Virus record (IMG/VR): IMGVR_UViG_3300027917_000050
Span: 1 to 59,724 of that record
Strand: one strand, 5' to 3'
From: a virus
Length of the DNA: 59,724 nucleotides
Shown one piece after another: positions 1 through 59,724 of this stretch. Both the position numbers and the translations under genes were made by a program. Each line of letters opens with the position of its first letter. Position 1 is the first letter of the stretch. A model generated the notes under the pieces. It saw nothing but the letters and a program-made list of their open reading frames with translations. It was not told where the DNA came from and made no database searches.

Positions 1-897
1 TCCGGCATAGTACAAAGTGGCAGCACCGTCTGGATCTCCGACAAACATTATTGCTTGAGAACCATCCGCAACATGATCGCCTTCTATGGTTATAGTTCCA
101 CCATCGTACCTGCTGGCAATGGTCACTGCTCCTGCAATACTGATAAAATCTATTGTATTTGAATCATTAGGAGAAACGATTGCTGCACCAGTGCTTGCAG
201 TTGTTATGACACCATCCCCCTGATAATACATTATCGAACTGCCATCAGGATCTCCACGGAACACGGTATTCGTTGCGGTGTTTCCCGTATTTCGTGCCTG
301 CATATAAATCTGTCCATCAGGATCGTTATTGATTATATATAGGTCGTCTTCCGTAAATCCAATCGTGGCAGCAGTCGCAGTTCCATCGGTAATTGAGACT
401 CCTGCTGCTGTAGTTGACAAGGTTAATGTTCCATTATAATAAAGAGAAGATGCTCCTACTGGATCAAACGATGCCATCGTCGTCGTCGACGGGACATTGT
501 TGTCTGCCTGTAAAATTATCTTTCCGGCATCCTTGTCATTATAAATCTTGACATCACCAGAATCAAGATTTATTGATACTGTGTCGGTTCCATCTGTAAT
601 GTCAAGGCCATCTGCCGTGATTGTCGCAGACGCAGAACCACTCACAATAGCATCTAATGCAATGTCATCAATAACATCCATTGCCTTTTGAACTGTGTCT
701 TCGGATGCCGAAAGAATTCCATCAAAATTGGTGGTATCCAATGAAATTCCGCCACCTGTAAGGCTTAATGCGTCTATTGTTGCAAGGGCAGTCTGGACAT
801 CGGTATCTGTTGCGGAAAGAGTTCCGCTAAATCCAGATGCATCTACCTCTATTTTTCTTGCGTCCAGGGAATTCCATGGACCCCTTCGTGTAGTCAT
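1..897 (-). CDS. Tail fibre-like repeat protein, N-terminal part (continues across the window ends)
   Basis: Begins at an ATG at 897 behind an AGGAGG ribosome site and stays open for 299 codons to base 1, where it leaves the window. Reading continues in frame into the right-hand end (59724 to 59260), so this is the N-terminal two thirds of one protein of about 450 residues. The sequence is beta-rich and low in charge, with at least three copies of a repeat of about 45 residues centred on GDPDG...LYY.G, a pattern known from phage fibre and appendage proteins. It lies in the late leftward unit between the virion genes and the lysis genes. A virion fibre or head-fibre role is an inference from the repeats and position; the receptor is unknown. 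Confidence 0.7.
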   Translation of the reverse strand, partial: MTTRRGPWNSLDARKIEVDASGFSGTLSATDTDVQTALATIDALSLTGGGISLDTTNFDGILSASEDTVQKAMDVIDDIALDAIVSGSASATITADGLDITDGTDTVSINLDSGDVKIYNDKDAGKIILQADNNVPSTTTMASFDPVGASSLYYNGTLTLSTTAAGVSITDGTATAATIGFTEDDLYIINNDPDGQIYMQARNTGNTATNTVFRGDPDGSSIMYYQGDGVITTASTGAAIVSPNDSNTIDFISIAGAVTIASRYDGGTITIEGDHVADGSQAIMFVGDPDGAATLYYAG

Positions 898-926
898 TTT
901 AAAAACCTCCTATTGGCCCCCAAGTA

Positions 927-1526
927 TTATGCATTAGGTGTGTGTTCATACCAATTAATTAAAATAGTAATTGTCATTCCGTTTGCCCCTGCAGTAACTC
1001 GAAAAACTTCTATGCTATTTTTAGGAAGAACAATTTCTTCTCCAGATGACCTGTCCCAAACAAGACCCTTCGATGCATTTACAATTTCTGAAAACCTTGT
1101 AGTTCCACCAGTCAAAACGAGTGGATTACTTCCGGTATATCCAGATTTGACAGTACAATTTGACGTATTCGAAGATCTTCCATTCCGGTTGTATGGTGTC
1201 GCAGCAGCCCCACCCGTATAACTTGTAACTCCAGAAATATATGTAACCGTTGCATTATCGGATGCTCTGATATCAAGGACAAGGTGCTGTTCCTCAGTCG
1301 TGTTTGGAGTGGTTATCGCAATGCTTATCGTGTTGTTATTGTTAAGTGATGCATTTGCGGCAACATAATACATATCTCCTTCATGTATTTCGTGGTGTTC
1401 ATGTGATATCGACCTAAGTGTCGATGTACTTAAATCTATAGGAATCTGTGTCCACTGATCATTTTCAGAATCCCATCCATACAACCTTGCATTCTGGGCT
1501 TCATTTTTGTGCCATGGAGAACCCAT
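927..1526 (-). CDS. Virion structural protein, beta-rich (possible fibre or appendage)
   Basis: A 199-residue protein with a good ribosome site (AAAGGAGG) and no signal peptide or membrane segment. The sequence is rich in Asn, Thr, Ser and Gly with alternating hydrophobic residues, as in beta-sandwich appendage proteins. The C-terminal half (FRVTAGANGMTITILINWYEH) has the look of a small receptor-side or cell-wall-adhesion domain. It sits between the 120-residue virion-associated protein and the repeat-bearing fibre gene, all closely spaced and leftward. I do not recognise the exact family; a tail or capsid appendage is the likely role. Confidence 0.5.
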   Translation of the reverse strand: MGSPWHKNEAQNARLYGWDSENDQWTQIPIDLSTSTLRSISHEHHEIHEGDMYYVAANASLNNNNTISIAITTPNTTEEQHLVLDIRASDNATVTYISGVTSYTGGAAATPYNRNGRSSNTSNCTVKSGYTGSNPLVLTGGTTRFSEIVNASKGLVWDRSSGEEIVLPKNSIEVFRVTAGANGMTITILINWYEHTPNA

Positions 1527-1538
1527 GTCATACCTCCT

Positions 1539-1901
1539 TTATTGAACTGCTAACCATGCATTCACAACAACCGGGTCGGCACCTCCGGTTTCAGTTATTT
1601 TTATCTGAACCATTCCACAAAGATTTGGTTCAAATGAAAATAAATCTTTTCCGTCAGAATCCGGTCCACTTGAACTTGTAAACCCGGTCACAATGTCATC
1701 TTCTGGATCTATAAAGTCGGTTCCGCCATTGTTTGATTCAAGGTATTCAACCTTCACTGTACCATCTCCGGTAACCTCAATCTGGATAGAAAAGAAACCT
1801 TCTGCATTCATCCTTCTCAAGTTGACATTGTAGGTTGCATTTCCGCTTGCAGAGATGGTTTTGGATTTAAAAATTTCATCTACAATAACTGGTGTAGTCA
1901 T
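1539..1901 (-). CDS. Small beta-sandwich virion-associated protein
   Basis: A 120-residue protein immediately after the giant ejected protein (one base between stop and next start region), with a clear AGGAGG site. The sequence has alternating strand-like segments (TISASGNATYNVNLRRM, FSIQIEVTGDGTVKVEYLE) and ends VVVNAWLAVQ. This type of short beta-sandwich is frequent in phage structural clusters as a decoration or adaptor piece. Its position between the internal virion proteins and the fibres suggests a fibre-attachment or tail accessory role. No catalytic motif is seen. Confidence 0.45.
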   Translation of the reverse strand: MTTPVIVDEIFKSKTISASGNATYNVNLRRMNAEGFFSIQIEVTGDGTVKVEYLESNNGGTDFIDPEDDIVTGFTSSSGPDSDGKDLFSFEPNLCGMVQIKITETGGADPVVVNAWLAVQ

Positions 1902-1902
1902 T

Positions 1903-4900
1903 TTACTTCCTCCTTAAAATTTGGTCGTAGACCTGTTTTACAAGTCTATTCCTCATATTCGTAAGTTTATCAATATGCGCCTTTTTTTGATCAGGTGTCA
2001 TATTGGGATTTGTCCAGGTCCTTTTCATCTCAGTCGAAATATCTGATATTTGCTTATATGTCATGTTAAGTCTCGGTGCCATTCGAATCTCAGACTGCTT
2101 CTTCCTTGCGTATTCTTGCGCCTTTTTAAAATCACCCTCCCTATTATAGGCATTCAACTGCGCGGTAACCTTCCTGGCCTCGTTTAGCGCATCGAAAAAC
2201 GAAGACATATATTTAGTGTATCTCGGATTATCTGCCTCTCGTACAAATGCTCCAATAAACGGATAATCATCAAGTCTCTTTGTCGGCCTATCTATATCGG
2301 CAATTGATCTTACCATAATATCAGAAAGTCCTAATATGAAAGAACCAAATACAGACAGATATCCTCTAACCAGATGCTCCATTCTCTTTGGAGATACATT
2401 AATAGCCTGACCTGCAAATCTTAGCGTCTCTGAATTCCATGGATCAAACCGTTCGCCGGGTTCTCTATATTTCATTCCCATCGGTTCAATCGGCCTCCCG
2501 GTAAAGAACGTCTTATTGGCAACCTGTTCCCATATTGGTCGGATTGCCTGAGGTGTTGGATTCATCGCCAGTGTTTCAAGAAATGCATGGTTGATATAAT
2601 CCATAACATGATTTAATTCTTCGTTCCCGGTTATAACATCACCAGCCATCTCGACTGATGTTGAAAAGAGGACTCCGGTTTCAAATGGTTTTGGAATTCT
2701 AAAGTGCTTATCTCCTATCCAGAAATGATACCAGGCAAACTTTTCAAAATCCTCAAGTTCTTTATATCTATCGTCGTCTTTATTAAGCCACCATAACAAC
2801 ATCGATGCCATTGCAATCATCGCACTCTTTGTAAAGAACGATGTGGGATTGTCTACAGCAGCCCGACCCATCTTATAAAGTCCCTGAATACGCGCATTCA
2901 TGAAAGGCACTGTGCTTATAAGGACCCTGACTGCAGTTCCATTGCCGGACATATTAAAATCCATAAGGTCCCTTGCGTTAAATGCAGCTTCAAGGTGAGA
3001 AAGACCCTTTTTCTTCAACCTTGAATATAATTGTACCCTGGCTGCATTTTCAAACCCTTCACCGAATTCTTTCCACCAGTTTAATGCATCCATAGGTGTT
3101 GAAATAATTCTTCTCAAAGCACCCTGGCCTTCTTTCTTAACTATTGACTTTACATATTTATGGAGACCTGACGCATCTCCTTCCCTGACATATGAACCAC
3201 CGAATGCCATTCCTGATGCCATAAATTGAATATAGTCAGGATTATTTGTCCAGACTTTCCATAGTCCTGCGATAGAATCCCATAACGGGACAAAACCCTT
3301 GCTTATCTGAAAGGTATGGAGCGTGTCTCTCAAAAAGTTCTTTATCCTGAATGCTGGTCCAAATGTTGCACCATAAGTTAATCCCATCTTTGCAACCCCA
3401 CCAATTTTAGACCATATGTTGTCAAATGATTGTACATCCATTTGGCCAAGAGCATTAAAAAGTTCAGTGTCATTAACTTTAAAATAAATACTCTTACCGG
3501 CTGCCCTGAACTGTAGAACTGGCATACCATCTTTCTTTGAAATAAATACTGGCGCGCCTTTTTCTTTTCCTATCTTCTTAAACCGAACTGTGTCGGCCCA
3601 TGAAACCTGCTCGACAAGGGGAACATCGACAAGTTTTCCTTTGTCATCTTCTTTCTGATATGCAACAAGTTTTCTGCGACTTGCTTCATTGAATGCTGAA
3701 CGCCTGGCAACGTTATGCGCGGATTCGCTTATTAAATGACTCCAGTTTTTTAGCATGTTTTCAACCGGATCTCCTATGGGAAGTTCGGACCCACTCAACT
3801 TTCTGATTTGCGCTCCTATCTCTTTCGGCCTCAATTTATTCTGGGTAAATAGGACTCTTGTCTCTGGATCTGTGAGAACGCGATAGAATGGAACATAATA
3901 CCCCTGGTTCGCCATATAGTCCCTAAAACCTTTATCTATAAGCCCACTTCTTTGTGCAATATCAAGGATATTATTATTGAATTCCTTGAACTCTGTGTTG
4001 ATATCTTCCCAGGATGCATATTTTGAATCTGTAGGTTTTTCTCCAACCCATGACAATATTGCTTTTATATCTTTATCGTCGAAAAGAAATTCTCTATTTT
4101 CTTTCTTCAACGACTGTGCTCGTTTTGCAACAACCCAGTAAAAGAACTTCTCTGCGTCATTTCCAAGTTGATCATACCAATGCAGAAAACCATTGTTTAC
4201 TTCATCCGTTATGATCGCGCCGGACTTATCGAATCTAAGTTTTCCATGCTCCAGGAATGCCTGTACCGTTGATTGAATACCCGGTATGCCTCGTGCCAAC
4301 ATATAGGCCTTTGTCTCTCCTAACCATTGCTTTATTGGGTGGAGACGGTCTATATTCCTTGTAACAAAATTTCTTCTGAAATCATCAAGTGATGCCTTAA
4401 TTCTTTGTAGCATCGTTTGTCCTGCAGGACCTATTTTGTTTTCAATTACTTTTTTTGTCACTGCAGGAATCTCTGATTTTAGATCTGTATTGAATATTGG
4501 AAAACCAACTGTCAATGCTTTACTTCTCATCTTTTCAGTAATCGGCATTATCCATGTTGCTATAGATTCAGATATAGCCTGGTTTGGTTTAATTGTATAT
4601 AATTTGAATCCCTGCTCTTTTGCAGCAGCTACATTTTTCATTGGGTCTGTCATTCTATTAATAAGGCCAATTGCCTCCTTGTTTCTACTTTCTACATATA
4701 CAGGAATATTATTTCTAAGCATATCTGGTATCTTGTTTATATTGTCTATTTCCTCAACACCTTCGACAACAAACTTTTCCTTTTTGAATTCTCCACTTGC
4801 TTCAAGGAATGCATCTGAATATTGTTTTGCGTATAATAAGTACATATCAAATTTTTCAGCCAATGGTTCAATATAATAATCTATTCTTATTGGTTGACCA

Positions 4901-7900
4901 GATTTAGACTTATTAACATTTTTAAAATATCCTCTAAGAATCTGTTTTGCTCTTGACTCAATATCGTTTATTCTCCTTCCAAGTTCTTGATATGAGGTAT
5001 AACCAATATCAGCAGATTTGAATTCATATATTAAACTTGTCATTTCGTCGTCTAATGCATTAACTCCATTTCTCGCATTCAAAACGTCTCTATTTCTTTT
5101 ATTGAGTTCTTCCAATCCAATTGCTTCCCTACTTGCCATTCCATCAATAAACACATTTGCTATAGATCTAAACTCAAGAAGAAGATTTCCACCAGCAGAA
5201 TCTAAATCGTAAAGTCTTGTCTTAACAATTTGCTGTCCACTTGGACGTTCCTTTAAAATCATATCATAATATGGAGACTGGGGAAGTATTTCTCCAGAAG
5301 GGGTGGTTGTATGTTCCCATGCCCTGAGTTCAGCGTTTCCCCAGGATTTTTTATTAAAAATCTTGTTGATACTTCTTGGCATAATTTTATCATAAAACTT
5401 CCTTAAAAATTGTCCGCCAATCTTAATATCATTTAATCTCTGATCTCCGTTTTTTTGTTTTTCTGAATTTAGCAATTTATCTGCTGATGTCTTTCCCATA
5501 TAGTCGCGAAGATCTGTAGGATTAACATTTTCATATTCTGTTATTAATTCTCCACCAGTGCTGTATGCTTTTAACTTTTTACTTTCCTCATTATATACAA
5601 CATGCCCTATAGATTGAAGAAGACCATTCCATCGGTCTACTTGCTGCTGACCAGTTGTCATTCCAATCATATCGTGACCAGATTCTGCAGCATACCGAAC
5701 CATCCTGCGGTATGCCTGGATGAAATATCTTTCTATAAGTGGCGAGGTTGGTATTGGTTGAATTTCTGACTGAATATAAATCATTGCATCTCGTTCTTTA
5801 TCAAATTCTTTTTCTCTATATCGATCAGTTCCATATTTATCCTTAACAGGCTGACCACTCTTATCAAATATAACAAACTTATCTGAAGATTTTTTTGAAA
5901 AGGATTCTATTGGAGATGCAGATAATATTTTATTTCCTCTCATAACAACCCAAAGTTCTTCATTTTGATCTACGGGAGTCTTTCTTTTTGGTTCTGAATA
6001 TCTTTTGTATAGTTTAGTAAGCCTATCAAATTCTTCCTTTGTAATTTCATTGTCTTTGTACATTCTGAGATATTCTGTATTTTTTTCAATACTATAAAAC
6101 ACTGCATCTGCAAGATTTCTATTTTTATATCTTTCGACCATTTCGCGATAAGTTGTTTTTTTGGCCTTGCCCTTTTTCCCTATTTTATAGTCTTTCGCAA
6201 ATCCCTTTGACGAACCTTGCTGAATCCAGTCACTTTGAATTTCTTGGATATAGAGAATCTTTTTTTGTCCTGTTTTTGTTTTCTCATACCTTGTATCAAA
6301 TCGAATCCAATAAACAACATCAACGTCATCACCCCAATGAGTTGAATTTCTCCAACCCGTCTTTGGTCTTTCGACTATTTTAACTTCTGAAGATGCCTCA
6401 TTAAGAGCAAGGATTTTATCCATAAATCCACTCTGGACACCCATAACCGTCGAAGCATATCTATCCCAAAGAATCGAAGGGTCTGGTAATAAAGAAGATG
6501 GTTCTATTTCTTTTTTTATAATATACTGATCTTTTCTTGATTTACCTCTCCTCGCAATCCACGCTTCTGCTTTTTCTCTGGTAGAAAATTCTCCCCACGC
6601 ATCTCCTGTATCTGCAACATTAACTGAACCAGGTTTTGTGTATACTTTCCAAAAGACAGTTCCTTCCTTTTCATATTTTTTCTTATATTCATTTAAAATC
6701 TTTAAGTCTTCTTCAAGCATGTTTTCCGTAAGATCAAAAACCTTATCAGCATACTTCACCCTTAATTCTCTATCTTTTGGTCTGCTCAACTCTTTCTTTA
6801 TAGAATCTTCGTATTTATAGAACTCTATCATGTTGCCAATTTCTTCATATTTCCCAAGTGTTATAAGTTGATCTGCCTGCATGTATAATTCTCTTCTAAG
6901 GCCTAATGCCGTTGAAAATTTATTATAAACTTCTTGAAATCCATGCTTTAATTCTTTTAACTTAGCTTCTCCTGCATGAGTAGGTGACTTTATCATTACC
7001 TGAACCTCGCGGTAATTTTCTCCGCCAGGAATATTATAAGATTTGCTTTTCCATTTTACCGGAAATCTCTCTACATCTTTAAGAGACTCTGGTTCTCCCT
7101 CAACCAAAGTTCCGGTTGGTGGAGTTTTGGAATATCCAGTGCTTTCTTCAAACTGGTCTCTAAAATCATAATAATATTCTGCCCAATCATAACCTTCAAG
7201 TGCTTGTTCAGCCGATCTTTGAATTACATCTTCTGCATCTTCATTTAGCCAAGAATACGAAAAGTCCCTAACTCCTCCACCATGTGGAAACCAGTCTGAA
7301 CCAGAATAATCACTCGGACCTGCATATTGTAGATTGTTCCATTCTGTGCTATATATAGATAATATAGGATTGTCGAGTCCACCCTCCCAATCAGATAGAA
7401 ACTTGTAGAAGTTAGGATAATTCTCTTTTATATGCTTATTCAAAAGATCTAAATATTCTCTGTGTGTTATTAAATCGTTTTCTACTTTTTTATAAAGTTC
7501 TCCGTTTTCTGCAATAAGATCATCTGGAATTCTTTCTCCAAATTTTTCTGTATATTTTTTGCTAAACCATTTTAATTGATCAAAAGAAAAATCAAAAAAT
7601 ACTTTATCTATAACATCTTTGTCAGACTCTGTAAAATTACCACCCCACAAACCTGTTTTATGAATATCTTCAATATCTGGAACGTCAAATATTTCATAAT
7701 TTTCCAATTCGCTATCATATGCACTATCCCAGAAATTTTCTTTTAACCAATCTGAAAATCGTTCCTCGTAATCTTCTTCTGAAAGTGATTCTCCAGACAC
7801 TGAGTCCATTCTCCATTTTTCTACAAATTGAATTGCGTATTCATCGTAAGCATTGAGAACGTCTTGTACTGTCAATCTAACATCATCATCAACGGTGTCC

Positions 7901-10900
7901 AACCACGTTCCAATACTGGACCATTCCCATTCTTCTTCTCTAAAAGGTTTTGCCTTTGATCTCATTGCTTGAGTTAAAAGCATTTTGATCTTTTTTGCAG
8001 ACGCACCACCCTTGCCTATATTGTCTCTAAATTGTTTTGAGTCAACATAATTTTTAAAATCACTATACCATGCTGGTCGAATCTCGTCTGCTTCTGTTAT
8101 TTCCATTATATCTTCATTTGGAATTACGATATCTCTCTGCTGAATTAATTCACCAACCTTCTCTAATCCAGACCTCGCAAGTTCTTCCGTATTTCTGATG
8201 CGTGTCTCCTGATCCACTCCAATCCGTACTGATTCACCAGCCTTGCCAGTGACCTTTGCGCCGACCTGTACGCTAACTCGCTCGACATGGGGAGTGATCC
8301 TCTCCCAATTATTTTTAAAGCCTCCGATACGTTCTCTGATGATCTGTATTTTCTTTCTCTCGCTTTTAACATTTTGCAACTCCTTATAAATTGAATCGTT
8401 TAATTTCATAAATACAACATCCGGTGTACCAGCACTCTTTGGCCAATTATCTGGTGCATATTCAGGATTAAACTTTGATCGTTCCGTCTCCTCCCAACCA
8501 AACATCCCATAATACGCAGGAAGGTATGGATCAAAACAGTCAAGAGTTCTTGCTCCTTTTGCCATTGCGTCCATGAGTAATACACTTCCAAGTCCAGGTA
8601 TTTCAGAATTACTAAAAAGTTTTTGCAAATCACCATCATCAATTACATATCCTGCGCTTCTGTCATCAGTCATATATACTTCTGCCCCCCTGTCAACTGC
8701 TCTTTTTAATTCTTCGTATGTTGGTATTGTTAAAACATAACTATATTTACTTTTCTTTAGTTCGCTTATATATCTTTTTAAGTCTTCGGGTTTATCAACC
8801 TTAGATATTTCAGGACCGTGTTCACCTATATGGTATAGTCTTTTCTTTTCAAGTTCAGAGATAGGAGAAAACTCAATAGTTTTAAGATCAAGTAATTCCA
8901 TCAATGGACCCTGCTTCAAAAGACTCGGATCAACTTTTGATTCAAGATATTCTACAGCAGACATATTTCCAAGCATCTTAAGTTTCGTATTCATTGCTGT
9001 AAAATAGTCTTCCTGTTTTTTTAAATCCCAACCTTCAATTCTTGATTTTATATAGGCCCAAATTGACGATTGTACTTGTGAAATTGTCCACTTTTCTTTC
9101 CCAAGACCAGACAGTCTTTTTGCTACCCTGGTAAGCATGTGCCTTGCTGCAACATTTTCCATTGTTGTAAATTGAATATCACCCTTTTTGGTATATTCGC
9201 CAAAGAATGCGCGATACATCCATCTGTCGTTTGTGGTTGCGTTCGGATCTCCAAGCAATGCACGAGTCCATTCCTGAACTTTTTGATTTTCTGATTTTCC
9301 CATATTCTCTGCAAACTTTCCGGCCAACCATTCATTCAACTTTGTTTTAATAAGATCATTTGGAAACATTGCACCAGGCTTATCTCTTAGTCCCAAAAGA
9401 TAGAGATACGTTTGTGCTGCCCATCCTGCATTCTGATTTATTGGTGCCATCGGGGATGTTACAGCAAGTATTGCGTTAAATATCTGCCAGTCATCTCCAA
9501 GTGTATCCATAAGAAGTTGATTATGGTTTTCCATCCATGTCTTGTGTTTTATATTTGCTTCGGCAGCCTTTAATGCCATCTCTGAATATTCCTTTTCTGT
9601 ATTGACAAACTTCGGCCACTTATTTGAAAGTCTCAATTTAGCAATATCTTTAAGGGTATATTTTTGTTCTGTTGCTAATGCTCTGGAAATTTTTTTGTTT
9701 GTTCTTTCTGGTAATTTTCCTGGCTTAAGATCTTTGTCTTTAATTTTTATATCTTTCTGTTGGATAAGTTCTTTTCGAGGAATAACAACATCTTTCCTCT
9801 GCCTTAATGCCTCCGATACCAGGTACCCTCTTTCCTGATCGATATCCTGTATTTGATCTGCCCACGCAGCAACCAACTGTGCCTCGTCTCGACTTATGAA
9901 TTTTCCTTTGTTTGTAAGGAAGCCATCGTCCTCAATCTGGTTCCAGTTTATCTTCTCTCCATACTCATCTTCGATTTTCTGGAATGCCTCGGCATGGGTT
10001 ACTCCAGTGTAGATCTTTCCCTTGTACCTCATTGCCGCAGCAACGATGCTCTCATAGGCCTGGATCTGTTTTGCGCGAACCTTTCTTTCGGCAAATGCAG
10101 TTAATGCCTTTGTTATCTCGTCCATTGTCTTTCCTTCAAAATCTTTGAAGTATGCAAGATTCTGAGTTCTCGTCGCACTCATTTTTTCTTTGATCTTGTT
10201 AAATACTTTTGTAATGTACGCTACAAATCTACTAAACAGAGAAGGATTTCTTTTCTGCAATTTATTCCAGAATTCTTCGCTAAAAACCCTATGTGCAATA
10301 CCTTCTGCCATAAACTCATGCCAAACGGTATGCTTATTCTGGTTTCGCTTTAAAAATGGATTTAATGGAAGTTGTTTATTAGGCGGAAGTGATTCATTAA
10401 TTGCATCAGCAAATAATCCAAACTCAATATCATTCTTTACACTCCACAGATATCTATTTAATTCATTCCATGTCTTCGGATCTTCGGCCTCCATGTTATG
10501 AATAATCTCATGCATAAGGACAAACGTATATGGCTTATCCGTTTCAGCATGAATAGATATCGTATTCGGTCCTTCAACGAATACACCAGAACCACCCATT
10601 CTCGGCCCGACGTAAAACGAAAGATCAACCCCAAAGACTTTTGCAAGCCACATAGTAAGTTTTTGTTCCTTGTTTAAATCGGTGTGGTCCTGAAAGTCCT
10701 CGTCCTTTGCCGTCATGATCTCGCCTTTTGTTTTTTTGGACTCAGGAAGAAGTGCCTCCTTCTTCCTTATATTTGCTTGGATATCCATTATATGCTTCGA
10801 TAGTGCGCGAGTCGGAAGTGATCTTGTGTCTTTTTTCTTTGGACGAATTGGTGCCTCCTGCTTCTGGGTCGGAGAAGGCCTTGAATAACCCATATTCCTT

Positions 10901-13071
10901 AACCACTGACGGTATTCGGCCAGGACCGTTCTATTTGTGGCAACTGCATGTCGGCCCTTCGCGCTCGGAAGATATTTCTTCGTCGAGTATCCCGGTGGCC
11001 GGACAGACGGGTCCTGCAGCCACTGTCTTTCTGATATCGGTGGTTCCTGAGATGCAGGTTTGGTTTTATCTGCAGTCTTTGCCCATACCTTGAATTCGCG
11101 AGGTGTCATCTTGACGACATCCATTATTTGTGCTGTATTTCCATATGTCGTCTTGTGTGCTGTTCTCGCCTGTCCGACAGTTCTGAATCCCATCATTGCT
11201 TTGTGCTCGTCGAACTTTCCGCCTATCGACTGATCGACAACAAAAATATGATCTGATATTTCACCTTCAGGTCCATAGATTACATCGACCTGGTCACCAT
11301 CGGCACCTTCAACTCCGCGAATATATCCAACGGGATGTTTTACTTTAATTCCTGGAACCCTCTCAACTCCTTTTGGTGTTTCAATAACTCCTTCAAAACC
11401 GTGTATTTTTATTCTTCCCTTTTTATATGTTCCCGATTCGATTTGTGCCGGGGTAGGTATGACCGTCTCTTTTTGCGCGATTTCGAGATCTTTTTGATAT
11501 TTGATTTTCGCCTCTTTTTTTCTTGTAACAATATCAGTTTTTGCAAGAGCAATTCTTTCTTCTGGTCGCATTTTGGTGTCTTTGATAATGTCCTCGACAT
11601 AACCTTTTTCAGACTCTGATAAAGTTGCGACATAATCATTGAAATCTTTCTCCGTAATTTCTTTGGTCGTTTTTTCTCCAAGGAATCCTCGTTTTTGTTC
11701 TGCCTTTTTTATTACCTGCTGAGTTCTTTCCATCTCAGCCTGCGTTATCTCTCTTGTTACAGGTTCAACAATTGCGCCACCGGCATAAACAGGTCTACCC
11801 TTTTCCTCTATTGCTTTCGCAGTTTCCATGGTAGTAAGTTCTGCCTTTGCCTGAGGGCCGAATCCACCCCTTGTCGGAGGAGGTGGTTGTGGTCGAGGTG
11901 CTGCCTCTGGACCATATACTGCAGGCGCGCCAAGTTCCATTCCTGGATAAGGTGCAACCGTTTCTGATACAGGAGTACCCACTTCTGGAGCAACAGGTTG
12001 TGGGGTTTCTTTCTGAACTCTATTGATAAGATCTCTTGCCCAACTTCTCGTTCCTGGTTTTGCAGTTGTTTCTGTTTCACCTGTTAATATATCGGTAGGA
12101 CCTTCCTCGCCTGCTATCTTTCTCGCTACTTGTTTTTTTCCGACACCACCTAATGCACCAAACGGAGCAGCAACGAGACCTTCATAGATACCTTCTTTTG
12201 TTGCTTTTACAATTTTATCCCAGGTAACTTCTTCTTTTTTTGCCCATAATTCTGCAGCAAGTTCAGGATATTTCTGAACCCATTCAGTTCCAAACTCTGT
12301 GAGCGCGCCACCAGCAAGTCTCTGAAATAGAGGACCACCAAGTTTTGTAACAATGAACTCTAATTGAATTGCCTCAAGAGGTGCCTGCGCTGCAGCATTT
12401 GCAATTGCAGCAATTAACGCTCTCCTCGGATTAACACCTTCTCTTACAAGCTGCTCGTAAAATGGACCGGCAATTTGAACGCTCATCCATCCCATTGTAG
12501 CAGCCTTTCCACCTAACATATACGAAGCATATTGCGTTGCAATCTGAGGACCCATCTGATAAACGTCCTCAAGGTATTTAACGATTCCAGGCTTTGCCTC
12601 TTTTCTTTTTTGATAATCAAGATCTTCCCTTAACCAGTCACCCTGTGAAAATTTTCTTAGAGTTCCTTCCTTATCCATCTGATTTTTGAATGCATCTGAT
12701 ACTGCCTGGCCTAACTGTAGTGGTGCCTTAACAACACCCTTATATCCTTCGATTACAGGCTTAGAAAATTCTGGAAGTGTACCCTCCTTCATTCCCATTG
12801 CTCTCTCTGTTAGCCGGGCCTGTGGGAATGGTTCTGCCCCAGTTATAAATTGAAGAAATGTGCCGGGGCCGGGTGGCAATGCACCAATGACCTTCTTGAC
12901 AGGACCCTGTTCCATATATTTTTGTTCCGGTGTCTTCGGTGCAGGTTGCTCCCATTCAATATCCTGGTTATCACCCTGGGTATCATCCCATTGGATATTC
13001 GAATCCTGTGCAGCTTGTGGTGCTGCCGGAGATTGGATTTCGTCATCCCATTCTATTGGATTATTTGGCAT
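1903..13071 (-). CDS. Giant polyvalent ejected virion protein (about 3,722 residues)
   Basis: One uninterrupted frame of 11.2 kb, nearly a fifth of the window. The likely start is the ATG at 13071, which overlaps the end of the upstream gene by 11 bases and has GAGGA ahead; in-frame TTG/ATG codons 33-39 bases upstream have no better site. Visible modules, in order: a low-complexity N-terminus; hydrophobic Ala/Gly helices around 170-300; an inorganic-pyrophosphatase-like domain (about 540-645, with IHGFEGVIETPKG and VFVVDQ); a zinc metallopeptidase motif HEIIH near 854; an acyltransferase-like block with DDGDLQKLF and DPYLPAYYGMFGWEE (about 1,420-1,545); an EIQSDW block near 2,277 with TTGQQQ near 2,471; and a C-terminal LPD38-like region starting near GPAFRIKNFLRDT (3,238). 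These are hallmarks of the 'polyvalent proteins' described in phages and conjugative elements, thought to be packaged and injected with the DNA. Position after the nozzle and internal virion genes fits an ejection protein. Confidence 0.85.
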   Translation of the reverse strand: MPNNPIEWDDEIQSPAAPQAAQDSNIQWDDTQGDNQDIEWEQPAPKTPEQKYMEQGPVKKVIGALPPGPGTFLQFITGAEPFPQARLTERAMGMKEGTLPEFSKPVIEGYKGVVKAPLQLGQAVSDAFKNQMDKEGTLRKFSQGDWLREDLDYQKRKEAKPGIVKYLEDVYQMGPQIATQYASYMLGGKAATMGWMSVQIAGPFYEQLVREGVNPRRALIAAIANAAAQAPLEAIQLEFIVTKLGGPLFQRLAGGALTEFGTEWVQKYPELAAELWAKKEEVTWDKIVKATKEGIYEGLVAAPFGALGGVGKKQVARKIAGEEGPTDILTGETETTAKPGTRSWARDLINRVQKETPQPVAPEVGTPVSETVAPYPGMELGAPAVYGPEAAPRPQPPPPTRGGFGPQAKAELTTMETAKAIEEKGRPVYAGGAIVEPVTREITQAEMERTQQVIKKAEQKRGFLGEKTTKEITEKDFNDYVATLSESEKGYVEDIIKDTKMRPEERIALAKTDIVTRKKEAKIKYQKDLEIAQKETVIPTPAQIESGTYKKGRIKIHGFEGVIETPKGVERVPGIKVKHPVGYIRGVEGADGDQVDVIYGPEGEISDHIFVVDQSIGGKFDEHKAMMGFRTVGQARTAHKTTYGNTAQIMDVVKMTPREFKVWAKTADKTKPASQEPPISERQWLQDPSVRPPGYSTKKYLPSAKGRHAVATNRTVLAEYRQWLRNMGYSRPSPTQKQEAPIRPKKKDTRSLPTRALSKHIMDIQANIRKKEALLPESKKTKGEIMTAKDEDFQDHTDLNKEQKLTMWLAKVFGVDLSFYVGPRMGGSGVFVEGPNTISIHAETDKPYTFVLMHEIIHNMEAEDPKTWNELNRYLWSVKNDIEFGLFADAINESLPPNKQLPLNPFLKRNQNKHTVWHEFMAEGIAHRVFSEEFWNKLQKRNPSLFSRFVAYITKVFNKIKEKMSATRTQNLAYFKDFEGKTMDEITKALTAFAERKVRAKQIQAYESIVAAAMRYKGKIYTGVTHAEAFQKIEDEYGEKINWNQIEDDGFLTNKGKFISRDEAQLVAAWADQIQDIDQERGYLVSEALRQRKDVVIPRKELIQQKDIKIKDKDLKPGKLPERTNKKISRALATEQKYTLKDIAKLRLSNKWPKFVNTEKEYSEMALKAAEANIKHKTWMENHNQLLMDTLGDDWQIFNAILAVTSPMAPINQNAGWAAQTYLYLLGLRDKPGAMFPNDLIKTKLNEWLAGKFAENMGKSENQKVQEWTRALLGDPNATTNDRWMYRAFFGEYTKKGDIQFTTMENVAARHMLTRVAKRLSGLGKEKWTISQVQSSIWAYIKSRIEGWDLKKQEDYFTAMNTKLKMLGNMSAVEYLESKVDPSLLKQGPLMELLDLKTIEFSPISELEKKRLYHIGEHGPEISKVDKPEDLKRYISELKKSKYSYVLTIPTYEELKRAVDRGAEVYMTDDRSAGYVIDDGDLQKLFSNSEIPGLGSVLLMDAMAKGARTLDCFDPYLPAYYGMFGWEETERSKFNPEYAPDNWPKSAGTPDVVFMKLNDSIYKELQNVKSERKKIQIIRERIGGFKNNWERITPHVERVSVQVGAKVTGKAGESVRIGVDQETRIRNTEELARSGLEKVGELIQQRDIVIPNEDIMEITEADEIRPAWYSDFKNYVDSKQFRDNIGKGGASAKKIKMLLTQAMRSKAKPFREEEWEWSSIGTWLDTVDDDVRLTVQDVLNAYDEYAIQFVEKWRMDSVSGESLSEEDYEERFSDWLKENFWDSAYDSELENYEIFDVPDIEDIHKTGLWGGNFTESDKDVIDKVFFDFSFDQLKWFSKKYTEKFGERIPDDLIAENGELYKKVENDLITHREYLDLLNKHIKENYPNFYKFLSDWEGGLDNPILSIYSTEWNNLQYAGPSDYSGSDWFPHGGGVRDFSYSWLNEDAEDVIQRSAEQALEGYDWAEYYYDFRDQFEESTGYSKTPPTGTLVEGEPESLKDVERFPVKWKSKSYNIPGGENYREVQVMIKSPTHAGEAKLKELKHGFQEVYNKFSTALGLRRELYMQADQLITLGKYEEIGNMIEFYKYEDSIKKELSRPKDRELRVKYADKVFDLTENMLEEDLKILNEYKKKYEKEGTVFWKVYTKPGSVNVADTGDAWGEFSTREKAEAWIARRGKSRKDQYIIKKEIEPSSLLPDPSILWDRYASTVMGVQSGFMDKILALNEASSEVKIVERPKTGWRNSTHWGDDVDVVYWIRFDTRYEKTKTGQKKILYIQEIQSDWIQQGSSKGFAKDYKIGKKGKAKKTTYREMVERYKNRNLADAVFYSIEKNTEYLRMYKDNEITKEEFDRLTKLYKRYSEPKRKTPVDQNEELWVVMRGNKILSASPIESFSKKSSDKFVIFDKSGQPVKDKYGTDRYREKEFDKERDAMIYIQSEIQPIPTSPLIERYFIQAYRRMVRYAAESGHDMIGMTTGQQQVDRWNGLLQSIGHVVYNEESKKLKAYSTGGELITEYENVNPTDLRDYMGKTSADKLLNSEKQKNGDQRLNDIKIGGQFLRKFYDKIMPRSINKIFNKKSWGNAELRAWEHTTTPSGEILPQSPYYDMILKERPSGQQIVKTRLYDLDSAGGNLLLEFRSIANVFIDGMASREAIGLEELNKRNRDVLNARNGVNALDDEMTSLIYEFKSADIGYTSYQELGRRINDIESRAKQILRGYFKNVNKSKSGQPIRIDYYIEPLAEKFDMYLLYAKQYSDAFLEASGEFKKEKFVVEGVEEIDNINKIPDMLRNNIPVYVESRNKEAIGLINRMTDPMKNVAAAKEQGFKLYTIKPNQAISESIATWIMPITEKMRSKALTVGFPIFNTDLKSEIPAVTKKVIENKIGPAGQTMLQRIKASLDDFRRNFVTRNIDRLHPIKQWLGETKAYMLARGIPGIQSTVQAFLEHGKLRFDKSGAIITDEVNNGFLHWYDQLGNDAEKFFYWVVAKRAQSLKKENREFLFDDKDIKAILSWVGEKPTDSKYASWEDINTEFKEFNNNILDIAQRSGLIDKGFRDYMANQGYYVPFYRVLTDPETRVLFTQNKLRPKEIGAQIRKLSGSELPIGDPVENMLKNWSHLISESAHNVARRSAFNEASRRKLVAYQKEDDKGKLVDVPLVEQVSWADTVRFKKIGKEKGAPVFISKKDGMPVLQFRAAGKSIYFKVNDTELFNALGQMDVQSFDNIWSKIGGVAKMGLTYGATFGPAFRIKNFLRDTLHTFQISKGFVPLWDSIAGLWKVWTNNPDYIQFMASGMAFGGSYVREGDASGLHKYVKSIVKKEGQGALRRIISTPMDALNWWKEFGEGFENAARVQLYSRLKKKGLSHLEAAFNARDLMDFNMSGNGTAVRVLISTVPFMNARIQGLYKMGRAAVDNPTSFFTKSAMIAMASMLLWWLNKDDDRYKELEDFEKFAWYHFWIGDKHFRIPKPFETGVLFSTSVEMAGDVITGNEELNHVMDYINHAFLETLAMNPTPQAIRPIWEQVANKTFFTGRPIEPMGMKYREPGERFDPWNSETLRFAGQAINVSPKRMEHLVRGYLSVFGSFILGLSDIMVRSIADIDRPTKRLDDYPFIGAFVREADNPRYTKYMSSFFDALNEARKVTAQLNAYNREGDFKKAQEYARKKQSEIRMAPRLNMTYKQISDISTEMKRTWTNPNMTPDQKKAHIDKLTNMRNRLVKQVYDQILRRK

Positions 13072-14263
13072 AAGGTGTTCCGTCCTCGTATACAGTCCTT
13101 CCATCTGCAAGTTGAAATACCCGTCTTCCAGTTTTTTTGTCCGTTCCCTGCCTTACAACATTTTGATTTCCAGTGGAAGCCGGTGGATTATATTGTGGTC
13201 CACTTGTGGGCTGCTTTTTATTTTGTGGTCCACTTTCTTCAGATTTTTTCATTTGTGCTAATGAATCTAAAAGATTATTTATATTTTCAATATACTCCTG
13301 GACCTTATATTGCATATATTCTGACGAGGAATTAAAATATTCCCCGGTATCTCCCATCATTGGTTTTGCGTTTTGTTTTTCAAGTTCATCCCACATTTTC
13401 TGTGCATCGTCAGCAACCTTTCCTATCCTCTGTTGTGAAAGAAAGTTCTGCTTTGCATCTGCAGCATAGGACCAGTCTCCAGTTTCATAGGCATTAAAAA
13501 GTGCCTGAGTATCTGCATCTTTGAAATCCTTTTTAAGTTTTGAAATGATTTCTCTTTGATTCTCAAAACCCTGCCTGAGAAGATTATTAAATATTTGATC
13601 AGTTTCTTGTTCGGTTGGATATCGTCCATTTTCATTATAAAACTGTGCCATTGCATCATCTATAAGAGTAAATGCATGTGTCATAGGATATCGTTTGTCT
13701 ATCGGATTCGTTACATTCTTGATATCTGTAATTGCCTTTGACTGTGAAATTCTTTCCTGTGCCTGTCTTATAGGATGCGCCTCTCCCATAACCATTCCCT
13801 GATCGGTCTGCTGCCATTCAGGATAAACATACGACCTTACTTCCTGGCCGGGACCTACCTGGCCACCCGGCATTGGCATTTCACCCTGGGCAATATCTGC
13901 CTGGCCACCCTGTATATTCGTAAACGTAGGAACCGGAAGTTGATCTTCTGGAACTCCTCTTTGGCTTAAAACATTTCTTAACTCGCGAATTTGTGCCAGG
14001 TATTCCTTTATGCTTCTTCTATTTCCAGGCTGAAGTTCTGGACCCTTTGCGGTTTCACCAAGGGTATCCTGTGCAGCAACGCCTGCCGTTCCTGTAGCAG
14101 ATATATCAGACAATGGAGCAACCGGGGGTTTCGGTTGATAATGAGGTTGTCCCATAAATTGCTGATGAGATGGAATTAATCGATTGGGAACTTCCATCGT
14201 ATTCCTTGCCGGATTTAATCTCATTGCATAGTATGGGTCGTTTGGATTGTATGGAGTAACCAT
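13061..14263 (-). CDS. Probable internal virion protein, Pro/Gln-rich
   Basis: A 400-residue protein with an AAGGAG ribosome site, directly upstream of and overlapping the giant ejected protein. The N-terminal 170 residues are rich in Pro, Gly and Gln and probably disordered; residues 190-330 look helical and charged (YNENGRYPTEQETDQIFNNL and a run of Lys/Asp helices). The C-terminus carries a short strand pair (RRVFQLADGRTVYEDGTPYAK) of a kind used as an interaction tag. No enzyme motif is seen. By order (nozzle, small proteins, this, giant protein) it resembles the internal core proteins of T7-like virions, but the family is not recognised. Confidence 0.5.
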   Translation of the reverse strand: MVTPYNPNDPYYAMRLNPARNTMEVPNRLIPSHQQFMGQPHYQPKPPVAPLSDISATGTAGVAAQDTLGETAKGPELQPGNRRSIKEYLAQIRELRNVLSQRGVPEDQLPVPTFTNIQGGQADIAQGEMPMPGGQVGPGQEVRSYVYPEWQQTDQGMVMGEAHPIRQAQERISQSKAITDIKNVTNPIDKRYPMTHAFTLIDDAMAQFYNENGRYPTEQETDQIFNNLLRQGFENQREIISKLKKDFKDADTQALFNAYETGDWSYAADAKQNFLSQQRIGKVADDAQKMWDELEKQNAKPMMGDTGEYFNSSSEYMQYKVQEYIENINNLLDSLAQMKKSEESGPQNKKQPTSGPQYNPPASTGNQNVVRQGTDKKTGRRVFQLADGRTVYEDGTPYAK

Positions 14264-14274
14264 TTTAAATCTCC

Positions 14275-15108
14275 TTAAGTATATCTTTGAATAGATCTTT
14301 GAAGTTGGGTTTGATAAAGTGATGGACTTGAAGACCCTTCTCCCATCTGCTCAATCTGCATTCCTAATGGTTGCTGAGAGAATACCCCCATGGCAGCCTT
14401 ATAATCTGCAAGTGCCTTGTCCCATTGGGCAGACCAGTTTGTTTTTGCAACTTCTGCCTTTGCCTTCCATCCAATATTATATTTTTCGAGTTCATCTCTA
14501 TAGGATGCTCTCGCCTCTGCCCTCGCCTGCTGGCCTGCTGTAGCAGAAACCTGAGATACAGCACCACCAACACCTTCAAGTGCTTTATTAATAAACAATG
14601 ATCTCGCGTTCGGGTTGTCGAGTGACTTTGAAGAAATAATTGCCTGAGATGTTGAGCGTCTTATCTGGGACATCCCCGGTGCCATATACTGAGCGCGCAA
14701 TTTTTTTTCTTCACCCTTATCGTACTCAGGAGGTTTATATTCTCCAAGTTTTAATTTTTCAGGTGTCTCCAGTGTTGGTCTTTCCATTGCTGGACCACTG
14801 TATACTGCTGGCATAGGAGCACCTGCACCTCCTCCACCCTGCTGCGCTTTCCTGATATCTGCCGGGCTGCCATACCTCCAGGTATCCATTCCACCTCCAC
14901 CCTGATTGCTTACTCCACTCGTTGCCCGAACGTCTCCAGGTTGCGGATTTGGACCCCAATAGGTTCCCTGTGCATAAGTCTGCCCTGGAGTAAGATTTGT
15001 CTTAGCAGAATAAGAAGGTGTTGCGTAGTTTGTGCTTTCGACAGTTGACGTTACACCTGCAAGCCTCTGGGCAGGACTCATTTGTTCCCAAGTTAATTGA
15101 TCTGCCAT
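14275..15108 (-). CDS. Probable internal virion protein, Ala/Gln-rich helical
   Basis: A 277-residue protein with a Gly-rich, likely disordered first half (two GGGG runs) and a helical Ala-rich second half (about 165-250: KALEGVGGAVSQVSATAGQQ followed by a charged coiled-coil-like helix). This arrangement resembles the small internal core or ejection proteins of podoviruses, which insert helices in the host envelope. It lies between a zinc-ribbon gene and the 400-residue virion protein with short spacers. Function is inferred from position and composition only. Confidence 0.45.
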   Translation of the reverse strand: MADQLTWEQMSPAQRLAGVTSTVESTNYATPSYSAKTNLTPGQTYAQGTYWGPNPQPGDVRATSGVSNQGGGGMDTWRYGSPADIRKAQQGGGGAGAPMPAVYSGPAMERPTLETPEKLKLGEYKPPEYDKGEEKKLRAQYMAPGMSQIRRSTSQAIISSKSLDNPNARSLFINKALEGVGGAVSQVSATAGQQARAEARASYRDELEKYNIGWKAKAEVAKTNWSAQWDKALADYKAAMGVFSQQPLGMQIEQMGEGSSSPSLYQTQLQRSIQRYT

Positions 15109-15110
15109 TT

Positions 15111-15542
15111 TTACTCCTTTTCACCCCCACATCCATTTCTCGTTATTGTTGAACTTTGAGACCTCAATTCATGCTCCCATTCTTCAAGTGACTTAGTGCT
15201 GTATTCCTCATATCCACAATTAAGCCAATTTCGGCATAAGACTTGAGTTTTATATTTACCACCAACTTGATCGCAATTCCTTGTATTTACTGGCAATATA
15301 ACTAAAGGAAGATTGCATTCTGGACAAATAAATTTTACAAAACCTTTTGGAGGTTCGAATCTTTTTTTTGAACTTATCTTTATCTGCTCTTGACGATAGA
15401 GAACCCATTCCTTAAATTCATCTGTTGTTATTTTCATGTTCTCTATATGTGTCAAAAGAGAAAACAAATCTTGCGCTAAATCAAATCGAAATACTGCAAG
15501 ATCGATATCTAATTTTTCAAGTCGTTTTCTGCTTAAACTCAT
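15111..15542 (-). CDS. Small zinc-ribbon protein within the virion cluster
   Basis: A 143-residue protein with one clear metal-binding ribbon: CPEC at about residues 74-77 and a second Cys pair (C..WLNCGYEEY) about 25 residues later. The N-terminal 60 residues are a charged helical region. Its stop is two bases from the next gene, so it is cotranscribed with internal virion genes. It could be a regulator or an assembly factor; nothing identifies the partner. Confidence 0.5.
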   Translation of the reverse strand: MSLSRKRLEKLDIDLAVFRFDLAQDLFSLLTHIENMKITTDEFKEWVLYRQEQIKISSKKRFEPPKGFVKFICPECNLPLVILPVNTRNCDQVGGKYKTQVLCRNWLNCGYEEYSTKSLEEWEHELRSQSSTITRNGCGGEKE

Positions 15543-15551
15543 ATTTCCCCC

Positions 15552-16760
15552 TTAAGGTGGACAATTCCACTCATAGTAACTCGGTGTTCCAGCATTATAT
15601 GCTCGACAGGATGTACCCGTCGCATCGTTGTTGCAGCATGGAAATACTCCACTCCATCCTGCTCCGACAATATATTGACACTCAAAATCTACGCATTCAG
15701 ATCCACTACCACCCCTTCCAAGGCATCCTATTCCACCCGTTGCACAATTACAGGTTACAGAACCAGAGCAAAAATATGCAAGCGAATAAGATTGAGTATT
15801 TCGTTTTCCACCGACAGTTCGTGTAAAACCATCTCCGTCTGATGGACCTGGAACAACACAATTGTTATTTACAAAATCCCACTGACCAACGGTTGATCTT
15901 ACCTCAAATTCGACAGAGTCACCACAGGCATCTGTTACCGTTATCGTGGCAGTTCCGCACGAACTCGCGCCTGCATTCAAGGTATTATTTACATCATTTG
16001 TGCTTGCGTCATCTAATGTAAAATCCGTTCCACTTACAGACCACGAATATGGTGCCTTTCCTCCCTGTACACTTATTGCTGCACTTGAACTTTGCGCTAT
16101 TGTCTCTGGATAGCTATCTGTTGCCAGAGGAGGATCAGCCGGACAACAATCACTGCATTCAAAAATATTGACATTGCTATCTCCAGGGACACCAGGAAAT
16201 GCAATCATCAGCATCTCTATGGTAACCATTCCACTCTTTCCTGAGTCAACCTTAATTGTCCCTTTTACACTATTTGTTCCGATTCCTTCTGTAATTGATA
16301 CCGTAGCGTCCGGCCCATTAAATGTTACATCATATCCAAATATAGGATGCGTTCCCGTAATTTCAATGTCTCTTGTTTCACCTGGGCAATAGCATGAATC
16401 TGTGTCTGCATTAAAAACATATACACCTGAGTCTGACGGATCTTGAAGATCCCAAGAAAAATCTCCGCGAGGTCCACCTGGACCAAAATCAATTCCACCA
16501 AATGGACCATCCCATGCTTCTTCCATCTCTGGATAGTATAGAGTTGAATCGTATGGTTTCTTCATTTCAGACTGAGTGATATAATCTAACAATGCTCTTT
16601 CAATTACACTCAGTTTAGATTTTTGATAATTGAATTCAGCAAGTCTCGGATATGCATTTGTAATTGAATTCCACATTTGCTTTGCTGGAGGTGTCCTTAT
16701 AAAATCTGGATACTCCAGTTTCGATATATATGGACGCTTTCCTGTTTCGTATTGTGCCAT
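15552..16760 (-). CDS. Cysteine-rich Ig-like virion protein
   Basis: A 402-residue protein whose start overlaps the stop of the nozzle gene as TAATG. The N-terminal 90 residues (RPYISKLEYPDFIRTPPAKQMW onward) look like a virion-attachment domain. Two Ig-like beta domains follow, each containing GG.APYSWSVSG or DVTFNGPDATVSI type strands, then a Cys/Gly-rich C-terminus. I count 18 cysteines, including CYC, CSDCC, CNC and CC groups. No signal peptide is seen, so disulfides would have to form after lysis or the cysteines bind metal. Likely a tail or head surface protein; the cysteine content is unusual. Confidence 0.5.
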   Translation of the reverse strand: MAQYETGKRPYISKLEYPDFIRTPPAKQMWNSITNAYPRLAEFNYQKSKLSVIERALLDYITQSEMKKPYDSTLYYPEMEEAWDGPFGGIDFGPGGPRGDFSWDLQDPSDSGVYVFNADTDSCYCPGETRDIEITGTHPIFGYDVTFNGPDATVSITEGIGTNSVKGTIKVDSGKSGMVTIEMLMIAFPGVPGDSNVNIFECSDCCPADPPLATDSYPETIAQSSSAAISVQGGKAPYSWSVSGTDFTLDDASTNDVNNTLNAGASSCGTATITVTDACGDSVEFEVRSTVGQWDFVNNNCVVPGPSDGDGFTRTVGGKRNTQSYSLAYFCSGSVTCNCATGGIGCLGRGGSGSECVDFECQYIVGAGWSGVFPCCNNDATGTSCRAYNAGTPSYYEWNCPP

Positions 16761-19261
16761 TATCCAAGCTGCTCAGAAACCTCTGCAATGATACCCATAT
16801 CATAAATATAAAGCGATTCGTCGAGAGTATCATCGGTAATTGTAAACGAAATCCACGGCGTCTCTCCGGCCTTTAACAGATGCCTGTTCCTGGCCATTGT
16901 CTCACTTGCATTCTTGGCTGCCATAGAACCTGCCCCACCCTGGGTAGACGTATCCGATTCGACATCGTTTTCTTCAAGCGACCATGTGTATGTCTTTAGA
17001 TCACCCTGGACCTTTACCCTGGTCGACAGTTCAATTAGATTAATAAAGAATGGACCCTGGCTGAATTCCCATATTACCTTACTCTCTATCGCGGTTCCGT
17101 TGTCATTCGTTCCGGCATTCATCTGATACAAGAAACCAGATGTCGAACCACCTGAAATCTGAATTGAATGAAGCTGGCCGGTATCGGACGACACATCCCT
17201 GAAACAGGACATACTGTCCGCATAAACGTCCTCGTACCAGACACCGTCAGTCAAATCATAACAGAAGAATTTATTGCAGGTCGTTGCCGAATTTCCACTG
17301 ACAATTCCTATTTTTATCATGTTCTCAGTCGAATCGTATGACAACCACATCTCATTTTCATATCCATTCCGAATGCACTCGCTAAATCTCTCATCAAAAT
17401 AGTTTTGAATGTCATCTGAGATACCGGTAATAACTTTTCCGTCCGACATGAATACACCATAGTGAGACAAAAAGAAAACCATTGTCTGCGCGTTAACCTG
17501 GGTACTTGTCAGCGTTGACTTCGAACCATCGACTACGTCGACAGACTTCGCATTAAGCGTACCCAACTTTGTAGACAAAACAATTTTTCCAAATGTCGAT
17601 GGACTGTATCCTTCAAAGATAGTTACACACCCACCCTTTGTTCCAAGTTCTTCCTGAAAAACCATGATCTCGTTATAGAAATTCGCAATAGCTTTTGTGG
17701 CATTCTCGCGCCCATCACCTGGCTGCAATATCGCAAAATCCGATCCGTTCAATTTCATATGTTCGCCGGACTCTGAAACATAGATATCTCGTGGGAATTT
17801 ATCAAAAGTGTAAAGTCCTCGGTTTTTCCATGCTCCGCAGGCGTATCCAACCCGGCCAAAATCATTAATGTTAAAGTATGGCATTCCAAGTAAAGATATC
17901 ACAGTGGATGCATCAACTGTAGCATCGACTGAAATCTGATACCAGTATGCCCGGTACTTTGTGTTATTGAATTGAGTCTTTTCCTCATCAGTTGGTCTCT
18001 GCCATGCTAACCATCCTGTCTCAAGAAACTCATTTGTTCCATCAACAAGCTGAGTAAGTGTTGCCCAGGAATCTCCATCCCAATATTTAATTGTCGGATC
18101 TGCTCCGGTCGTGTTGGTGGTTGACCCAAAGTCGATATAAACTGCTTCAAGAGGATATGGAGATGCGAAGTAAAGAAAATCTGACGATGTCATTCCTCCG
18201 ATATCGACTGCATCTCCGGCATAATTATAATAGATCCCATCTGCATCGACATAATGAAATGCTTGAACCATATCGGTTTCGACACTATTCCAGACATTGT
18301 GTAGCGGAACTGTGCTCGTAGAACCTGACACATAGGTTCCGTACGTCAACTGGGAGACTTCGCAGTTTGCTATTGATCCATTGTCTGCGGTGTAAACTTT
18401 GTACCAGAATCCACACTGACCAAACATATATCTTGATTGCTCAGTTGTCCTGGACGATGCTAAAGTAGACATTGTCATTGTCCCGGTCTGGGCAAGCGGT
18501 TTTCCACCGGATGCCGTCCCGTCTGTTACTGTCAATGTTGACCATGCCGTTCCGGTCCAATAATCAACCTTCATTGTCGTTGCAGCAGCATCATTGGCAG
18601 TGTCTATTGTCCAGTTAAGGATGTTCATCGGAACCTTTGTCATGATATAAATTGCGTCAAAGTCGTTTGTATAGTCACCTATATCTATTGCTACGGTCGT
18701 CGAGGTGTCCCTGTCGATTAGCGTAAATGTTCCGTCTACACCACCTGCCGGAAAATGATCATGTGCTGCTGAATCTTTTACAATGATAAATGCTTCAATT
18801 TCCTGGTCAACGCCTGCATATATCTGGTGCTGATCAACGCCATTCGCATAAAGCATATAATCGTTCACAACACCGAACGAAGCAGGAATAGATCCACTTG
18901 ACCCGGTATGGATAACTTCCCCGAAATCACCGGTAAACTGAGTCGGAATTGTCATCGTTGTATCTTGCTTATAGAGATCATCATTTCCGTATTGGACGAA
19001 TAGTGCCTGTTCAGATCTCTTTCCTTTCGATAGCTGAAATAGATTTTTTATTGAATCTGACGAAGCATTAGTCGCGACTGTTACCAGGTTATCATAACCC
19101 TTCCTGGTTTCAAAACCTGGGTGCCAGCATCTCATATTCTGAACGAGTGACTTCTCCCCAAAAGGAATAAGCGGACGTTCACGAATCGTGACCATTCCGC
19201 CTCTCATAGGAATGACGAGAAAGTCTCCCTTAGAAGTCTTCTTTATTCGGTAGTTATCCAT
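16760..19261 (-). CDS. Tail nozzle protein (tail tubular protein B-like)
   Basis: About 833 residues from the ATG at 19261, chosen because GGAGGAG lies 6 bases upstream and the start overlaps the stop of the adaptor gene by 8 bases; an upstream in-frame start 48 bases earlier lacks such a site. Early in the protein SLVQNMRCWHPGFETRKGYDNLV matches the 'N-terminal ring plus Arg/Lys-Gly' style of podovirus nozzle proteins, followed by repeated beta-rich segments with many short YW.G/TLT strands compatible with a propeller. It directly follows the adaptor gene, the usual order for the gp11/gp12 pair of T7-type tails. Size fits the family. The identification rests on order and general pattern rather than a specific motif. 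Confidence 0.6.
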   Translation of the reverse strand: MDNYRIKKTSKGDFLVIPMRGGMVTIRERPLIPFGEKSLVQNMRCWHPGFETRKGYDNLVTVATNASSDSIKNLFQLSKGKRSEQALFVQYGNDDLYKQDTTMTIPTQFTGDFGEVIHTGSSGSIPASFGVVNDYMLYANGVDQHQIYAGVDQEIEAFIIVKDSAAHDHFPAGGVDGTFTLIDRDTSTTVAIDIGDYTNDFDAIYIMTKVPMNILNWTIDTANDAAATTMKVDYWTGTAWSTLTVTDGTASGGKPLAQTGTMTMSTLASSRTTEQSRYMFGQCGFWYKVYTADNGSIANCEVSQLTYGTYVSGSTSTVPLHNVWNSVETDMVQAFHYVDADGIYYNYAGDAVDIGGMTSSDFLYFASPYPLEAVYIDFGSTTNTTGADPTIKYWDGDSWATLTQLVDGTNEFLETGWLAWQRPTDEEKTQFNNTKYRAYWYQISVDATVDASTVISLLGMPYFNINDFGRVGYACGAWKNRGLYTFDKFPRDIYVSESGEHMKLNGSDFAILQPGDGRENATKAIANFYNEIMVFQEELGTKGGCVTIFEGYSPSTFGKIVLSTKLGTLNAKSVDVVDGSKSTLTSTQVNAQTMVFFLSHYGVFMSDGKVITGISDDIQNYFDERFSECIRNGYENEMWLSYDSTENMIKIGIVSGNSATTCNKFFCYDLTDGVWYEDVYADSMSCFRDVSSDTGQLHSIQISGGSTSGFLYQMNAGTNDNGTAIESKVIWEFSQGPFFINLIELSTRVKVQGDLKTYTWSLEENDVESDTSTQGGAGSMAAKNASETMARNRHLLKAGETPWISFTITDDTLDESLYIYDMGIIAEVSEQLG

Positions 19262-20006
19262 TAAAAACTCCTCCGCCACCGAATCCTCTGGATCTATTCT
19301 TTGAACCACCTGTAAATGCCAACTCAGGCTTAACGTGATAATCGTCTATATTTCCTCGACCCCTGTCAACTTCCTGTTGGGCATTGTCGCGCTCCGCCAT
19401 ATAGAGACCATGATAATAGTCTCCAAGTTCTGGGTTTGACCATCTCTGATTTGTCATTCTTAGCATCTTACTGACGATACCAAATGTTAAAGCCTCCTGG
19501 TACTTGCTAAACATAAATCCTGGAGCAGTCGTTGCGTTGAGTGCCGGTCTCAGCCACACGCGAACCTTCAACCCGTCTGTAGATGCAACAGAAGGTGTAT
19601 CGATAAGATATATCTTTCCGTCCAACTCATCGAAGAAACACCTATAGGGTACCGGGGCAGAGTCGCGGTCTTCCCAGGTCTTGTCGTATTCATCTAAATA
19701 TTCTCTGGATTTTATTCCAAGGGGGGAATATAGAGAATCGTCGGCACCGTCCTCCTTAAACTTTGCGGAGTCCAGACCTATTACTTCTCCTGCGTCAGTG
19801 TTTGTGGTTCCAGGGGTGAGGGTATATGATTTTGTTTCTGCAACAATAGATATATCGTCAAGCGTTTCCTTCCAACAATGGGTCCAATCGCAAAAGTCCC
19901 TGAACGTGCGGACGGTAGCGCGCAGTAATATTGCTGCCTCATTTGTCGCACCTGAAACATAATCCTCGACATAGGTGTCGAGGGTCGTCAAGGCAGTCCC
20001 TGCCAT
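19254..20006 (-). CDS. Head-tail adaptor (tail tubular protein A-like)
   Basis: A 250-residue protein with AGGAGG upstream. The N-terminal helices contain LLRATVRTFRDFCDWTHCW followed by a strand ISIVAETKSYTL, and the C-terminal half has FMFSKYQEALTFGIVSKMLRM and GLYMAERDNAQQEVDRGRGN, the helical pattern of podovirus adaptor/gatekeeper proteins that dock under the portal. It sits between a capsid-cluster gene and the nozzle gene. The last 20 residues are Gly-rich. Role: connects the portal to the nozzle and helps hold the DNA in the head. Confidence 0.65.
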   Translation of the reverse strand: MAGTALTTLDTYVEDYVSGATNEAAILLRATVRTFRDFCDWTHCWKETLDDISIVAETKSYTLTPGTTNTDAGEVIGLDSAKFKEDGADDSLYSPLGIKSREYLDEYDKTWEDRDSAPVPYRCFFDELDGKIYLIDTPSVASTDGLKVRVWLRPALNATTAPGFMFSKYQEALTFGIVSKMLRMTNQRWSNPELGDYYHGLYMAERDNAQQEVDRGRGNIDDYHVKPELAFTGGSKNRSRGFGGGGVFNG

Positions 20007-20016
20007 TGTCTACCTC

Positions 20017-20520
20017 CTATTTTTTATAGAGAGAATTCGACGAGGCAAGGGTGGCAAGGATGGAATGCGCCTGCTGCTTCATTTCATCAAGTTGATCCAT
20101 TTGAAGCAGAGATATTTCATATTTCCGCAGCATATATTCTTCTACACTCGACTTCTTCTTAAGTCTGTTTATTTTTGTAACTTCCTCTTTAAGAAGATCT
20201 TCCTGCGTAATTTCAAGTTTTCCACCCTCTCCCGTTGCGAGAGGAGAAACAGTATCTGAATCCAGACTGTCGAGGATTACATTATCCTCGTCTTCATCTG
20301 AAACATACCCATCGTCTTCAGCATTGGCCTCATCTCCAAGGTCTTCCTCAAATTCTTCGCGTTCGCCTTGACCATGGTAATTCGGGTCTTCCATATATTT
20401 CTTTGCTTCTGCCACGGTGATCGGACGCATGTCCGGTTTGGTAGCAAGGACCTCTGTCCATATATAAACGTGAGACCTCTGGCCTTTTCTCTCTTGAAGT
20501 AAATATTTAGGATGTCCCAT
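20017..20520 (-). CDS. Acidic hypothetical protein in the capsid-tail cluster
   Basis: A 167-residue protein with a basic, folded N-terminus (HPKYLLQERKGQRSHVYIWTEVLA) that resembles small phage head proteins, a strongly acidic linker (about 55-85, many Glu/Asp) and a helical C-terminus. It lies between the capsid accessory gene and the adaptor. Such proteins are often minor head or head-completion components. The family is not recognised. Confidence 0.45.
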   Translation of the reverse strand: MGHPKYLLQERKGQRSHVYIWTEVLATKPDMRPITVAEAKKYMEDPNYHGQGEREEFEEDLGDEANAEDDGYVSDEDEDNVILDSLDSDTVSPLATGEGGKLEITQEDLLKEEVTKINRLKKKSSVEEYMLRKYEISLLQMDQLDEMKQQAHSILATLASSNSLYKK

Positions 20521-20543
20521 TTTATCCCCCTTTTAATGGATAT

Positions 20544-20608
20544 AGGGAGGCCGATCCTACCCATGGAAATCACCTAAGGATGTCCCTGGATCAGATCTCG
20601 GCCTCCCT
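20544..20608 (-). other. Intergenic stem-loop downstream of the capsid accessory gene
   Basis: A perfect 11-bp inverted repeat (AGGGAGGCCGA at 20544-20554 and its complement at 20598-20608) encloses 43 bases that contain further weaker pairing (GATCC/GGATC). No run of T follows on the leftward strand, so it is not a simple intrinsic terminator. It could protect or process the capsid mRNA, or reduce transcription into the tail genes. Confidence 0.4.
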
Positions 20609-20626
20609 GATTATTGGTGATGGATA

Positions 20627-21160
20627 TTACAGACTCTGGTCTACGAGGAAACCCCATGCGAATACGGTGAATACCGCAGTGTCGTATGTGATGTTCGACG
20701 TAAAAGTAATGTCAATCGTACCATCGGTGACAAACATATCTCTGGATGCATCGAAAGAACCGTCGAGGGCAACAAGGCCGGGAAACCGGCTATCTGCCGT
20801 CGCCAGGTCATCACTAAAATAAGCATTCGGATCGGCAGCAGAAGCGTCAAGGACGATCTGCGTTTCCGTCGTGCTCGTATTTCCGTAGGTGATATTCGCA
20901 GTCTCACCTTCTGCAGTCGCGATAACATTTCCTACACCCAGAAGAACGAATCCGTCCGGCACCTTGAAAACTTCCAAGACATCATTCAGGACGAAACCGG
21001 AAAAACTGGTCAACGGCGTATTCGGTGAGGCAGCAAGTGCCAGTTTGCCGTAGTCAGTCGAAATAAGGGTCGGAAGATCAATTTTCTTCTGCATGGTAAT
21101 CATGCCGGGTGCCTCGTACGGAACGCCTGCGCCCAAACCCAAAAAAGTATATTGTGCCAT
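20627..21160 (-). CDS. Probable capsid decoration or accessory protein
   Basis: A 177-residue protein directly downstream of the major capsid gene, with AGGAGG upstream. It is beta-rich and acidic, with a Gly-rich start (YTFLGLGAGVPYEAPGMI) and a core built of short strands (GFVLLGVGNVIATAEGETANITYG). Placement between capsid and adaptor genes, size and composition match capsid cement or decoration proteins. Stem-loops flank it on both sides. The exact family is not recognised. Confidence 0.5.
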   Translation of the reverse strand: MAQYTFLGLGAGVPYEAPGMITMQKKIDLPTLISTDYGKLALAASPNTPLTSFSGFVLNDVLEVFKVPDGFVLLGVGNVIATAEGETANITYGNTSTTETQIVLDASAADPNAYFSDDLATADSRFPGLVALDGSFDASRDMFVTDGTIDITFTSNITYDTAVFTVFAWGFLVDQSL

Positions 21161-21188
21161 TTTAAAACCTCCTAATAAATTTCAAACA

Positions 21189-21234
21189 GCAGGCCGGGTT
21201 TGTCCCTAATACAGGGACTCCCCCGACCCACTGC
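21189..21234 (-). other. Structured spacer downstream of the capsid gene
   Basis: Nested inverted repeats: GTCCCT/AGGGAC with a 5-base loop (21202-21218), GGGT/ACCC outside it (21196-21199 and 21226-21229) and GCAG/CTGC at the edge (21189-21192 and 21231-21234). There is no following T-tract, so partial termination or mRNA stabilisation is more likely than full termination. Confidence 0.4.
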
Positions 21235-21255
21235 CGGGGGGATTCCCGTTACTGA

Positions 21256-22179
21256 TTAACTGGATTTGCGGATGTACAAGTCAATCAACGACTCGGTCTT
21301 CAGCGTGTTCCAACCGAATACATTGAGACCGCGAACCAGGGTACCAAAGGTACTTTCGGCGCGGAGACTTTCCATCTTAGTCATCTGGGCAGCAAAAGAT
21401 ATTGCCGACTTGTGACCAAACATGGAGTGATATGCCGTGTATCCACCATCAGATGCGGTGGAAATCAGGTTTGACTTGTAAAGCGTAAAGGTGTCGATGA
21501 CACCCAGTCGGCCATTGCGGAGAATGCTCTGACCGTCGCCGGACAGTGATGCATCCTTAAGATCAGACTTGAGGATCATGCCGCAGGCCCAGGCCGGGAG
21601 CAGACCCCAACGGTCTGTCTCAGGAACGTTCTGCTCGTCGAGGACGGTTCCACAGTCAACGATGACTTCAAGGATGTTCGCTTTCGTAAGCGCAAGGATG
21701 TCGCCTGTGGTTCCAAGATCGATGTCGCCGGATATCGCACCAGCACTTGTGCCTTTATTAGAGGCATGGGCATCGGAATAGACATCGGCCAAGAAATCGG
21801 TGTCGACGGAAATTTTCATCTGCTGAGACGCATCACGACTCCAGGAGTCCATGAGCGCGATATCGGTTTGATGCTTATCGATATCATCACAGACGAAATT
21901 AAAGTATTTTGCCCTGTCAATGGGCAATTCTACGTTCGGGGCTTCAGGACGTTGAATCTGAAGACTCTGTCCCTTGACGTAATTGCGGATAGCTATATCC
22001 GGCACCGTACGAATAATGACCTTGTCGCCTTGATCTTTGATCTCGCCTTCGTAGTCGGTATTCGAAATGGCTGCAATTACGGTTGCCTCATAAAATTTAA
22101 CCAAAAGTTTTCCCGACCAAATTTCGGGAATGAAAGTACCGGAATATTGCGGATGACCGGCTGCAACTGAAACTGCCAT
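21256..22179 (-). CDS. Major capsid protein
   Basis: A 307-residue protein with AGGAGG upstream, immediately after the scaffold gene. The N-terminal QYSGTFIPEIWSGKLLVKFYE is the typical extended N-arm entry of HK97-fold capsid proteins, followed by ISNTDYEGEIKDQGDKVIIRTVPDI, a common pattern in such proteins. The rest alternates helices and strands with a late HKSAISFAAQMTKMES segment often seen near the C-terminal A-domain. Size and the order portal, scaffold, capsid, adaptor agree. It forms the head shell. An 11-residue stretch of its N-arm recurs in a small protein next to terS (see findings). Confidence 0.85.
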   Translation of the reverse strand: MAVSVAAGHPQYSGTFIPEIWSGKLLVKFYEATVIAAISNTDYEGEIKDQGDKVIIRTVPDIAIRNYVKGQSLQIQRPEAPNVELPIDRAKYFNFVCDDIDKHQTDIALMDSWSRDASQQMKISVDTDFLADVYSDAHASNKGTSAGAISGDIDLGTTGDILALTKANILEVIVDCGTVLDEQNVPETDRWGLLPAWACGMILKSDLKDASLSGDGQSILRNGRLGVIDTFTLYKSNLISTASDGGYTAYHSMFGHKSAISFAAQMTKMESLRAESTFGTLVRGLNVFGWNTLKTESLIDLYIRKSS

Positions 22180-22253
22180 GATAGACCTCCTTAAAAATTA
22201 TATTTATACAGGTCCATCAGGTCGGGAAGAAAAGTGAGGGGGGGGTGGGTAAA

Positions 22254-23339
22254 TTATCCCTGTGCTTTCCTTGCTGCCATAAGACCTTTCTGAAACCTGC
22301 GTGATATTTCGTTAAAAACCTCAAGATTATGAGGACTCGGTTTTTTGGCGTAATTGGTAGACGCTTGAGTGACTTCCTCCTGAGTAGGATATGTCTCCGG
22401 TTCCCTACCCGTATCAGAAGCAGTGGTTTCCTCAGGCATTGCCTGCGATGATAAACCCGTCTGGTCAACTATATTGGTGTTTCCGACCTTCGGGGCAGGC
22501 TGAACGGTTTTCTTTCCTACCTCAATACCGGTAGCAACTCCGAATTCTCTGATGATAGAAGCAGCCTGAGGTGCGCGCAAGTTCTGCACCGCAAAGTCAT
22601 ACATCTGTTTCCATTCATAACCGGATCTTGGATCTACACCCAATATCCAGCCCTGGAACTCAGGTGAAACCGTGACTTCTCTCCACTTCGGAACTTCAGA
22701 ATCGAGGGACTTGTAAAACTTCTCCTGGGCAGACTCAAATACCATGCTTTCAAGTCTATCCATGCGAGGATTGTTCTGCGCCGGAGCATCCTGATTCTTC
22801 AATCGCGACATCAGTGATTGGATGAGATCGGCCTGCGCGTTCATTCCTTCTGCCATGTAAACAATCTCGTCACCGTACCCGGCAACGCTGTCAAGATCTA
22901 TCTTTTTGATCTTGGTGGCATCAATAACAGGAACATTTTCGGCTGCCGGTGCTTCGGACTGCCGGTGCTGAAATGCGCTAAGTTGCTCTGCCTGGTGATT
23001 AACCAGATTCTGAAGATTCTGCATCCCCTGCTGCAAAGATTTAATCTCACCATCCTTTGCGTTAAACATCCCCTGTAAGACATCATACTTGTGTTTCCAG
23101 TTCTGATTGTCTTCCGGCAGTGGTTCGGCCTTCGTCGGTTCCGGTTTAGGTTTCACTTCTGCCGGGATGTCTTCGCTCGGATTGTCAACTATGACATCCT
23201 CTGCTTCAGGTACGGCAGGTGTCTCACCTCCTGCCAGCAATTCATCAGCCTTTTCTCCCTGTACTTTAACAGCATCAGGAATTTTGACCTGATGAGAATC
23301 TTCTTGCTTTCCTTTGCCTACCCTTTTCCTTTTTGCCAT
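22254..23339 (-). CDS. Capsid scaffolding protein
   Basis: About 361 residues from the ATG at 23339, which has AGGAGG 5-6 bases upstream; an extension to 23399 has no site. The N-terminus is Lys/Arg-rich, followed by an acidic Pro/Glu region, then a coiled coil (about 85-135, starting near NWKHKYDVLQGMFNAKD) typical of phage scaffolds, and a C-terminal helix (EISRRFQKGLMAARKAQG) with the basic end that in related phages contacts the coat protein. It lies just before the capsid gene. Role: internal scaffold for head assembly. It is the first gene behind a TTGACA promoter. Confidence 0.8.
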   Translation of the reverse strand: MAKRKRVGKGKQEDSHQVKIPDAVKVQGEKADELLAGGETPAVPEAEDVIVDNPSEDIPAEVKPKPEPTKAEPLPEDNQNWKHKYDVLQGMFNAKDGEIKSLQQGMQNLQNLVNHQAEQLSAFQHRQSEAPAAENVPVIDATKIKKIDLDSVAGYGDEIVYMAEGMNAQADLIQSLMSRLKNQDAPAQNNPRMDRLESMVFESAQEKFYKSLDSEVPKWREVTVSPEFQGWILGVDPRSGYEWKQMYDFAVQNLRAPQAASIIREFGVATGIEVGKKTVQPAPKVGNTNIVDQTGLSSQAMPEETTASDTGREPETYPTQEEVTQASTNYAKKPSPHNLEVFNEISRRFQKGLMAARKAQG

Positions 23340-23448
23340 TTTAAGCCTCCTATTTCCGATTTGTCTATCAGACAGTGTTCGTTGGCATATAAGGATCATG
23401 CACTCGGCAGTATTCCCTTATGCCGGGAGACAATTCCCCCTAAAAAAA

Positions 23449-23477
23449 ACAGTATCTATATATTGGTCATATGTCAA
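23449..23477 (-). promoter_or_regulatory. Probable promoter of the scaffold-capsid operon
   Basis: On the leftward strand TTGACA (23477-23472), 17 bases, then TACTGT (23454-23449), in a 104-bp AT-rich spacer ahead of the scaffold gene. The -35 is perfect and the spacing ideal; the -10 is weak, suggesting dependence on an activator or on template state. The sense of the neighbouring genes fits late gene control. Confidence 0.5.
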
Positions 23478-23505
23478 GTAAAAATCAAGTGTTATGACAT
23501 AAAAC

Positions 23506-23901
23506 CTAAAGTTTTTCAGTATACATTATGGTGTATCCATCTTCAAGATGATATTCATCAAAGATCGGATATCCTACAAACCCACCGATTTCATTACGAT
23601 TATAGACGTATATCCCTGATCTCCATTCATCTTCTTTTTCTTCATACATGCGATTTTCGACTTTAATATTTTTTTCTTTAAATACGTTATCAAAGTAACT
23701 TGGATCTTTTAGACCCCTTCGAAAGTTGACCCCCATAGACACCAAGATGGTTTCAAGTCGTCTACCCTGGAACTCATGAGCATCGGCAGCCGACTTAAAT
23801 TTCTTATAAATCCGGCCTTTCTTCTTCAAGAAAATCTCAAGATTCAGGATATCCCGGTCCCTGATGTCGTCCAGTGTATCGGTTTTAAATTCATGCGCCA
23901 T
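23506..23901 (-). CDS. Hypothetical protein upstream of the scaffold operon
   Basis: 131 residues from the ATG at 23901, which has GGAG 6 bases upstream and overlaps the preceding stop by 11 bases. The sequence is mixed alpha/beta and charged (DIRDRDILNLEIFLKKKGR, later GGFVGYPIFDEYHLEDGYTI). No membrane segment or motif is recognised. It closes the portal-side gene group before the scaffold promoter. Confidence 0.5.
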   Translation of the reverse strand: MAHEFKTDTLDDIRDRDILNLEIFLKKKGRIYKKFKSAADAHEFQGRRLETILVSMGVNFRRGLKDPSYFDNVFKEKNIKVENRMYEEKEDEWRSGIYVYNRNEIGGFVGYPIFDEYHLEDGYTIMYTEKL

Positions 23902-24334
23902 ATGATACTCCATATATTTGTTGGGGTTCAATTGGCAATTGGTAAGGTTCTTGATCAACCCTTCTTAGCGCATGTGGAAGGACCTTCTCCGAAAAAAGCA
24001 TAAGCATATCTCTGGTATCTCCAAGATGCTTTTTGACTGCCTCTAATTCAGATTCGGTTGAATCCTGTTTTCGAGGACCAAACATCTTGACAAGACCATC
24101 CCTTAAAGCCTGCGCCATATGCCTGTCCATTCGCAAGAAGTTCATTTCGTTTATCTTAAGTGCTTCACCTTTCGAATGACGGTGTATTTTCCATCCAAAG
24201 TCAGACATCTCATATATCTCAATGTAATCAGGTGTGGATCTATAAAAAATGATCTCAACCTCGTCTGTCGCAACACTGTCTCTGATCTCGACCCTTAGGT
24301 CTCCGAATAATTTATAAGTTCCTTCTTCAGCCAT
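23891..24334 (-). CDS. Hypothetical protein in the portal-scaffold interval
   Basis: 147 residues, strong AAGGAGGT site, overlapping both neighbours by 8-11 bases, so translation is coupled. The first half is beta-rich (EVEIIFYRSTPDYIEIYEMSDFGW), the second helical with a DTRDMLMLFSEKVLPHALRR segment resembling small phage proteins found between portal and capsid genes. Function unknown. Confidence 0.5.
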   Translation of the reverse strand: MAEEGTYKLFGDLRVEIRDSVATDEVEIIFYRSTPDYIEIYEMSDFGWKIHRHSKGEALKINEMNFLRMDRHMAQALRDGLVKMFGPRKQDSTESELEAVKKHLGDTRDMLMLFSEKVLPHALRRVDQEPYQLPIEPQQIYGVSYGA

Positions 24335-24554
24335 TCTTACCTCCTTGAATGTTTAATTTGGAGGTATCAACTTTCGGAACTATAATTCGATTATCTTCTT
24401 TTCGAGGAGTGATACCGATAGAATGAGAAATGATCTGACCGCTAATTATTGTCATTGCAGGAACGAGATCTACTTTAAAATTTTCCAGGACTGCATCTAT
24501 GGCATCCCTGGCACCTTCGACCCTATTCCTCTGTTCCTTCGTAAGTTCTGACAT
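24327..24554 (-). CDS. Small hypothetical protein
   Basis: 75 residues with a GGGGGG ribosome site. A helical N-terminus (RVEGARDAIDAVLENF) leads to an amphipathic or weakly hydrophobic stretch (VDLVPAMTIISGQIISHSIGI) and a basic end. It overlaps the next gene. No family recognised; a minor head protein is possible from position. Confidence 0.45.
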   Translation of the reverse strand: MSELTKEQRNRVEGARDAIDAVLENFKVDLVPAMTIISGQIISHSIGITPRKEDNRIIVPKVDTSKLNIQGGKNG

Positions 24555-24622
24555 AATTCCCCCCTTATTTTTTTATATTATCGGCTGATATAAAACAAAA
24601 ATTAAAATGGTTAATATTTAAA

Positions 24623-24952
24623 TCATTTGTCACCTACAAATCGCTCATACAGTTCGAAGGTATCGTGGTTCAGCTTCTTCTGCTTGTCGGACATCTTTAA
24701 AGCATCGACGATAATGGCCATCAACGTGTCAGAAATTTCGACTTCCTTTGTATAAAACTTTCCCCTGTCTTTATTTGGTTCAATCCAGTTAATATTGCCA
24801 TTATCTGAATAAACAAACTTAAGCATTTTATTTTCCTTGTCGGAAAACGAAAGATCCTCTCGCAACTTTCTTATCTGCTTAAGTGTTTTAAAGTCGCCTT
24901 CCTTCGGAACAACACTCAATAAAACGATTCGTTCTTTAACAGTAACCTTCAT
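24623..24952 (-). CDS. Conserved-type phage protein of unknown function
   Basis: 109 residues with a GGGGG site. The pattern VKERIVLLSVVPKEGDFKTLKQIRKLREDL, then strands around NINWIEP and a C-terminal helix ending FELYERFVGDK, matches a small protein type that I have seen in several phages, sometimes near structural genes. It is compact and without cysteines. No enzymatic motif; role unknown. A 68-base AT-rich spacer with no evident gene follows it. Confidence 0.5.
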   Translation of the reverse strand: MKVTVKERIVLLSVVPKEGDFKTLKQIRKLREDLSFSDKENKMLKFVYSDNGNINWIEPNKDRGKFYTKEVEISDTLMAIIVDALKMSDKQKKLNHDTFELYERFVGDK

Positions 24953-24972
24953 AATTTCCCCCTTTTATTTTT

Positions 24973-25206
24973 TTATGGTTGAGGTACGTCGTCGTATGTA
25001 ACAACAAGTTTCCCGGTATCGTCAACGTCAGCCTTCTTTACTTTGTGCTGCCCTGACGGTGGCCCGGTAATCACTATATTCAGCGCATCGAAGTCTATCG
25101 CATCCGTCCTGCTTATTGAAGACGTTGCATTGTTTATCGCAGTCACTATATCGTCGTCCGTCAGTGCCTGTGCATTTGGGTCCAGGGTAATTGTTTGGAG
25201 TGCCAT
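24973..25206 (-). CDS. Small beta-type hypothetical protein
   Basis: 77 residues, starting at an ATG that overlaps the previous stop (TAATG) with GGAGGAGAAGG ahead. A helix (DDDIVTAINNAT) is followed by strands (ALNIVITGPP, KLVVTYDDVPQP). Its C-terminus resembles that of the preceding 52-residue protein (KLKVVYEDEEP), suggesting related beta pieces, perhaps fibre or decoration accessories. Confidence 0.45.
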   Translation of the reverse strand: MALQTITLDPNAQALTDDDIVTAINNATSSISRTDAIDFDALNIVITGPPSGQHKVKKADVDDTGKLVVTYDDVPQP

Positions 25207-25364
25207 TATCCTTCTCCTCCTCCCCCGTTTTGTGGTTCTTCGTCTTCGTAAACTACCTTAAGTTTACCATTTTCTACATAAATCTTTTTAATTTGCTTTC
25301 CATTATCTGGTATATCTTTAAAGGGATTAGGGACACCACTCCATCGTGGTGCATTCCATGCCAT
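25206..25364 (-). CDS. Very small structural-type protein (52 residues)
   Basis: ATG at 25364 with GGGGGAATT upstream; stop overlaps the next ATG. The sequence opens MAWNAPRWSGVPNPFKD and has a KIYVENGKLKVVYEDEE strand pair, ending in a Gly-rich GEG tail that also encodes the next gene's ribosome site. Its position in a run of tightly coupled small genes supports expression. Function unknown. Confidence 0.5.
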   Translation of the reverse strand: MAWNAPRWSGVPNPFKDIPDNGKQIKKIYVENGKLKVVYEDEEPQNGGGGEG

Positions 25365-25376
25365 AATTCCCCCATA

Positions 25377-25568
25377 TTAGACATCATATTCGTCAATTCT
25401 AATCGTGACTTTAATAGTCCATTTTTTACCAACTGGACATTGTTCGTCAACATGATCGGTTATATCGCCTGCAGATCCAGTTCTGATTTGCACTCTTTCT
25501 CCTGCCAAAATTTCTATCTCGTCGTAGCCAACCAATCTCCTACCTTTTTCATACTCGGTTAGATCCAT
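25377..25568 (-). CDS. Small hypothetical protein
   Basis: 63 residues with AAGGA upstream. The centre GDITDHVDEQCPVGKKWTIKVTIRIDE looks like a beta-sandwich edge, as in small virion-associated proteins that carry a fibre domain. It follows a hairpin that separates it from the 280-residue structural protein. Function unknown. Confidence 0.45.
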   Translation of the reverse strand: MDLTEYEKGRRLVGYDEIEILAGERVQIRTGSAGDITDHVDEQCPVGKKWTIKVTIRIDEYDV

Positions 25569-25593
25569 TTTTATAATCCTTGTTTAAAGTATT

Positions 25594-25617
25594 GGAGTTG
25601 CCCATTTGGACAACTCC
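25594..25617 (-). terminator. Stem-loop with 10-bp stem (possible weak terminator)
   Basis: GGAGTTGTCC and GGGCAACTCC (one G-T pair) with an AAAT loop, 14 bases downstream of the 280-residue structural gene on the leftward strand. Only short T runs follow, so it may reduce rather than stop transcription into the small downstream genes. Confidence 0.45.
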
Positions 25618-25631
25618 ATTAATTTATACAA

Positions 25632-26474
25632 TTAAGCAGCAAAGAATGGAATAAGATAAGTAGTTCCGTTAAGAGAAATCCTTATACTTCCATCACTATC
25701 GCCACCATCCGTATCAACGGCACCTCCATCAAACGGGGTCTTGTTGGCATCGGAATCCGTATGGATAAAATTAGTATATCCACCAGTTCCATTGAAACCC
25801 AGGACTGATGTTTGTATATTATCAGTCGAGCAAAAAATATGGTAATGGGTTCCATTAAGATTCCCACTTCCATGCAACTGAGAATCCAACCATACAACAG
25901 CAGACAATGACCCACTGGCAAGTTGACAGTTCGTGTTACATCCGATTTTAAACCATGCAGCAAACATACCGGCAGTCAGATCTCCACCTCGTGTTTTTAA
26001 AATTGCTGCTTCACTTCCACCGACACTTCCCAGGAATGCCATAGACTGCATACCCTGGATTGTAGGTGTTCCAGTCGTATTGGTAGCTTCAACCAAATAA
26101 GCTGCGCCAAAACCTTTTCCGTCTTCGCCGGACGTTTTGATGTAAGATCCGTAACCAATCAGGAAGTCATCCTCATCTGTCTCGGCACCAATTGTACAAA
26201 CTTCAGTCGTCGCACCGGCTGTATCCAATCGACTTGAATAACTACCCATTCGGATTGCCTTTCCACCACCAGTTAAGCCGGAAATGTCAATACCGTCATT
26301 TGCTCCAACTGCAGACAGGTTAATCGCATCGGTCATTGCTCCAGTAATTGAAATTCCGGTTGTCATTGCACCAGACAATAGTAATCCGGCGGTCTGGTCG
26401 GAATTTCTAAGGGTAGACATTACGATTTCATTGACAGTTAAAATGCCAATATCTAATTGTTCTCTCCATGCCAT
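25632..26474 (-). CDS. Virion structural protein, Gly/Ser/Thr-rich
   Basis: 280 residues with AAGGAG upstream. It is beta-rich with many short Gly-Thr-Ser segments, a helix-poor N-terminus (LLLSGAMTTGISITGAMTDAI) like fibre shafts, and a C-terminal signature DGSIRISLNGTTYLIPFFAA, a pattern common at the end of phage fibre or head-fibre proteins. It lies in the capsid half of the late unit rather than among the other fibre genes, so a capsid fibre is plausible. Receptor or partner unknown. Confidence 0.55.
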   Translation of the reverse strand: MAWREQLDIGILTVNEIVMSTLRNSDQTAGLLLSGAMTTGISITGAMTDAINLSAVGANDGIDISGLTGGGKAIRMGSYSSRLDTAGATTEVCTIGAETDEDDFLIGYGSYIKTSGEDGKGFGAAYLVEATNTTGTPTIQGMQSMAFLGSVGGSEAAILKTRGGDLTAGMFAAWFKIGCNTNCQLASGSLSAVVWLDSQLHGSGNLNGTHYHIFCSTDNIQTSVLGFNGTGGYTNFIHTDSDANKTPFDGGAVDTDGGDSDGSIRISLNGTTYLIPFFAA

Positions 26475-26517
26475 GATAATTCTCCTTTTTTGGGATAAAT
26501 TGTATTAAGGATTCATC

Positions 26518-26676
26518 CTACTCTGATTCCATTTCAGTAGGTTCCTCACTTCCCTCGCCAATTTCCCCCCAACTATCAAAACACTTATCACACAACCTGG
26601 TAAGTCTCATGAACTTCCATGGTAGTGTGACGTAAATTACATAAGATTCTTTTCCGCATTTGTCGCATAAAGTCAC
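26518..26676 (-). CDS. Small zinc-binding protein, GTG start (52 residues)
   Basis: Reads MTLCDKCGKESYVIYV from a GTG at 26676; an in-frame stop lies 21 bases upstream. Two CDKC pairs separated by 21 residues form a likely zinc site, and the C-terminal 14 residues are acidic. No good ribosome site is visible, which lowers confidence. Upstream (26677-26761) is an 85-base AT-rich spacer with an imperfect inverted repeat (CGACA/TGTCG) that might hold a promoter or operator. Confidence 0.45.
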   Translation of the reverse strand: MTLCDKCGKESYVIYVTLPWKFMRLTRLCDKCFDSWGEIGEGSEEPTEMESE

Positions 26677-26761
26677 TTTAATATACCATATATTTCATAT
26701 TTGGAATATTAATATAACACGACAATTAAACTGTCGCGATAGCAATTTTTAATTGTGACAT

Positions 26762-27034
26762 TTATGGACTTATTGTATCGCGATTCGGTGGCAACTCGTC
26801 TCGCTCCTTAAATCTTTTCAGGACATCTCTGGAGAATGCAATGGCATCCCTGATTTCCTGAAGACACATACTTCCACCCTTAATCTTTTCGGATTCAAGA
26901 CCGGCAACCCGGCAGGCTGCCAATGCAAGATTTGTGCCATTACGTTTAATGTAATCGAAAAGCAAAAGAAAGTCGTCGTCCCTTAAAAGCCTATCGATTG
27001 CCTCAAGTTCTTTACGATTGAATGCCTCTAACAT
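26762..27034 (-). CDS. Small helical hypothetical protein
   Basis: 90 residues with AAGGGGG upstream. The sequence LEAFNRKELEAIDRLLRDDDFLLLFDYIKRN and a second helix (LQEIRDAIAFSRDVLKRF) form an all-helical protein of a type often found near the portal gene of podoviruses. It may be a minor assembly protein; no specific family is recognised. Confidence 0.5.
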   Translation of the reverse strand: MLEAFNRKELEAIDRLLRDDDFLLLFDYIKRNGTNLALAACRVAGLESEKIKGGSMCLQEIRDAIAFSRDVLKRFKERDELPPNRDTISP

Positions 27035-27071
27035 ACAATCCCCCTTTGTATGATTTAATTGTATCGTACGA

Positions 27072-27260
27072 TCAACAAATCAATCCAACGATAAAGGCAA
27101 CCACGGCAATCCCGGCATCGATGGACAGGCGGACCCGGTTCATTTTGATCCACATTTTGACCTTTGCGGAGATTCCCTCAAGTTCATCGTAGGCATCTTT
27201 TGCCTGAGACACACGATAGCGGATTTCACCCTCAACTGCTTCTTTTGTTTCGTCTAACAT
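27072..27260 (-). CDS. Small C-terminally anchored membrane protein
   Basis: 62 residues: a charged coiled-coil-like N-terminal half, then a hydrophobic C-terminal helix (LSIDAGIAVVAFIVGLIC). It has a GGGGG site. A single tail anchor and proximity to a putative lipoprotein suggest an envelope role. It could also be a holin-like accessory, though the main holin is elsewhere. Confidence 0.5.
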   Translation of the reverse strand: MLDETKEAVEGEIRYRVSQAKDAYDELEGISAKVKMWIKMNRVRLSIDAGIAVVAFIVGLIC

Positions 27261-27271
27261 AACTACCCCCT

Positions 27272-27718
27272 TTAGTCTATCGCGACATCACTTCGCGGTA
27301 TTTTGGTGTTTAGCTGACCTTTCAGCAATTCAAAAAAGTTTTCGCAATGCATCGGAATTCCTTGCCGTATCAGGCTTGTGTCGAATTCATTCAAGAATGT
27401 TTCCATGTCATCGTTATTGCTAAATCTTATGATGGCACATATATCATTCGTTCCTTCCTCGTCAAGCAGATCAAAGACGACACCGATTGAAGCATTGACT
27501 TCGTCTACCCATACCAACGGAACTTCAATATTGTCACCGTTCCTTTTTTCCTCTGCTACCCAGAAATAATCCTTTTCAGGAAAGAACTGTTCGGTCAAAA
27601 ACTCGGTCTTGGTGGCATAGGTTTTATAATATTCGGCCAATAGCGCAGGATGCTGCTGAACGGTAGCACATGCAAGCATAATCAACGAAAACGCTAATGC
27701 AAATATAATTTTTTTCAT
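27272..27718 (-). CDS. Putative phage lipoprotein
   Basis: 148 residues with a basic start (MKK), a hydrophobic core and LIMLACATV, a plausible lipobox with Cys at residue 17. The mature part is mixed alpha/beta (VPLVWVDEVNASIGVVFDLLDEE) with one more Cys near 123. It overlaps the previous gene's stop. A lipoprotein among late genes could act in superinfection exclusion or in envelope disruption; neither is shown by the sequence. Confidence 0.55.
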   Translation of the reverse strand: MKKIIFALAFSLIMLACATVQQHPALLAEYYKTYATKTEFLTEQFFPEKDYFWVAEEKRNGDNIEVPLVWVDEVNASIGVVFDLLDEEGTNDICAIIRFSNNDDMETFLNEFDTSLIRQGIPMHCENFFELLKGQLNTKIPRSDVAID

Positions 27719-27969
27719 TTGTATTTTACCCCCTTCTTTTTTGACATTCCGGCCTCAGAAAGCGCAATAGCCACTGCCTGATCCCTACTGGTAACAATAG
27801 GACCCTTCTTGCTGCCTGAATGAAGTTTGCCTTCCTTAAATTTACGCATCTCATGCTCGACACCGGCAGGTCCCTGTGGAACTGGATTATGGATTGCGCC
27901 TTTTCCCTCGCGCTCACCAATTACTCTTGTATCGTCCATGTATTTTTTGTATTCAGTTGAAGGGTCCAT
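27715..27969 (-). CDS. DUF6496-like small protein
   Basis: 84 residues, basic. The core EMRKFKEGKLHSGSKKG followed by PIVTSRDQAVAIALSEA is the pattern of a small protein family present in bacteria and phages (DUF6496 type). The end is Lys-rich. Its stop overlaps the start of the lipoprotein gene, and its start overlaps the preceding gene. Biochemical role unknown. Confidence 0.6.
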   Translation of the reverse strand: MDPSTEYKKYMDDTRVIGEREGKGAIHNPVPQGPAGVEHEMRKFKEGKLHSGSKKGPIVTSRDQAVAIALSEAGMSKKKGVKYK

Positions 27970-28268
27970 TATTTCCTCTCTTTTTGCTCCGGTGGTTCCG
28001 CTTCTTCCAATCCACGATATACACTGCCTTTAGGACGAAGATAGCCGGAAACACCAGGCTGCCGTTCGCCTGGAGGGGTCGTCCTGGTCGGAGGTGTTTC
28101 CTCGGCTGCCTCACCTACCCGAACGTTTCTCTGGGATGCCATTCCGCCACCTTGGATAGTTCCTTCTGTCGGATTGACACTTCTATTAACCTTCTTTATC
28201 AGTTTTCCGCCTCTAAGTTCGACATCCTGGGATTTCAAACCGTCTTTATGCATAAATCTATCAGCCAT
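27969..28268 (-). CDS. Basic, Pro-rich hypothetical protein near portal
   Basis: 99 residues, starting at an ATG overlapped by the stop of the zinc-knuckle gene. It is basic at the N-terminus (MHKDGLKSQDVELRGGKLIKK) and Pro/Glu-rich and likely disordered toward the end. No motif. Possibly a minor virion or portal-associated protein by position. Confidence 0.45.
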   Translation of the reverse strand: MADRFMHKDGLKSQDVELRGGKLIKKVNRSVNPTEGTIQGGGMASQRNVRVGEAAEETPPTRTTPPGERQPGVSGYLRPKGSVYRGLEEAEPPEQKERK

Positions 28269-28431
28269 TTTTTAAGTCCTCCAATGTTGGGATTCGATTA
28301 ATACTTATGGATGGATGGTAATATTTTTGTTTAAAAAACAGTTTCTTACAATTAAAACATCGATACCATCCATTTCCTTCGTGATCTAATATCCCCCGGT
28401 GTTTACATTTACTTAATTGCTGCCTGTTCAA
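28261..28431 (-). CDS. Small zinc-knuckle protein, TTG start (56 residues)
   Basis: Read from a TTG at 28431 within the end of the portal gene (23-base overlap), with AGG nine bases upstream; no ATG is available in frame after the portal stop. The core CKHRGILDHEGNGWYRCFNCKKLFF carries C.H and CxxC ligands. Its stop overlaps the next start by 8 bases, which supports translation. A longer start inside the portal gene is possible but would be an out-of-frame overlap. Confidence 0.5.
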   Translation of the reverse strand: MNRQQLSKCKHRGILDHEGNGWYRCFNCKKLFFKQKYYHPSISINRIPTLEDLKNG

Positions 28432-30580
28432 TATCTGATGCCTGTATCGGCGGAAGTGCTCCACCTGGTTCTCCTCCACCAACCGGGGTAGGACCAGGCA
28501 TTGCACCAGGTCCAGTCGGCGCAGGCATTCCACCTCCACCCGGCTGCATTATTTGCGCCTGTCGTTGCATCATTGACATTTCAATTCTGGCTGCCAGATC
28601 CTGTTCGTCCGGTACCGGGTTCTCTGATAGCTTGAGACCGTTCGCAACCTCTCGCAGAACCCTGGCCCGGCCTTCAAGTCCGATTATCTGCATATCGACA
28701 TCGTTGTTCGTGATACCCAGGAATTCCTGTCTCCTGGCCTGCAGCATATCCTGGACTACCAGATATTCAGATGCCCTGGCAATAATATTGATGTCTCCCT
28801 TATACTCGACATCGTCATCATACATGACAGTGTGAATCCAGGTATTGTAGACAACCTTCTTTATAACCTTGTCGTCGATGTCCATAATGGCATCTTTGAT
28901 AATCTTGCTGGCTGCATTCAAAAGCATCGATAGACCGTGTGCAGTCTTTCCTGCGCCACCTGCCACACCACCCAGACCCTGTTCGTATGCCGGTACACCT
29001 AACTGCTCACCGGCCTGCGTAAAGAAGTGCTTATAGCCTTCCATTAAAGTGCTGGTTACCATCTGTGGCTGGTAGAAATGAATAGCCTCCCTGTTCCTTC
29101 CCAACATATCAGACTTGGTGAACCACATCTTCCAAGGATAAATCCTTTGCGGATTTTCAGCGGCATCAAGTCTATCCCGCTGGACTTCAACTTGTGGGCC
29201 GGATGCAATGGCAGCATTATTAATTATTGCCCTGGCGAATGCATTACAACTTCTTTGGCAATCCTCCATAATTTCGGGTGGTGCTTCACCCCATACGGAA
29301 TCATTTGAGGAATCGAAAGATGCGGAGTAATAAGGTTTTTCACCGAACGGGTCCTCGTTTATTCGTGCCATTATAACCCACCGACCCACTAAAATACAAA
29401 TCGCCGGAACCGGATCTGCCGGATTCGGGATCTTTTTCGCATCAACCCCCCACTGAATCAGGAGATGACCAGGTATGTCTCCATAAAACTCTAAGGCCTC
29501 AATGATTGCCTCAGGGTCCTCTTGCTCATTCGGCCTCCCCTCAAGGTTCGCACGTTCCTGGTCGGTCCACAACCAGTCCTTCAGCGCGCCTGACTGATAT
29601 TGCATTAGAACTTCGTTAATTGCCGGGCTATTGAATCCAGGGACACCCCTCATAGCAAGAAGATCACGCTGTCGATATCGATGTCTTTGGATAAGATAGC
29701 CATCCTGTACCGACATGGCACCAGGAGCAAGATAGATATCAAATGGAGACACCCTCTCCCATGTACGCACATACTGCCACTTTAGAACCGGACGGACTGC
29801 CCCAGTCTCGTCTTCCTCCCAGGCCAATTTCTTTTTTCGCCTTACGATAGGACCTTTAATGAAAGCTGCCGGGTATGTCGCAAAATCCTTTATGAACCTC
29901 GACATCTCCTTGTAGAATCCGCCTTCATGGAAGTGGTCATCTATCCTATTTTCAATTCGGTCTGCCTCCTTTGTGGCAATCGACCTGATTTCCTGCTCAT
30001 GTGCCTTCCTGAGTTCCTCGACTCTCTCATCTATCGATTCGGGAGTTATCTTATCGGGTCCGAATAAATCAGAAACTTCCTGGACTTCTCTGGCCACCTG
30101 CTCACGAATTCTATCCATTGCATCATTTGGCATATCAGGATATGGTGTCGGGTCCAGAGACCATGGTTTGTCGCCTGCCGGAATCATAACGTCCCTGACA
30201 AGTGCTTCAATTGTCCGGCACTTCGCATTTGTCAACATCATAAATATCTGAGACCCACCAAATTTTTGTATAGCAGCAAGGTCCCTTGGATCATAGATAC
30301 CCTTCCTCTGACGGAAACATTTTAAGAGGCGTTCCTCAATCTGAAACTTTGTGGTCTTTGCAGCATCCCACCGGGTCCTTACAAACGCAGAAAGACTTGC
30401 GATTTCAGGACGATATTGCATTGCATCGGCCTTCTCGCGTTCCCGGTTTTCGTTTGCAATCATCTCGGTATTGCTCAAGACCCTCATCAAAGATGACTGA
30501 TTTGCGACTGCCCCATAACCCCCCGACGCATCTTTAGATGCCACAAATGTAGTCGGATCATAGGTCGCAGGAATAGGCAT
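28409..30580 (-). CDS. Portal protein
   Basis: 723 residues, with GGAG upstream of the ATG at 30580. The N-terminal part contains FRQRKGIYDPRDLAAIQKFGGSQIFMMLTNAKCRTIEALVRDVM, the helical pattern of podovirus portal proteins; WQYVRTWERVSPFDIYLAPGA and PYYSASFDSSNDSVWGEAPPE are typical wing/stem portal segments. The last 60 residues are Gly/Pro-rich and probably disordered. Length fits the 700-residue podovirus portals. It forms the dodecameric vertex for DNA packaging and tail docking, and lies in the expected order ahead of scaffold and capsid. Confidence 0.85.
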   Translation of the reverse strand: MPIPATYDPTTFVASKDASGGYGAVANQSSLMRVLSNTEMIANENREREKADAMQYRPEIASLSAFVRTRWDAAKTTKFQIEERLLKCFRQRKGIYDPRDLAAIQKFGGSQIFMMLTNAKCRTIEALVRDVMIPAGDKPWSLDPTPYPDMPNDAMDRIREQVAREVQEVSDLFGPDKITPESIDERVEELRKAHEQEIRSIATKEADRIENRIDDHFHEGGFYKEMSRFIKDFATYPAAFIKGPIVRRKKKLAWEEDETGAVRPVLKWQYVRTWERVSPFDIYLAPGAMSVQDGYLIQRHRYRQRDLLAMRGVPGFNSPAINEVLMQYQSGALKDWLWTDQERANLEGRPNEQEDPEAIIEALEFYGDIPGHLLIQWGVDAKKIPNPADPVPAICILVGRWVIMARINEDPFGEKPYYSASFDSSNDSVWGEAPPEIMEDCQRSCNAFARAIINNAAIASGPQVEVQRDRLDAAENPQRIYPWKMWFTKSDMLGRNREAIHFYQPQMVTSTLMEGYKHFFTQAGEQLGVPAYEQGLGGVAGGAGKTAHGLSMLLNAASKIIKDAIMDIDDKVIKKVVYNTWIHTVMYDDDVEYKGDINIIARASEYLVVQDMLQARRQEFLGITNNDVDMQIIGLEGRARVLREVANGLKLSENPVPDEQDLAARIEMSMMQRQAQIMQPGGGGMPAPTGPGAMPGPTPVGGGEPGGALPPIQASDIEQAAIK

Positions 30581-30644
30581 GGTTTAATATTCTCCAGATT
30601 TACATAGCTATGCTACGCATATTATAATAAAAACAAACTAATTT

Positions 30645-30672
30645 AGTATGTCTATTAATACTGGATTGTCAA
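30645..30672 (-). promoter_or_regulatory. Probable promoter of the portal operon
   Basis: Leftward TTGACA (30672-30667), 16-base spacer, CATACT (30650-30645), in the 198-base gene-free leader ahead of portal. Like the scaffold promoter it pairs a perfect -35 with a weak ATACT-type -10. The rest of the leader (30581-30644 and 30673-30778) is AT-rich, and I see no gene in it. Confidence 0.5.
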
Positions 30673-30778
30673 GAAAAATGAAAGGATTACTGGATTAAAT
30701 TCGCTGCGAATGGATAGCTTTTAACCAAATTGTATTTGATGCTCTCGGAGAGATAAACATTGCGGCAGGATCAACAGC

Positions 30779-30877
30779 CTAACAGGCAACACATCCGAAT
30801 ACTATCTTAATCAACCAGACGATACCAGCCATTGCCATCATTCCACATATGAATGCAAATAATAATTCGTCCTTCAT
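30779..30877 (-). CDS. Mini membrane protein (32 residues)
   Basis: ATG at 30877 with a very strong GAGGAGGG site and a 4-base ATGA overlap with the previous stop. The peptide is MKDELLFAFICGMMAMAG followed by a hydrophobic helix and ends in CVAC. A single membrane segment covers most of it. It pairs with the 82-residue membrane protein just upstream. Function unknown. Confidence 0.55.
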   Translation of the reverse strand: MKDELLFAFICGMMAMAGIVWLIKIVFGCVAC

Positions 30878-31122
30878 CTTACCCTCCTCTTGAGTCCGAT
30901 TAGGCGTTTGAGTCTCATTAAAAATCTTGGTGCTTGCCTTTTAATATCATGAGCAAAATCAAAAATGAGGAGTAATATAAACACGCACCCCAGGGAATAA
31001 ATACCACCGACCACGGCAACCCACATGAGTATCCAGTGACCTTTATCAGAAACAGAATTGTCCCTGATATGTCGAACGTCAGAAGAAGGAACTTGTCTGC
31101 CAGAGATAAAAACTTTAGCCAT
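30874..31122 (-). CDS. Single-pass membrane protein
   Basis: 82 residues: a polar N-terminus, one long hydrophobic helix (about 30-55, WILMWVAVVGGIYSLGCVF) and an Arg/Lys-rich cytoplasmic-type tail (RFLMRLKRLIGLKRRVR). Spacing to both neighbours is only 3 bases or overlapping. Such proteins in phage genomes may alter the envelope or exclude superinfection; no family is recognised. Confidence 0.55.
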   Translation of the reverse strand: MAKVFISGRQVPSSDVRHIRDNSVSDKGHWILMWVAVVGGIYSLGCVFILLLIFDFAHDIKRQAPRFLMRLKRLIGLKRRVR

Positions 31123-31125
31123 TTT

Positions 31126-31422
31126 TTAGCAACCGTCACCATGAAACATGTGATTGTCACAATAAAATCCTCCCACTTTATAGACCCACTCGTGGTGGCC
31201 TGGTCTTTCGTCTGTCGGACCTATCCATTTCATATCAGAAACAATCTGTGCAGGTATAAAACATACACAGGGATGCGTTTCGTCAACCCCTCCACAGATA
31301 CCCCTTACCAAAGGACATGACCACGGTGGAACCATTTTGTTCAACCTGTCCACCATGTTTTGGGCATCTTCTTCGGCATCAAATTTCATTGCCTTAATCT
31401 CTTTGAGTTTATTTTGATCCAT
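31126..31422 (-). CDS. Cysteine-rich hypothetical protein
   Basis: 98 residues from the ATG at 31422, chosen for its AGGAGG site 7 bases upstream. The second half has CPLVRGICGGVDETHPCVC and a final FYCDNHMFHGDGC, enough Cys/His for one or two metal sites. The N-terminal helix is charged. It follows the small zinc-ribbon gene driven by a TTGCAC-class promoter. Confidence 0.5.
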   Translation of the reverse strand: MDQNKLKEIKAMKFDAEEDAQNMVDRLNKMVPPWSCPLVRGICGGVDETHPCVCFIPAQIVSDMKWIGPTDERPGHHEWVYKVGGFYCDNHMFHGDGC

Positions 31423-31567
31423 TGCAAACCTCCTCGTCATTTTTCTCGTAAAGTTGTTTTTTTTTACGGGACAAATCACCCATAATCTTACAGTGCGGAC
31501 ACCGGGGTCCTATGCCGGGTTCCCGGTGCCACACATTGGTCTCTGTTCCACATCCGCCACATTTCAT
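31409..31567 (-). CDS. Small zinc-ribbon protein (52 residues) behind a TTGCAC-class promoter
   Basis: ATG at 31567. CGGC near the start and CPHC at 23-26 make a compact zinc ribbon; the C-terminal third is Lys/Glu-rich. It overlaps the next gene by 14 bases. The ATG begins six bases after TATAAT, so the transcript would begin about at the start codon and the usual ribosome site would not be carried on the message. Confidence 0.6.
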   Translation of the reverse strand: MKCGGCGTETNVWHREPGIGPRCPHCKIMGDLSRKKKQLYEKNDEEVCNGSK

Positions 31568-31573
31568 AATTAT

Positions 31574-31605
31574 ATTATACCATACCTTCTAAAAAACAGG
31601 TGCAA
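31574..31605 (-). promoter_or_regulatory. TTGCAC-class promoter, copy 1
   Basis: Leftward TTGCAC (31605-31600), 20 bases with a T run, then TATGG and TATAAT (31579-31574). The TG before the -10 makes it an extended -10 promoter. Same spacing and layout as the copies at 38.4, 49.3 and 53.0 kb. Confidence 0.65.
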
Positions 31606-31652
31606 ATTAAATCCGGTCAAGATGGTCAGTCACCGGAAACCACCCCAATTCA

Positions 31653-32162
31653 TTAGCAAATATATGGCATGTCAATCAAATCTTTCGATGTTCCTACCCA
31701 GTAACCTTTATAGTCAGACCTGAGATTCCTGGGGTCAAACACCATATCCTTCGGCGCATATCCAAGGCAGGTAATTGTCCGGTGATTCTTTATATCAGCA
31801 AGAACCAGGACATACCAGTCGCAGGGTTTCTTGATATGCCATTCGGTAACCAGTAAATTCTTATGGACGTTATTTACAGTCTTGATATCGAACGTGACAA
31901 ACCGATTGTCGTTCTCCGACCATACCTTGAAATCAAACTTATTTGCCCCCTGACACTGTAGGTCAGGATATACATTCCACATCTTACACATTCCGATTTC
32001 GGCTGCCATTGAGTTTTGATTAGATCCTATTGGGTCATCGATTTTAATGGCCCGGTCATGGGCCTTCCGCTTAATATTTTCCTCGTGCCTCCTTCTGCCT
32101 ACAAACATTGCCAGCTTGTACTCCGCCAGGCATAGATTTGTTTTCTGTCCTTTTCTTACCAT
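31653..32162 (-). CDS. Putative PD-(D/E)XK-fold nuclease
   Basis: 169 residues with GAGGAGGAAG upstream. A possible active-site arrangement: Glu in SMAAEIGMCKMWNVYPDLQ (helix), FDFKVW, then VTFDIKT (D-x-K), followed by a helix and a WYVLVLADIK strand, which is the order seen in restriction-endonuclease-like folds. The N-terminal 45 residues are basic. It could process DNA during packaging or degrade host DNA. The assignment rests on this weak motif set only. Confidence 0.45.
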   Translation of the reverse strand: MVRKGQKTNLCLAEYKLAMFVGRRRHEENIKRKAHDRAIKIDDPIGSNQNSMAAEIGMCKMWNVYPDLQCQGANKFDFKVWSENDNRFVTFDIKTVNNVHKNLLVTEWHIKKPCDWYVLVLADIKNHRTITCLGYAPKDMVFDPRNLRSDYKGYWVGTSKDLIDMPYIC

Positions 32163-32311
32163 ACTTCCTCCTCAACTTTTTTCTCCATCTCCTGAGTTTT
32201 TTTCGTTCTATCATTATTAAAAAAGAAACTCGACCACCTGCCCATAAAGACTTGAGTACCATCGGTGTCCACCTTATTGCAATATGAATTCTTCCTATCT
32301 TCATTCGTCAC
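32156..32311 (-). CDS. Small hypothetical protein, GTG start (51 residues)
   Basis: Read from a GTG at 32311 that overlaps the previous stop, ending 7 bases inside the nuclease gene. The C-terminus is Lys/Glu-rich (TKKTQEMEKKVEEEVW). An alternative ATG at 32304 in another frame would give a highly basic 77-residue protein overlapping the nuclease gene by over 90 bases, which is less likely. Confidence 0.4.
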   Translation of the reverse strand: MTNEDRKNSYCNKVDTDGTQVFMGRWSSFFFNNDRTKKTQEMEKKVEEEVW

Positions 32312-32543
32312 CCCGTATCGGTATGAACTCCCAACAATGGTCAGATTTATGTTTTTTAACTGACTGTGGAAACCTTGTACAAATACCATCAGGATTCTCA
32401 ATAGGTTCCATCGGGTTAAGAGGGTTTGAAAATTCATATCCACATTCCCAACACGAACACCTATCGCACCTGGCCTCGACAGTATTGGCCTCTGCCTTGC
32501 AAAATCCGGTGGTCCTGGCCGATAATACAACTATCTTCCTCAT
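32301..32543 (-). CDS. Zinc-ribbon-type hypothetical protein
   Basis: 80 residues; its ATG overlaps the preceding stop (ATGA). The centre CDRCSCWECG and CKAE/ICTRF give a multi-Cys cluster; the end is HCWEFIPIRGDE. A typical small metal-binding phage protein with no known partner. Confidence 0.5.
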   Translation of the reverse strand: MRKIVVLSARTTGFCKAEANTVEARCDRCSCWECGYEFSNPLNPMEPIENPDGICTRFPQSVKKHKSDHCWEFIPIRGDE

Positions 32544-32638
32544 CTCTTTGTGTTCCCAATGTCGGTTATAATTGCCACAAATGTAATGGCAGCCAGAACA
32601 ACTATCGCACTCAATAAAATGTATTCAATTGTTTCCAT
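32540..32638 (-). CDS. Mini membrane protein (32 residues)
   Basis: METIEYILLSAIVVLAAITF, then a polar tail. One membrane helix covers residues 5-24. Stop and next start overlap as ATGA, supporting coupled translation; its own ribosome site is weak. Function unknown. Confidence 0.45.
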   Translation of the reverse strand: METIEYILLSAIVVLAAITFVAIITDIGNTKR

Positions 32639-32662
32639 ATCTATTAAATAGCAATCGTGCAT

Positions 32663-32857
32663 CTATTTAGCAAGGTTTTTATACCGTTCGCAATAATGCC
32701 TCTTTGGGCAGGTCTCACAGAATACTCTGTGCAATCTGGCCCATGCCCGGCTGCTGCTCCAGTCCGAACTCCTCATCCAGTCGGCCCGGCCCGACACCCT
32801 GGCATAGAATATACGACATAGTATTATACCAATTAGTATACCAATGATTAAGTCCAT
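32663..32857 (-). CDS. Small membrane-anchored Cys protein
   Basis: 64 residues, start overlapping the end of terL by 10 bases. A hydrophobic N-terminal helix (MDLIIGILIGIILCRIFY) is followed by a basic, Trp-rich linker and a CETCPKRHYC cluster that may bind metal. Likely in the inner membrane with the soluble part in the cytoplasm (positive-inside). Confidence 0.5.
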   Translation of the reverse strand: MDLIIGILIGIILCRIFYARVSGRADWMRSSDWSSSRAWARLHRVFCETCPKRHYCERYKNLAK

Positions 32858-34548
32858 CCGCTTGCATCCTGTCCCTGCTGTTCAACTTTCTGCCTGACCT
32901 GGATATTCATTGAAGGTCCCTCGTCCCAGTTGTGAACACCATCTATCATGAGCGACATCAACGCAAAGGCATCAGCACCATGCTGGTTGTCGTCCTCCAG
33001 CGGAGTATCTCTCCAGCATCCTAACTTGTCGTTCCATTGCTTTCTGAAATTGTCAAGTCTGTCAATACCCTTTTCGCATCTCTCCAGGTCGAACCAGCAT
33101 AATGGGATTGTCCTCCGTACTGTCTCTCTCTGCATCGCCTTCGAAACCTTTGGACCGACCTCAAACTTAATGCCATGTTCCTCCGCCCATTTGAGTCGAG
33201 TTTTGTTGGTAGTGTATTCATGAACCGTGATATCGTGAGGAGCGCACCAACGTCCGTATCTGTATGGTTTTCCATTGATATCCCGAATGTCTTTGCAATA
33301 GTCAGCATAATGCATAAGACCTTCTCCTGAGTTCTCGTAATAGTCGATAACATGGATCTCCCTCCCAACCTTTTGAATGTACCATATAACGTTGAAGTCG
33401 TCCAGGCCCAGGTCCCAGAATGTATATACCGGAAGTCCTTCTTTGTGTGGTACGCTACAAATCCTACCGGCCTTGCGCGCATCTGACATTTGCCGGGCAT
33501 AGTATGAACCTTCGATAGATTGATGAAAGGCCTCGTCGGGTGTCATGGGGTGTTCCCGGTACATGAATTCACCCTGAGTCTTCTCCTTCGAAACATACCA
33601 CCACTTGAATTCATTCGATAGCTTCTTGCCCAGGATTCCCTCGACCTTGTCGAAATACTTTTCAAGTCTCTGTGGTATCGGGACCGGGATGCTTACCCGG
33701 TTCTCTGCCTTCTCGTGAGCACCAAAGAAATGGAACTTGTAGTCCAGTTCAGATAGCTGCCTTTTTTCCTTCTGGGCATCCCTGGCCTCCTTTATCATCT
33801 CATAGTATCGACCCTCCCGGCCCTCTGCGGTTGATTCAATTGTGACAATCTGACCAGGGTGTATCGTATTGAGCGTTCCTGTGATAACTTCTTCGGCCTT
33901 TGCCGGAAACTTAGCACACATCTTACCAAATTCAGAAATATGGACCATTTGGTAGGTGCCAGAACGTCCACTGGTCGTAACTCGTATAGATGACCCATTG
34001 TCGAAAGAAAGTACACCGACTGCATCCTGTCTTGCTTTGAGTCCTGCTTTAAGCCAGTTCGGTAGATTATCATGGGCGAATTTTACCTTCTTGACAAAGA
34101 AGTCTTTGGCATCCTCTTTGTTGTGCGCGATGATAGCGCAGTGGGTGTTTGAATTGAATAGAGACTGGTCCAGTTGAAGGATGCACATCTCGGTGGTAAT
34201 CCCATGCTGCCGGGACTTTAGAACGATGTTACAGTACCACATCCCCAGGAACAGCAGCTTCTGGGCATAACGCATCCTGAAGACATGAACAACACCTGCC
34301 TCATCGGTTACCTTGTACAGGTTGTCCAGTCTCCAACGCCTGGAGGCCAAACGCTTAACGAGGAGTTCCCTCGCCTCCTCTATTGAGAGGTTCTTGAACT
34401 CCTCGCCTAATTGCTCCCAGTCTTCCCTGGAGACGTTAAGATCAGTCTGTGTGCTGCTTGAGGAAGTTTGAAAGGGATTCGATATCTGGAACGAATCGTT
34501 TTCGGGAGTGCTCGTCGCCTTTTCGCTTATAGTAGATGATGAATCCAT
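32848..34548 (-). CDS. terL: Terminase large subunit
   Basis: 566 residues. Motor part: KSRQHGITT near 113-121 (Walker A of terminases), AIIAHNKEDAKDFF, MVHISEFGK (Walker B with Glu) and VTIESTAEGREG (coupling motif). Nuclease part: YTFWDLGLDDFNVIWY with acidic residues, later acidic positions around APHDITVHEY and GADAFALM. It powers DNA packaging at the portal and cuts the concatemer. Length fits the family. The only start, at 34548, overlaps the previous gene by 107 bases and has no clear ribosome site, so translation may be coupled. Confidence 0.93.
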   Translation of the reverse strand: MDSSSTISEKATSTPENDSFQISNPFQTSSSSTQTDLNVSREDWEQLGEEFKNLSIEEARELLVKRLASRRWRLDNLYKVTDEAGVVHVFRMRYAQKLLFLGMWYCNIVLKSRQHGITTEMCILQLDQSLFNSNTHCAIIAHNKEDAKDFFVKKVKFAHDNLPNWLKAGLKARQDAVGVLSFDNGSSIRVTTSGRSGTYQMVHISEFGKMCAKFPAKAEEVITGTLNTIHPGQIVTIESTAEGREGRYYEMIKEARDAQKEKRQLSELDYKFHFFGAHEKAENRVSIPVPIPQRLEKYFDKVEGILGKKLSNEFKWWYVSKEKTQGEFMYREHPMTPDEAFHQSIEGSYYARQMSDARKAGRICSVPHKEGLPVYTFWDLGLDDFNVIWYIQKVGREIHVIDYYENSGEGLMHYADYCKDIRDINGKPYRYGRWCAPHDITVHEYTTNKTRLKWAEEHGIKFEVGPKVSKAMQRETVRRTIPLCWFDLERCEKGIDRLDNFRKQWNDKLGCWRDTPLEDDNQHGADAFALMSLMIDGVHNWDEGPSMNIQVRQKVEQQGQDASGWT

Positions 34549-34864
34549 TGTCGATTTTGTCGATGTAGAAAGATTTTAGGTGAAAGCATAGCTTTGGAAG
34601 GACACCTTCACCAACCTTCATTACATTGCCGGGAACGATTGAATTTGATCTTTGATGAATATCATCCCCCATACATAATTCTGTAAATAAACACTCCTTG
34701 CACAGATATACCGAACTACAATCGCTCTCGTCTGGGCATTCATCACATATTATACCCCTTGACTCGCAGTCCGCGCATGGAGGTTTTTTGCGAAGGTCTC
34801 CGTCCGCCCCTAACCGATACATTACTTCTTTGTCTGAACATCCACCAAACTCTTTTATTTCCAT
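34442..34864 (-). CDS. Cysteine-rich hypothetical protein upstream of terL
   Basis: 140 residues with a GGGGGG site. The first 65 residues carry nine cysteines in CADCESRGIICDEC, CSSVYLCKEC and neighbours, likely two zinc sites; the rest is alpha/beta (FHLKSFYIDKIDNGFIIYYKRK). It overlaps terL by 107 bases. Role unknown. Confidence 0.5.
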   Translation of the reverse strand: MEIKEFGGCSDKEVMYRLGADGDLRKKPPCADCESRGIICDECPDESDCSSVYLCKECLFTELCMGDDIHQRSNSIVPGNVMKVGEGVLPKLCFHLKSFYIDKIDNGFIIYYKRKGDEHSRKRFVPDIESLSNFLKQHTD

Positions 34865-34873
34865 GATCCCCCC

Positions 34874-35035
34874 CTAAACAACGTCTTCGGTTATATCATC
34901 GACCTCGTGCTCCACCTCCCAGGCCATCTCAGAGACGGCACCCTGGAATGATATGCTCGTGGTCGCAAGGCAGGCCTCCAGATACTCGTCGAGCAACTTA
35001 TAGAGATCTGCCTCTATTTCTTTAATTGCCCTCAA
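34874..35035 (-). CDS. Small acidic helical protein, TTG start (53 residues)
   Basis: From a TTG at 35035 overlapping the previous stop by 14 bases. It reads RAIKEIEADLYKLLDEYLEA and ends in a strongly acidic tail (WEVEHEVDDITEDVV). No other start is available in frame except a rare ATT. The frame fills a spacer that otherwise would be empty, but with no exact ribosome site the call is moderate. Confidence 0.4.
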   Translation of the reverse strand: MRAIKEIEADLYKLLDEYLEACLATTSISFQGAVSEMAWEVEHEVDDITEDVV

Positions 35036-35294
35036 CGCCTAACCACTTCTTGATCTTGGACGTTACCGGAATGAACAGCCTGTCAATATTATTGGTCGCA
35101 CAGGCCACCGAATGATTCTCAAGTTCTTCCCGTATCATAATTGTATTGAGTCCGTATGGTCTGACTGCATCACATATCGGAGTAAAATTAAAAATAGCAT
35201 GGAATGCCTGTAATTCATCTTCCGATTCGAATGTTATGGTTAAATCAACGGGATTGAAATTAGTCGGAATGGAATTGCTTGAAATTACTCTCAT
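35022..35294 (-). CDS. Hypothetical protein downstream of bS21
   Basis: 90 residues; its start overlaps the bS21 stop by 4 bases. The region FNPVDLTITFESEDELQAFHAIFNF is a pattern found in several small phage proteins with a two-strand, one-helix core. It is part of the tightly coupled terS-bS21-terL group. Function unknown. Confidence 0.5.
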   Translation of the reverse strand: MRVISSNSIPTNFNPVDLTITFESEDELQAFHAIFNFTPICDAVRPYGLNTIMIREELENHSVACATNNIDRLFIPVTSKIKKWLGVEGN

Positions 35295-35530
35295 TTTTTA
35301 TTCCTTTCATTCTTTTGTATTTTTGCTTTTCTTATGGCTGCAGCCTTCTTGCGTCTCCGCCTGCTGCCCTTGCTCTCGAAATATGAACGTTGCTTGAGTT
35401 CTCTCATGAGGCCCAGGGATGACAGCCTCTGGTTGAATTCGCGTATAGCAGCCTCAAGGTTTCGTTCTCCCATCGGCCCAAACACAGGAGGCCGGACGGT
35501 AACCACCGGGTTATCAAATATTCTTCTCAT
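35291..35530 (-). CDS. rpsU: Ribosomal protein bS21 homologue
   Basis: 79 residues. VVTVRPPVFG leads to ERNLEAAIREFNQRLSSLGL, then MRELKQRSYFESKGSRRRRK and a basic tail, which follows bS21 (short N-terminal strand, helix with ALRRFKR pattern, RRREFYEKP-type turn, Arg/Lys-rich helix). bS21 sits at the platform of the small subunit next to the mRNA Shine-Dalgarno helix. Phage copies are known mostly from uncultivated viruses and may replace host bS21 to bias translation. Its ATG overlaps the previous stop (ATGA), between terS and terL. Confidence 0.85.
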   Translation of the reverse strand: MRRIFDNPVVTVRPPVFGPMGERNLEAAIREFNQRLSSLGLMRELKQRSYFESKGSRRRRKKAAAIRKAKIQKNERNKK

Positions 35531-35850
35531 GCCACACTCCTTAAGATATCAAGAATTGTTTCTGCGTCCGGCTTAGATCCTGCCAGGTCGGGATGAAGTT
35601 CATCGGTAATCTTCATTGGATGCCTGTGCTCACCTATATTGATATACATACATCTGTCCTCTGCAACAAAGCATCGATCTGCGAATACCTTAAACCTCTC
35701 CATATCAATATTTGCCATCGTAATTAACCATGCCTGCCTTATTAATTGTCTGATATCCATTGTCTGATTAATTTCCCATATCTCAGGAACAAAGGTTCCG
35801 GTATACTGTTTAGTCGCAGTCTTGCGGTAGCTTCCCCCTATTAAGCCCAT
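35527..35850 (-). CDS. Small protein carrying a capsid N-arm-like peptide
   Basis: About 107 residues from an ATG at 35850 that overlaps terS by 41 bases. Residues 15-25 read QYTGTFVPEIW, matching QYSGTFIPEIW of the major capsid protein at 9 of 11 positions. The rest (RQLIRQAWLITMANIDMERF then VAEDRCMYINIGEHRHPMKITDELH) does not resemble a capsid. Starts at 35760 or 35730 would drop the motif, but its codons show mainly synonymous differences from the capsid gene, which argues that this frame is used. Function unknown. Confidence 0.5.
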   Translation of the reverse strand: MGLIGGSYRKTATKQYTGTFVPEIWEINQTMDIRQLIRQAWLITMANIDMERFKVFADRCFVAEDRCMYINIGEHRHPMKITDELHPDLAGSKPDAETILDILRSVA

Positions 35851-36397
35851 CAATCTTTGCCAGAATGACCCTAATATCGAAAAACTGATCTCCACCCTTA
35901 CCCTCCTCGGTTATAATGCCCAGGTTCTTTGCCATACGACCCAATGCCTGGCCCTTATCGTTGAACTGGATCTCCTTGATCACCCTTACAATTTCGGTTT
36001 TAGGCGTACCGTCCTTATTGAGTTCTCCTGTCTGCCTAACCACATCCTCATATTTGACAGATTTAATGGCAGCCTGGAGATCCTCCGGCCAATCCTGCAC
36101 TTCTTTGATCATTCCATTCTCGTCGAGCATTCCAGGAATCCGGTGTGTGGCCAAGAGAGAATCCTCATGAAGGATATCATTTGCAGTCGCAGTCCACTTC
36201 TCAACAACCTTCTCTGTGGACTTCTCGGCCAATTCTTCAAGGTAGGCTTTGACCTTGGGGTTCTTTAAGAGTTTGCTGGATTCACTATTCGCCGTTGACT
36301 CTTTGCATTTGTATACTTTTCGGTAACTTGCAGTACCATTTCCAGTCAGAAAGTATTCATCGGCAAACTTCTTATGTTTTACAGGTAACCTGATCAT
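35810..36397 (-). CDS. terS: Terminase small subunit
   Basis: 195 residues, with GAGGAAT ahead of the ATG. The N-terminal KHKKFADEYFLTGNGTASYRKVYKC with LLKNPKVKAYLEEL is the helix-turn-helix region of the Terminase_2 family that binds the packaging site. A central coiled region and an oligomerisation part follow. It recognises phage DNA and hands it to terL. The gap to terL is filled by five small overlapping genes including bS21. Confidence 0.9.
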   Translation of the reverse strand: MIRLPVKHKKFADEYFLTGNGTASYRKVYKCKESTANSESSKLLKNPKVKAYLEELAEKSTEKVVEKWTATANDILHEDSLLATHRIPGMLDENGMIKEVQDWPEDLQAAIKSVKYEDVVRQTGELNKDGTPKTEIVRVIKEIQFNDKGQALGRMAKNLGIITEEGKGGDQFFDIRVILAKIDGLNRGKLPQDCD

Positions 36398-36433
36398 GTT
36401 TATTCCTCAGATAACAAATCAAAATATAGGTTC

Positions 36434-36661
36434 TTAGTTGTCATCTTCCCCCCTATTCCCCTCTCGTTTCCGGCATATATTGTTGGCTGCCATAGCTTCT
36501 TCCATGACCTCTGTTGCCCATCTCTTGTGATTCTCACAGTGCGGTATAGAATATTTGAACCCATCCCCAGGGAAATGATAGAGGATATAGGTCGCATTCT
36601 CAACACACTCTGGATGTCGGCAGAAACCAGTCACTATGCCCTCGTCTATTCGGTAGTCCAT
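36434..36661 (-). CDS. Small Cys/His-rich protein
   Basis: 75 residues from the ATG at 36661, which overlaps the exonuclease stop by 16 bases; a longer start inside the exonuclease gene is unlikely. CRHPEC and HCENH give one metal site; a strand YILYHFPGDGFKYSIPH lies between. The C-terminus is charged. A 14-residue open frame with a ribosome site lies between it and terS and may only be a leader. Confidence 0.5.
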   Translation of the reverse strand: MDYRIDEGIVTGFCRHPECVENATYILYHFPGDGFKYSIPHCENHKRWATEVMEEAMAANNICRKREGNRGEDDN

Positions 36662-37248
36662 TTGAATTCTATTGGAATAGATTTCCCCGGTGTCTTTGGA
36701 CTCGTTAAAAAACCTTTTTTTAATATTTTGTCCATCAAAGATTTTGTCAGAGCAACATCCTGGAGGCAATAGTCTATGACGGACCCGTACTTTCCCTGTT
36801 GGAAATCAATAGGTGCCAGCCTACCATGCCCGGTCTTCTGGGTATTGAAATTTGCCCTGCACATATCGTCGAGACCATACCCTCCATGGGTGGACATATT
36901 GAATATGTCTGCGTCCAGGCCCTCTGCCTTCCATATCTCACGAAGAATGTCAAAAGTTTTGTCAGTAAGGTCGAATCCAAATTCGGCTAAAATCAATTGG
37001 TTATCGAAATTGTGGCTATTAAACCCGACAACCATGTCAGAATAATTGGCCATCTCAAGAAATTCGGTCATATTGTCTTCCATAAAGACCCGGTATCTTT
37101 TCTGGTCATACTGATAGGCGCATAGACAGGCAATTCCCATATTCTCAAAGTCCCTCCAGCCACCGCAATATTCGATTCCCTTGATCTTTTTTTCGTTCCT
37201 TCCCTGAATTGCCTTTGCAATTTCGATATCGTAAACAATTATATTCAC
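36646..37248 (-). CDS. DEDD-type 3'-5' exonuclease (RNase H-like)
   Basis: 200 residues from a GTG at 37248 with AGGGGG about 8 bases ahead. Motif I YDIEI (D7, E9), motif II GFNSHNFDNQLI and motif III YCLQDVALTKSLM place it with PolB-related 3'-5' exonucleases of the DEDDy type. It probably trims or proofreads DNA ends during replication or repair. It starts just to the left of an inverted repeat that frames an FN3-like gene. Confidence 0.8.
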   Translation of the reverse strand: MNIIVYDIEIAKAIQGRNEKKIKGIEYCGGWRDFENMGIACLCAYQYDQKRYRVFMEDNMTEFLEMANYSDMVVGFNSHNFDNQLILAEFGFDLTDKTFDILREIWKAEGLDADIFNMSTHGGYGLDDMCRANFNTQKTGHGRLAPIDFQQGKYGSVIDYCLQDVALTKSLMDKILKKGFLTSPKTPGKSIPIEFKWTTE

Positions 37249-37261
37249 TAAATATTCCCCC

Positions 37262-37280
37262 TCTTGATATGCCGTTTATT
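37262..37280. repeat. Left arm of a 19-bp perfect inverted repeat
   Basis: TCTTGATATGCCGTTTATT, exact reverse complement of the arm at 37678-37696. Together the arms frame one small gene of 123 codons. Possible terminal repeat of a small mobile insertion or an inversion site. Confidence 0.8.
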
Positions 37281-37288
37281 AGTTTAGG

Positions 37289-37657
37289 TTAATTTTCTAT
37301 ATGGACCTCTATTACACCTGACGGTGCATTAAAATCAAACTCATAGATGGACGGGATCAAAGATATGTCAGATTCATTGCCAATGCCATCTATTTCGACT
37401 ATTCCAATGCTGTAAAACCCATCCTGGATTGCCGGAAGTGTCGGTTCATGAAATGATTCCATTATGGTTCTGATGTCTATTCTTACAACACCGTCTCCAT
37501 CGGCAGCCGGAAGTCCAAGATCCTCATATAAAGAATCGTATGAGGCAAAAACCGGGTTGGCAGGATCAGATTGTTTTTCGTAATACATTCTATACGTTAC
37601 AACGTCTGCAGCACCTGACGGTGTAAACGCAAGGAAAAACTGTTTTTCTTTTGCCAT
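37289..37657 (-). CDS. FN3-like small protein framed by inverted repeats
   Basis: 122 residues from the ATG at 37657 with GGAGGTG ahead. The pattern VVTYRMYYEK, a DGVVRIDIRTI strand, DGFYSIGIVEIDGIGNESD and a closing strand is that of a fibronectin type III domain, a surface-adhesion module in phages. It is odd here, in a nuclease/terminase neighbourhood, far from the virion genes. The 19-bp inverted repeats on both sides suggest it arrived as a unit. Confidence 0.6.
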   Translation of the reverse strand: MAKEKQFFLAFTPSGAADVVTYRMYYEKQSDPANPVFASYDSLYEDLGLPAADGDGVVRIDIRTIMESFHEPTLPAIQDGFYSIGIVEIDGIGNESDISLIPSIYEFDFNAPSGVIEVHIEN

Positions 37658-37677
37658 AAGCAGCACCTCCTTTAGAC

Positions 37678-37696
37678 AATAAACGGCATATCAAGA
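37678..37696. repeat. Right arm of a 19-bp perfect inverted repeat
   Basis: AATAAACGGCATATCAAGA, the exact complement of 37262-37280. It lies in the short spacer between the FN3-like gene and the Cys-rich gene to its right, so neither gene is interrupted. Confidence 0.8.
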
Positions 37697-37697
37697 T

Positions 37698-38000
37698 TTA
37701 TAATATATCTTCCTCAGTTAAATCGTCGATATCGGGACATGGTTCATAGTCGTGATCTGATGCCCACTCCTCCTCAAGTCTCTGAAGTTGCTCGACCTGG
37801 GCCTGGGTCTTTTCGAGATGTCCTGCTTCATAGCAGTATGGGTCGCCATAAGAACCACATACCGTACATTCAGGACACAGACAATGACCATCTTTGTCAT
37901 CGGGTAGTTCTGGATCTCCTCCGCACACTCCGCACATTTCTTCTTCTTCTCCCGGTAGAGTTCCACACCCAGGTGGCAATGACCAACCAAATATTCCCAT
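37698..38000 (-). CDS. Conserved-type Cys-rich phage protein
   Basis: 100 residues from the ATG at 38000, with GGAGGAATA upstream and a TAATG overlap with the preceding stop. It opens MGIFGWSLPPGCGTLPGEEEE, a striking start that recurs in small proteins of many phages, followed by CGVCGG, CLCPECTVCG and YCYE clusters for metal binding and an acidic end. Longer upstream starts lack sites. Function unknown. Confidence 0.55.
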   Translation of the reverse strand: MGIFGWSLPPGCGTLPGEEEEMCGVCGGDPELPDDKDGHCLCPECTVCGSYGDPYCYEAGHLEKTQAQVEQLQRLEEEWASDHDYEPCPDIDDLTEEDIL

Positions 38001-38212
38001 TATTCCTCCAGTCCCAAAAGAGATCTTACCCAAACTGCCATCTCTCTGAGTTTCCGGTGTCGTCTGACCTTCTCCAGATGGTCGTAATCCCATCTGACAT
38101 AAACCTTATTGCCAAAAGAATCGCGAGTGGTATAGTCAGAGGACATCTTCATCTTCATAAAGTCAGAATACATAATAAGATTCTTTGTATCCTCGCAACC
38201 AATTTGCATCAA
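38000..38212 (-). CDS. Small basic hypothetical protein
   Basis: 70 residues; start overlaps the previous stop by 4 bases. The sequence has NKVYVRWDYDHLEKVRRHRKLREMAVWVRSLL, a basic helix that might contact nucleic acid. No family recognised. Confidence 0.45.
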   Translation of the reverse strand: MMQIGCEDTKNLIMYSDFMKMKMSSDYTTRDSFGNKVYVRWDYDHLEKVRRHRKLREMAVWVRSLLGLEE

Positions 38213-38391
38213 TCGAATTCCCTTTCTATTAATATTTGACGGATCTTTCCGCTATAAAGCCCGATCTTGTGCCTATCGAAAAATGCCTGAGTCTCCGATA
38301 TCCCATAGGATGTCTCGGTAGTCTTCTGGTCGATAACTGCTCCGTCGTCAGCAACCGCTACCATTGAATATTTAACACATTCTGAATTCAT
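38209..38391 (-). CDS. Small hypothetical protein behind a TTGCAC-class promoter
   Basis: 60 residues. It is alpha/beta (YSMVAVADDGAVIDQKTTET and a C-terminal IRQILIERE). Its ATG starts six bases after TATAAT, leaving no room for a ribosome site on the transcript. It shares the divergent spacer with the rightward PAPS-reductase-like gene. It leads a chain of overlapping small genes. Function unknown. Confidence 0.5.
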   Translation of the reverse strand: MNSECVKYSMVAVADDGAVIDQKTTETSYGISETQAFFDRHKIGLYSGKIRQILIEREFD

Positions 38392-38397
38392 AAAAAT

Positions 38398-38429
38398 ATT
38401 ATACCACAGATTAAAAAAAACGAGTGCAA
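38398..38429 (-). promoter_or_regulatory. TTGCAC-class promoter, copy 2
   Basis: Leftward TTGCAC (38429-38424), 20 bases including an eight-T run, then TGTGG and TATAAT (38403-38398). Extended -10 context. The start codon of the following gene is six bases further. Confidence 0.7.
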
Positions 38430-38448
38430 AAAAAATTAAAAAAAAGTG

Positions 38449-38477
38449 TTGACAAGCATTTTTTTATATGGTAGAAT
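38449..38477 (+). promoter_or_regulatory. Strong sigma70-type promoter for the PAPS-reductase-like gene
   Basis: TTGACA (38449-38454), 17 bases, TAGAAT (38472-38477), 43 bases before the ATG. It is the best sigma70 match in the window, and it gives a lone rightward gene its own transcription. Confidence 0.75.
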
Positions 38478-38520
38478 GTGATTGTTTCACATAACAAACA
38501 ACACATTCTAAGGAAATTCG

Positions 38521-39282
38521 ATGTACAAAGTAAACAACAAAATCAACGATCTAATAAAACGTGGCGCGCTGTTCGTAATAAATCATTCCGGTGGAAAAGA
38601 TTCCCAAGCAATGATGATCAAGATTACCAAACTGGTGCCGAAAGAACAAATCCTGGTCATCCATGCTGACCTGCCCGGTGCAGATTGGCCGGGAACCTGG
38701 GACCATGTCCAGGCTACTTGCCGTGGATATGAAACTGTCCAGGTTGTCGCAGTTAAAACCCTATTTGAAATGGCGCGCAAGCGTGGAATGTGGCCCAGTC
38801 CTAAATATCGTCAATGTACCTCTGATCTCAAAAGAGGCCCAATTGAAAAAGCAATCAGGCACTATATAAAAAATAATGATCTATCCGGCCTGGTCGTAAA
38901 CTGCATGGGCATTCGATCTGAAGAATCATACAGTCGCGCAAATGCTGCTGAGTTCAAGTTCAATAAAAGAAACTCTAAGGCCGGACGCGAGTGGTATGAC
39001 TGGCTGCCAATAAAAGATTGGACAACCAATCGGGTCTTTGCCGAAATAAAATCCAATGGCCAGGAACCCCATTGGGCATATGCAGCCGGTATGGAAAGAT
39101 TATCCTGCTGCTTCTGCATTATGGCATCTGAGAAAGATCTAAAAACTGCAGCCCGTCTGGTGCCGAACATCTATCGCGAATTCGTTAAGGTCGAGAAGGA
39201 AATTAACTTCTCGTTTGTAATGCCGAAAAAAGGCGAGGCCCCCAGGTTTCTGGATGAAATTACCGGAGTTTCTATCGATTAA
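38521..39282 (+). CDS. PAPS reductase/DndC-family protein
   Basis: 253 residues. SGGKDSQ at 23-29 is the PP-loop that binds nucleotide; YRQCTSDLKRGPIEK, CMGIRSEES and a LSCCFCIM cysteine cluster are the expected later family motifs. Members reduce PAPS or take part in sulfur transfer, including DNA phosphorothioation (DndC). Phage copies are common and their substrate is usually unknown. Here there are no other dnd genes or thiolation partners. Alone on the plus strand with its own strong promoter and AAGG site, it has the features of a 'moron'. Its 3' end meets the lipoprotein gene head-on with a 4-base overlap. Confidence 0.8.
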   Translation: MYKVNNKINDLIKRGALFVINHSGGKDSQAMMIKITKLVPKEQILVIHADLPGADWPGTWDHVQATCRGYETVQVVAVKTLFEMARKRGMWPSPKYRQCTSDLKRGPIEKAIRHYIKNNDLSGLVVNCMGIRSEESYSRANAAEFKFNKRNSKAGREWYDWLPIKDWTTNRVFAEIKSNGQEPHWAYAAGMERLSCCFCIMASEKDLKTAARLVPNIYREFVKVEKEINFSFVMPKKGEAPRFLDEITGVSID

Positions 39283-39479
39283 TTGTATTCACAAAAATTC
39301 CAGTTACCTTCGCAACTCTTGTAAACCGTAACTCTTATTGGGATCTCGCTTTCTATTCTTATAACTACATCACTTAAATCAAATATGTCTATGTCCTTCT
39401 TTTTTGGAATTGTCGAACACCCAAGGATAATTGCTAACAGACCCACCACGATGATAGAATGGATGCCTTTCAAAATCAT
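39279..39479 (-). CDS. Small lipoprotein nested in a membrane-protein gene
   Basis: 66 residues with AAGGGG upstream. A hydrophobic start (GIHSIIVVGLLAIILGCST) contains lipobox ILGC with Cys at 21; the mature part is 45 residues, partly basic, with two further Cys. It starts inside the gene to its right in another frame, like Rz1 inside Rz. It might be an outer-membrane spanin subunit, but the lysis genes lie elsewhere. Confidence 0.55.
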   Translation of the reverse strand: MILKGIHSIIVVGLLAIILGCSTIPKKKDIDIFDLSDVVIRIESEIPIRVTVYKSCEGNWNFCEYN

Positions 39480-39624
39480 TTTGTTTCCCCTTTCTTGAAT
39501 ACAGAGTTAAAAATATTATTCCAAAAACAGTGAACATACCGGCACTCCAAATCATTGCCAAGGCAATAATCCAATCGGTTAGTACTTCGGAATATCGCAG
39601 CAGTGCTGCTAAGATTTCTGGCAT
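39379..39624 (-). CDS. Single-pass membrane protein overlapping a lipoprotein gene
   Basis: 81 residues from the ATG at 39624 (GGTGG ahead). The hydrophobic helix covers about 15-42 (DWIIALAMIWSAGMFTVFGI...) and the tail is polar with RKGKQNDFERHPFYHRGG. The final 100 bases overlap the lipoprotein gene in another frame. The pair looks like a very short spanin arrangement; there is no coiled coil, so this is only a suggestion. Confidence 0.45.
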   Translation of the reverse strand: MPEILAALLRYSEVLTDWIIALAMIWSAGMFTVFGIIFLTLYSRKGKQNDFERHPFYHRGGSVSNYPWVFDNSKKEGHRHI

Positions 39625-39634
39625 GTCCACCACT

Positions 39635-39811
39635 TTAGACTTGTTTTAGGAGATCATTAAAGCTGTTCCACAACTGATTGGTGAGCGCATTGATAGCATT
39701 CTTAACTGCCCACTTATCGGTATACCTGGTATCTATCTCAAATGATTCACCGACCAGGTCGTCTCCCCTGTCGCTTACCAGCCTTATCTCCGTTGTTATT
39801 TCGACTCTCAT
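39635..39811 (-). CDS. Small hypothetical protein
   Basis: 58 residues from the ATG at 39811 (GGAGAAGAAGG ahead); longer versions would begin in a pyrimidine-rich spacer without site. Strands RVEITTEIRLVSDRGDDLVG and ESFEIDTRYTDKW precede a helix. Unknown function. Confidence 0.45.
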   Translation of the reverse strand: MRVEITTEIRLVSDRGDDLVGESFEIDTRYTDKWAVKNAINALTNQLWNSFNDLLKQV

Positions 39812-39882
39812 CCTTCTTCTCCTCTCCCCAGATTCTTTCCCATCCGTCCAGGAATCTCTGGTTCGAACACCTCTCACCCTTC

Positions 39883-40143
39883 TTAAATAGTCTTTTCTTC
39901 AATCACCCTTCCTCCTTGAATCACCCTGAGACCCTTGGACTTAAACATCTGTCTTACCACGAACGAAACCCGTTCGACTTCAGGAAATTTTGAGTCGACG
40001 GGTTCATCGCAGTTCGGATCATGCTTACCGGATCTTAAATCTGATAGGCAGTATCCACATTGATACCACTTTTTTTCAACGTTAAACGAAATAGGTGGAA
40101 TCGTTTTATAGAAGTCAGTGCTCACAAACTCCCCCCAGTCCAT
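39883..40143 (-). CDS. Small zinc-finger-like protein
   Basis: 86 residues. WYQCGYCLSDLRSGKHDPNC gives a CxxC...HxxxC metal site. The N- and C-terminal parts are mixed and basic. It stops 71 bases before the next gene. Function unknown; similar small zinc proteins occur throughout this early region. Confidence 0.5.
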   Translation of the reverse strand: MDWGEFVSTDFYKTIPPISFNVEKKWYQCGYCLSDLRSGKHDPNCDEPVDSKFPEVERVSFVVRQMFKSKGLRVIQGGRVIEEKTI

Positions 40144-40145
40144 GA

Positions 40146-40280
40146 TTACTTTTTGCTTTTGTTTCCGAATTCTTTTTCCGGCTTATTGGTTTCCTCTGCG
40201 CTCGGAAGTTTCTTTCCTTTAGCTGAAGAACCGGGAAAATCCTGTTTCGGACCCATAGCATCTGCTTTTTTTGAAAACAT
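40146..40280 (-). CDS. Small basic Lys-rich protein (44 residues)
   Basis: MFSKKADAMGPKQDFPGSSA then Lys/Ser-rich. ATG at 40280 with GGAGG six bases upstream, but that GGAGG is paired in a short hairpin, so translation may be modulated. Next gene starts two bases after its stop. Confidence 0.45.
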   Translation of the reverse strand: MFSKKADAMGPKQDFPGSSAKGKKLPSAEETNKPEKEFGNKSKK

Positions 40281-40286
40281 TTTAAT

Positions 40287-40300
40287 CCTCCTTTTGGAGG
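40287..40300 (-). promoter_or_regulatory. Hairpin that pairs the ribosome site
   Basis: CCTCC-AAAA-GGAGG on the leftward strand; the right half is the Shine-Dalgarno of the 44-residue gene. Five GC-rich pairs could hide it until opened. A small element, possibly simple self-complementarity. Confidence 0.35.
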
Positions 40301-40326
40301 CAGGCGCGCCGGACGCTAACCCACCA

Positions 40327-40524
40327 TTAATATTTTCCACCACAGGGATTGCCCATATGAGGGCATTTATTCGAACCACCGACCTTGCATCCACACTCAG
40401 GGCAAAACTCGTTCGGCGTTGCATTCTTTGTCGTCGGAAATGTTTGCATAACGCCACCCTGAAAACCAACCGGGGCGGTCTTGGGGGCTTCAGGTATCTC
40501 TTTATAGCTTAATCCTTTGTCCAT
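40327..40524 (-). CDS. Small zinc-ribbon protein
   Basis: 65 residues; overlaps the HNH gene stop by 16 bases. The end FCPECGCKVGGSNKCPHMGNPCGGKY provides CPEC and CPH/C ligands for a ribbon. The N-terminus is Pro/Thr-rich. Function unknown. Confidence 0.5.
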   Translation of the reverse strand: MDKGLSYKEIPEAPKTAPVGFQGGVMQTFPTTKNATPNEFCPECGCKVGGSNKCPHMGNPCGGKY

Positions 40525-40844
40525 GTTTTACCTCCAAAAATAATTTCGGCATACGGACGACCCCCCTTTTTCGTCCTGGCAATTATATATTCCGATAAGT
40601 GAAACACGATCTTCTTTAAAAGTTCTTCGCGATCAAATCCGTCAAAATATCCCTGAGACCTGTCATGACATACCCGGCAGGCCGGAAGTGCAAGATGGTC
40701 TGAAGGTGTCCTGGATGTTCCCGGCAAACCATCTACCCCACGAACATGGTGGGGTTCTGATGGACCAGGCTTATTACAAAACGCGCATGGACATGACCTG
40801 ATAAACTCTAAATACTTAGGATCTTTCACCTTTGGAATAATCAT
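40509..40844 (-). CDS. HNH-type endonuclease (Ref/YbcO-like)
   Basis: 111 residues. YLEFIRSCPCAFCNKPGPSEPHHVRGVDG, followed by DHLALPACRVCHDRSQGY, is the CxxC-HH-CxxCH layout of small phage HNH nucleases of the Ref/YbcO type, which act with recombination proteins. A two-helix C-terminal part follows. In this neighbourhood with RuvC-like and NinB proteins it may cut recombination intermediates. Confidence 0.75.
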   Translation of the reverse strand: MIIPKVKDPKYLEFIRSCPCAFCNKPGPSEPHHVRGVDGLPGTSRTPSDHLALPACRVCHDRSQGYFDGFDREELLKKIVFHLSEYIIARTKKGGRPYAEIIFGGKTWTKD

Positions 40845-40859
40845 GTATTCACCAATATA

Positions 40860-41492
40860 TCATTTGTCAAGGATTTTACGGTAAAATTTCCTTATAACAT
40901 CGTTGACGTATGCATATGTGGCATCTACCTGGTCTTCTATCTGTTTTCTGCTTAGTAACGCACCGAAAAACAATATAATAATTATATCCTTTGTTTGCGC
41001 CATATCAACATTGCGAAATTTATGTTGAATTTTTTTCCACAATTCAATACGTTCCATTCTTTCTTTAATTTCTTTCTTTAGCTTTTTATGCCTATCATTA
41101 GCAGCCTGAGATGAAATCTTTAATGCCCTCGCAGTATTAGCAAGGGTTTTTCCCTGGTGATAATAGTGCTCTGCGAATTCCATTGCCTTCTCTGGAATAT
41201 TCAAACTCTCTACAAAATTCCATGCAAGTTTAGATAGTTCAATATCTGGTTTTACCATTGTCTTGTTTATCGGATTTACAAAAATCATATCAACAAATGA
41301 ATTTCCATTCATGAAGTCTTCCATATTCTGCAGAACCGTATATTTTAGATTAAGACCAACATGGTCCTGAGATATCCACTTTTCAATTTCGTCGCAAGGT
41401 TTCCGGCATATAGAATACTTCGGACATTCTGGACAAGGTTTCGGTTTCGGCCCTCTTACGAGGTCTTCTGACCTGAACTGTTTTCTTCGCAT
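40860..41492 (-). CDS. Sigma-region-4-like regulator with Cys cluster
   Basis: About 210 residues from the ATG at 41492, which lies just past the previous stop with AGAAGG upstream; starts 45 and 87 bases further upstream lie inside that gene. The N-terminus has CPECPKYSICRKPC (four ligands). PEKAMEFAEHYYHQGKTLANTARALKISSQAANDRHKKLKKE reads as a sigma region 4-like helix-turn-helix. C-terminal helices follow. Such proteins might recognise phage promoters, making this a second candidate specificity factor. Confidence 0.55.
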   Translation of the reverse strand: MRRKQFRSEDLVRGPKPKPCPECPKYSICRKPCDEIEKWISQDHVGLNLKYTVLQNMEDFMNGNSFVDMIFVNPINKTMVKPDIELSKLAWNFVESLNIPEKAMEFAEHYYHQGKTLANTARALKISSQAANDRHKKLKKEIKERMERIELWKKIQHKFRNVDMAQTKDIIIILFFGALLSRKQIEDQVDATYAYVNDVIRKFYRKILDK

Positions 41493-41499
41493 AGGTATT

Positions 41500-41934
41500 T
41501 TATTGCCTTCTTCGCATTTTTGCTTTGATGTATTCATGCATATACCCTTGAATATTAAAATAAAGTCCACAGAGAGCATCCTCTATGCCATCCCTGGACT
41601 TATAACCCTCATGTTCTTTCCACAGATCTAAGAAATGTCTGAACATGGACTCAATGTAAACATCCAACGGCATCCCCTTCTTCCAGTTCGATGCTGAACG
41701 CACACTCCCATCGGACTGTATCCGGTGCTTGGTCATGTAATTACCAAACATCTCTATTACAAGTGGACTCAAAAAACCACTGTATTCGTTTTTATTTTCC
41801 GAGGTGTCCCTGGTTGCCCCGGTTGCGAATTCACGTTTTACACCATCATCGAATTCCGTATAAATTCTTTCGCCTTTATGGTATATCTCCACAGATTCAA
41901 AATCTCCAACAAATTGATCTTGCTGTAATTCCAT
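41500..41934 (-). CDS. dATP/dGTP diphosphohydrolase N-terminal-type domain protein
   Basis: 144 residues. ATGATRDTSENKNEYSGFLSPLVIEMFG, then RSASNWKKGMPLDVYIESMFRHFLDLW and DGIEDALCGLYFNIQGYM show the family pattern (often called dATP/dGTP diphosphohydrolase N-terminal or DUF5664). In some phages the domain belongs to enzymes that change the nucleotide pool, including those using diaminopurine, but most stand-alone copies are uncharacterised. No purZ-type synthetase is seen here. Role in dNTP balance is a guess. Confidence 0.6.
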   Translation of the reverse strand: MELQQDQFVGDFESVEIYHKGERIYTEFDDGVKREFATGATRDTSENKNEYSGFLSPLVIEMFGNYMTKHRIQSDGSVRSASNWKKGMPLDVYIESMFRHFLDLWKEHEGYKSRDGIEDALCGLYFNIQGYMHEYIKAKMRRRQ

Positions 41935-41935
41935 G

Positions 41936-42430
41936 TTATCTTACCTCCCTTAATTTATCGATAAAGGTTACGACAAGCGCATATGCCTGCCATATATCAT
42001 CGTGAAAACCTGCGAAGTAAGTCGATCCTTTGTCGACATATACTCCAGATTTGTTTTTCTCAAATGAATCTTTATCAAATCGTTCTATCAGATAATCTCT
42101 AATATTTGAATCGTTTGCTTTTTTTCCAACCGTGTGCATCCGCACTGCTTGCCGGGTGAGCATATCCACCATTGCCTGTGCCATTCGCGGCCACGCAGAC
42201 AGGAAGATGCCCACCCAGATAGCAGTAATACAGATAGACTGGCCGGACCACTTCCGGCACACCGGGAACTCAATAATGAGTCGAGAGATCTGATTGTCAA
42301 TGATGTTTCCATCAACAAGCAGGCCGCGCATATTGTCGTTTTCAACCTTGGCGCAATACATGGGTTCGTACTGTTCGGTCACTACATAAGCCGACTTCTC
42401 AGGTCCTGGATCTATTCCTACAAAAATCAT
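41936..42430 (-). CDS. RuvC-like Holliday-junction resolvase
   Basis: 164 residues from the ATG at 42430 with GGAGGTGGA ahead. IFVGIDPGPEKSAYVV (first Asp), LIIEFPVCRK (Glu) and FAGFHDDIWQAYALV (Asp pair) give the RNase H-fold acidic set of RuvC. It resolves branched DNA in recombination or before packaging. It lies between HNH and SSB genes. Confidence 0.75.
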   Translation of the reverse strand: MIFVGIDPGPEKSAYVVTEQYEPMYCAKVENDNMRGLLVDGNIIDNQISRLIIEFPVCRKWSGQSICITAIWVGIFLSAWPRMAQAMVDMLTRQAVRMHTVGKKANDSNIRDYLIERFDKDSFEKNKSGVYVDKGSTYFAGFHDDIWQAYALVVTFIDKLREVR

Positions 42431-42609
42431 TCCACCTCCCCCCTCCTTAAGCATTGTGCGAGATCATTGTCGCGTTCACTGTGAACCCTGCGATGGATGC
42501 AGACGTTCTCTCCGCGAGATTCTTGACATGAATCGCACTTAGTAATTTCATCTTTCTTCCATCCAAGACACCTGGTTATTGGCCCGTCCAGTTTCCACAG
42601 ATTCGCCAT
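42427..42609 (-). CDS. Small zinc-binding hypothetical protein
   Basis: 60 residues; stop overlaps the RuvC-like start. KCDSCQESRGENVCIHRR forms a CxxC...CxH site. No other feature. Confidence 0.5.
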   Translation of the reverse strand: MANLWKLDGPITRCLGWKKDEITKCDSCQESRGENVCIHRRVHSERDNDLAQCLRRGEVE

Positions 42610-42633
42610 TTGGGTCCTCTTGACCCCCCTGTG

Positions 42634-43047
42634 TTATTTCCTCTTTGCATGACATATAGGACATAACCATTTAATCTCAAGCGGTTTAAAATAATCCTCA
42701 TGGTGTGCATGAAGTTTTCTTTTCTCACCGCACCCTTGACAGTGAAACGGCGGAAAGACATTATCTGCCCTGACAGCATTGTTTAGATCGATGTGTGCTT
42801 TATATCCATCTGGATTTTCTTTGCGCCACTTCCTTGTGTTCCTGGTAAGATGCGCTATTCTCTCTGGGGTTTTTGCACGTTCCCGATCATATTCCCTAAT
42901 GGCATCAATGTTGTCTGCCCGGTGCTGTGCGACATCGGCCCTGGTGCATTCCTTGCACTTCCCCAGGTGACCATCTGCCGTACCTGGATGTTTATAGAAT
43001 CCATCCAGGTCTTTTGTCTCTCCGCATTTAAAACATTCTTTAATCAT
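42634..43047 (-). CDS. HNH-family endonuclease-like protein with zinc ribbon
   Basis: 137 residues. The N-terminal ECFKCGETKDLDGFYKHPGT with CKECT is a zinc domain common to phage HNH proteins; the centre is basic and helical (ERAKTPERIAHLTRNTRKWRKEN); the C-terminal part FHCQGCGEKRKLHAHHEDY and KPLEIKWLCPICH is an HNH-type metal site with HH. A free-standing nuclease or homing-like gene. Confidence 0.65.
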   Translation of the reverse strand: MIKECFKCGETKDLDGFYKHPGTADGHLGKCKECTRADVAQHRADNIDAIREYDRERAKTPERIAHLTRNTRKWRKENPDGYKAHIDLNNAVRADNVFPPFHCQGCGEKRKLHAHHEDYFKPLEIKWLCPICHAKRK

Positions 43048-43059
43048 TTCAATACCTTA

Positions 43060-43461
43060 TCAAAAGGGGATATCATCGTCCTCGGTTACCCCTCCATAGG
43101 CCTCGGCCTGGTAATCGGCCTTGCTCTTGCCACCTCCGCCCCCAAGAAACTTAATTATATGGGCCTTGATTTCGGTGATATAATGCTTTTCACCGTCATC
43201 AGTTTCCCAGGAACGGTATTGGATAATTCCTTCGATATACACCTGCTTTCCTTTGTGAAGGAACTCCTGGGCAATCTCTGCGTTCCTGTTAAAGGCAACT
43301 ATTCGGTGCCAGGCTGTTAATGATTTCTTTTCCCCGGTCTGCTTATCTTTCCAGGTATCTGATGTTGCAACACTGAAATTTGCCACCGGGGTACCATTTG
43401 TTGTATAACGGATTTCTGGATCTGCTCCCAGATTTCCCACTAAAATTACCTTGTTAATCAT
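43060..43461 (-). CDS. ssb: Single-stranded DNA-binding protein
   Basis: 133 residues. [55 protein letters not shown] and [16 protein letters not shown] form the OB fold of bacterial-type SSB, with a Gly-rich linker and the acidic end DDDIPF that recruits host replication proteins. It protects single strands and links phage replication to the host machine. It overlaps the sigma-factor gene by 8 bases. Confidence 0.97.
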
Positions 43462-43969
43462 TTTTAAATTCCTCCTTCATTTTGTGTGTTTTCATTCTCT
43501 CGCATCCATGTTTATAAAGCAGACTGTAACTCTGGTGGGTTTTACCATGCTCCCTGGCCATTTGATAGGCGTTCTTGTCTTCAAGGACCATTTCCTTTAT
43601 AACTTCCGCCTGCATCGGTGTTGCCCTATGGAGTGCCTTGTAAAACAAATCCTTTGTTACAACACTTGCTTCATGACTATTATAAGAATAGCAGAAATCC
43701 TCGAAATTATCAATCTTTTTTTCGTGTTGATTTAAAGCGTCTCCGCTATTCATTCCGAAATAATTACGATAGACACGGTGCCTAATCTTCCATGCAGCCC
43801 AACCCTTAAAAGACGGGGATCTATTAGGATCATAATCGTGCGCTGCCTCGCAGAGTCCTTCTCTGCCGGATTGTATTGCATCGTCGTCGGGGAGTCGGCC
43901 ACATTTCCTGCAAAGTTTTGCGGTATAGCTGTCGCAAAATTTGATATCGTTTTCTGTAATCTCGTACAT
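43454..43969 (-). CDS. Phage sigma-70-like factor
   Basis: 171 residues with AAGGGGG ahead. Region 2 signature [25 protein letters not shown] and [18 protein letters not shown]; region 4 around [34 protein letters not shown]. No regions 1 or 3 are evident. Such minimal sigma proteins bind core RNA polymerase and direct it to phage promoters. It is expressed before the late genes and is a candidate to read the TTGCAC-class or the weak -10 late promoters. Confidence 0.75.
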
Positions 43970-43987
43970 AAATCCCCCTTTTATGTA

Positions 43988-44944
43988 TTATCTTGCTGTT
44001 GGTAAATAAGAATTCCTTCTCTGGTCAATCGTTTTTTCGGTGTACCTATTACGCATTATCGTACCACAACTCATGCATCGATAGGATTCATAGGACCCTG
44101 CAGGGGTGACATATGGTTTCGATAGCGTCTTGATCTCCTTAGACAGACAGTTCGGGCAGTATGGTTTGTTGTTGTCGACATACATCGATAAGTTTACCGG
44201 ACCCTTTATCCAGGGACGTTCTGTGATATAGAGATCCTCCAGGCCAAATATATCATGTTTATTGTATTCCAGCATTTCGTCAAGACCAGACTGATCACCA
44301 GAAACACACCTCTCCCATAATTCAAAGTCTGTGTCAAGTTTCCTGGTAAGTCCGAACTCTCTACACAGATAATCTTGTTTGTATGAAGGGACACCCCAAA
44401 CCTTCTTGGCAACCTTCAGAGTATCTATGGACTGATAGGGACTTGGAGGACCAAAACCATTTACCGCAAACCGATAGTTAATCCGGCGAATATCAAATTT
44501 TTCCCCGTTATGAGCAACAACAACATCGGCCTCCTCAAACAGATCCCAAAGATCTTTCATTATGGATTTATCGTATCGATATTCGGCCTCCTTCAAAGTA
44601 ACCATTGCACTATGTACATCTGCTTCAAATAACCATTTTGCAGCCCATGTAAGTATCGACCAGTCTTTTGGTTTTCCGTCTTTATTCTTAACAACCTGGG
44701 ACATTGGATCTATAAAGTTCGGCCAATATGTCCATGCATAACATTCAATCGGTGCCGTTTCGATATCAAGGATTAATATCCTTGGAATTTTTGGCAACTG
44801 AAGACCTCGCAACTCCGCCACTCTTCTCTCCATTATCCTTTGAGCATTGTCCTTGTTAGATGTTCTCGTGGTTTCCCGGTATCTCTTTCCACCACACTTG
44901 CCTTCCCACCACCAGATGTTTCCTCTGCGATATAAACATGCCAT
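43988..44944 (-). CDS. Integrase arm-like domain fused to DEDD exonuclease and zinc ribbon
   Basis: 318 residues. Residues 1-46 (YRRGNIWWWEGKCGGKRYRE, then TSNKDNAQRIMERRVAEL) match the DNA-binding arm domain of phage tyrosine integrases. From 56 a DEDD exonuclease follows: LILDIETAP (D60, E62), VVAHNGEKFDIRRINY, YNKHDIFGLEDLY; ILTWAAKWLFEA is typical for phage exonucleases of this type. The end (about 263-300) has CPNC and CMSC, a zinc ribbon. No recombinase catalytic residues are present. It may act at ends or replication forks, with the arm domain guiding it to specific DNA. Confidence 0.75.
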   Translation of the reverse strand: MACLYRRGNIWWWEGKCGGKRYRETTRTSNKDNAQRIMERRVAELRGLQLPKIPRILILDIETAPIECYAWTYWPNFIDPMSQVVKNKDGKPKDWSILTWAAKWLFEADVHSAMVTLKEAEYRYDKSIMKDLWDLFEEADVVVAHNGEKFDIRRINYRFAVNGFGPPSPYQSIDTLKVAKKVWGVPSYKQDYLCREFGLTRKLDTDFELWERCVSGDQSGLDEMLEYNKHDIFGLEDLYITERPWIKGPVNLSMYVDNNKPYCPNCLSKEIKTLSKPYVTPAGSYESYRCMSCGTIMRNRYTEKTIDQRRNSYLPTAR

Positions 44945-44946
44945 AG

Positions 44947-46278
44947 CTATTCCTCCCTGTCGTATGCATGGTTGTCGAATCTGACATATTGGCCCTGGAA
45001 TAAAAGTTTATCTACCCCAAGTGGTCCCTGCCTTTGCTTCGACACATACAGATTTGCCTGGTTGTCGAACTTCTGTGTTTCAAGATCCCCATAAACCTCT
45101 GGTCGATAAAGGAACCATACCCCATCGGCCACCTGTTCAATCTCACCTGAATCCCTTAAATCTGAAAGTCTCGGTTTCTTATGTGGATTTGGTCTATTTT
45201 CAAGACTACGATTTAATTGAGACAGACACAGAACCGGCAGCCCAAGATCTTTTCCCATTGCTTTAAGACCCTGGGCCATTTTTCCAACCTCCAGGTTTCG
45301 ATTTCCGTCCTTCCTGAAATCGGGTTTCATTAATTGTAAGTAATCAATGATTATTAATCGTATGCCATGAATTTTTTTTAATCTCCTGGCACGAGTTCTT
45401 ATCTGCGAAACAGTTAATGCACTTGAATCGTCGATGTATATAGGCTTTTCACCCAATGCCCCCAGGAATGCCGTTACCTTGCTCCATTCCTCGTCGGTAA
45501 ACTCTGCATTAGTGACCTTCGTCAAATCTATCCGGCATCTCATAGAAACTATCCGGTCAGTCAACTGTTCCTTGCTCTGCTCCAAGCTGAATATTGCCAC
45601 CGGAACCCGGCTATTCCAAGCAACATTCAATGCGAATGCCGTCTTACCCATCGATGGACGAGCAGCCAGGAACGTTATGTCTGGACCTCTGAGACCTGAT
45701 GTCATAGCGTCAAGTTTTATAAACCCGGTCTTCACTCCTTCAGGCAGTGCTCCAGTAGATATCAGGTCATACCTGGTAGATGCACTTAACGCGAGATCTG
45801 CTGCAGGTATAAGATACTGCTCTGGATCTCCATCAACCTCAAGTGAACCGAATGCCTCCCTCATAAACTCTATTGTTTCTTCTGGGTCCTTTGTTTCATC
45901 CATAAACCGCTTCATTCCTGCATTGCTAAGTTCGATTCCCCGACGCATTGCTGCTTTCTCTCTTAACTTTCTGATATGATAGCTTAAATCTGTTGATACC
46001 GGTTCATCTGTTAAAGCAGCAAGTTCTGAAACCGGAGCGCGATCTGTCATATTCTTTTCATGAATGTATTGTCCGACAGATGCCAGGTCTACAGGAGCAC
46101 CATTTCTGTGGAGGCTTTTTATTGCATCAAAGAAAATTTGATGTGATGTCCTATAAAAGAATGATTTGTCAAGGTTTTCAACGACTTCATCTACGCAGTC
46201 CGGCATTACCAGGCAACTGGCAAGAACCGATTTTTCGAAACCTATCGCTTGAGGGACTTGGCTTTTAATTCTGCCCAT
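44947..46278 (-). CDS. dnaB: Replicative DNA helicase (DnaB-like)
   Basis: 443 residues. N-terminal domain FEKSVLASCLVMPDCVDEVV, linker, then ARPSMGKTAFALNVAW (Walker A near 206-213), FSLEQSKEQLTDRI, HGIRLIIIDYLQLMK (Walker B), LSQLNRSLENRP and DLRDSGEIEQVADGV (arginine-finger region). It unwinds DNA at the fork. No primase domain is fused, so host DnaG probably serves. It follows the initiator gene and overlaps it by 37 bases. Confidence 0.95.
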   Translation of the reverse strand: MGRIKSQVPQAIGFEKSVLASCLVMPDCVDEVVENLDKSFFYRTSHQIFFDAIKSLHRNGAPVDLASVGQYIHEKNMTDRAPVSELAALTDEPVSTDLSYHIRKLREKAAMRRGIELSNAGMKRFMDETKDPEETIEFMREAFGSLEVDGDPEQYLIPAADLALSASTRYDLISTGALPEGVKTGFIKLDAMTSGLRGPDITFLAARPSMGKTAFALNVAWNSRVPVAIFSLEQSKEQLTDRIVSMRCRIDLTKVTNAEFTDEEWSKVTAFLGALGEKPIYIDDSSALTVSQIRTRARRLKKIHGIRLIIIDYLQLMKPDFRKDGNRNLEVGKMAQGLKAMGKDLGLPVLCLSQLNRSLENRPNPHKKPRLSDLRDSGEIEQVADGVWFLYRPEVYGDLETQKFDNQANLYVSKQRQGPLGVDKLLFQGQYVRFDNHAYDREE

Positions 46279-47168
46279 TTTGTTTTCTTCTCCTCTGGTG
46301 TAAGTGCCTCCCAGTCAATCTCGTCTGCCTCTGCCGGAAAAACAAAGTCTGCCGGGTCATCGGATAAAGATGTCTCCACTTCTTCAGAGGTGTAGGTAAT
46401 TTTATCCGTCTTCTCTTTGTCTCTTTTGAATACTTGTGTATCGTACGGATCAAAATCATCTGGTTGGGTAGATTTCTTCTTCTTACTGTCAGGTTCAAAT
46501 AAACCCTGCCAACCATTCATTATCGACTTATCAACAATCTGACGCTGAACCGACTTAGGATATTTAATCAAAAATTTATATGCAATCTGGATTGCTCTTG
46601 GACCCATAGGTGCCTTCGGTTTTCTTTCGTCTTTTCTCCAGTCATAAAAATCTTTCAATGCCTCAGAGTTCAGTCTGTCATCTTTGATCTTTTCAACCGG
46701 ATGGACATCAACTTTTTTGGCCGCCCCATTCTTTTGTTTTTTATTCTTTTTCTCTTTCTTCTTCTTATCTTCTTCTTGGGACGTACTTTGTTTTAACATT
46801 TTCTTTGTGTAGTTATCTGCACGTTCTTGAAATGATTCATAATATAGTTTTAAAAAATATTTGTTGTTAAGTTCTGGATCTCTGTTTAGATCAAATCTAA
46901 TCGTACCTCTGGATGACAACCAAGAAAGCATCTGGAATAGTATCCCGTTGGGTATCTGGACCTCTCTTGGGTTTGAAAATTCCATCTCTTTTGCAAAATC
47001 AGACCATGGCATTTCTATAACGTCTGGTTCCTTGATACGATAAAATTCAGCAACAACCTCAAGCAGGTTATTAAAGAAAAGGCCAAATCTTGCCTTACCA
47101 AATTTTGCCTTTCCCTGCCGAATGGTTTTGTGTTTTCTTGCATCTGAATCTTTGTGAAACCATTTCAT
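46242..47168 (-). CDS. Replication initiator / helicase loader-like protein
   Basis: 308 residues. MKWFHKDSDARKHKTIRQGK with FGLFFNNLLEVVAEFYRI resembles the winged-helix N-terminus of the Lin1244/DnaD-type replication proteins. A very basic Lys-rich linker (about 135-155) follows; near 215 is KSIMNGWQGLFEP, a motif of helicase-loading regions. It would bind an origin and load DnaB. Its place directly upstream of dnaB agrees. The TATATA box with TTGCAC further upstream may be a degenerate copy of the phage promoter. Confidence 0.65.
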   Translation of the reverse strand: MKWFHKDSDARKHKTIRQGKAKFGKARFGLFFNNLLEVVAEFYRIKEPDVIEMPWSDFAKEMEFSNPREVQIPNGILFQMLSWLSSRGTIRFDLNRDPELNNKYFLKLYYESFQERADNYTKKMLKQSTSQEEDKKKKEKKNKKQKNGAAKKVDVHPVEKIKDDRLNSEALKDFYDWRKDERKPKAPMGPRAIQIAYKFLIKYPKSVQRQIVDKSIMNGWQGLFEPDSKKKKSTQPDDFDPYDTQVFKRDKEKTDKITYTSEEVETSLSDDPADFVFPAEADEIDWEALTPEEKKTKWAELKAKSLKR

Positions 47169-47169
47169 A

Positions 47170-47451
47170 TTATAACCTTTCTATATATTCTAAAAGTTCT
47201 TTTTCGGGTGCAAACCACTCACCATGAATATTTAGATGGAAAAAGTTTTTATGTAGTTCAGACTCAGACACACCAACATCGATTGACCTAACTGTTTTTA
47301 GTAATAATAACCTTTCTGGGTTTCCAGTTTGCAATAATTTAATCCTATTCTGCACTGCCTCCTCTTGAAGGTGCAAGTGTCTGCGCTCATTCATATTTAC
47401 CTTGCCAATTTTAATTGGTCCGTCATATCCACTTCTTAAAAAATAAATCAT
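47170..47451 (-). CDS. GIY-YIG-like (T5orf172-type) protein
   Basis: 93 residues from the ATG at 47451 with AAGGGGTGA ahead, overlapping the previous stop by one base. IYFLRSGYDGPIKIGKV, RIKLLQTGNPERLLLL, SELHKNFFHLNIHGEWF and a closing ELLEYIERL follow the T5orf172/Mug113 branch of GIY-YIG nucleases. Likely a small DNA-binding or cutting enzyme of unknown target. Confidence 0.7.
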   Translation of the reverse strand: MIYFLRSGYDGPIKIGKVNMNERRHLHLQEEAVQNRIKLLQTGNPERLLLLKTVRSIDVGVSESELHKNFFHLNIHGEWFAPEKELLEYIERL

Positions 47452-47558
47452 CAGTTCACCCCTTGGGAACATAAGATGACAATTACGTCTTTCTCTTTAA
47501 AATAAATCTGGATCATCGCCGATTTTGAATCAGTCGTAAAAAAAGTTACCTCTATCAT
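47451..47558 (-). CDS. Very small protein (35 residues)
   Basis: MIEVTFFTTDSKSAMIQIYF and a hydrophobic VIVILCSQGVN end. The ATG lies in a TAATG overlap with the SprT gene stop and has GAGGAGG ahead. Coupling at both ends supports expression. Unknown function. Confidence 0.5.
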   Translation of the reverse strand: MIEVTFFTTDSKSAMIQIYFKEKDVIVILCSQGVN

Positions 47559-48196
47559 TATTCTGCCTCCTCTTGAGGTTCCAGGTTGCACTTGCATATT
47601 CCGCAGGCCAATTTTGCTTCAGGTTTTGCCCATGCATTCTGGAGGCATTCAGGACAGGAATATTTGATCTTTGATTTCTTCCTGGGTTTTGCAGGCTTTT
47701 TTCCAGGGTCAATTCCTTTACCAACAACACTGCACCATTTCAAACTAAAATCATCGGTACCAAGGAACTGCTTTGTAACAGTCTCAAATCGTCCACCGGG
47801 TATCATATAATGGGACATTGACTGTCCTGTTCGCTTACCACCCTCCTTGCCAGTAGAAGACGGCATGAGGCCTGCCTCCTCCATCCAGGACCCCCATTCT
47901 TTGTTATGGTAGTTGGACCGACTTGGGTTTCCATACTGGAATTGAGCATGATGCATCATCTCATGTACCAGGGTTGAAAGAACTTCTTCAAGAGTCCGGT
48001 CCATATAATCAGGGTTGAATTGAATCTCTGAAGACATAGTGTCTCCCTGACGAGTCACAAAAGAAATAGGACGATAGCATCCTATCATTTTCGATCTTCT
48101 GCCAACTGTAAAGCAGACAGGTTCAAGTCTATCCTGAAAAAGTTTTTGATTATAAAATTTGAATGCCTTCTCAAGACTTTGATAGTCTTCAATCAT
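47558..48196 (-). CDS. SprT-like zinc metallopeptidase
   Basis: 212 residues. HEMMH at 78-82 is the HExxH zinc site; the context VLSTLVHEMMHHAQFQYG matches SprT/Spartan proteins. A C-terminal zinc ribbon (CPEC...CGICKC, about 175-202) supports this. Cellular relatives degrade DNA-protein crosslinks; a phage copy may clear proteins from DNA. Its neighbours are recombination genes. Confidence 0.85.
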   Translation of the reverse strand: MIEDYQSLEKAFKFYNQKLFQDRLEPVCFTVGRRSKMIGCYRPISFVTRQGDTMSSEIQFNPDYMDRTLEEVLSTLVHEMMHHAQFQYGNPSRSNYHNKEWGSWMEEAGLMPSSTGKEGGKRTGQSMSHYMIPGGRFETVTKQFLGTDDFSLKWCSVVGKGIDPGKKPAKPRKKSKIKYSCPECLQNAWAKPEAKLACGICKCNLEPQEEAE

Positions 48197-48206
48197 TTTG
48201 ACCTCC

Positions 48207-48638
48207 TTAATCAGTAAAATCTACCTGATTTGGTTCGGGTATAACAATTCCCATGTCCATCGATGCCCATCGGCGGATCATCTCCAGGTACACTTCAAAC
48301 TGCTTTGTGTTTAGTTGGGTAGTTGACATTACAGTTGGAATACCCTTGACATTTTCATATGAAAGAAACTTAACCTTGAGTGCCTCGTGCATCTCCTCTT
48401 TTGAATATCCGATTTCACCAGACAAGATCTTAATGACGACACCCCAGTAATATGCATTCTGCTCTAATGAACGTTGTCTTTCCTTGGTGATCTTTTCAAC
48501 GGTAATAAACACATGGGTCCCATCTCCTATCTTTTCAATCCAACCAAAATATTTTGCCTGGTCTCCAAGATAGGTGTCTCCAAAATTAAACCCATATGGT
48601 TCGGTCTGGTCGATCACTGCGCGAAATCTTGGTTTCAA
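48207..48638 (-). CDS. ninB: NinB-like recombination protein
   Basis: 143 residues. RSLEQNAYYWGVVIKILSGEIGYS with EEMHEALKVKFL and a C-terminal MIRRWASMDMGIVIPEPNQ is the NinB/Orf family pattern. Lambda Orf binds SSB and ssDNA and helps strand annealing. It fits with the RecT-like and exonuclease genes of the rightward operon. Confidence 0.8.
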   Translation of the reverse strand: MKPRFRAVIDQTEPYGFNFGDTYLGDQAKYFGWIEKIGDGTHVFITVEKITKERQRSLEQNAYYWGVVIKILSGEIGYSKEEMHEALKVKFLSYENVKGIPTVMSTTQLNTKQFEVYLEMIRRWASMDMGIVIPEPNQVDFTD

Positions 48639-49318
48639 TTCGAATCTCCTATAAATTTAATGGCCCAGTATCCTTCTATCTCATAAGATTTCCCGGTATT
48701 TGCCATTTTTAAATATGTTTTATTTCCATATGAATAAACGAGTCCGGTCCACATCTTTGTTTTATGGTCGTCTGAATCTACATATAGCAAGTAGTTTTCA
48801 GAAGGACAAGTTTTATATCCATAGACGGTAATAACGTGACCAACGTCCCTTCCAGGTATCTTAAGGCCAGCAAGAACAATCCAGTTTGCATCTATCATCC
48901 CCATAATTTCATATTCAAAATTTCCAAATTTGTTTTCTTGAGAAGTGATATTGTTGTACCTGGCAGAATCACAAGGCTTGTTCGAATGATCCATAAAGAA
49001 ATCCCAAACATCATATATACCGTAGGGTTTATTTCCCATCTCTTTTACAAAATAGAGATATGCCAAGTATGCATCCTGTGCAGTTTTTTTTTGAGAAAAC
49101 ATAATTGCATTTGCAAATGCAGCCAACGAACAAGTTTGGTTGTATCCAGGTTCATTTGGTTTATCAATATCTATCGCATATACCCTGTGCCTATTCGAAA
49201 GTGAAATTTGAACGCAGTCGTCAGCATATACTGATTTGATAGCAATAAACGCAAACAGGTAAATTATTGTGAGTATTGCAAGAATCCATCCATTAATTGC
49301 GCGTCTTTTTGAATTCAT
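48635..49318 (-). CDS. Exported papain-like cysteine peptidase (IdeS/C39-like)
   Basis: 227 residues. A basic start and hydrophobic helix (11-29) with a VYA/DD cleavage site at about 32 give a signal peptide. NQTCSLAAFANAIMF places a nucleophile Cys at 63; GHVITVYGYK gives His161, and LLYVDSDD an Asp near 181-183. The last block resembles HVInlWG...YvtDSD of IdeS (C66) and C39-like peptidases. It would act in the periplasm or outside. It is the first gene behind a TTGCAC-class promoter. Substrate unknown. Confidence 0.6.
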   Translation of the reverse strand: MNSKRRAINGWILAILTIIYLFAFIAIKSVYADDCVQISLSNRHRVYAIDIDKPNEPGYNQTCSLAAFANAIMFSQKKTAQDAYLAYLYFVKEMGNKPYGIYDVWDFFMDHSNKPCDSARYNNITSQENKFGNFEYEIMGMIDANWIVLAGLKIPGRDVGHVITVYGYKTCPSENYLLYVDSDDHKTKMWTGLVYSYGNKTYLKMANTGKSYEIEGYWAIKFIGDSN

Positions 49319-49329
49319 ATCGGCCTCCT

Positions 49330-49361
49330 ATTATAACATAGTTTAAAAAAAATCGGTGCAA
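49330..49361 (-). promoter_or_regulatory. TTGCAC-class promoter, copy 3
   Basis: Leftward TTGCAC (49361-49356), 20 bases with eight Ts, then TATGT and TATAAT (49335-49330). Here the ATG lies 11 bases downstream, with AGGAGG between -10 and ATG. Confidence 0.65.
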
Positions 49362-49678
49362 TTTATTTTTTGATATTTGCCGGACCCAATAGTTTCGATA
49401 ATTTTTTTATCCGGCATCTTGTCAATGTAATTGATAATGAAAAGTCTTATGGAGAACCTTTCGCGGACCCGTCTTAGGACGCTTTTAACTCCGTCAATCG
49501 ACATTCCCAAATTTTGGGAAATTTCGTCAACGGTGCATTCAAAATATTTGTTGGGATTGTAATAGGTATCTTCGTCTCCAAAGGTATCCGAAATCATGTC
49601 ATTATGTCTGCACTTTTCAACAAATGTTGAAACCCAGTCATTTGATGGAAACTCTGGTATAGGTCCAAGTATACTCAT
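49343..49678 (-). CDS. HTH-containing hypothetical protein
   Basis: 111 residues from the ATG at 49678 (GGAGGAATCG ahead, TAATG overlap with the previous stop). A helix-turn-helix-like CTVDEISQNLGMSIDGVKSV and a basic RRVRERFSIRLFI segment suggest DNA binding. Its 3' end contains the copy 3 promoter. It could regulate early transcription. Confidence 0.5.
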   Translation of the reverse strand: MSILGPIPEFPSNDWVSTFVEKCRHNDMISDTFGDEDTYYNPNKYFECTVDEISQNLGMSIDGVKSVLRRVRERFSIRLFIINYIDKMPDKKIIETIGSGKYQKINCTDFF

Positions 49679-49896
49679 TATCGATTCCTCCGTTTCGAGG
49701 CTTTTATCGGATTGACAAAACCCTTTTTCTTTGCCTCGACCTGGGCCGGATTGAAGGGACAACGGACCCGGTGACGGGCTGCTATAGTTTTATGAGGTTC
49801 TGAGTATACAGTGCAGGGCAGGCCCGTTGCCATCCACTCTCCGGCCTTGCTGCATCCCTGGCACATTACCATTTGGGTATACATGAAATCTGTCAT
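49678..49896 (-). CDS. Small zinc-binding protein
   Basis: 72 residues. VMCQGCSKAGEWMATGLPC forms CxxC...C and RCPFNP a fourth ligand; the C-terminus is Lys/Arg-rich. Its start overlaps the stop of a mini membrane gene. Function unknown. Confidence 0.5.
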   Translation of the reverse strand: MTDFMYTQMVMCQGCSKAGEWMATGLPCTVYSEPHKTIAARHRVRCPFNPAQVEAKKKGFVNPIKASKRRNR

Positions 49897-49976
49897 TAGA
49901 ATACTCCTTTACATGACTCCAGGATAAACATCCAGAGTCCGAATACTGTTAGTATTATGATGGTCCATTTAAACAT
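49896..49976 (-). CDS. Mini membrane protein (26 residues)
   Basis: MFKWTIIILTVFGLWMFILE, then SCKGVF. It has a strong GGAGGAAA site, and its stop overlaps the next ATG as TAATG. One membrane helix. Function unknown; may assist lysis or modify the membrane. Confidence 0.55.
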   Translation of the reverse strand: MFKWTIIILTVFGLWMFILESCKGVF

Positions 49977-50022
49977 TGTATTTCCTCCTTCGCGTGTTGG
50001 ATGCGCGCCCCCCGTTAAGAGT

Positions 50023-50460
50023 TTATTCACATTCCCATTTTACTTCTTCATCGTAGATGACCCTTGGAGTTTTCTTGATAACCGTCTTCTTGCATTGCAT
50101 ATGGTTCAGGTTAATGTCGATGCTATACCGGCCACCAGTATGCTTATCCGTAATTCTGATATACATAAATGCACTGGTATTAAGGTGCTCGACATCAATT
50201 TTTAAGCGTTCGTTTGAAAAGAATGCTTCGTCCAGTAAGATTTTTAACGCCTTGAAGTCAACCTTCTTCTTGTCGGAACCATAGGGTTGGGTAATATCAA
50301 CATAGGAATTTCCATAGCGGACGAGCGCACCAAGTTTTTCAACCTCGTCCTGGATATTCCAAAACTGGCCAATAATGTATTGGGCCTTTGAAAGATCATC
50401 AACGGATTGACGGTTACTTTCGAGTTGCTTTTTCATCAATTCTGAATAGGGTGTTGTCAT
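50023..50460 (-). CDS. Hypothetical early protein
   Basis: 145 residues from the ATG at 50460 with GGAGG ahead. A helical N-terminus (MKKQLESNRQSVDDLSKAQ) and a beta-rich C-terminal half (FMYIRITDKHTGGRYSIDIN). First gene behind a TTGACA promoter. No motif recognised. Confidence 0.5.
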   Translation of the reverse strand: MTTPYSELMKKQLESNRQSVDDLSKAQYIIGQFWNIQDEVEKLGALVRYGNSYVDITQPYGSDKKKVDFKALKILLDEAFFSNERLKIDVEHLNTSAFMYIRITDKHTGGRYSIDINLNHMQCKKTVIKKTPRVIYDEEVKWECE

Positions 50461-50534
50461 GATTTGGGTCCTCCGATTAAAAGTATTAAAATTATAAAGC
50501 AAATTATTATTATAATTCCGTTAAGCATAATTTA

Positions 50535-50563
50535 ATTGTCTCATAGATCAAAAAGAATGTCAA
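50535..50563 (-). promoter_or_regulatory. Sigma70-type early promoter
   Basis: Leftward TTGACA (50563-50558), 17 bases, GACAAT (50540-50535), upstream of the 145-residue gene. The stop codon TGA of the preceding small gene lies inside this -35 element. Confidence 0.55.
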
Positions 50564-50739
50564 GATATTTTTTTAATTATTTCGAGGTCGTCTACAGTGA
50601 CGGTTTTTCCATTGGTCAAAGTCACCCTCCAGTGCCAGATACATTTGCCCTTGACCCGTTCCTTTAGTTTCTTTTTAACCGACTTTGCAAGTCTCCGGCC
50701 CGACCATTTTCCTCTTGTATAAATATGAATTTCTACCAT
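50560..50739 (-). CDS. Small basic protein (59 residues)
   Basis: MVEIHIYTRGKWSGRRLAKS then Lys-rich helix and a WHWRVTLTNGKTVTVDDLE two-strand end. ATG overlaps the previous stop by 7 bases; GGAG 11 bases ahead. A possible nucleic-acid-binding or host-interaction protein. Its stop sits inside the next promoter. Confidence 0.5.
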   Translation of the reverse strand: MVEIHIYTRGKWSGRRLAKSVKKKLKERVKGKCIWHWRVTLTNGKTVTVDDLEIIKKIS

Positions 50740-51056
50740 CTTGGATCATTCTCCAACCTGTAAAGGTAGTCCTCAAGAAGTTCTTCTTCCAATGCCTCTT
50801 TGGTTTTTGGCATCAGGCAGATCTCCTCATAGTTGTCGTCGCGGATCACTTCGGTAATATCAAGAGAGGCATCGCAACCCGGTGATGTCCAACTGTCGGG
50901 TTCATATGGTGTGAAGTCAAAGAATACCAGGACCTCAATCAGTTCGTATTCCGGTTCCTGCTCCAGTTCCATCGTTGCGTAGTTTCCACTTCTGAGTCCC
51001 CTGAGGACATACTCCTCGCGTTTTGGATCGATGGTTGGTCTTTTTTTGTTAAGCAT
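50733..51056 (-). CDS. Acidic hypothetical early protein
   Basis: 107 residues, acidic overall, with EPEYELIEVLVFFDFTPYEPD and a Glu/Leu-rich C-terminal helix. Start and stop overlap neighbours. Acidic early proteins can act as DNA mimics, but there is no direct sign of that. Confidence 0.45.
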   Translation of the reverse strand: MLNKKRPTIDPKREEYVLRGLRSGNYATMELEQEPEYELIEVLVFFDFTPYEPDSWTSPGCDASLDITEVIRDDNYEEICLMPKTKEALEEELLEDYLYRLENDPRW

Positions 51057-51325
51057 TATTTGTCCTCCATTGGTTCATCGTCTGCGAAAACCATTCCACA
51101 CGCGCGGCATTTTGACCATTCTATGTTGCCAAGTGTTCCGAGAATCATCCGAGAGAAATCTCTGCATGACGGACACCTATCGTATTCGCCTGAGATCCCG
51201 GCCAGGAGGTTGTCCAGTTCATCGTAATCGAATGAACCCCAGACCTCATCGTTGCTGATCGGTTGTGAGCATTTCTCCCAACCATTGCCGTTTTTGGTTC
51301 CATTTAATCCGGTATGATCTCTCAT
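51056..51325 (-). CDS. Zinc-ribbon early protein
   Basis: 89 residues. CPSCRDF and CRACGMVF, about 23 residues apart, form a zinc ribbon; the N-terminus is polar and acidic. Overlaps both neighbours by a base. Function unknown. Confidence 0.5.
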   Translation of the reverse strand: MRDHTGLNGTKNGNGWEKCSQPISNDEVWGSFDYDELDNLLAGISGEYDRCPSCRDFSRMILGTLGNIEWSKCRACGMVFADDEPMEDK

Positions 51326-51462
51326 TATACCCCCCTCGGTTCTTTGTGGTTCCAGATTACAGTAAAAAGTCCATTGTCACATTTTTTAATTGTATATGGG
51401 CAACGATATCCATATGTTTCGGCCCATGCTTTTGCTCTTGCGTAAGTGGTGAAATAGTACAT
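51325..51462 (-). CDS. Very small protein (45 residues)
   Basis: MYYFTTYARAKAWAETYGYR, then two Cys (RCPYTIKKC) and a FTVIWNHKEP strand. ATG at 51462 just after the previous stop, with GGAGGAATAAA. Longer starts would overlap out of frame. Unknown function. Confidence 0.5.
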   Translation of the reverse strand: MYYFTTYARAKAWAETYGYRCPYTIKKCDNGLFTVIWNHKEPRGV

Positions 51463-51463
51463 T

Positions 51464-51679
51464 TTATTCCTCCTCCCTGGCAGTGTCTGTAAAAATTCTT
51501 TGTGAACCGCAGGCCGGACACTCTCCGATAAAATCCTCATTGGTGTGGAGGATTCGGCGGATTACATAACCGGAGTGCAGGATGTTGGTGTAAACAGAGA
51601 ATGTTGCGCCACAGTCATCCTCATGGCAAACCATGTGGCAAACATCGTCCCATTTGATTGCTGTGAATTTGTTCGGCAT
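51464..51679 (-). CDS. Zinc-binding early protein
   Basis: 71 residues. CHMVCHEDDCG and GECPACGSQR make a four-ligand site with a strand-helix core between. First gene downstream of a TTGACA promoter at 51.7 kb. Function unknown. Confidence 0.5.
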   Translation of the reverse strand: MPNKFTAIKWDDVCHMVCHEDDCGATFSVYTNILHSGYVIRRILHTNEDFIGECPACGSQRIFTDTAREEE

Positions 51680-51707
51680 ATTTTTTCCTTTCGTTGTTGT
51701 TTATTGT

Positions 51708-51737
51708 ATCGTACTATACTTATTATCGTCCTGTCAA
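51708..51737 (-). promoter_or_regulatory. Sigma70-type early promoter
   Basis: Leftward TTGACA (51737-51732), 18 bases, TACGAT (51713-51708), 29 bases from the next ATG. A 12-base string at its -10 (ATTGTATCGTAC, plus strand) also occurs at 27058-27069. Confidence 0.5.
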
Positions 51738-51746
51738 CAAAAAACT

Positions 51747-51896
51747 TTAATCTTTTTTTCGATTTTTTTGAACAACCTTTATAAACTCCAGAATTAATTC
51801 AAGATCTGGATCTAATTTTTTTTTGATTGCTGCCCGAATTAATCTTGCATAATGGATCTGCCAAGCAGTTATCGAACCCTTTCCGAATTCAGGCAA
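51747..51896 (-). CDS. Small basic helical protein, TTG start (49 residues)
   Basis: Read from a TTG at 51896 with GGGAGG six bases ahead, overlapping the previous stop by 8 bases. Sequence: MPEFGKGSITAWQIHYARLI, a Lys run, then an LELILEFIKVV helix and a basic tail. The ribosome site is strong, so the non-ATG start is believable. Confidence 0.55.
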   Translation of the reverse strand: MPEFGKGSITAWQIHYARLIRAAIKKKLDPDLELILEFIKVVQKNRKKD

Positions 51897-52299
51897 TTCC
51901 GACCTCCCACTTCTCGGTTTCTTCATTAAACCAAACCAGTTTCTTTTTCCCGGTCCAGGTCAGTCCGAAACCCCTGATAACGATATTGGTGTCCTTGACC
52001 TCAACGATTTCAATTGCCCGATTGTTCATAAGGTCCATGCCGATAAATTGCGCGGTATTATGGAGAAGTGCCTCAACCAACCATGCATCTGGGCCGGACT
52101 GGTCCAGTGTTAAATCTTCTTCAAGACCCATCTTTGTCCCTTTTCCTCGCGCAATCTTTTCCTCCAATGCAAGCATCCAATTCTTGGTTCGCGAATCGAA
52201 AACGGAATGGCCGATGTCGCGGACAAACCTGGTGACCAGTTTTTCTGGATCAAATACTTTTTTGTCTGGTTCCCCGAAAAGTTGTTTTTGAAGTTGCAT
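51889..52299 (-). CDS. Hypothetical early protein
   Basis: 136 residues. Helical N-terminus with KLVTRFVRDIGHSVFDSRTKNWMLALEEKI and a beta-rich C-terminal half (IEIVEVKDTNIVIRGFGLTWTGKKK). No motif recognised; placed second to third in the early leftward unit. Confidence 0.5.
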   Translation of the reverse strand: MQLQKQLFGEPDKKVFDPEKLVTRFVRDIGHSVFDSRTKNWMLALEEKIARGKGTKMGLEEDLTLDQSGPDAWLVEALLHNTAQFIGMDLMNNRAIEIVEVKDTNIVIRGFGLTWTGKKKLVWFNEETEKWEVGIA

Positions 52300-52310
52300 A
52301 ATTCCTCCTA

Positions 52311-52616
52311 TTAATCGGTGTTGTGTATGATTGATCTTGCCAGGTCCATCCCATATCTCTTGCTATTCAATATCGCCTCTTCCAAGTGGGACCCGGTTGA
52401 TGCCGCAGCGCATCTGATCTTTTCCATCTCCTCTTGTATTGCACTGTCAATGCGCTCAAATTTTACAGATGCCTCATCCCAGATCATGTCCGCGATTTTA
52501 TTTCCAAGGACCCTCTGTGCGTCCGCAACCTGGCCGTGTTCCTTTGCCATTAAAACCTGGATTACCATATGGTGTACCATATCATCAATTTTTGCTCTGT
52601 CGATAACTACTGCCAT
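52311..52616 (-). CDS. Helical early protein
   Basis: 101 residues, almost all helical (MAVVIDRAKIDDMVHHMVIQ... then AIQEEMEKIRCAAASTGSHLE). AGGAGG ahead. Could be a small dimeric regulator or inhibitor; no family recognised. Confidence 0.5.
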   Translation of the reverse strand: MAVVIDRAKIDDMVHHMVIQVLMAKEHGQVADAQRVLGNKIADMIWDEASVKFERIDSAIQEEMEKIRCAAASTGSHLEEAILNSKRYGMDLARSIIHNTD

Positions 52617-52631
52617 GATTTTTTCCTCCTA

Positions 52632-52856
52632 TTAAACTGTTAGGCCAAATTTGGCGGCATACAAATTGTCGAGTTCAATCGCACGTTGAGTCATCCAGTC
52701 ATTTCTTTCGTATGTTCTGCCCTCGCGATTCTTTTTCCAGTCTGCTTTCATCAGGCGGCCAGATGCTATTCTGTTTTTATTGATAGGTGTAGTAAAAACC
52801 TTAATTGCCAAGAGTTGTCTGACTTTCATTTTTAATTCATCGTGCAATGGTTTCAT
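52632..52856 (-). CDS. First early leftward protein, helical and basic
   Basis: 74 residues, first gene of the leftward unit, 30 bases from the -10 of its promoter. Charged helices MKPLHDELKMKVRQLLAIKV and ADWKKNREGRTYERNDW. Probably acts on the host early in infection, but there is no motif. Confidence 0.5.
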   Translation of the reverse strand: MKPLHDELKMKVRQLLAIKVFTTPINKNRIASGRLMKADWKKNREGRTYERNDWMTQRAIELDNLYAAKFGLTV

Positions 52857-52886
52857 TTTTTTTCTCCTGTTTGATGTTGTATTTTT

Positions 52887-52915
52887 ATTTTCTCATACAA
52901 CAAATATATTGTCAA
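52887..52915 (-). promoter_or_regulatory. Main early leftward promoter (sigma70-type)
   Basis: TTGACA (52915-52910), 17 bases, GAAAAT (52892-52887) in the divergent control region. Spacer ends in TATGA, like the promoter at 50.5 kb. It faces the rightward TTGCAC-class promoter about 100 bases away. Confidence 0.55.
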
Positions 52916-52959
52916 GAACTTTTTTTATTTTTTTTATCGTTGATATTTTCATGTCGTTT

Positions 52960-52977
52960 TGCTATTCTATAATAGCA
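52960..52977. promoter_or_regulatory. Inverted repeat in the divergent control region
   Basis: TGCTATT-CTAT-AATAGCA, a perfect 7-bp palindrome with 4-base centre, midway between the leftward and rightward early promoters. An operator is plausible. The rest of the 194-base region is very AT-rich and I see no gene; it might also hold an origin. Confidence 0.35.
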
Positions 52978-53012
52978 TATCGGCACAATAAAATCAAACT
53001 TTAGAATTTTTT

Positions 53013-53044
53013 TTGCACCCGTTTTTTTTGAATGGTGATATAAT
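53013..53044 (+). promoter_or_regulatory. TTGCAC-class promoter, copy 4 (rightward)
   Basis: TTGCAC (53013-53018), 20 bases with eight Ts, GGTGA then TATAAT (53039-53044); ATG six bases later. It drives the exonuclease/RecT-like operon and is the only rightward copy found. Confidence 0.7.
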
Positions 53045-53050
53045 AAGATC

Positions 53051-53203
53051 ATGAAAAAATATTTTATCAGAATTCAGAATATCTTTACCGGACAACGTCA
53101 TTCTGGTGTCGTTACCGGAGAAATTGATCGCATCATGAAGGGTCTTGCTGTAAGCGGATGGATTGTCCAGATCCACTATTCTGTCGATGGAGAAAATTCT
53201 TAA
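53051..53203 (+). CDS. First rightward early protein (50 residues)
   Basis: MKKYFIRIQNIFTGQRHSGV then VTGEIDRIMKGLAVSGWIVQ and a polar end. A small alpha/beta fold. The ATG lies six bases after TATAAT, so no ribosome site fits on the message. The next gene starts one base after its stop. Function unknown. Confidence 0.55.
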   Translation: MKKYFIRIQNIFTGQRHSGVVTGEIDRIMKGLAVSGWIVQIHYSVDGENS

Positions 53204-53821
53204 ATGAAATATTCGAACAAAACAGGACTTCCATCAGTATCAGATATAATGAAACCATTTGAAGACACCCGGTGGTTTAAAGAGTCTCATAACACTCGCG
53301 GAAATATTGTACACGGTTGGATCTGCGCGGATCTCATGGGACTATTTGTTCCAGATATTCCCCCGGCATACGAGGGATACATAAATTCCTACATGGAATT
53401 CAAACCTTATATAAAGAAGGTCATCGCAATCGAAAAGAGGTTCACATCAGAGAGAGGATACTGTGGCCAGGTTGACCTGGCGGCCATTGTCGACACATCT
53501 TTCTTAAAGAAACCAATCGGCGATGTGGTTGCGATTGTTGACTGGAAAACATCAAAGGCCGCCTATATTTCCTGGCAGGCCAGGATTGGCGGATACTCAA
53601 TATTGGCAAAAGAAAACGGCATACTGTGTGAGGGGGGCATGACCATCAGACTGAGGGAGGAACCCATAAAGAAAGGGTTCTTCCCTCTGGTCGATTTCTA
53701 TAATGATGCTGAGATCAGAGAGTGCGAAATTGATTTTTTGTGTGCCTTTCGCGTGTACTCAAACATATTAAAAGATGGTGAAATTTTCGCCAGTTATGAA
53801 CCATATGCGGAAGAATATTAA
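53204..53821 (+). CDS. PD-(D/E)XK exonuclease (RecB/Cas4-like)
   Basis: 205 residues. GNIVHGWICADLMG (helix with His), GYCGQVDLAAIVD (Asp91), VVAIVDWKTSK (Asp113, Lys115) and WQARIGGYSIL (Gln125) make the complete active site of the lambda-exonuclease/RecB-like family. Beside a RecT-like gene this is the classic two-component phage recombination pair, the nuclease making 3' overhangs for annealing. Confidence 0.85.
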   Translation: MKYSNKTGLPSVSDIMKPFEDTRWFKESHNTRGNIVHGWICADLMGLFVPDIPPAYEGYINSYMEFKPYIKKVIAIEKRFTSERGYCGQVDLAAIVDTSFLKKPIGDVVAIVDWKTSKAAYISWQARIGGYSILAKENGILCEGGMTIRLREEPIKKGFFPLVDFYNDAEIRECEIDFLCAFRVYSNILKDGEIFASYEPYAEEY

Positions 53822-54293
53822 AAATAAAAGATTTGGAAGATTAACTGCTTTGTTTAGGGCAGGATACAATTTAAACAAGCGACCAGTTTGGATATGTATG
53901 TGTGATTGTTTTAATTTTAAAGCAGTAAGAAAGTCAGATTTAATAAGCGGAAGAACCAGTTCGTGTGGGTGTTTACATAAAGAGATCGTACGAAACAACA
54001 ATAAAATATATAAATCAAAACATGGAATGTCAAACACAAAAGAATGGTTGGCATGGCACAATATGAGACAAAGGTGTCAAAACAAAAACTATAAAAATTT
54101 CCATCGGTGGGGAGGTCGCGGAATCCGTGTCTGTGAAAAATGGGACAATAGTTTTGAAGAATTTTTAAATGATGTTGGAATTTCTCCAGGCCCAGAATAT
54201 TCTATTGATAGAATAGATAATAATGGAAATTATGAACCAGGAAATGTTAGGTGGGCAACTGCCTTAGAACAACAAAATAATAGGAGTAAATAA
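53805..54293 (+). CDS. HNH-type phage protein (AT-rich insertion)
   Basis: About 162 residues from an ATG at 53805 inside the end of the exonuclease gene. KNKRFGRLTALFRAGYN, CMCDC...SSCGCLHKE, NMRQRCQNKN, HRWGGRGIRVCEKW and SIDRIDNNGNYEPGNVRWAT form a very common phage HNH-like endonuclease pattern. The gene is clearly more AT-rich and Asn/Lys-rich than its neighbours and separates the exonuclease from the RecT-like gene, suggesting a recent homing-type insertion. Confidence 0.8.
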   Translation: MRKNIKNKRFGRLTALFRAGYNLNKRPVWICMCDCFNFKAVRKSDLISGRTSSCGCLHKEIVRNNNKIYKSKHGMSNTKEWLAWHNMRQRCQNKNYKNFHRWGGRGIRVCEKWDNSFEEFLNDVGISPGPEYSIDRIDNNGNYEPGNVRWATALEQQNNRSK

Positions 54294-54294
54294 A

Positions 54295-55881
54295 ATGACA
54301 GAAGAAAATCAAAACCCAGAAGAAACAAAAAATCTCCCGGCACCAGTTAAACCCTTCATCCCCATTAAGAATGGTCAACTGGTTCCGCAGGATGCCGCAG
54401 GTTTATTCTACCTGGCAAGCATGATGTCAAAGACATCGATGGTTCCAGACCAGTATCGCGGAGATCCACACTCGACCTTTGTCGCTATTCAACTCGGCAT
54501 GGAGGTTGGTTTAAGGCCAATGCAGGCACTTCAGAACATTGCGGTGATCAAAGGCAAACCGACAATCTATGCTGACGGTATCACAGGACTCCTGCATGGT
54601 TCCGGCAAGTGCGAATTTATCAACGAATGGTTTGAGGTAAAAGGTGAAAGGTACGATACATCTGACCTGCCACTCGACCTGTCAGAGTGGCCCGATGGAC
54701 TCAAGGCAGTATCCGAAATAAAGCGTCATGGTTCCGCACAGCAATTGTACCGTGGGACATTCTCTGTTTCTGATGCCAAACGCATGGGAACCTGGAACTC
54801 AAAGGAAGTCTGGAAGAAACACCCGGCCAGGATGCTGATGTGGCGCGCTCGGACCTATGCTGCCAGGGACGGTTTCTCGGATGTCCTCAAGGGACTCGGT
54901 GTCTTTGAGGAGGTTGTCGACTATGATGCCGACCTTGAAAACCAGAACGGTCACTATGGTGTGCCGGAAGAAGTTGTCAAACCTGTCGAGGGTGATGTTA
55001 TCGAACCAGAAACAGAAAAAGATATCTCTCAATTTGAAGAGATGTGCATCGATAATAAAATAGACCATAAGGTTGCCCTGGAATACTGCAAACACATCCA
55101 TGATATAACTGGCGCACCGATACTAACTATCACGATCAAGGCAACTCAGAATCCTGCCGGGTTTGTCGAGAAGTTCAAGAAGTGGGTAGACCCGACAGAT
55201 GATGGTGATCCAATGGGAATCGATGAACCTGAGTTGCCACCGGAAGTCGAAAACCAAACCGGGAATCTTGACGAAAGTCCATTCCAAGATCCGCCTGCAC
55301 CAGAGATAGGCCAAGACGGTTTCTCTGCTGATATAGATCCCGACAAAAAGGCAGAGGTCGAGGCGCGCACCGCAGATAGAGGTGATGGTGTTATGAACAC
55401 TTCCTCTGGCCATCCCAAGAAGGTCGACCAATCTGCGGAGGGTGAGGGGGGCCATAGAGATGCAAGGCCCGATGAAACATCGGCACCTGCGGACCACCCC
55501 CCTGCACCCAAATCAACAATTAAGAAATGGATTGGACTAAGAGGTGTTGACTTCAAGGACTATGTCCCGGCGAATCCAGAGGACTTCGAAGGAATCCCGA
55601 TTGCAGAGTACAAACGTGCTCGTGAAAAATGGGATCAGATTGTAAAGCCCAGATACGAAATATCCTGGCCATTGGGTTCAGCCGAAAAAGAATCTGCGAT
55701 AGAATTTCCGAACCAGAATGTTAAACAGAGATTCGCTGAGATCAAAAAGGAACATCCAGAAGAAGTCCAGAAAAGCCTTGATAAATTTAGAATGGCAAAG
55801 GGTGGATTATCTGAAGACGCAATGGAACTCGTAATCAAAGACGTACTTGAAGTGTTCGGCGGAGAGGTAATCCAGAAATGA
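54295..55881 (+). CDS. recT: RecT-like single-strand annealing protein with acidic extension
   Basis: 528 residues with TAGGAG ahead. Residues about 30-225 carry the annealing core: VPDQYRGDPHSTFVAIQLGMEVGLRPMQALQNIAVIKGK, then KKHPARMLMWRARTYAARDG and VLKGLGVFEEV. From 230 on the protein is acidic and Pro-rich, then has a folded helical C-terminus (about 410-528). The usual RecT family is near 270 residues, so the added half is unusual. It anneals strands after the exonuclease acts. Confidence 0.75.
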   Translation: MTEENQNPEETKNLPAPVKPFIPIKNGQLVPQDAAGLFYLASMMSKTSMVPDQYRGDPHSTFVAIQLGMEVGLRPMQALQNIAVIKGKPTIYADGITGLLHGSGKCEFINEWFEVKGERYDTSDLPLDLSEWPDGLKAVSEIKRHGSAQQLYRGTFSVSDAKRMGTWNSKEVWKKHPARMLMWRARTYAARDGFSDVLKGLGVFEEVVDYDADLENQNGHYGVPEEVVKPVEGDVIEPETEKDISQFEEMCIDNKIDHKVALEYCKHIHDITGAPILTITIKATQNPAGFVEKFKKWVDPTDDGDPMGIDEPELPPEVENQTGNLDESPFQDPPAPEIGQDGFSADIDPDKKAEVEARTADRGDGVMNTSSGHPKKVDQSAEGEGGHRDARPDETSAPADHPPAPKSTIKKWIGLRGVDFKDYVPANPEDFEGIPIAEYKRAREKWDQIVKPRYEISWPLGSAEKESAIEFPNQNVKQRFAEIKKEHPEEVQKSLDKFRMAKGGLSEDAMELVIKDVLEVFGGEVIQK

Positions 55882-56057
55882 TTAAATGGTTTGAAAAGTT
55901 AATAGAAAAATTATATATCCGAAACTTAAATAGTTCTGTTGAATACTGGTCGAAACAAGTTGAAATTCTCGAAAAAAAACTTGACTTCGCAAGAACCGCA
56001 GAATCATTTTACAAATGGAAGGCGAATAAGTATGAATCGTCCAAGAAAAAAAGATGA
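55878..56057 (+). CDS. Small coiled-coil protein (59 residues)
   Basis: ATG overlaps the RecT-like stop by 4 bases. MIKWFEKLIEKLYIRNLNSS, then a Lys/Glu helix (VEYWSKQVEILEKKLDFA) and a basic end. Single helix or coiled coil. Possibly a partner of the annealing protein. Confidence 0.5.
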   Translation: MIKWFEKLIEKLYIRNLNSSVEYWSKQVEILEKKLDFARTAESFYKWKANKYESSKKKR

Positions 56058-56334
56058 ATGCTATCGATGCTATCGACGGCACCTGAAAGAAGAAGATAAA
56101 ATCCACAAGGAAAAAATGAAGTGGAGAACTGTCTGGACCTCTGTAATAATTATTCCTGATGCAAATAAGTCCGATCTTCCGGCATATCTCAGACCACTGG
56201 TTAAGGTTCGCGTTCGTGGAACCTTTAATAGATATCTCGGACACAGTATGCCGAACAGCTTATATGAAAAGCATAAGCGTGAAAGAGTATATCAGAAAAT
56301 GAAGCAGAAGGGAATTATATCAAATGAAGCCTAA
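56032..56334 (+). CDS. Small basic hypothetical protein
   Basis: 100 residues from the ATG at 56032 with GGAAGG ahead; longer starts lie in the previous gene. CYRCYRRHLKEEDKIHKEKMKW is a basic helix with a Cys pair; the centre TSVIIIPDANKSDLPAYLRP and KVRVRGTF has beta character. Overlaps the next gene by 11 bases. Function unknown. Confidence 0.45.
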   Translation: MNRPRKKDECYRCYRRHLKEEDKIHKEKMKWRTVWTSVIIIPDANKSDLPAYLRPLVKVRVRGTFNRYLGHSMPNSLYEKHKRERVYQKMKQKGIISNEA

Positions 56335-56917
56335 TATAGCATTCGACGTTGACGGAATAGCTGCCAATTTTTCGGCTGCATTCGTTCCGTATGCAAAGAA
56401 ACGATACGGTATAAATTTTAAGGAGTCAAATAGGTTTCACTGGGAAGTTGAACCTGAATTAAGTGGACCCCTATTCGACAAGATCATTGCATGGTTTATA
56501 AGAGACCATAGTCATAAAATAAGATATATGGAAGATGGTGTAAGCCTAATTGACCATGTATGGAAAGCAACAAAAAAACCGATTACTTTCGTAACCGCAA
56601 GGCATGAAATGACATGCGCTGCAACGCATCACTGGATGAAGTCAATTTTTCCTGGAATGGACTTTATCGTTATTACAGTCGATAGCGGAAATGATAAGAT
56701 AAGATTCCTGGACGACTTCGATTGCTTCGTCGAGGACCGTAGGAAGACGGCAGTTCAACTGGCAGAAAACGGAAAGATTGTTTTTATGCCAAAAAGACAT
56801 TACAACATGCCACTTCCTTCGACAATGAGCAGATTGGCAGAATCAAATATAATTATATTGGACAGCCTGACACCCGTCTGTTATGGTAATTATGATCACT
56901 TAATTTTTAAGCCTTGA
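56324..56917 (+). CDS. HAD-superfamily 5'(3')-nucleotidase-like protein
   Basis: 197 residues. NIAFDVDGIAANFSAAF gives DxD (Asp8, Asp10), KPITFVTARHE the threonine motif, and DDFDCFVEDRRKTAVQLAENG the later Lys/Asp motif. This is the pattern of deoxyribonucleotidases found in phages, which hydrolyse nucleoside monophosphates and can redirect host nucleotides. Rossmann-like order and size agree. Confidence 0.85.
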   Translation: MKPNIAFDVDGIAANFSAAFVPYAKKRYGINFKESNRFHWEVEPELSGPLFDKIIAWFIRDHSHKIRYMEDGVSLIDHVWKATKKPITFVTARHEMTCAATHHWMKSIFPGMDFIVITVDSGNDKIRFLDDFDCFVEDRRKTAVQLAENGKIVFMPKRHYNMPLPSTMSRLAESNIIILDSLTPVCYGNYDHLIFKP

Positions 56918-56928
56918 AAGGGGGATTT

Positions 56929-57369
56929 ATGTTTAAACGATTTTTTGTATTTGTAATGGCAGTTTGTCTTATCGCTTTTCTTACGCCGGTAATCACCACC
57001 GACCTGGGCCTATCTGATGGAATCGCAATAGCAAAGGGTCATGGCAATGGTCATGATAAAGGTGGCGGAAAAGGCCATCATGACCGTGGTCGCGGAAGTA
57101 AGGGTAAGGGTCGCGGACATGGGTACGGTTACGGACACCATAATGGTGGCGGAGACTGCGGAATACCGGAGGAACCAACCGAACCGAATGAACCGAATGA
57201 ACAGAAAGAACCCAATACGCCTGTGGAGATTTCAACCGAACCTACCGGAGACCCTGATCCTCAAATGGGATATGATGGAATTCCGTCAATGTTTTCGGCC
57301 CAGGCAGTTGGACCCGACTGTACACTGGTCGACTGGTGGAACAACGGTTTAGAGTGTCCGTCCAAATAG
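56929..57369 (+). CDS. Exported Gly/His-rich low-complexity protein
   Basis: 146 residues from the ATG at 56929 (AAAGGGGG ahead). A basic hydrophobic start (MFKRFFVFVMAVCLIAFLTP) is a signal peptide. Residues 38-75 are almost all Gly, His, Lys and Arg (GHGNGHDKGGGKGHHDRGRG), followed by a Pro/Glu/Asn-rich linker with EPN repeats and a short end with three Cys in total. It may bind metal, nucleic acid or anionic envelope polymers. Last gene before the terminator. No family recognised. Confidence 0.55.
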   Translation: MFKRFFVFVMAVCLIAFLTPVITTDLGLSDGIAIAKGHGNGHDKGGGKGHHDRGRGSKGKGRGHGYGYGHHNGGGDCGIPEEPTEPNEPNEQKEPNTPVEISTEPTGDPDPQMGYDGIPSMFSAQAVGPDCTLVDWWNNGLECPSK

Positions 57370-57415
57370 CATTTTAAATAGATATATACTATTTAAAACC
57401 TGCCAGTAAAAAAAG

Positions 57416-57443
57416 GGGAGTCCATCCTCGGACTCCCTTTTTA
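57416..57443. terminator. Bidirectional intrinsic terminator
   Basis: Stem GGGAGTCC/GGACTCCC with loop ATCCTC, a T run after it and an A run before it, located between convergent operons. A second hairpin (57449-57468, CGACC/GGTCG type) lies beside it. It ends both rightward early and leftward late transcription. Confidence 0.85.
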
Positions 57444-57473
57444 TATTACGACCTACACTGTAGGGTCGGTGGG

Positions 57474-57917
57474 TTATTCTTTTGGTGACTTCCAACGCTT
57501 TACAATCTGCTCTCCAGACCTTCCTACAATATATCCTCCAACACCGATAGACATTAAATTCCAAAGTGCGTCCGGCAGGTCGAGGACAACTGCCTTATCT
57601 GTGAACATCGACAGATACGGGTAGAACAAATAATTGTTTGCAACTATTGAGACTATTACCAGCATCAGTATTGGCCTCCAGGAACGTTGTATCCACGAAT
57701 GTCCCTGGATCTCGGCCTTGACGATATCTGCCTGGGATTGAAGTTCTGTCATTGCCTCTTTATGATCCATTGACATCGCAGTCAATTGCATCTGGGCCTT
57801 AAGTTTTGCTGCGAGATCTTTATCCTCAACAAGTTCGTCGACAACTCCGAATATCTGCCCCAATAGAGGTGCCACGATTTTTCCGATAACCGGGAGTGCT
57901 GCTAAAAAAGGTAACAT
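57474..57917 (-). CDS. Three-helix holin (GTA_holin_3TM-like)
   Basis: 147 residues from the ATG at 57917 with AAAGGGGG ahead. First helix MLPFLAALPVIGKIVAPLLG, a charged coiled-coil middle (LKAQMQLTAMSMDHKEAM), then SWIQRSWRPILMLVIVSIVAN and the final LMSIGVGGYIVGRSGEQIV helix. The SWIQRSWRP motif and G-GYIVGRS end are typical of the 3TM holin family. It permits release of the endolysin. It ends the leftward unit. Confidence 0.8.
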   Translation of the reverse strand: MLPFLAALPVIGKIVAPLLGQIFGVVDELVEDKDLAAKLKAQMQLTAMSMDHKEAMTELQSQADIVKAEIQGHSWIQRSWRPILMLVIVSIVANNYLFYPYLSMFTDKAVVLDLPDALWNLMSIGVGGYIVGRSGEQIVKRWKSPKE

Positions 57918-57927
57918 ATTTCCCCCT

Positions 57928-58284
57928 TTAATATAACCAGACCACTTCTGGGTCTTTGTTTTTGTCGGAATCAACATGGATGAAATCTTCCGCAATTCCT
58001 ATCCTTGTAAATCCAACGAAGATTAATGAATTAAGTATCTTAAAACGATACCTTGAAGTTAAACATTCGATATCTGAAGCTACACCATAAACGTGTGCGC
58101 TATTTTCAGTTCCTCCAATTTTCATATTATGGACCGGGCATCGATACCCAGAATTAATTTTAAATGGTATACCGGCATCCTCTCGCGCCTGGTCAAGATC
58201 TTTAACAAAACTTGTTTCGATTTTATTCTTTCCACAATGAGGGCAGGAAAATTCATCTAAATCAAAATGAATAAATTTAGTCAC
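57928..58284 (-). CDS. Peptidase M15-type endolysin
   Basis: 118 residues. FKINSGYRCPVHNMKIGGT, SAHVYGVASDIE (His64, Asp71) and EDFIHVDSDKN (His103) form the zinc site of the D-Ala-D-Ala/L-Ala-D-Glu peptidase family M15_3. An N-terminal CPHC pair with CP is an added feature. It cuts peptidoglycan peptides at lysis. No signal peptide, so it depends on the holin. Confidence 0.85.
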   Translation of the reverse strand: MTKFIHFDLDEFSCPHCGKNKIETSFVKDLDQAREDAGIPFKINSGYRCPVHNMKIGGTENSAHVYGVASDIECLTSRYRFKILNSLIFVGFTRIGIAEDFIHVDSDKNKDPEVVWLY

Positions 58285-58570
58285 TGTTATTCCTCCTATT
58301 GATTAGAATGTTTTTAATATCGTCAACGGAATCCCTTATATATCTTTGCTCAGTTGATAGCTGATCGAACTTGTCTGCAACGTCCTGACGAATCTTGTCA
58401 CGATCATCCTGGGCGTCTTCTTTAATCTCTTTAAGTTCTTCTTTCGTCGAATATTTTTCTGGTATAGATGCCGTCTTATTAAGGTTCCAACCACCAAGAG
58501 CGACAGCACCGGTCAAAAACGCTCCAATTATAATTCCAACAATCCATTTTACTGATCCGTTTATTGACAT
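58277..58570 (-). CDS. Lysis-cassette membrane/coiled-coil protein (possible inner spanin)
   Basis: 97 residues. One N-terminal membrane helix (KWIVGIIIGAFLTGAVALGG), then a charged coiled coil (about 38-90). This is the design of an inner-membrane spanin or small holin-like partner. Overlaps the peptidase start by 8 bases. No Rz1 partner is embedded here. Confidence 0.6.
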   Translation of the reverse strand: MSINGSVKWIVGIIIGAFLTGAVALGGWNLNKTASIPEKYSTKEELKEIKEDAQDDRDKIRQDVADKFDQLSTEQRYIRDSVDDIKNILINRRNNSD

Positions 58571-58582
58571 TTTTAACTCCTT

Positions 58583-59260
58583 TTACCCCCTACTAATAAT
58601 CACAAAGTTTTTAGTATATCCAGTTATTGCTGCGGTTCCAGCAGCACCACGATTTCCAAGTGCATTCATATATCTATATCTTGTCGTCGTCCCTGTTACC
58701 GTAAGACTATCCTCTAATGTCGTCCTGCCTGGATCTGTATATATATTCCATGTCAATGTCGTTCCAGACCGCATAAACGTATTATATCGATGCCCATGGA
58801 TTGCTGCACCAATTGAAAATGAATCTGTTGAATTTGGATTATATTGTTGAATTATTGCCGACAGATTTCCACCGCTATTATCAAACCAACACGCGCAGGC
58901 ATCCTGTCCGATTAATCCACCATATCCTGCATTATTAATGTTGCTTATGGCACAAACTATTGCCAGGGCATCTGTCGCACTTGCAGTGATTTCTGTTTCA
59001 AAGTTTACAACAAAGTTTCCGAAATAGCTTGCAGTATAGTCTTTATATACAGTAGTAACCGGAGTCCTCTGCATACCGGCGAATGAAACTTGGTTTGATG
59101 TTACCGTAACCCACCCACTTGGATCTGTTTCCGTAAAGGTAGTCAGATCTTCCGGTGCGCCATTTATTGCCAAAATGCTTGCATTCGCAATTGTGTTTAC
59201 CTTTGCTATGCTTGCATTCGCGATGGTATTTAACTTAGAAAGGTTTGCCCACATTACCAT
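58583..59260 (-). CDS. Virion fibre/lectin-like protein
   Basis: 225 residues with GAGGTGG just before a TAATG overlap with the fibre gene. The N-terminus has a double NTIANASI repeat, like short fibre stalks; the rest is a beta-jelly-roll-type segment (SYFGNFVVNFETEITAS, TLTWNIYTDPGRTTL) resembling concanavalin-type phage domains. It ends with IVISRG. Likely a terminal fibre or adhesin component. Confidence 0.55.
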   Translation of the reverse strand: MVMWANLSKLNTIANASIAKVNTIANASILAINGAPEDLTTFTETDPSGWVTVTSNQVSFAGMQRTPVTTVYKDYTASYFGNFVVNFETEITASATDALAIVCAISNINNAGYGGLIGQDACACWFDNSGGNLSAIIQQYNPNSTDSFSIGAAIHGHRYNTFMRSGTTLTWNIYTDPGRTTLEDSLTVTGTTTRYRYMNALGNRGAAGTAAITGYTKNFVIISRG

Positions 59261-59724
59261 TATGCCACCTCTATATAGTCTGGTGAAGGTTCAAACCAAA
59301 TGATGTCTGCCGTTTTCGCGTATCCAACAACCTGGACAAAATCACCTGTCGCATACCCAGAGACATCGTTGGTTATTGCGCCGGAATCTCCAACAAAAAG
59401 CTGTTGGCCTGGAGTCCAGTTCCAAGAATCATCCCTAAAAAATCCTCTAAATAATAGCTTCTTTGATCCAGTTCCAGACTCAAGCGCAATTGCAAGTCGT
59501 CCAACCGTCGATTCAGAATCCTTATCAGCATCATCCCAATTTCCATCAGCAGATAACACAAGAAGACCACCTATTCCAACGGTGTTTTGATCGACTGTCT
59601 CGGAATTTACTTGATCTCCCGTCCCGGTCTGGTCTGAAGCCGGTGCCTGATCCCAAACAATCTTTCCGGCATCAACCATTGCAATTCCATCTGTATCAGT
59701 GGAAAATTTAGCTGCTCCGGCATA
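59260..59724 (-). CDS. Tail fibre-like repeat protein, C-terminal part (continues from position 1)
   Basis: Open to the right edge of the window; in frame with the ORF starting at 897 across the ends. The reading YYAGAAKFSTDTDGIAMVDA completes the last GDPDG...LYYAG repeat of the other part. An internal ATG at 59679 would give a 139-residue protein but has no ribosome site. The C-terminal domain (about 120 residues) has a DDSWNWTPGQQLFVGDSG segment often found at the C-terminus of phage fibres and ends in DYIEVA. Confidence 0.65.
   Translation of the reverse strand, partial: YAGAAKFSTDTDGIAMVDAGKIVWDQAPASDQTGTGDQVNSETVDQNTVGIGGLLVLSADGNWDDADKDSESTVGRLAIALESGTGSKKLLFRGFFRDDSWNWTPGQQLFVGDSGAITNDVSGYATGDFVQVVGYAKTADIIWFEPSPDYIEVA

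Follow-up and report, generated by a model that had tools for sequence, protein, structure and literature searches.

The window, by which we mean the whole 59,724-base IMG/VR record analyzed here, encodes on its minus strand a 79-aa homologue of ribosomal protein bS21 (rpsU-like ORF, 35291-35530). The translated product is MRRIFDNPVVTVRPPVFGPMGERNLEAAIREFNQRLSSLGLMRELKQRSYFESKGSRRRRKKAAAIRKAKIQKNERNKK. It matches the Pfam family Ribosomal_S21 (PF01165) with 41.1 bits (cut-off 27; E 1.5e-10), the NCBIfam equivalog TIGR00030 S21p with 41.6 bits (cut-off 28.95; E 8e-11), and PHROG 21469, "ribosomal protein S21" (phrog_21469; E 5.8e-9). Almost all of the PDB chains matched at E<=1 (36 of 37) are bS21 or its organelle versions. 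Because three profile libraries and the PDB chains agree, the match is far above chance. A preliminary description of this DNA had recognized a bS21 pattern in the 79 residues and had left the assignment to stand or fall by a profile search. That search returned matches above the curated cut-offs, and at the level of sequence the ORF is confirmed as encoding a bS21 homologue.

The predicted protein is small and very basic (29% K+R, pI about 11.8), as expected for the bS21 family. AlphaFold predicts helices at residues 25-39, 41-50, and 54-78 with moderate confidence (mean pLDDT 77), and a fold search with this model, the query being a small helical protein, gave no match. Core residues of ribosomal bS21 are retained (A28, R30, G40, E52, R58, K61, and A65). 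The ORF is intact and accounts for the only PF01165 match in the whole record. Given that genes for TerS, TerL, portal, capsid, and replication proteins flank it on the same contig, the gene sits in phage sequence and is not host contamination.

A Shine-Dalgarno (SD) sequence, AAGGAG, is located seven bases ahead of the bS21 ATG (35533-35543, minus strand; sequence TTAAGGAGTGTGGCATG). The gene overlaps both of its neighbors by the tetranucleotide ATGA. Specifically, the copy at 35527-35530 provides the TGA of the upstream ORF and the ATG of bS21, and that at 35291-35294 provides the TGA of bS21 and the ATG of the downstream ORF. The preliminary description had placed bS21 in an overlap between terS-side and terL-side genes; the ATGA overlaps are present on both sides, but the direct neighbors are small orphan ORFs. 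The upstream ORF (35527-35895) could encode up to 122 aa from a GTG at 35895, and a later start is likely because the frame overlaps terS. Downstream there are ORFs of 90 aa (35022-35294), for which no relatives were found in IMG/VR, 53 aa (34874-35035), and 140 aa (34442-34864), the last of these Cys-rich. All of the ORFs flanking bS21 (34442-35895, minus strand) are without a family match in Pfam, PHROGs, and NCBIfam.

The bS21 gene does lie within the packaging gene block, as had been proposed, with terS and terL flanking it on the same strand. The terminase small subunit, TerS (35810-36397, minus; PF03592, 5.1e-20; phrog_51, 2.6e-19), ends about 280 nt upstream of bS21. The large subunit, TerL (32848-34548, minus; phrog_5989), starts about 740 nt downstream and was recognized by tblastn to annotated terminases of isolate phages (42-45% over 83-94% of the length, E to 2e-120). 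The minus-strand order is terS, an orphan ORF, bS21, three orphan ORFs, and terL, followed by genes for the portal or head-tail connector (28409-30580, minus; phrog_332, 1.2e-48; SU10_portal PF23899) and the major capsid protein (21256-22179, minus; phrog_267, 2.8e-54). The GC3 of bS21 (0.51) is close to that of TerS (0.52) and TerL (0.56), suggesting that bS21 is adapted to the phage block. Based on the overlaps and spacing, we infer that terS, bS21, and terL are carried on one transcript.

Other phage genes further along the genome encode a DnaB helicase, a polymerase-exonuclease-like protein, SSB, and a RecT-like protein. No integrase family occurs among the matches listed (the best 25 of 41 PHROG families). 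A 3735-aa protein (1903-13110, minus) has inorganic pyrophosphatase (PF18823) and LPD38 (PF18857) domains and is perhaps a giant polyvalent protein that is ejected with the DNA. Two loci, 43454-43969 and 40860-41579 (both minus), gave a match to Sigma-70 region 2 (2.6e-7) and a weak one to a sigma-factor PHROG; late genes may be read with a sigma factor encoded by the phage itself. Among the few plus-strand genes is one for a PAPS reductase-family protein (38521-39282); a 63% homologue of this protein is found within the terS-terL interval of a related phage (G038; L111 4437-5252).

We found no close relative of the bS21 protein among GenBank phage records at E<=0.01. At E<=10 the sole real match is to the bS21 of phage HTVC008M (E about 1, 45% over 29 residues); a hit to Burkholderia phage Maja (E 0.7) was judged by its gene context to be a chance match and was rejected. 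A seeded scan of IMG/VR yielded 80 bS21 loci for analysis. The window protein and the best of the IMG/VR phage bS21 proteins (18 of 38 examined) have in common the motif Y[YF]ES[KR]G[TSA]..R, and every bacterial bS21 examined has EKP[ST] at the ES[KR]G place. The window protein clusters with the ES[KR]G phage proteins (92/89, and 95/90 with a second set) in trees of 64-65 columns, of which the motif is a part, in which the bacteria represent one phylum plus five PDB segments and the window has the longest terminal branch (2.4-2.75). Topology tests rejected trees in which the window protein was forced together with bacterial bS21 (AU p 0.002) and did not reject those in which it was placed with the ES[KR]G phages (p 0.18).

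On the bacterial side, 398 genomes from a single phylum were sampled, and 300 of them gave a bS21 match of a similar, weak level, mostly of 29-43% identity. The first of two genome scans, built on aligned phage bS21 sequences, yielded no matches; the second, whose seeds and patterns favor betaproteobacterial bS21, accordingly recovered mainly that type, so bacterial sampling in the tree is narrow. The preliminary description had suggested that a phylogeny with bacterial bS21 could name the host group. Because the window protein groups with phages and not with the sampled bacteria, the host is not nameable from it, and given so few columns, so long a branch, and such evenly weak bacterial matches we rejected this use of the tree. 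A fair reading is that the protein is a very divergent phage-type bS21, possibly gained by transfer between phages. Its closest counterparts among phage bS21 genes adjoin genes for Hsp20, ClpS, endolysin, IMPDH-like, and bilin/heme proteins. No terminase is among the families listed for the 70 neighbors scanned, so the place between terS and terL seems not to have been inherited with the gene.

Some indication of host type comes from the start signals. An SD core of at least four bases in the right place precedes 30 of 58 hand-picked gene starts, compared with 16% of random same-strand positions, and this excess suggests that the phage relies on SD pairing. Several starts without an SD core carry a G-rich stretch instead. 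As bS21 adjoins the SD/anti-SD site, the SD-rich starts suggest that such pairing matters in the host. In Bacteroidetes, bS21 uses an aromatic residue to hide the anti-SD (Tyr54 in F. johnsoniae), and Bacteroidetes phages retain it in their own bS21 (PMC9723584). There is no aromatic residue at this position in the window protein, which is without Y, F, W, or H after residue 51. Given the SD-rich starts and the missing anti-SD-stacking aromatic, a Bacteroidetes host and a Bacteroidetes-type bS21 action appear unlikely for this phage.

Related phages were sought in IMG/VR. TerL as a probe found no relative; the capsid protein identified 262, and we retained 80 of these (51-89% identity). The nearest capsids from cultured phages are those of Rhizobium phages RHph_TM (48%). 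PF01165 was found in none of the 80 capsid relatives, many of which are fragments that may stop short of the relevant place. It was also not found, in the interval or elsewhere, in those with a complete terS-terL interval (G007, with two copies, G023, G010, and G038). Given this absence, bS21 looks like a recent or sporadic acquisition in this phage. The terS-terL interval measures 4.4-7.2 kb in relatives that have the whole of it, versus 1.26 kb in the window.

Within this interval, five tRNA genes occur in G023, 11 in the second copy of G007, and 11 in G008; the intervals of G010 and G038 hold other cargo and no tRNA. Single tRNA genes or arrays (1-11 across all carriers) lie directly upstream of terL at L108 1471-2454, L109 1959-3210, and L112 3796-5047. 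They also occur just upstream of terL as one gene in L009 (1144-1219), three in L018 (9-656), five in L070 (4025-4504), five in L077 (360-820), and six in L082 (4048-4604). No tRNA was found in the available stretch upstream of terL in L024, L030, L045, L060, L062, L069, L073, and L086, elsewhere in the stretches read of G023 and G008, or, at the normal threshold, in the window. Overall, at least five relative lineages have 1-11 tRNA genes before terL, and the stretch before terL in this clade is a variable cargo site, often with tRNA genes. No earlier report of tRNA arrays at this site of the relatives was found in the literature searched. However, some other phages are known to have tRNA genes close to their terminase genes, so we do not claim a tRNA site upstream of terL as categorically new. 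One 103-kb relative (L013/G007; IMGVR_UViG_3300028840_004913) has two terS-terL pairs (terL at 35734 and 94352), which match two separate records, G023 and G008; this contig looks like two phages joined in assembly.

The tRNA arrays in the same interval of relatives suggest that the site repeatedly takes translation genes. A tentative and rather doubtful extension is that this clade reserves the interval upstream of terL for such genes, with tRNA arrays in most carriers and bS21 in the window. Alternative means of supporting or retuning late translation would then interchange at one locus and be expressed with the packaging genes; a single bS21 example cannot establish the replacement of one by the other.

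What might the phage gain from this gene? bS21 is an exchangeable 30S protein situated by the anti-SD and is required for initiation on natural mRNAs (PMC6375957). The bS21 of HTVC008M is taken up into 70S ribosomes of E. coli, and purifying selection acts on viral genes for ribosomal proteins, bS21 included (PMC6375957). We consider it probable that the window gene encodes a functional phage bS21, carried as cargo between terS and terL of an environmental tailed phage, that enters the 30S subunit in place of host bS21 and biases or sustains initiation late in infection. The protein would be made from the packaging and virion transcript, coupled to its neighbors via the ATGA overlaps. It would then take the exchangeable bS21 site on the host 30S subunit, beside the anti-SD, displacing host bS21. 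Initiation could thereby be tilted towards late phage mRNAs, or maintained when host bS21 is limiting or blocked. Arguing against this account are the strong divergence of the protein, the poor translation by E. coli ribosomes with a phage bS21, and the different gene organization in the Bacteroidetes phages. Action on ribosomes while virion proteins are made, which the preliminary description had suggested from the gene's position, is plausible by analogy: lake-phage bS21 is transcribed with late structural genes, and late action accords with these expression data from other phages (PMC9723584).

Alternatively, phage bS21 could serve host takeover more than it boosts phage mRNAs, poisoning or slowing translation by joining ribosomes and hampering their initiation on host mRNAs. 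In vitro, GFP synthesis by E. coli ribosomes with HTVC008M bS21 falls to ~5% (PMC6375957), a level that fits inhibition as well as bias, and such proteins may instead impair host translation. The window protein is more divergent still and has an altered N-terminal segment, VTVRPPVFGPMGERNL, before helix 1. However, a gene in the packaging block is expected to be late, whereas genes for host shut-off tend to be expressed early. The defect in the published test arose in a non-native host, and mRNAs of this phage have ordinary SD sequences, so a general block would harm the phage too. On these grounds, a takeover function is unlikely.

Considered improbable as well is that bS21 is a moron gene without a specific role, passed from phage to phage by recombination, whose benefit would be small at best, through extra supply of bS21. 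Such a gene could be missing from all 80 capsid relatives, have orphans as its small neighbors, and occupy an interval that varies among relatives, all of which we observe here. Yet the reading frame is unbroken, has an SD of its own, and is linked to the adjacent frames by a translational overlap at each end; purifying selection acts on viral bS21 genes in general (PMC6375957); and relatives repeatedly have translation cargo in this position. An extra-ribosomal role, in which an RNA-binding or virion-packaged protein has lost its ribosome function, would be consistent with the location in the packaging block and the long branch, and virion carriage has been raised as a possibility (PMC9723584). 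Retention of the ribosomal core residues and a match exceeding the TIGR00030 equivalog cut-off make it very improbable.

A functional bS21 in this genome would extend to a mid-size phage of ~60 kb what was first seen in large myoviruses, and here the gene is physically joined to the packaging genes. Relatives with tRNAs, bS21, or neither at the same locus offer a test bed for whether ribosomal proteins and tRNAs are alternative late-translation aids. More broadly, a phylogeny of phage bS21 can be a misleading guide to the host because the protein may stem from other phages.

Phage bS21 as such, its clustering with structural genes, late expression, and entry into E. coli ribosomes are already known (PMC6375957, PMC9723584). 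Viral bS21 is mostly aquatic, in agreement with the earlier statement that it occurs mainly in environmental phages (PMC6375957). It lies close to structural genes in 388 of 900 phages, with terL at most ten genes away in 78 (PMC9723584). Pelagibacter phage HTVC008M (KC465899) is likewise a tailed environmental phage with a single bS21 of the same family. However, it is T4-like and 147 kb in length, with bS21 beside CobS and an Hsp-like gene, whereas the window phage is about 60 kb and has bS21 at the terS-terL site. The freshwater Bacteroidetes phages also have bS21 near terL, portal, and capsid genes, and a late-function model has been proposed for them (PMC9723584). These are myoviruses of 293-331 kb with the aromatic at the Tyr54 position, whereas the window protein has no aromatic after F51. 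For the Bacteroidetes phages examined, the region of structural genes does not form a single operon and bS21 is on the strand opposite to it (PMC9723584); in the window bS21 shares its strand with terS and terL and overlaps its neighbors. The ES[KR]G-type proteins of IMG/VR phages (L197-L228) share the motif and the tree grouping with the window protein, but belong to large phages in which the bS21 neighbors are Hsp20, ClpS, endolysin, IMPDH-like dehydrogenase, and bilin/heme genes instead of terminase genes. Particular to this mid-size phage is the doubly overlapped bS21 at the terS-terL site, in a clade whose other members examined lack a bS21 match and in several cases have tRNA arrays there.
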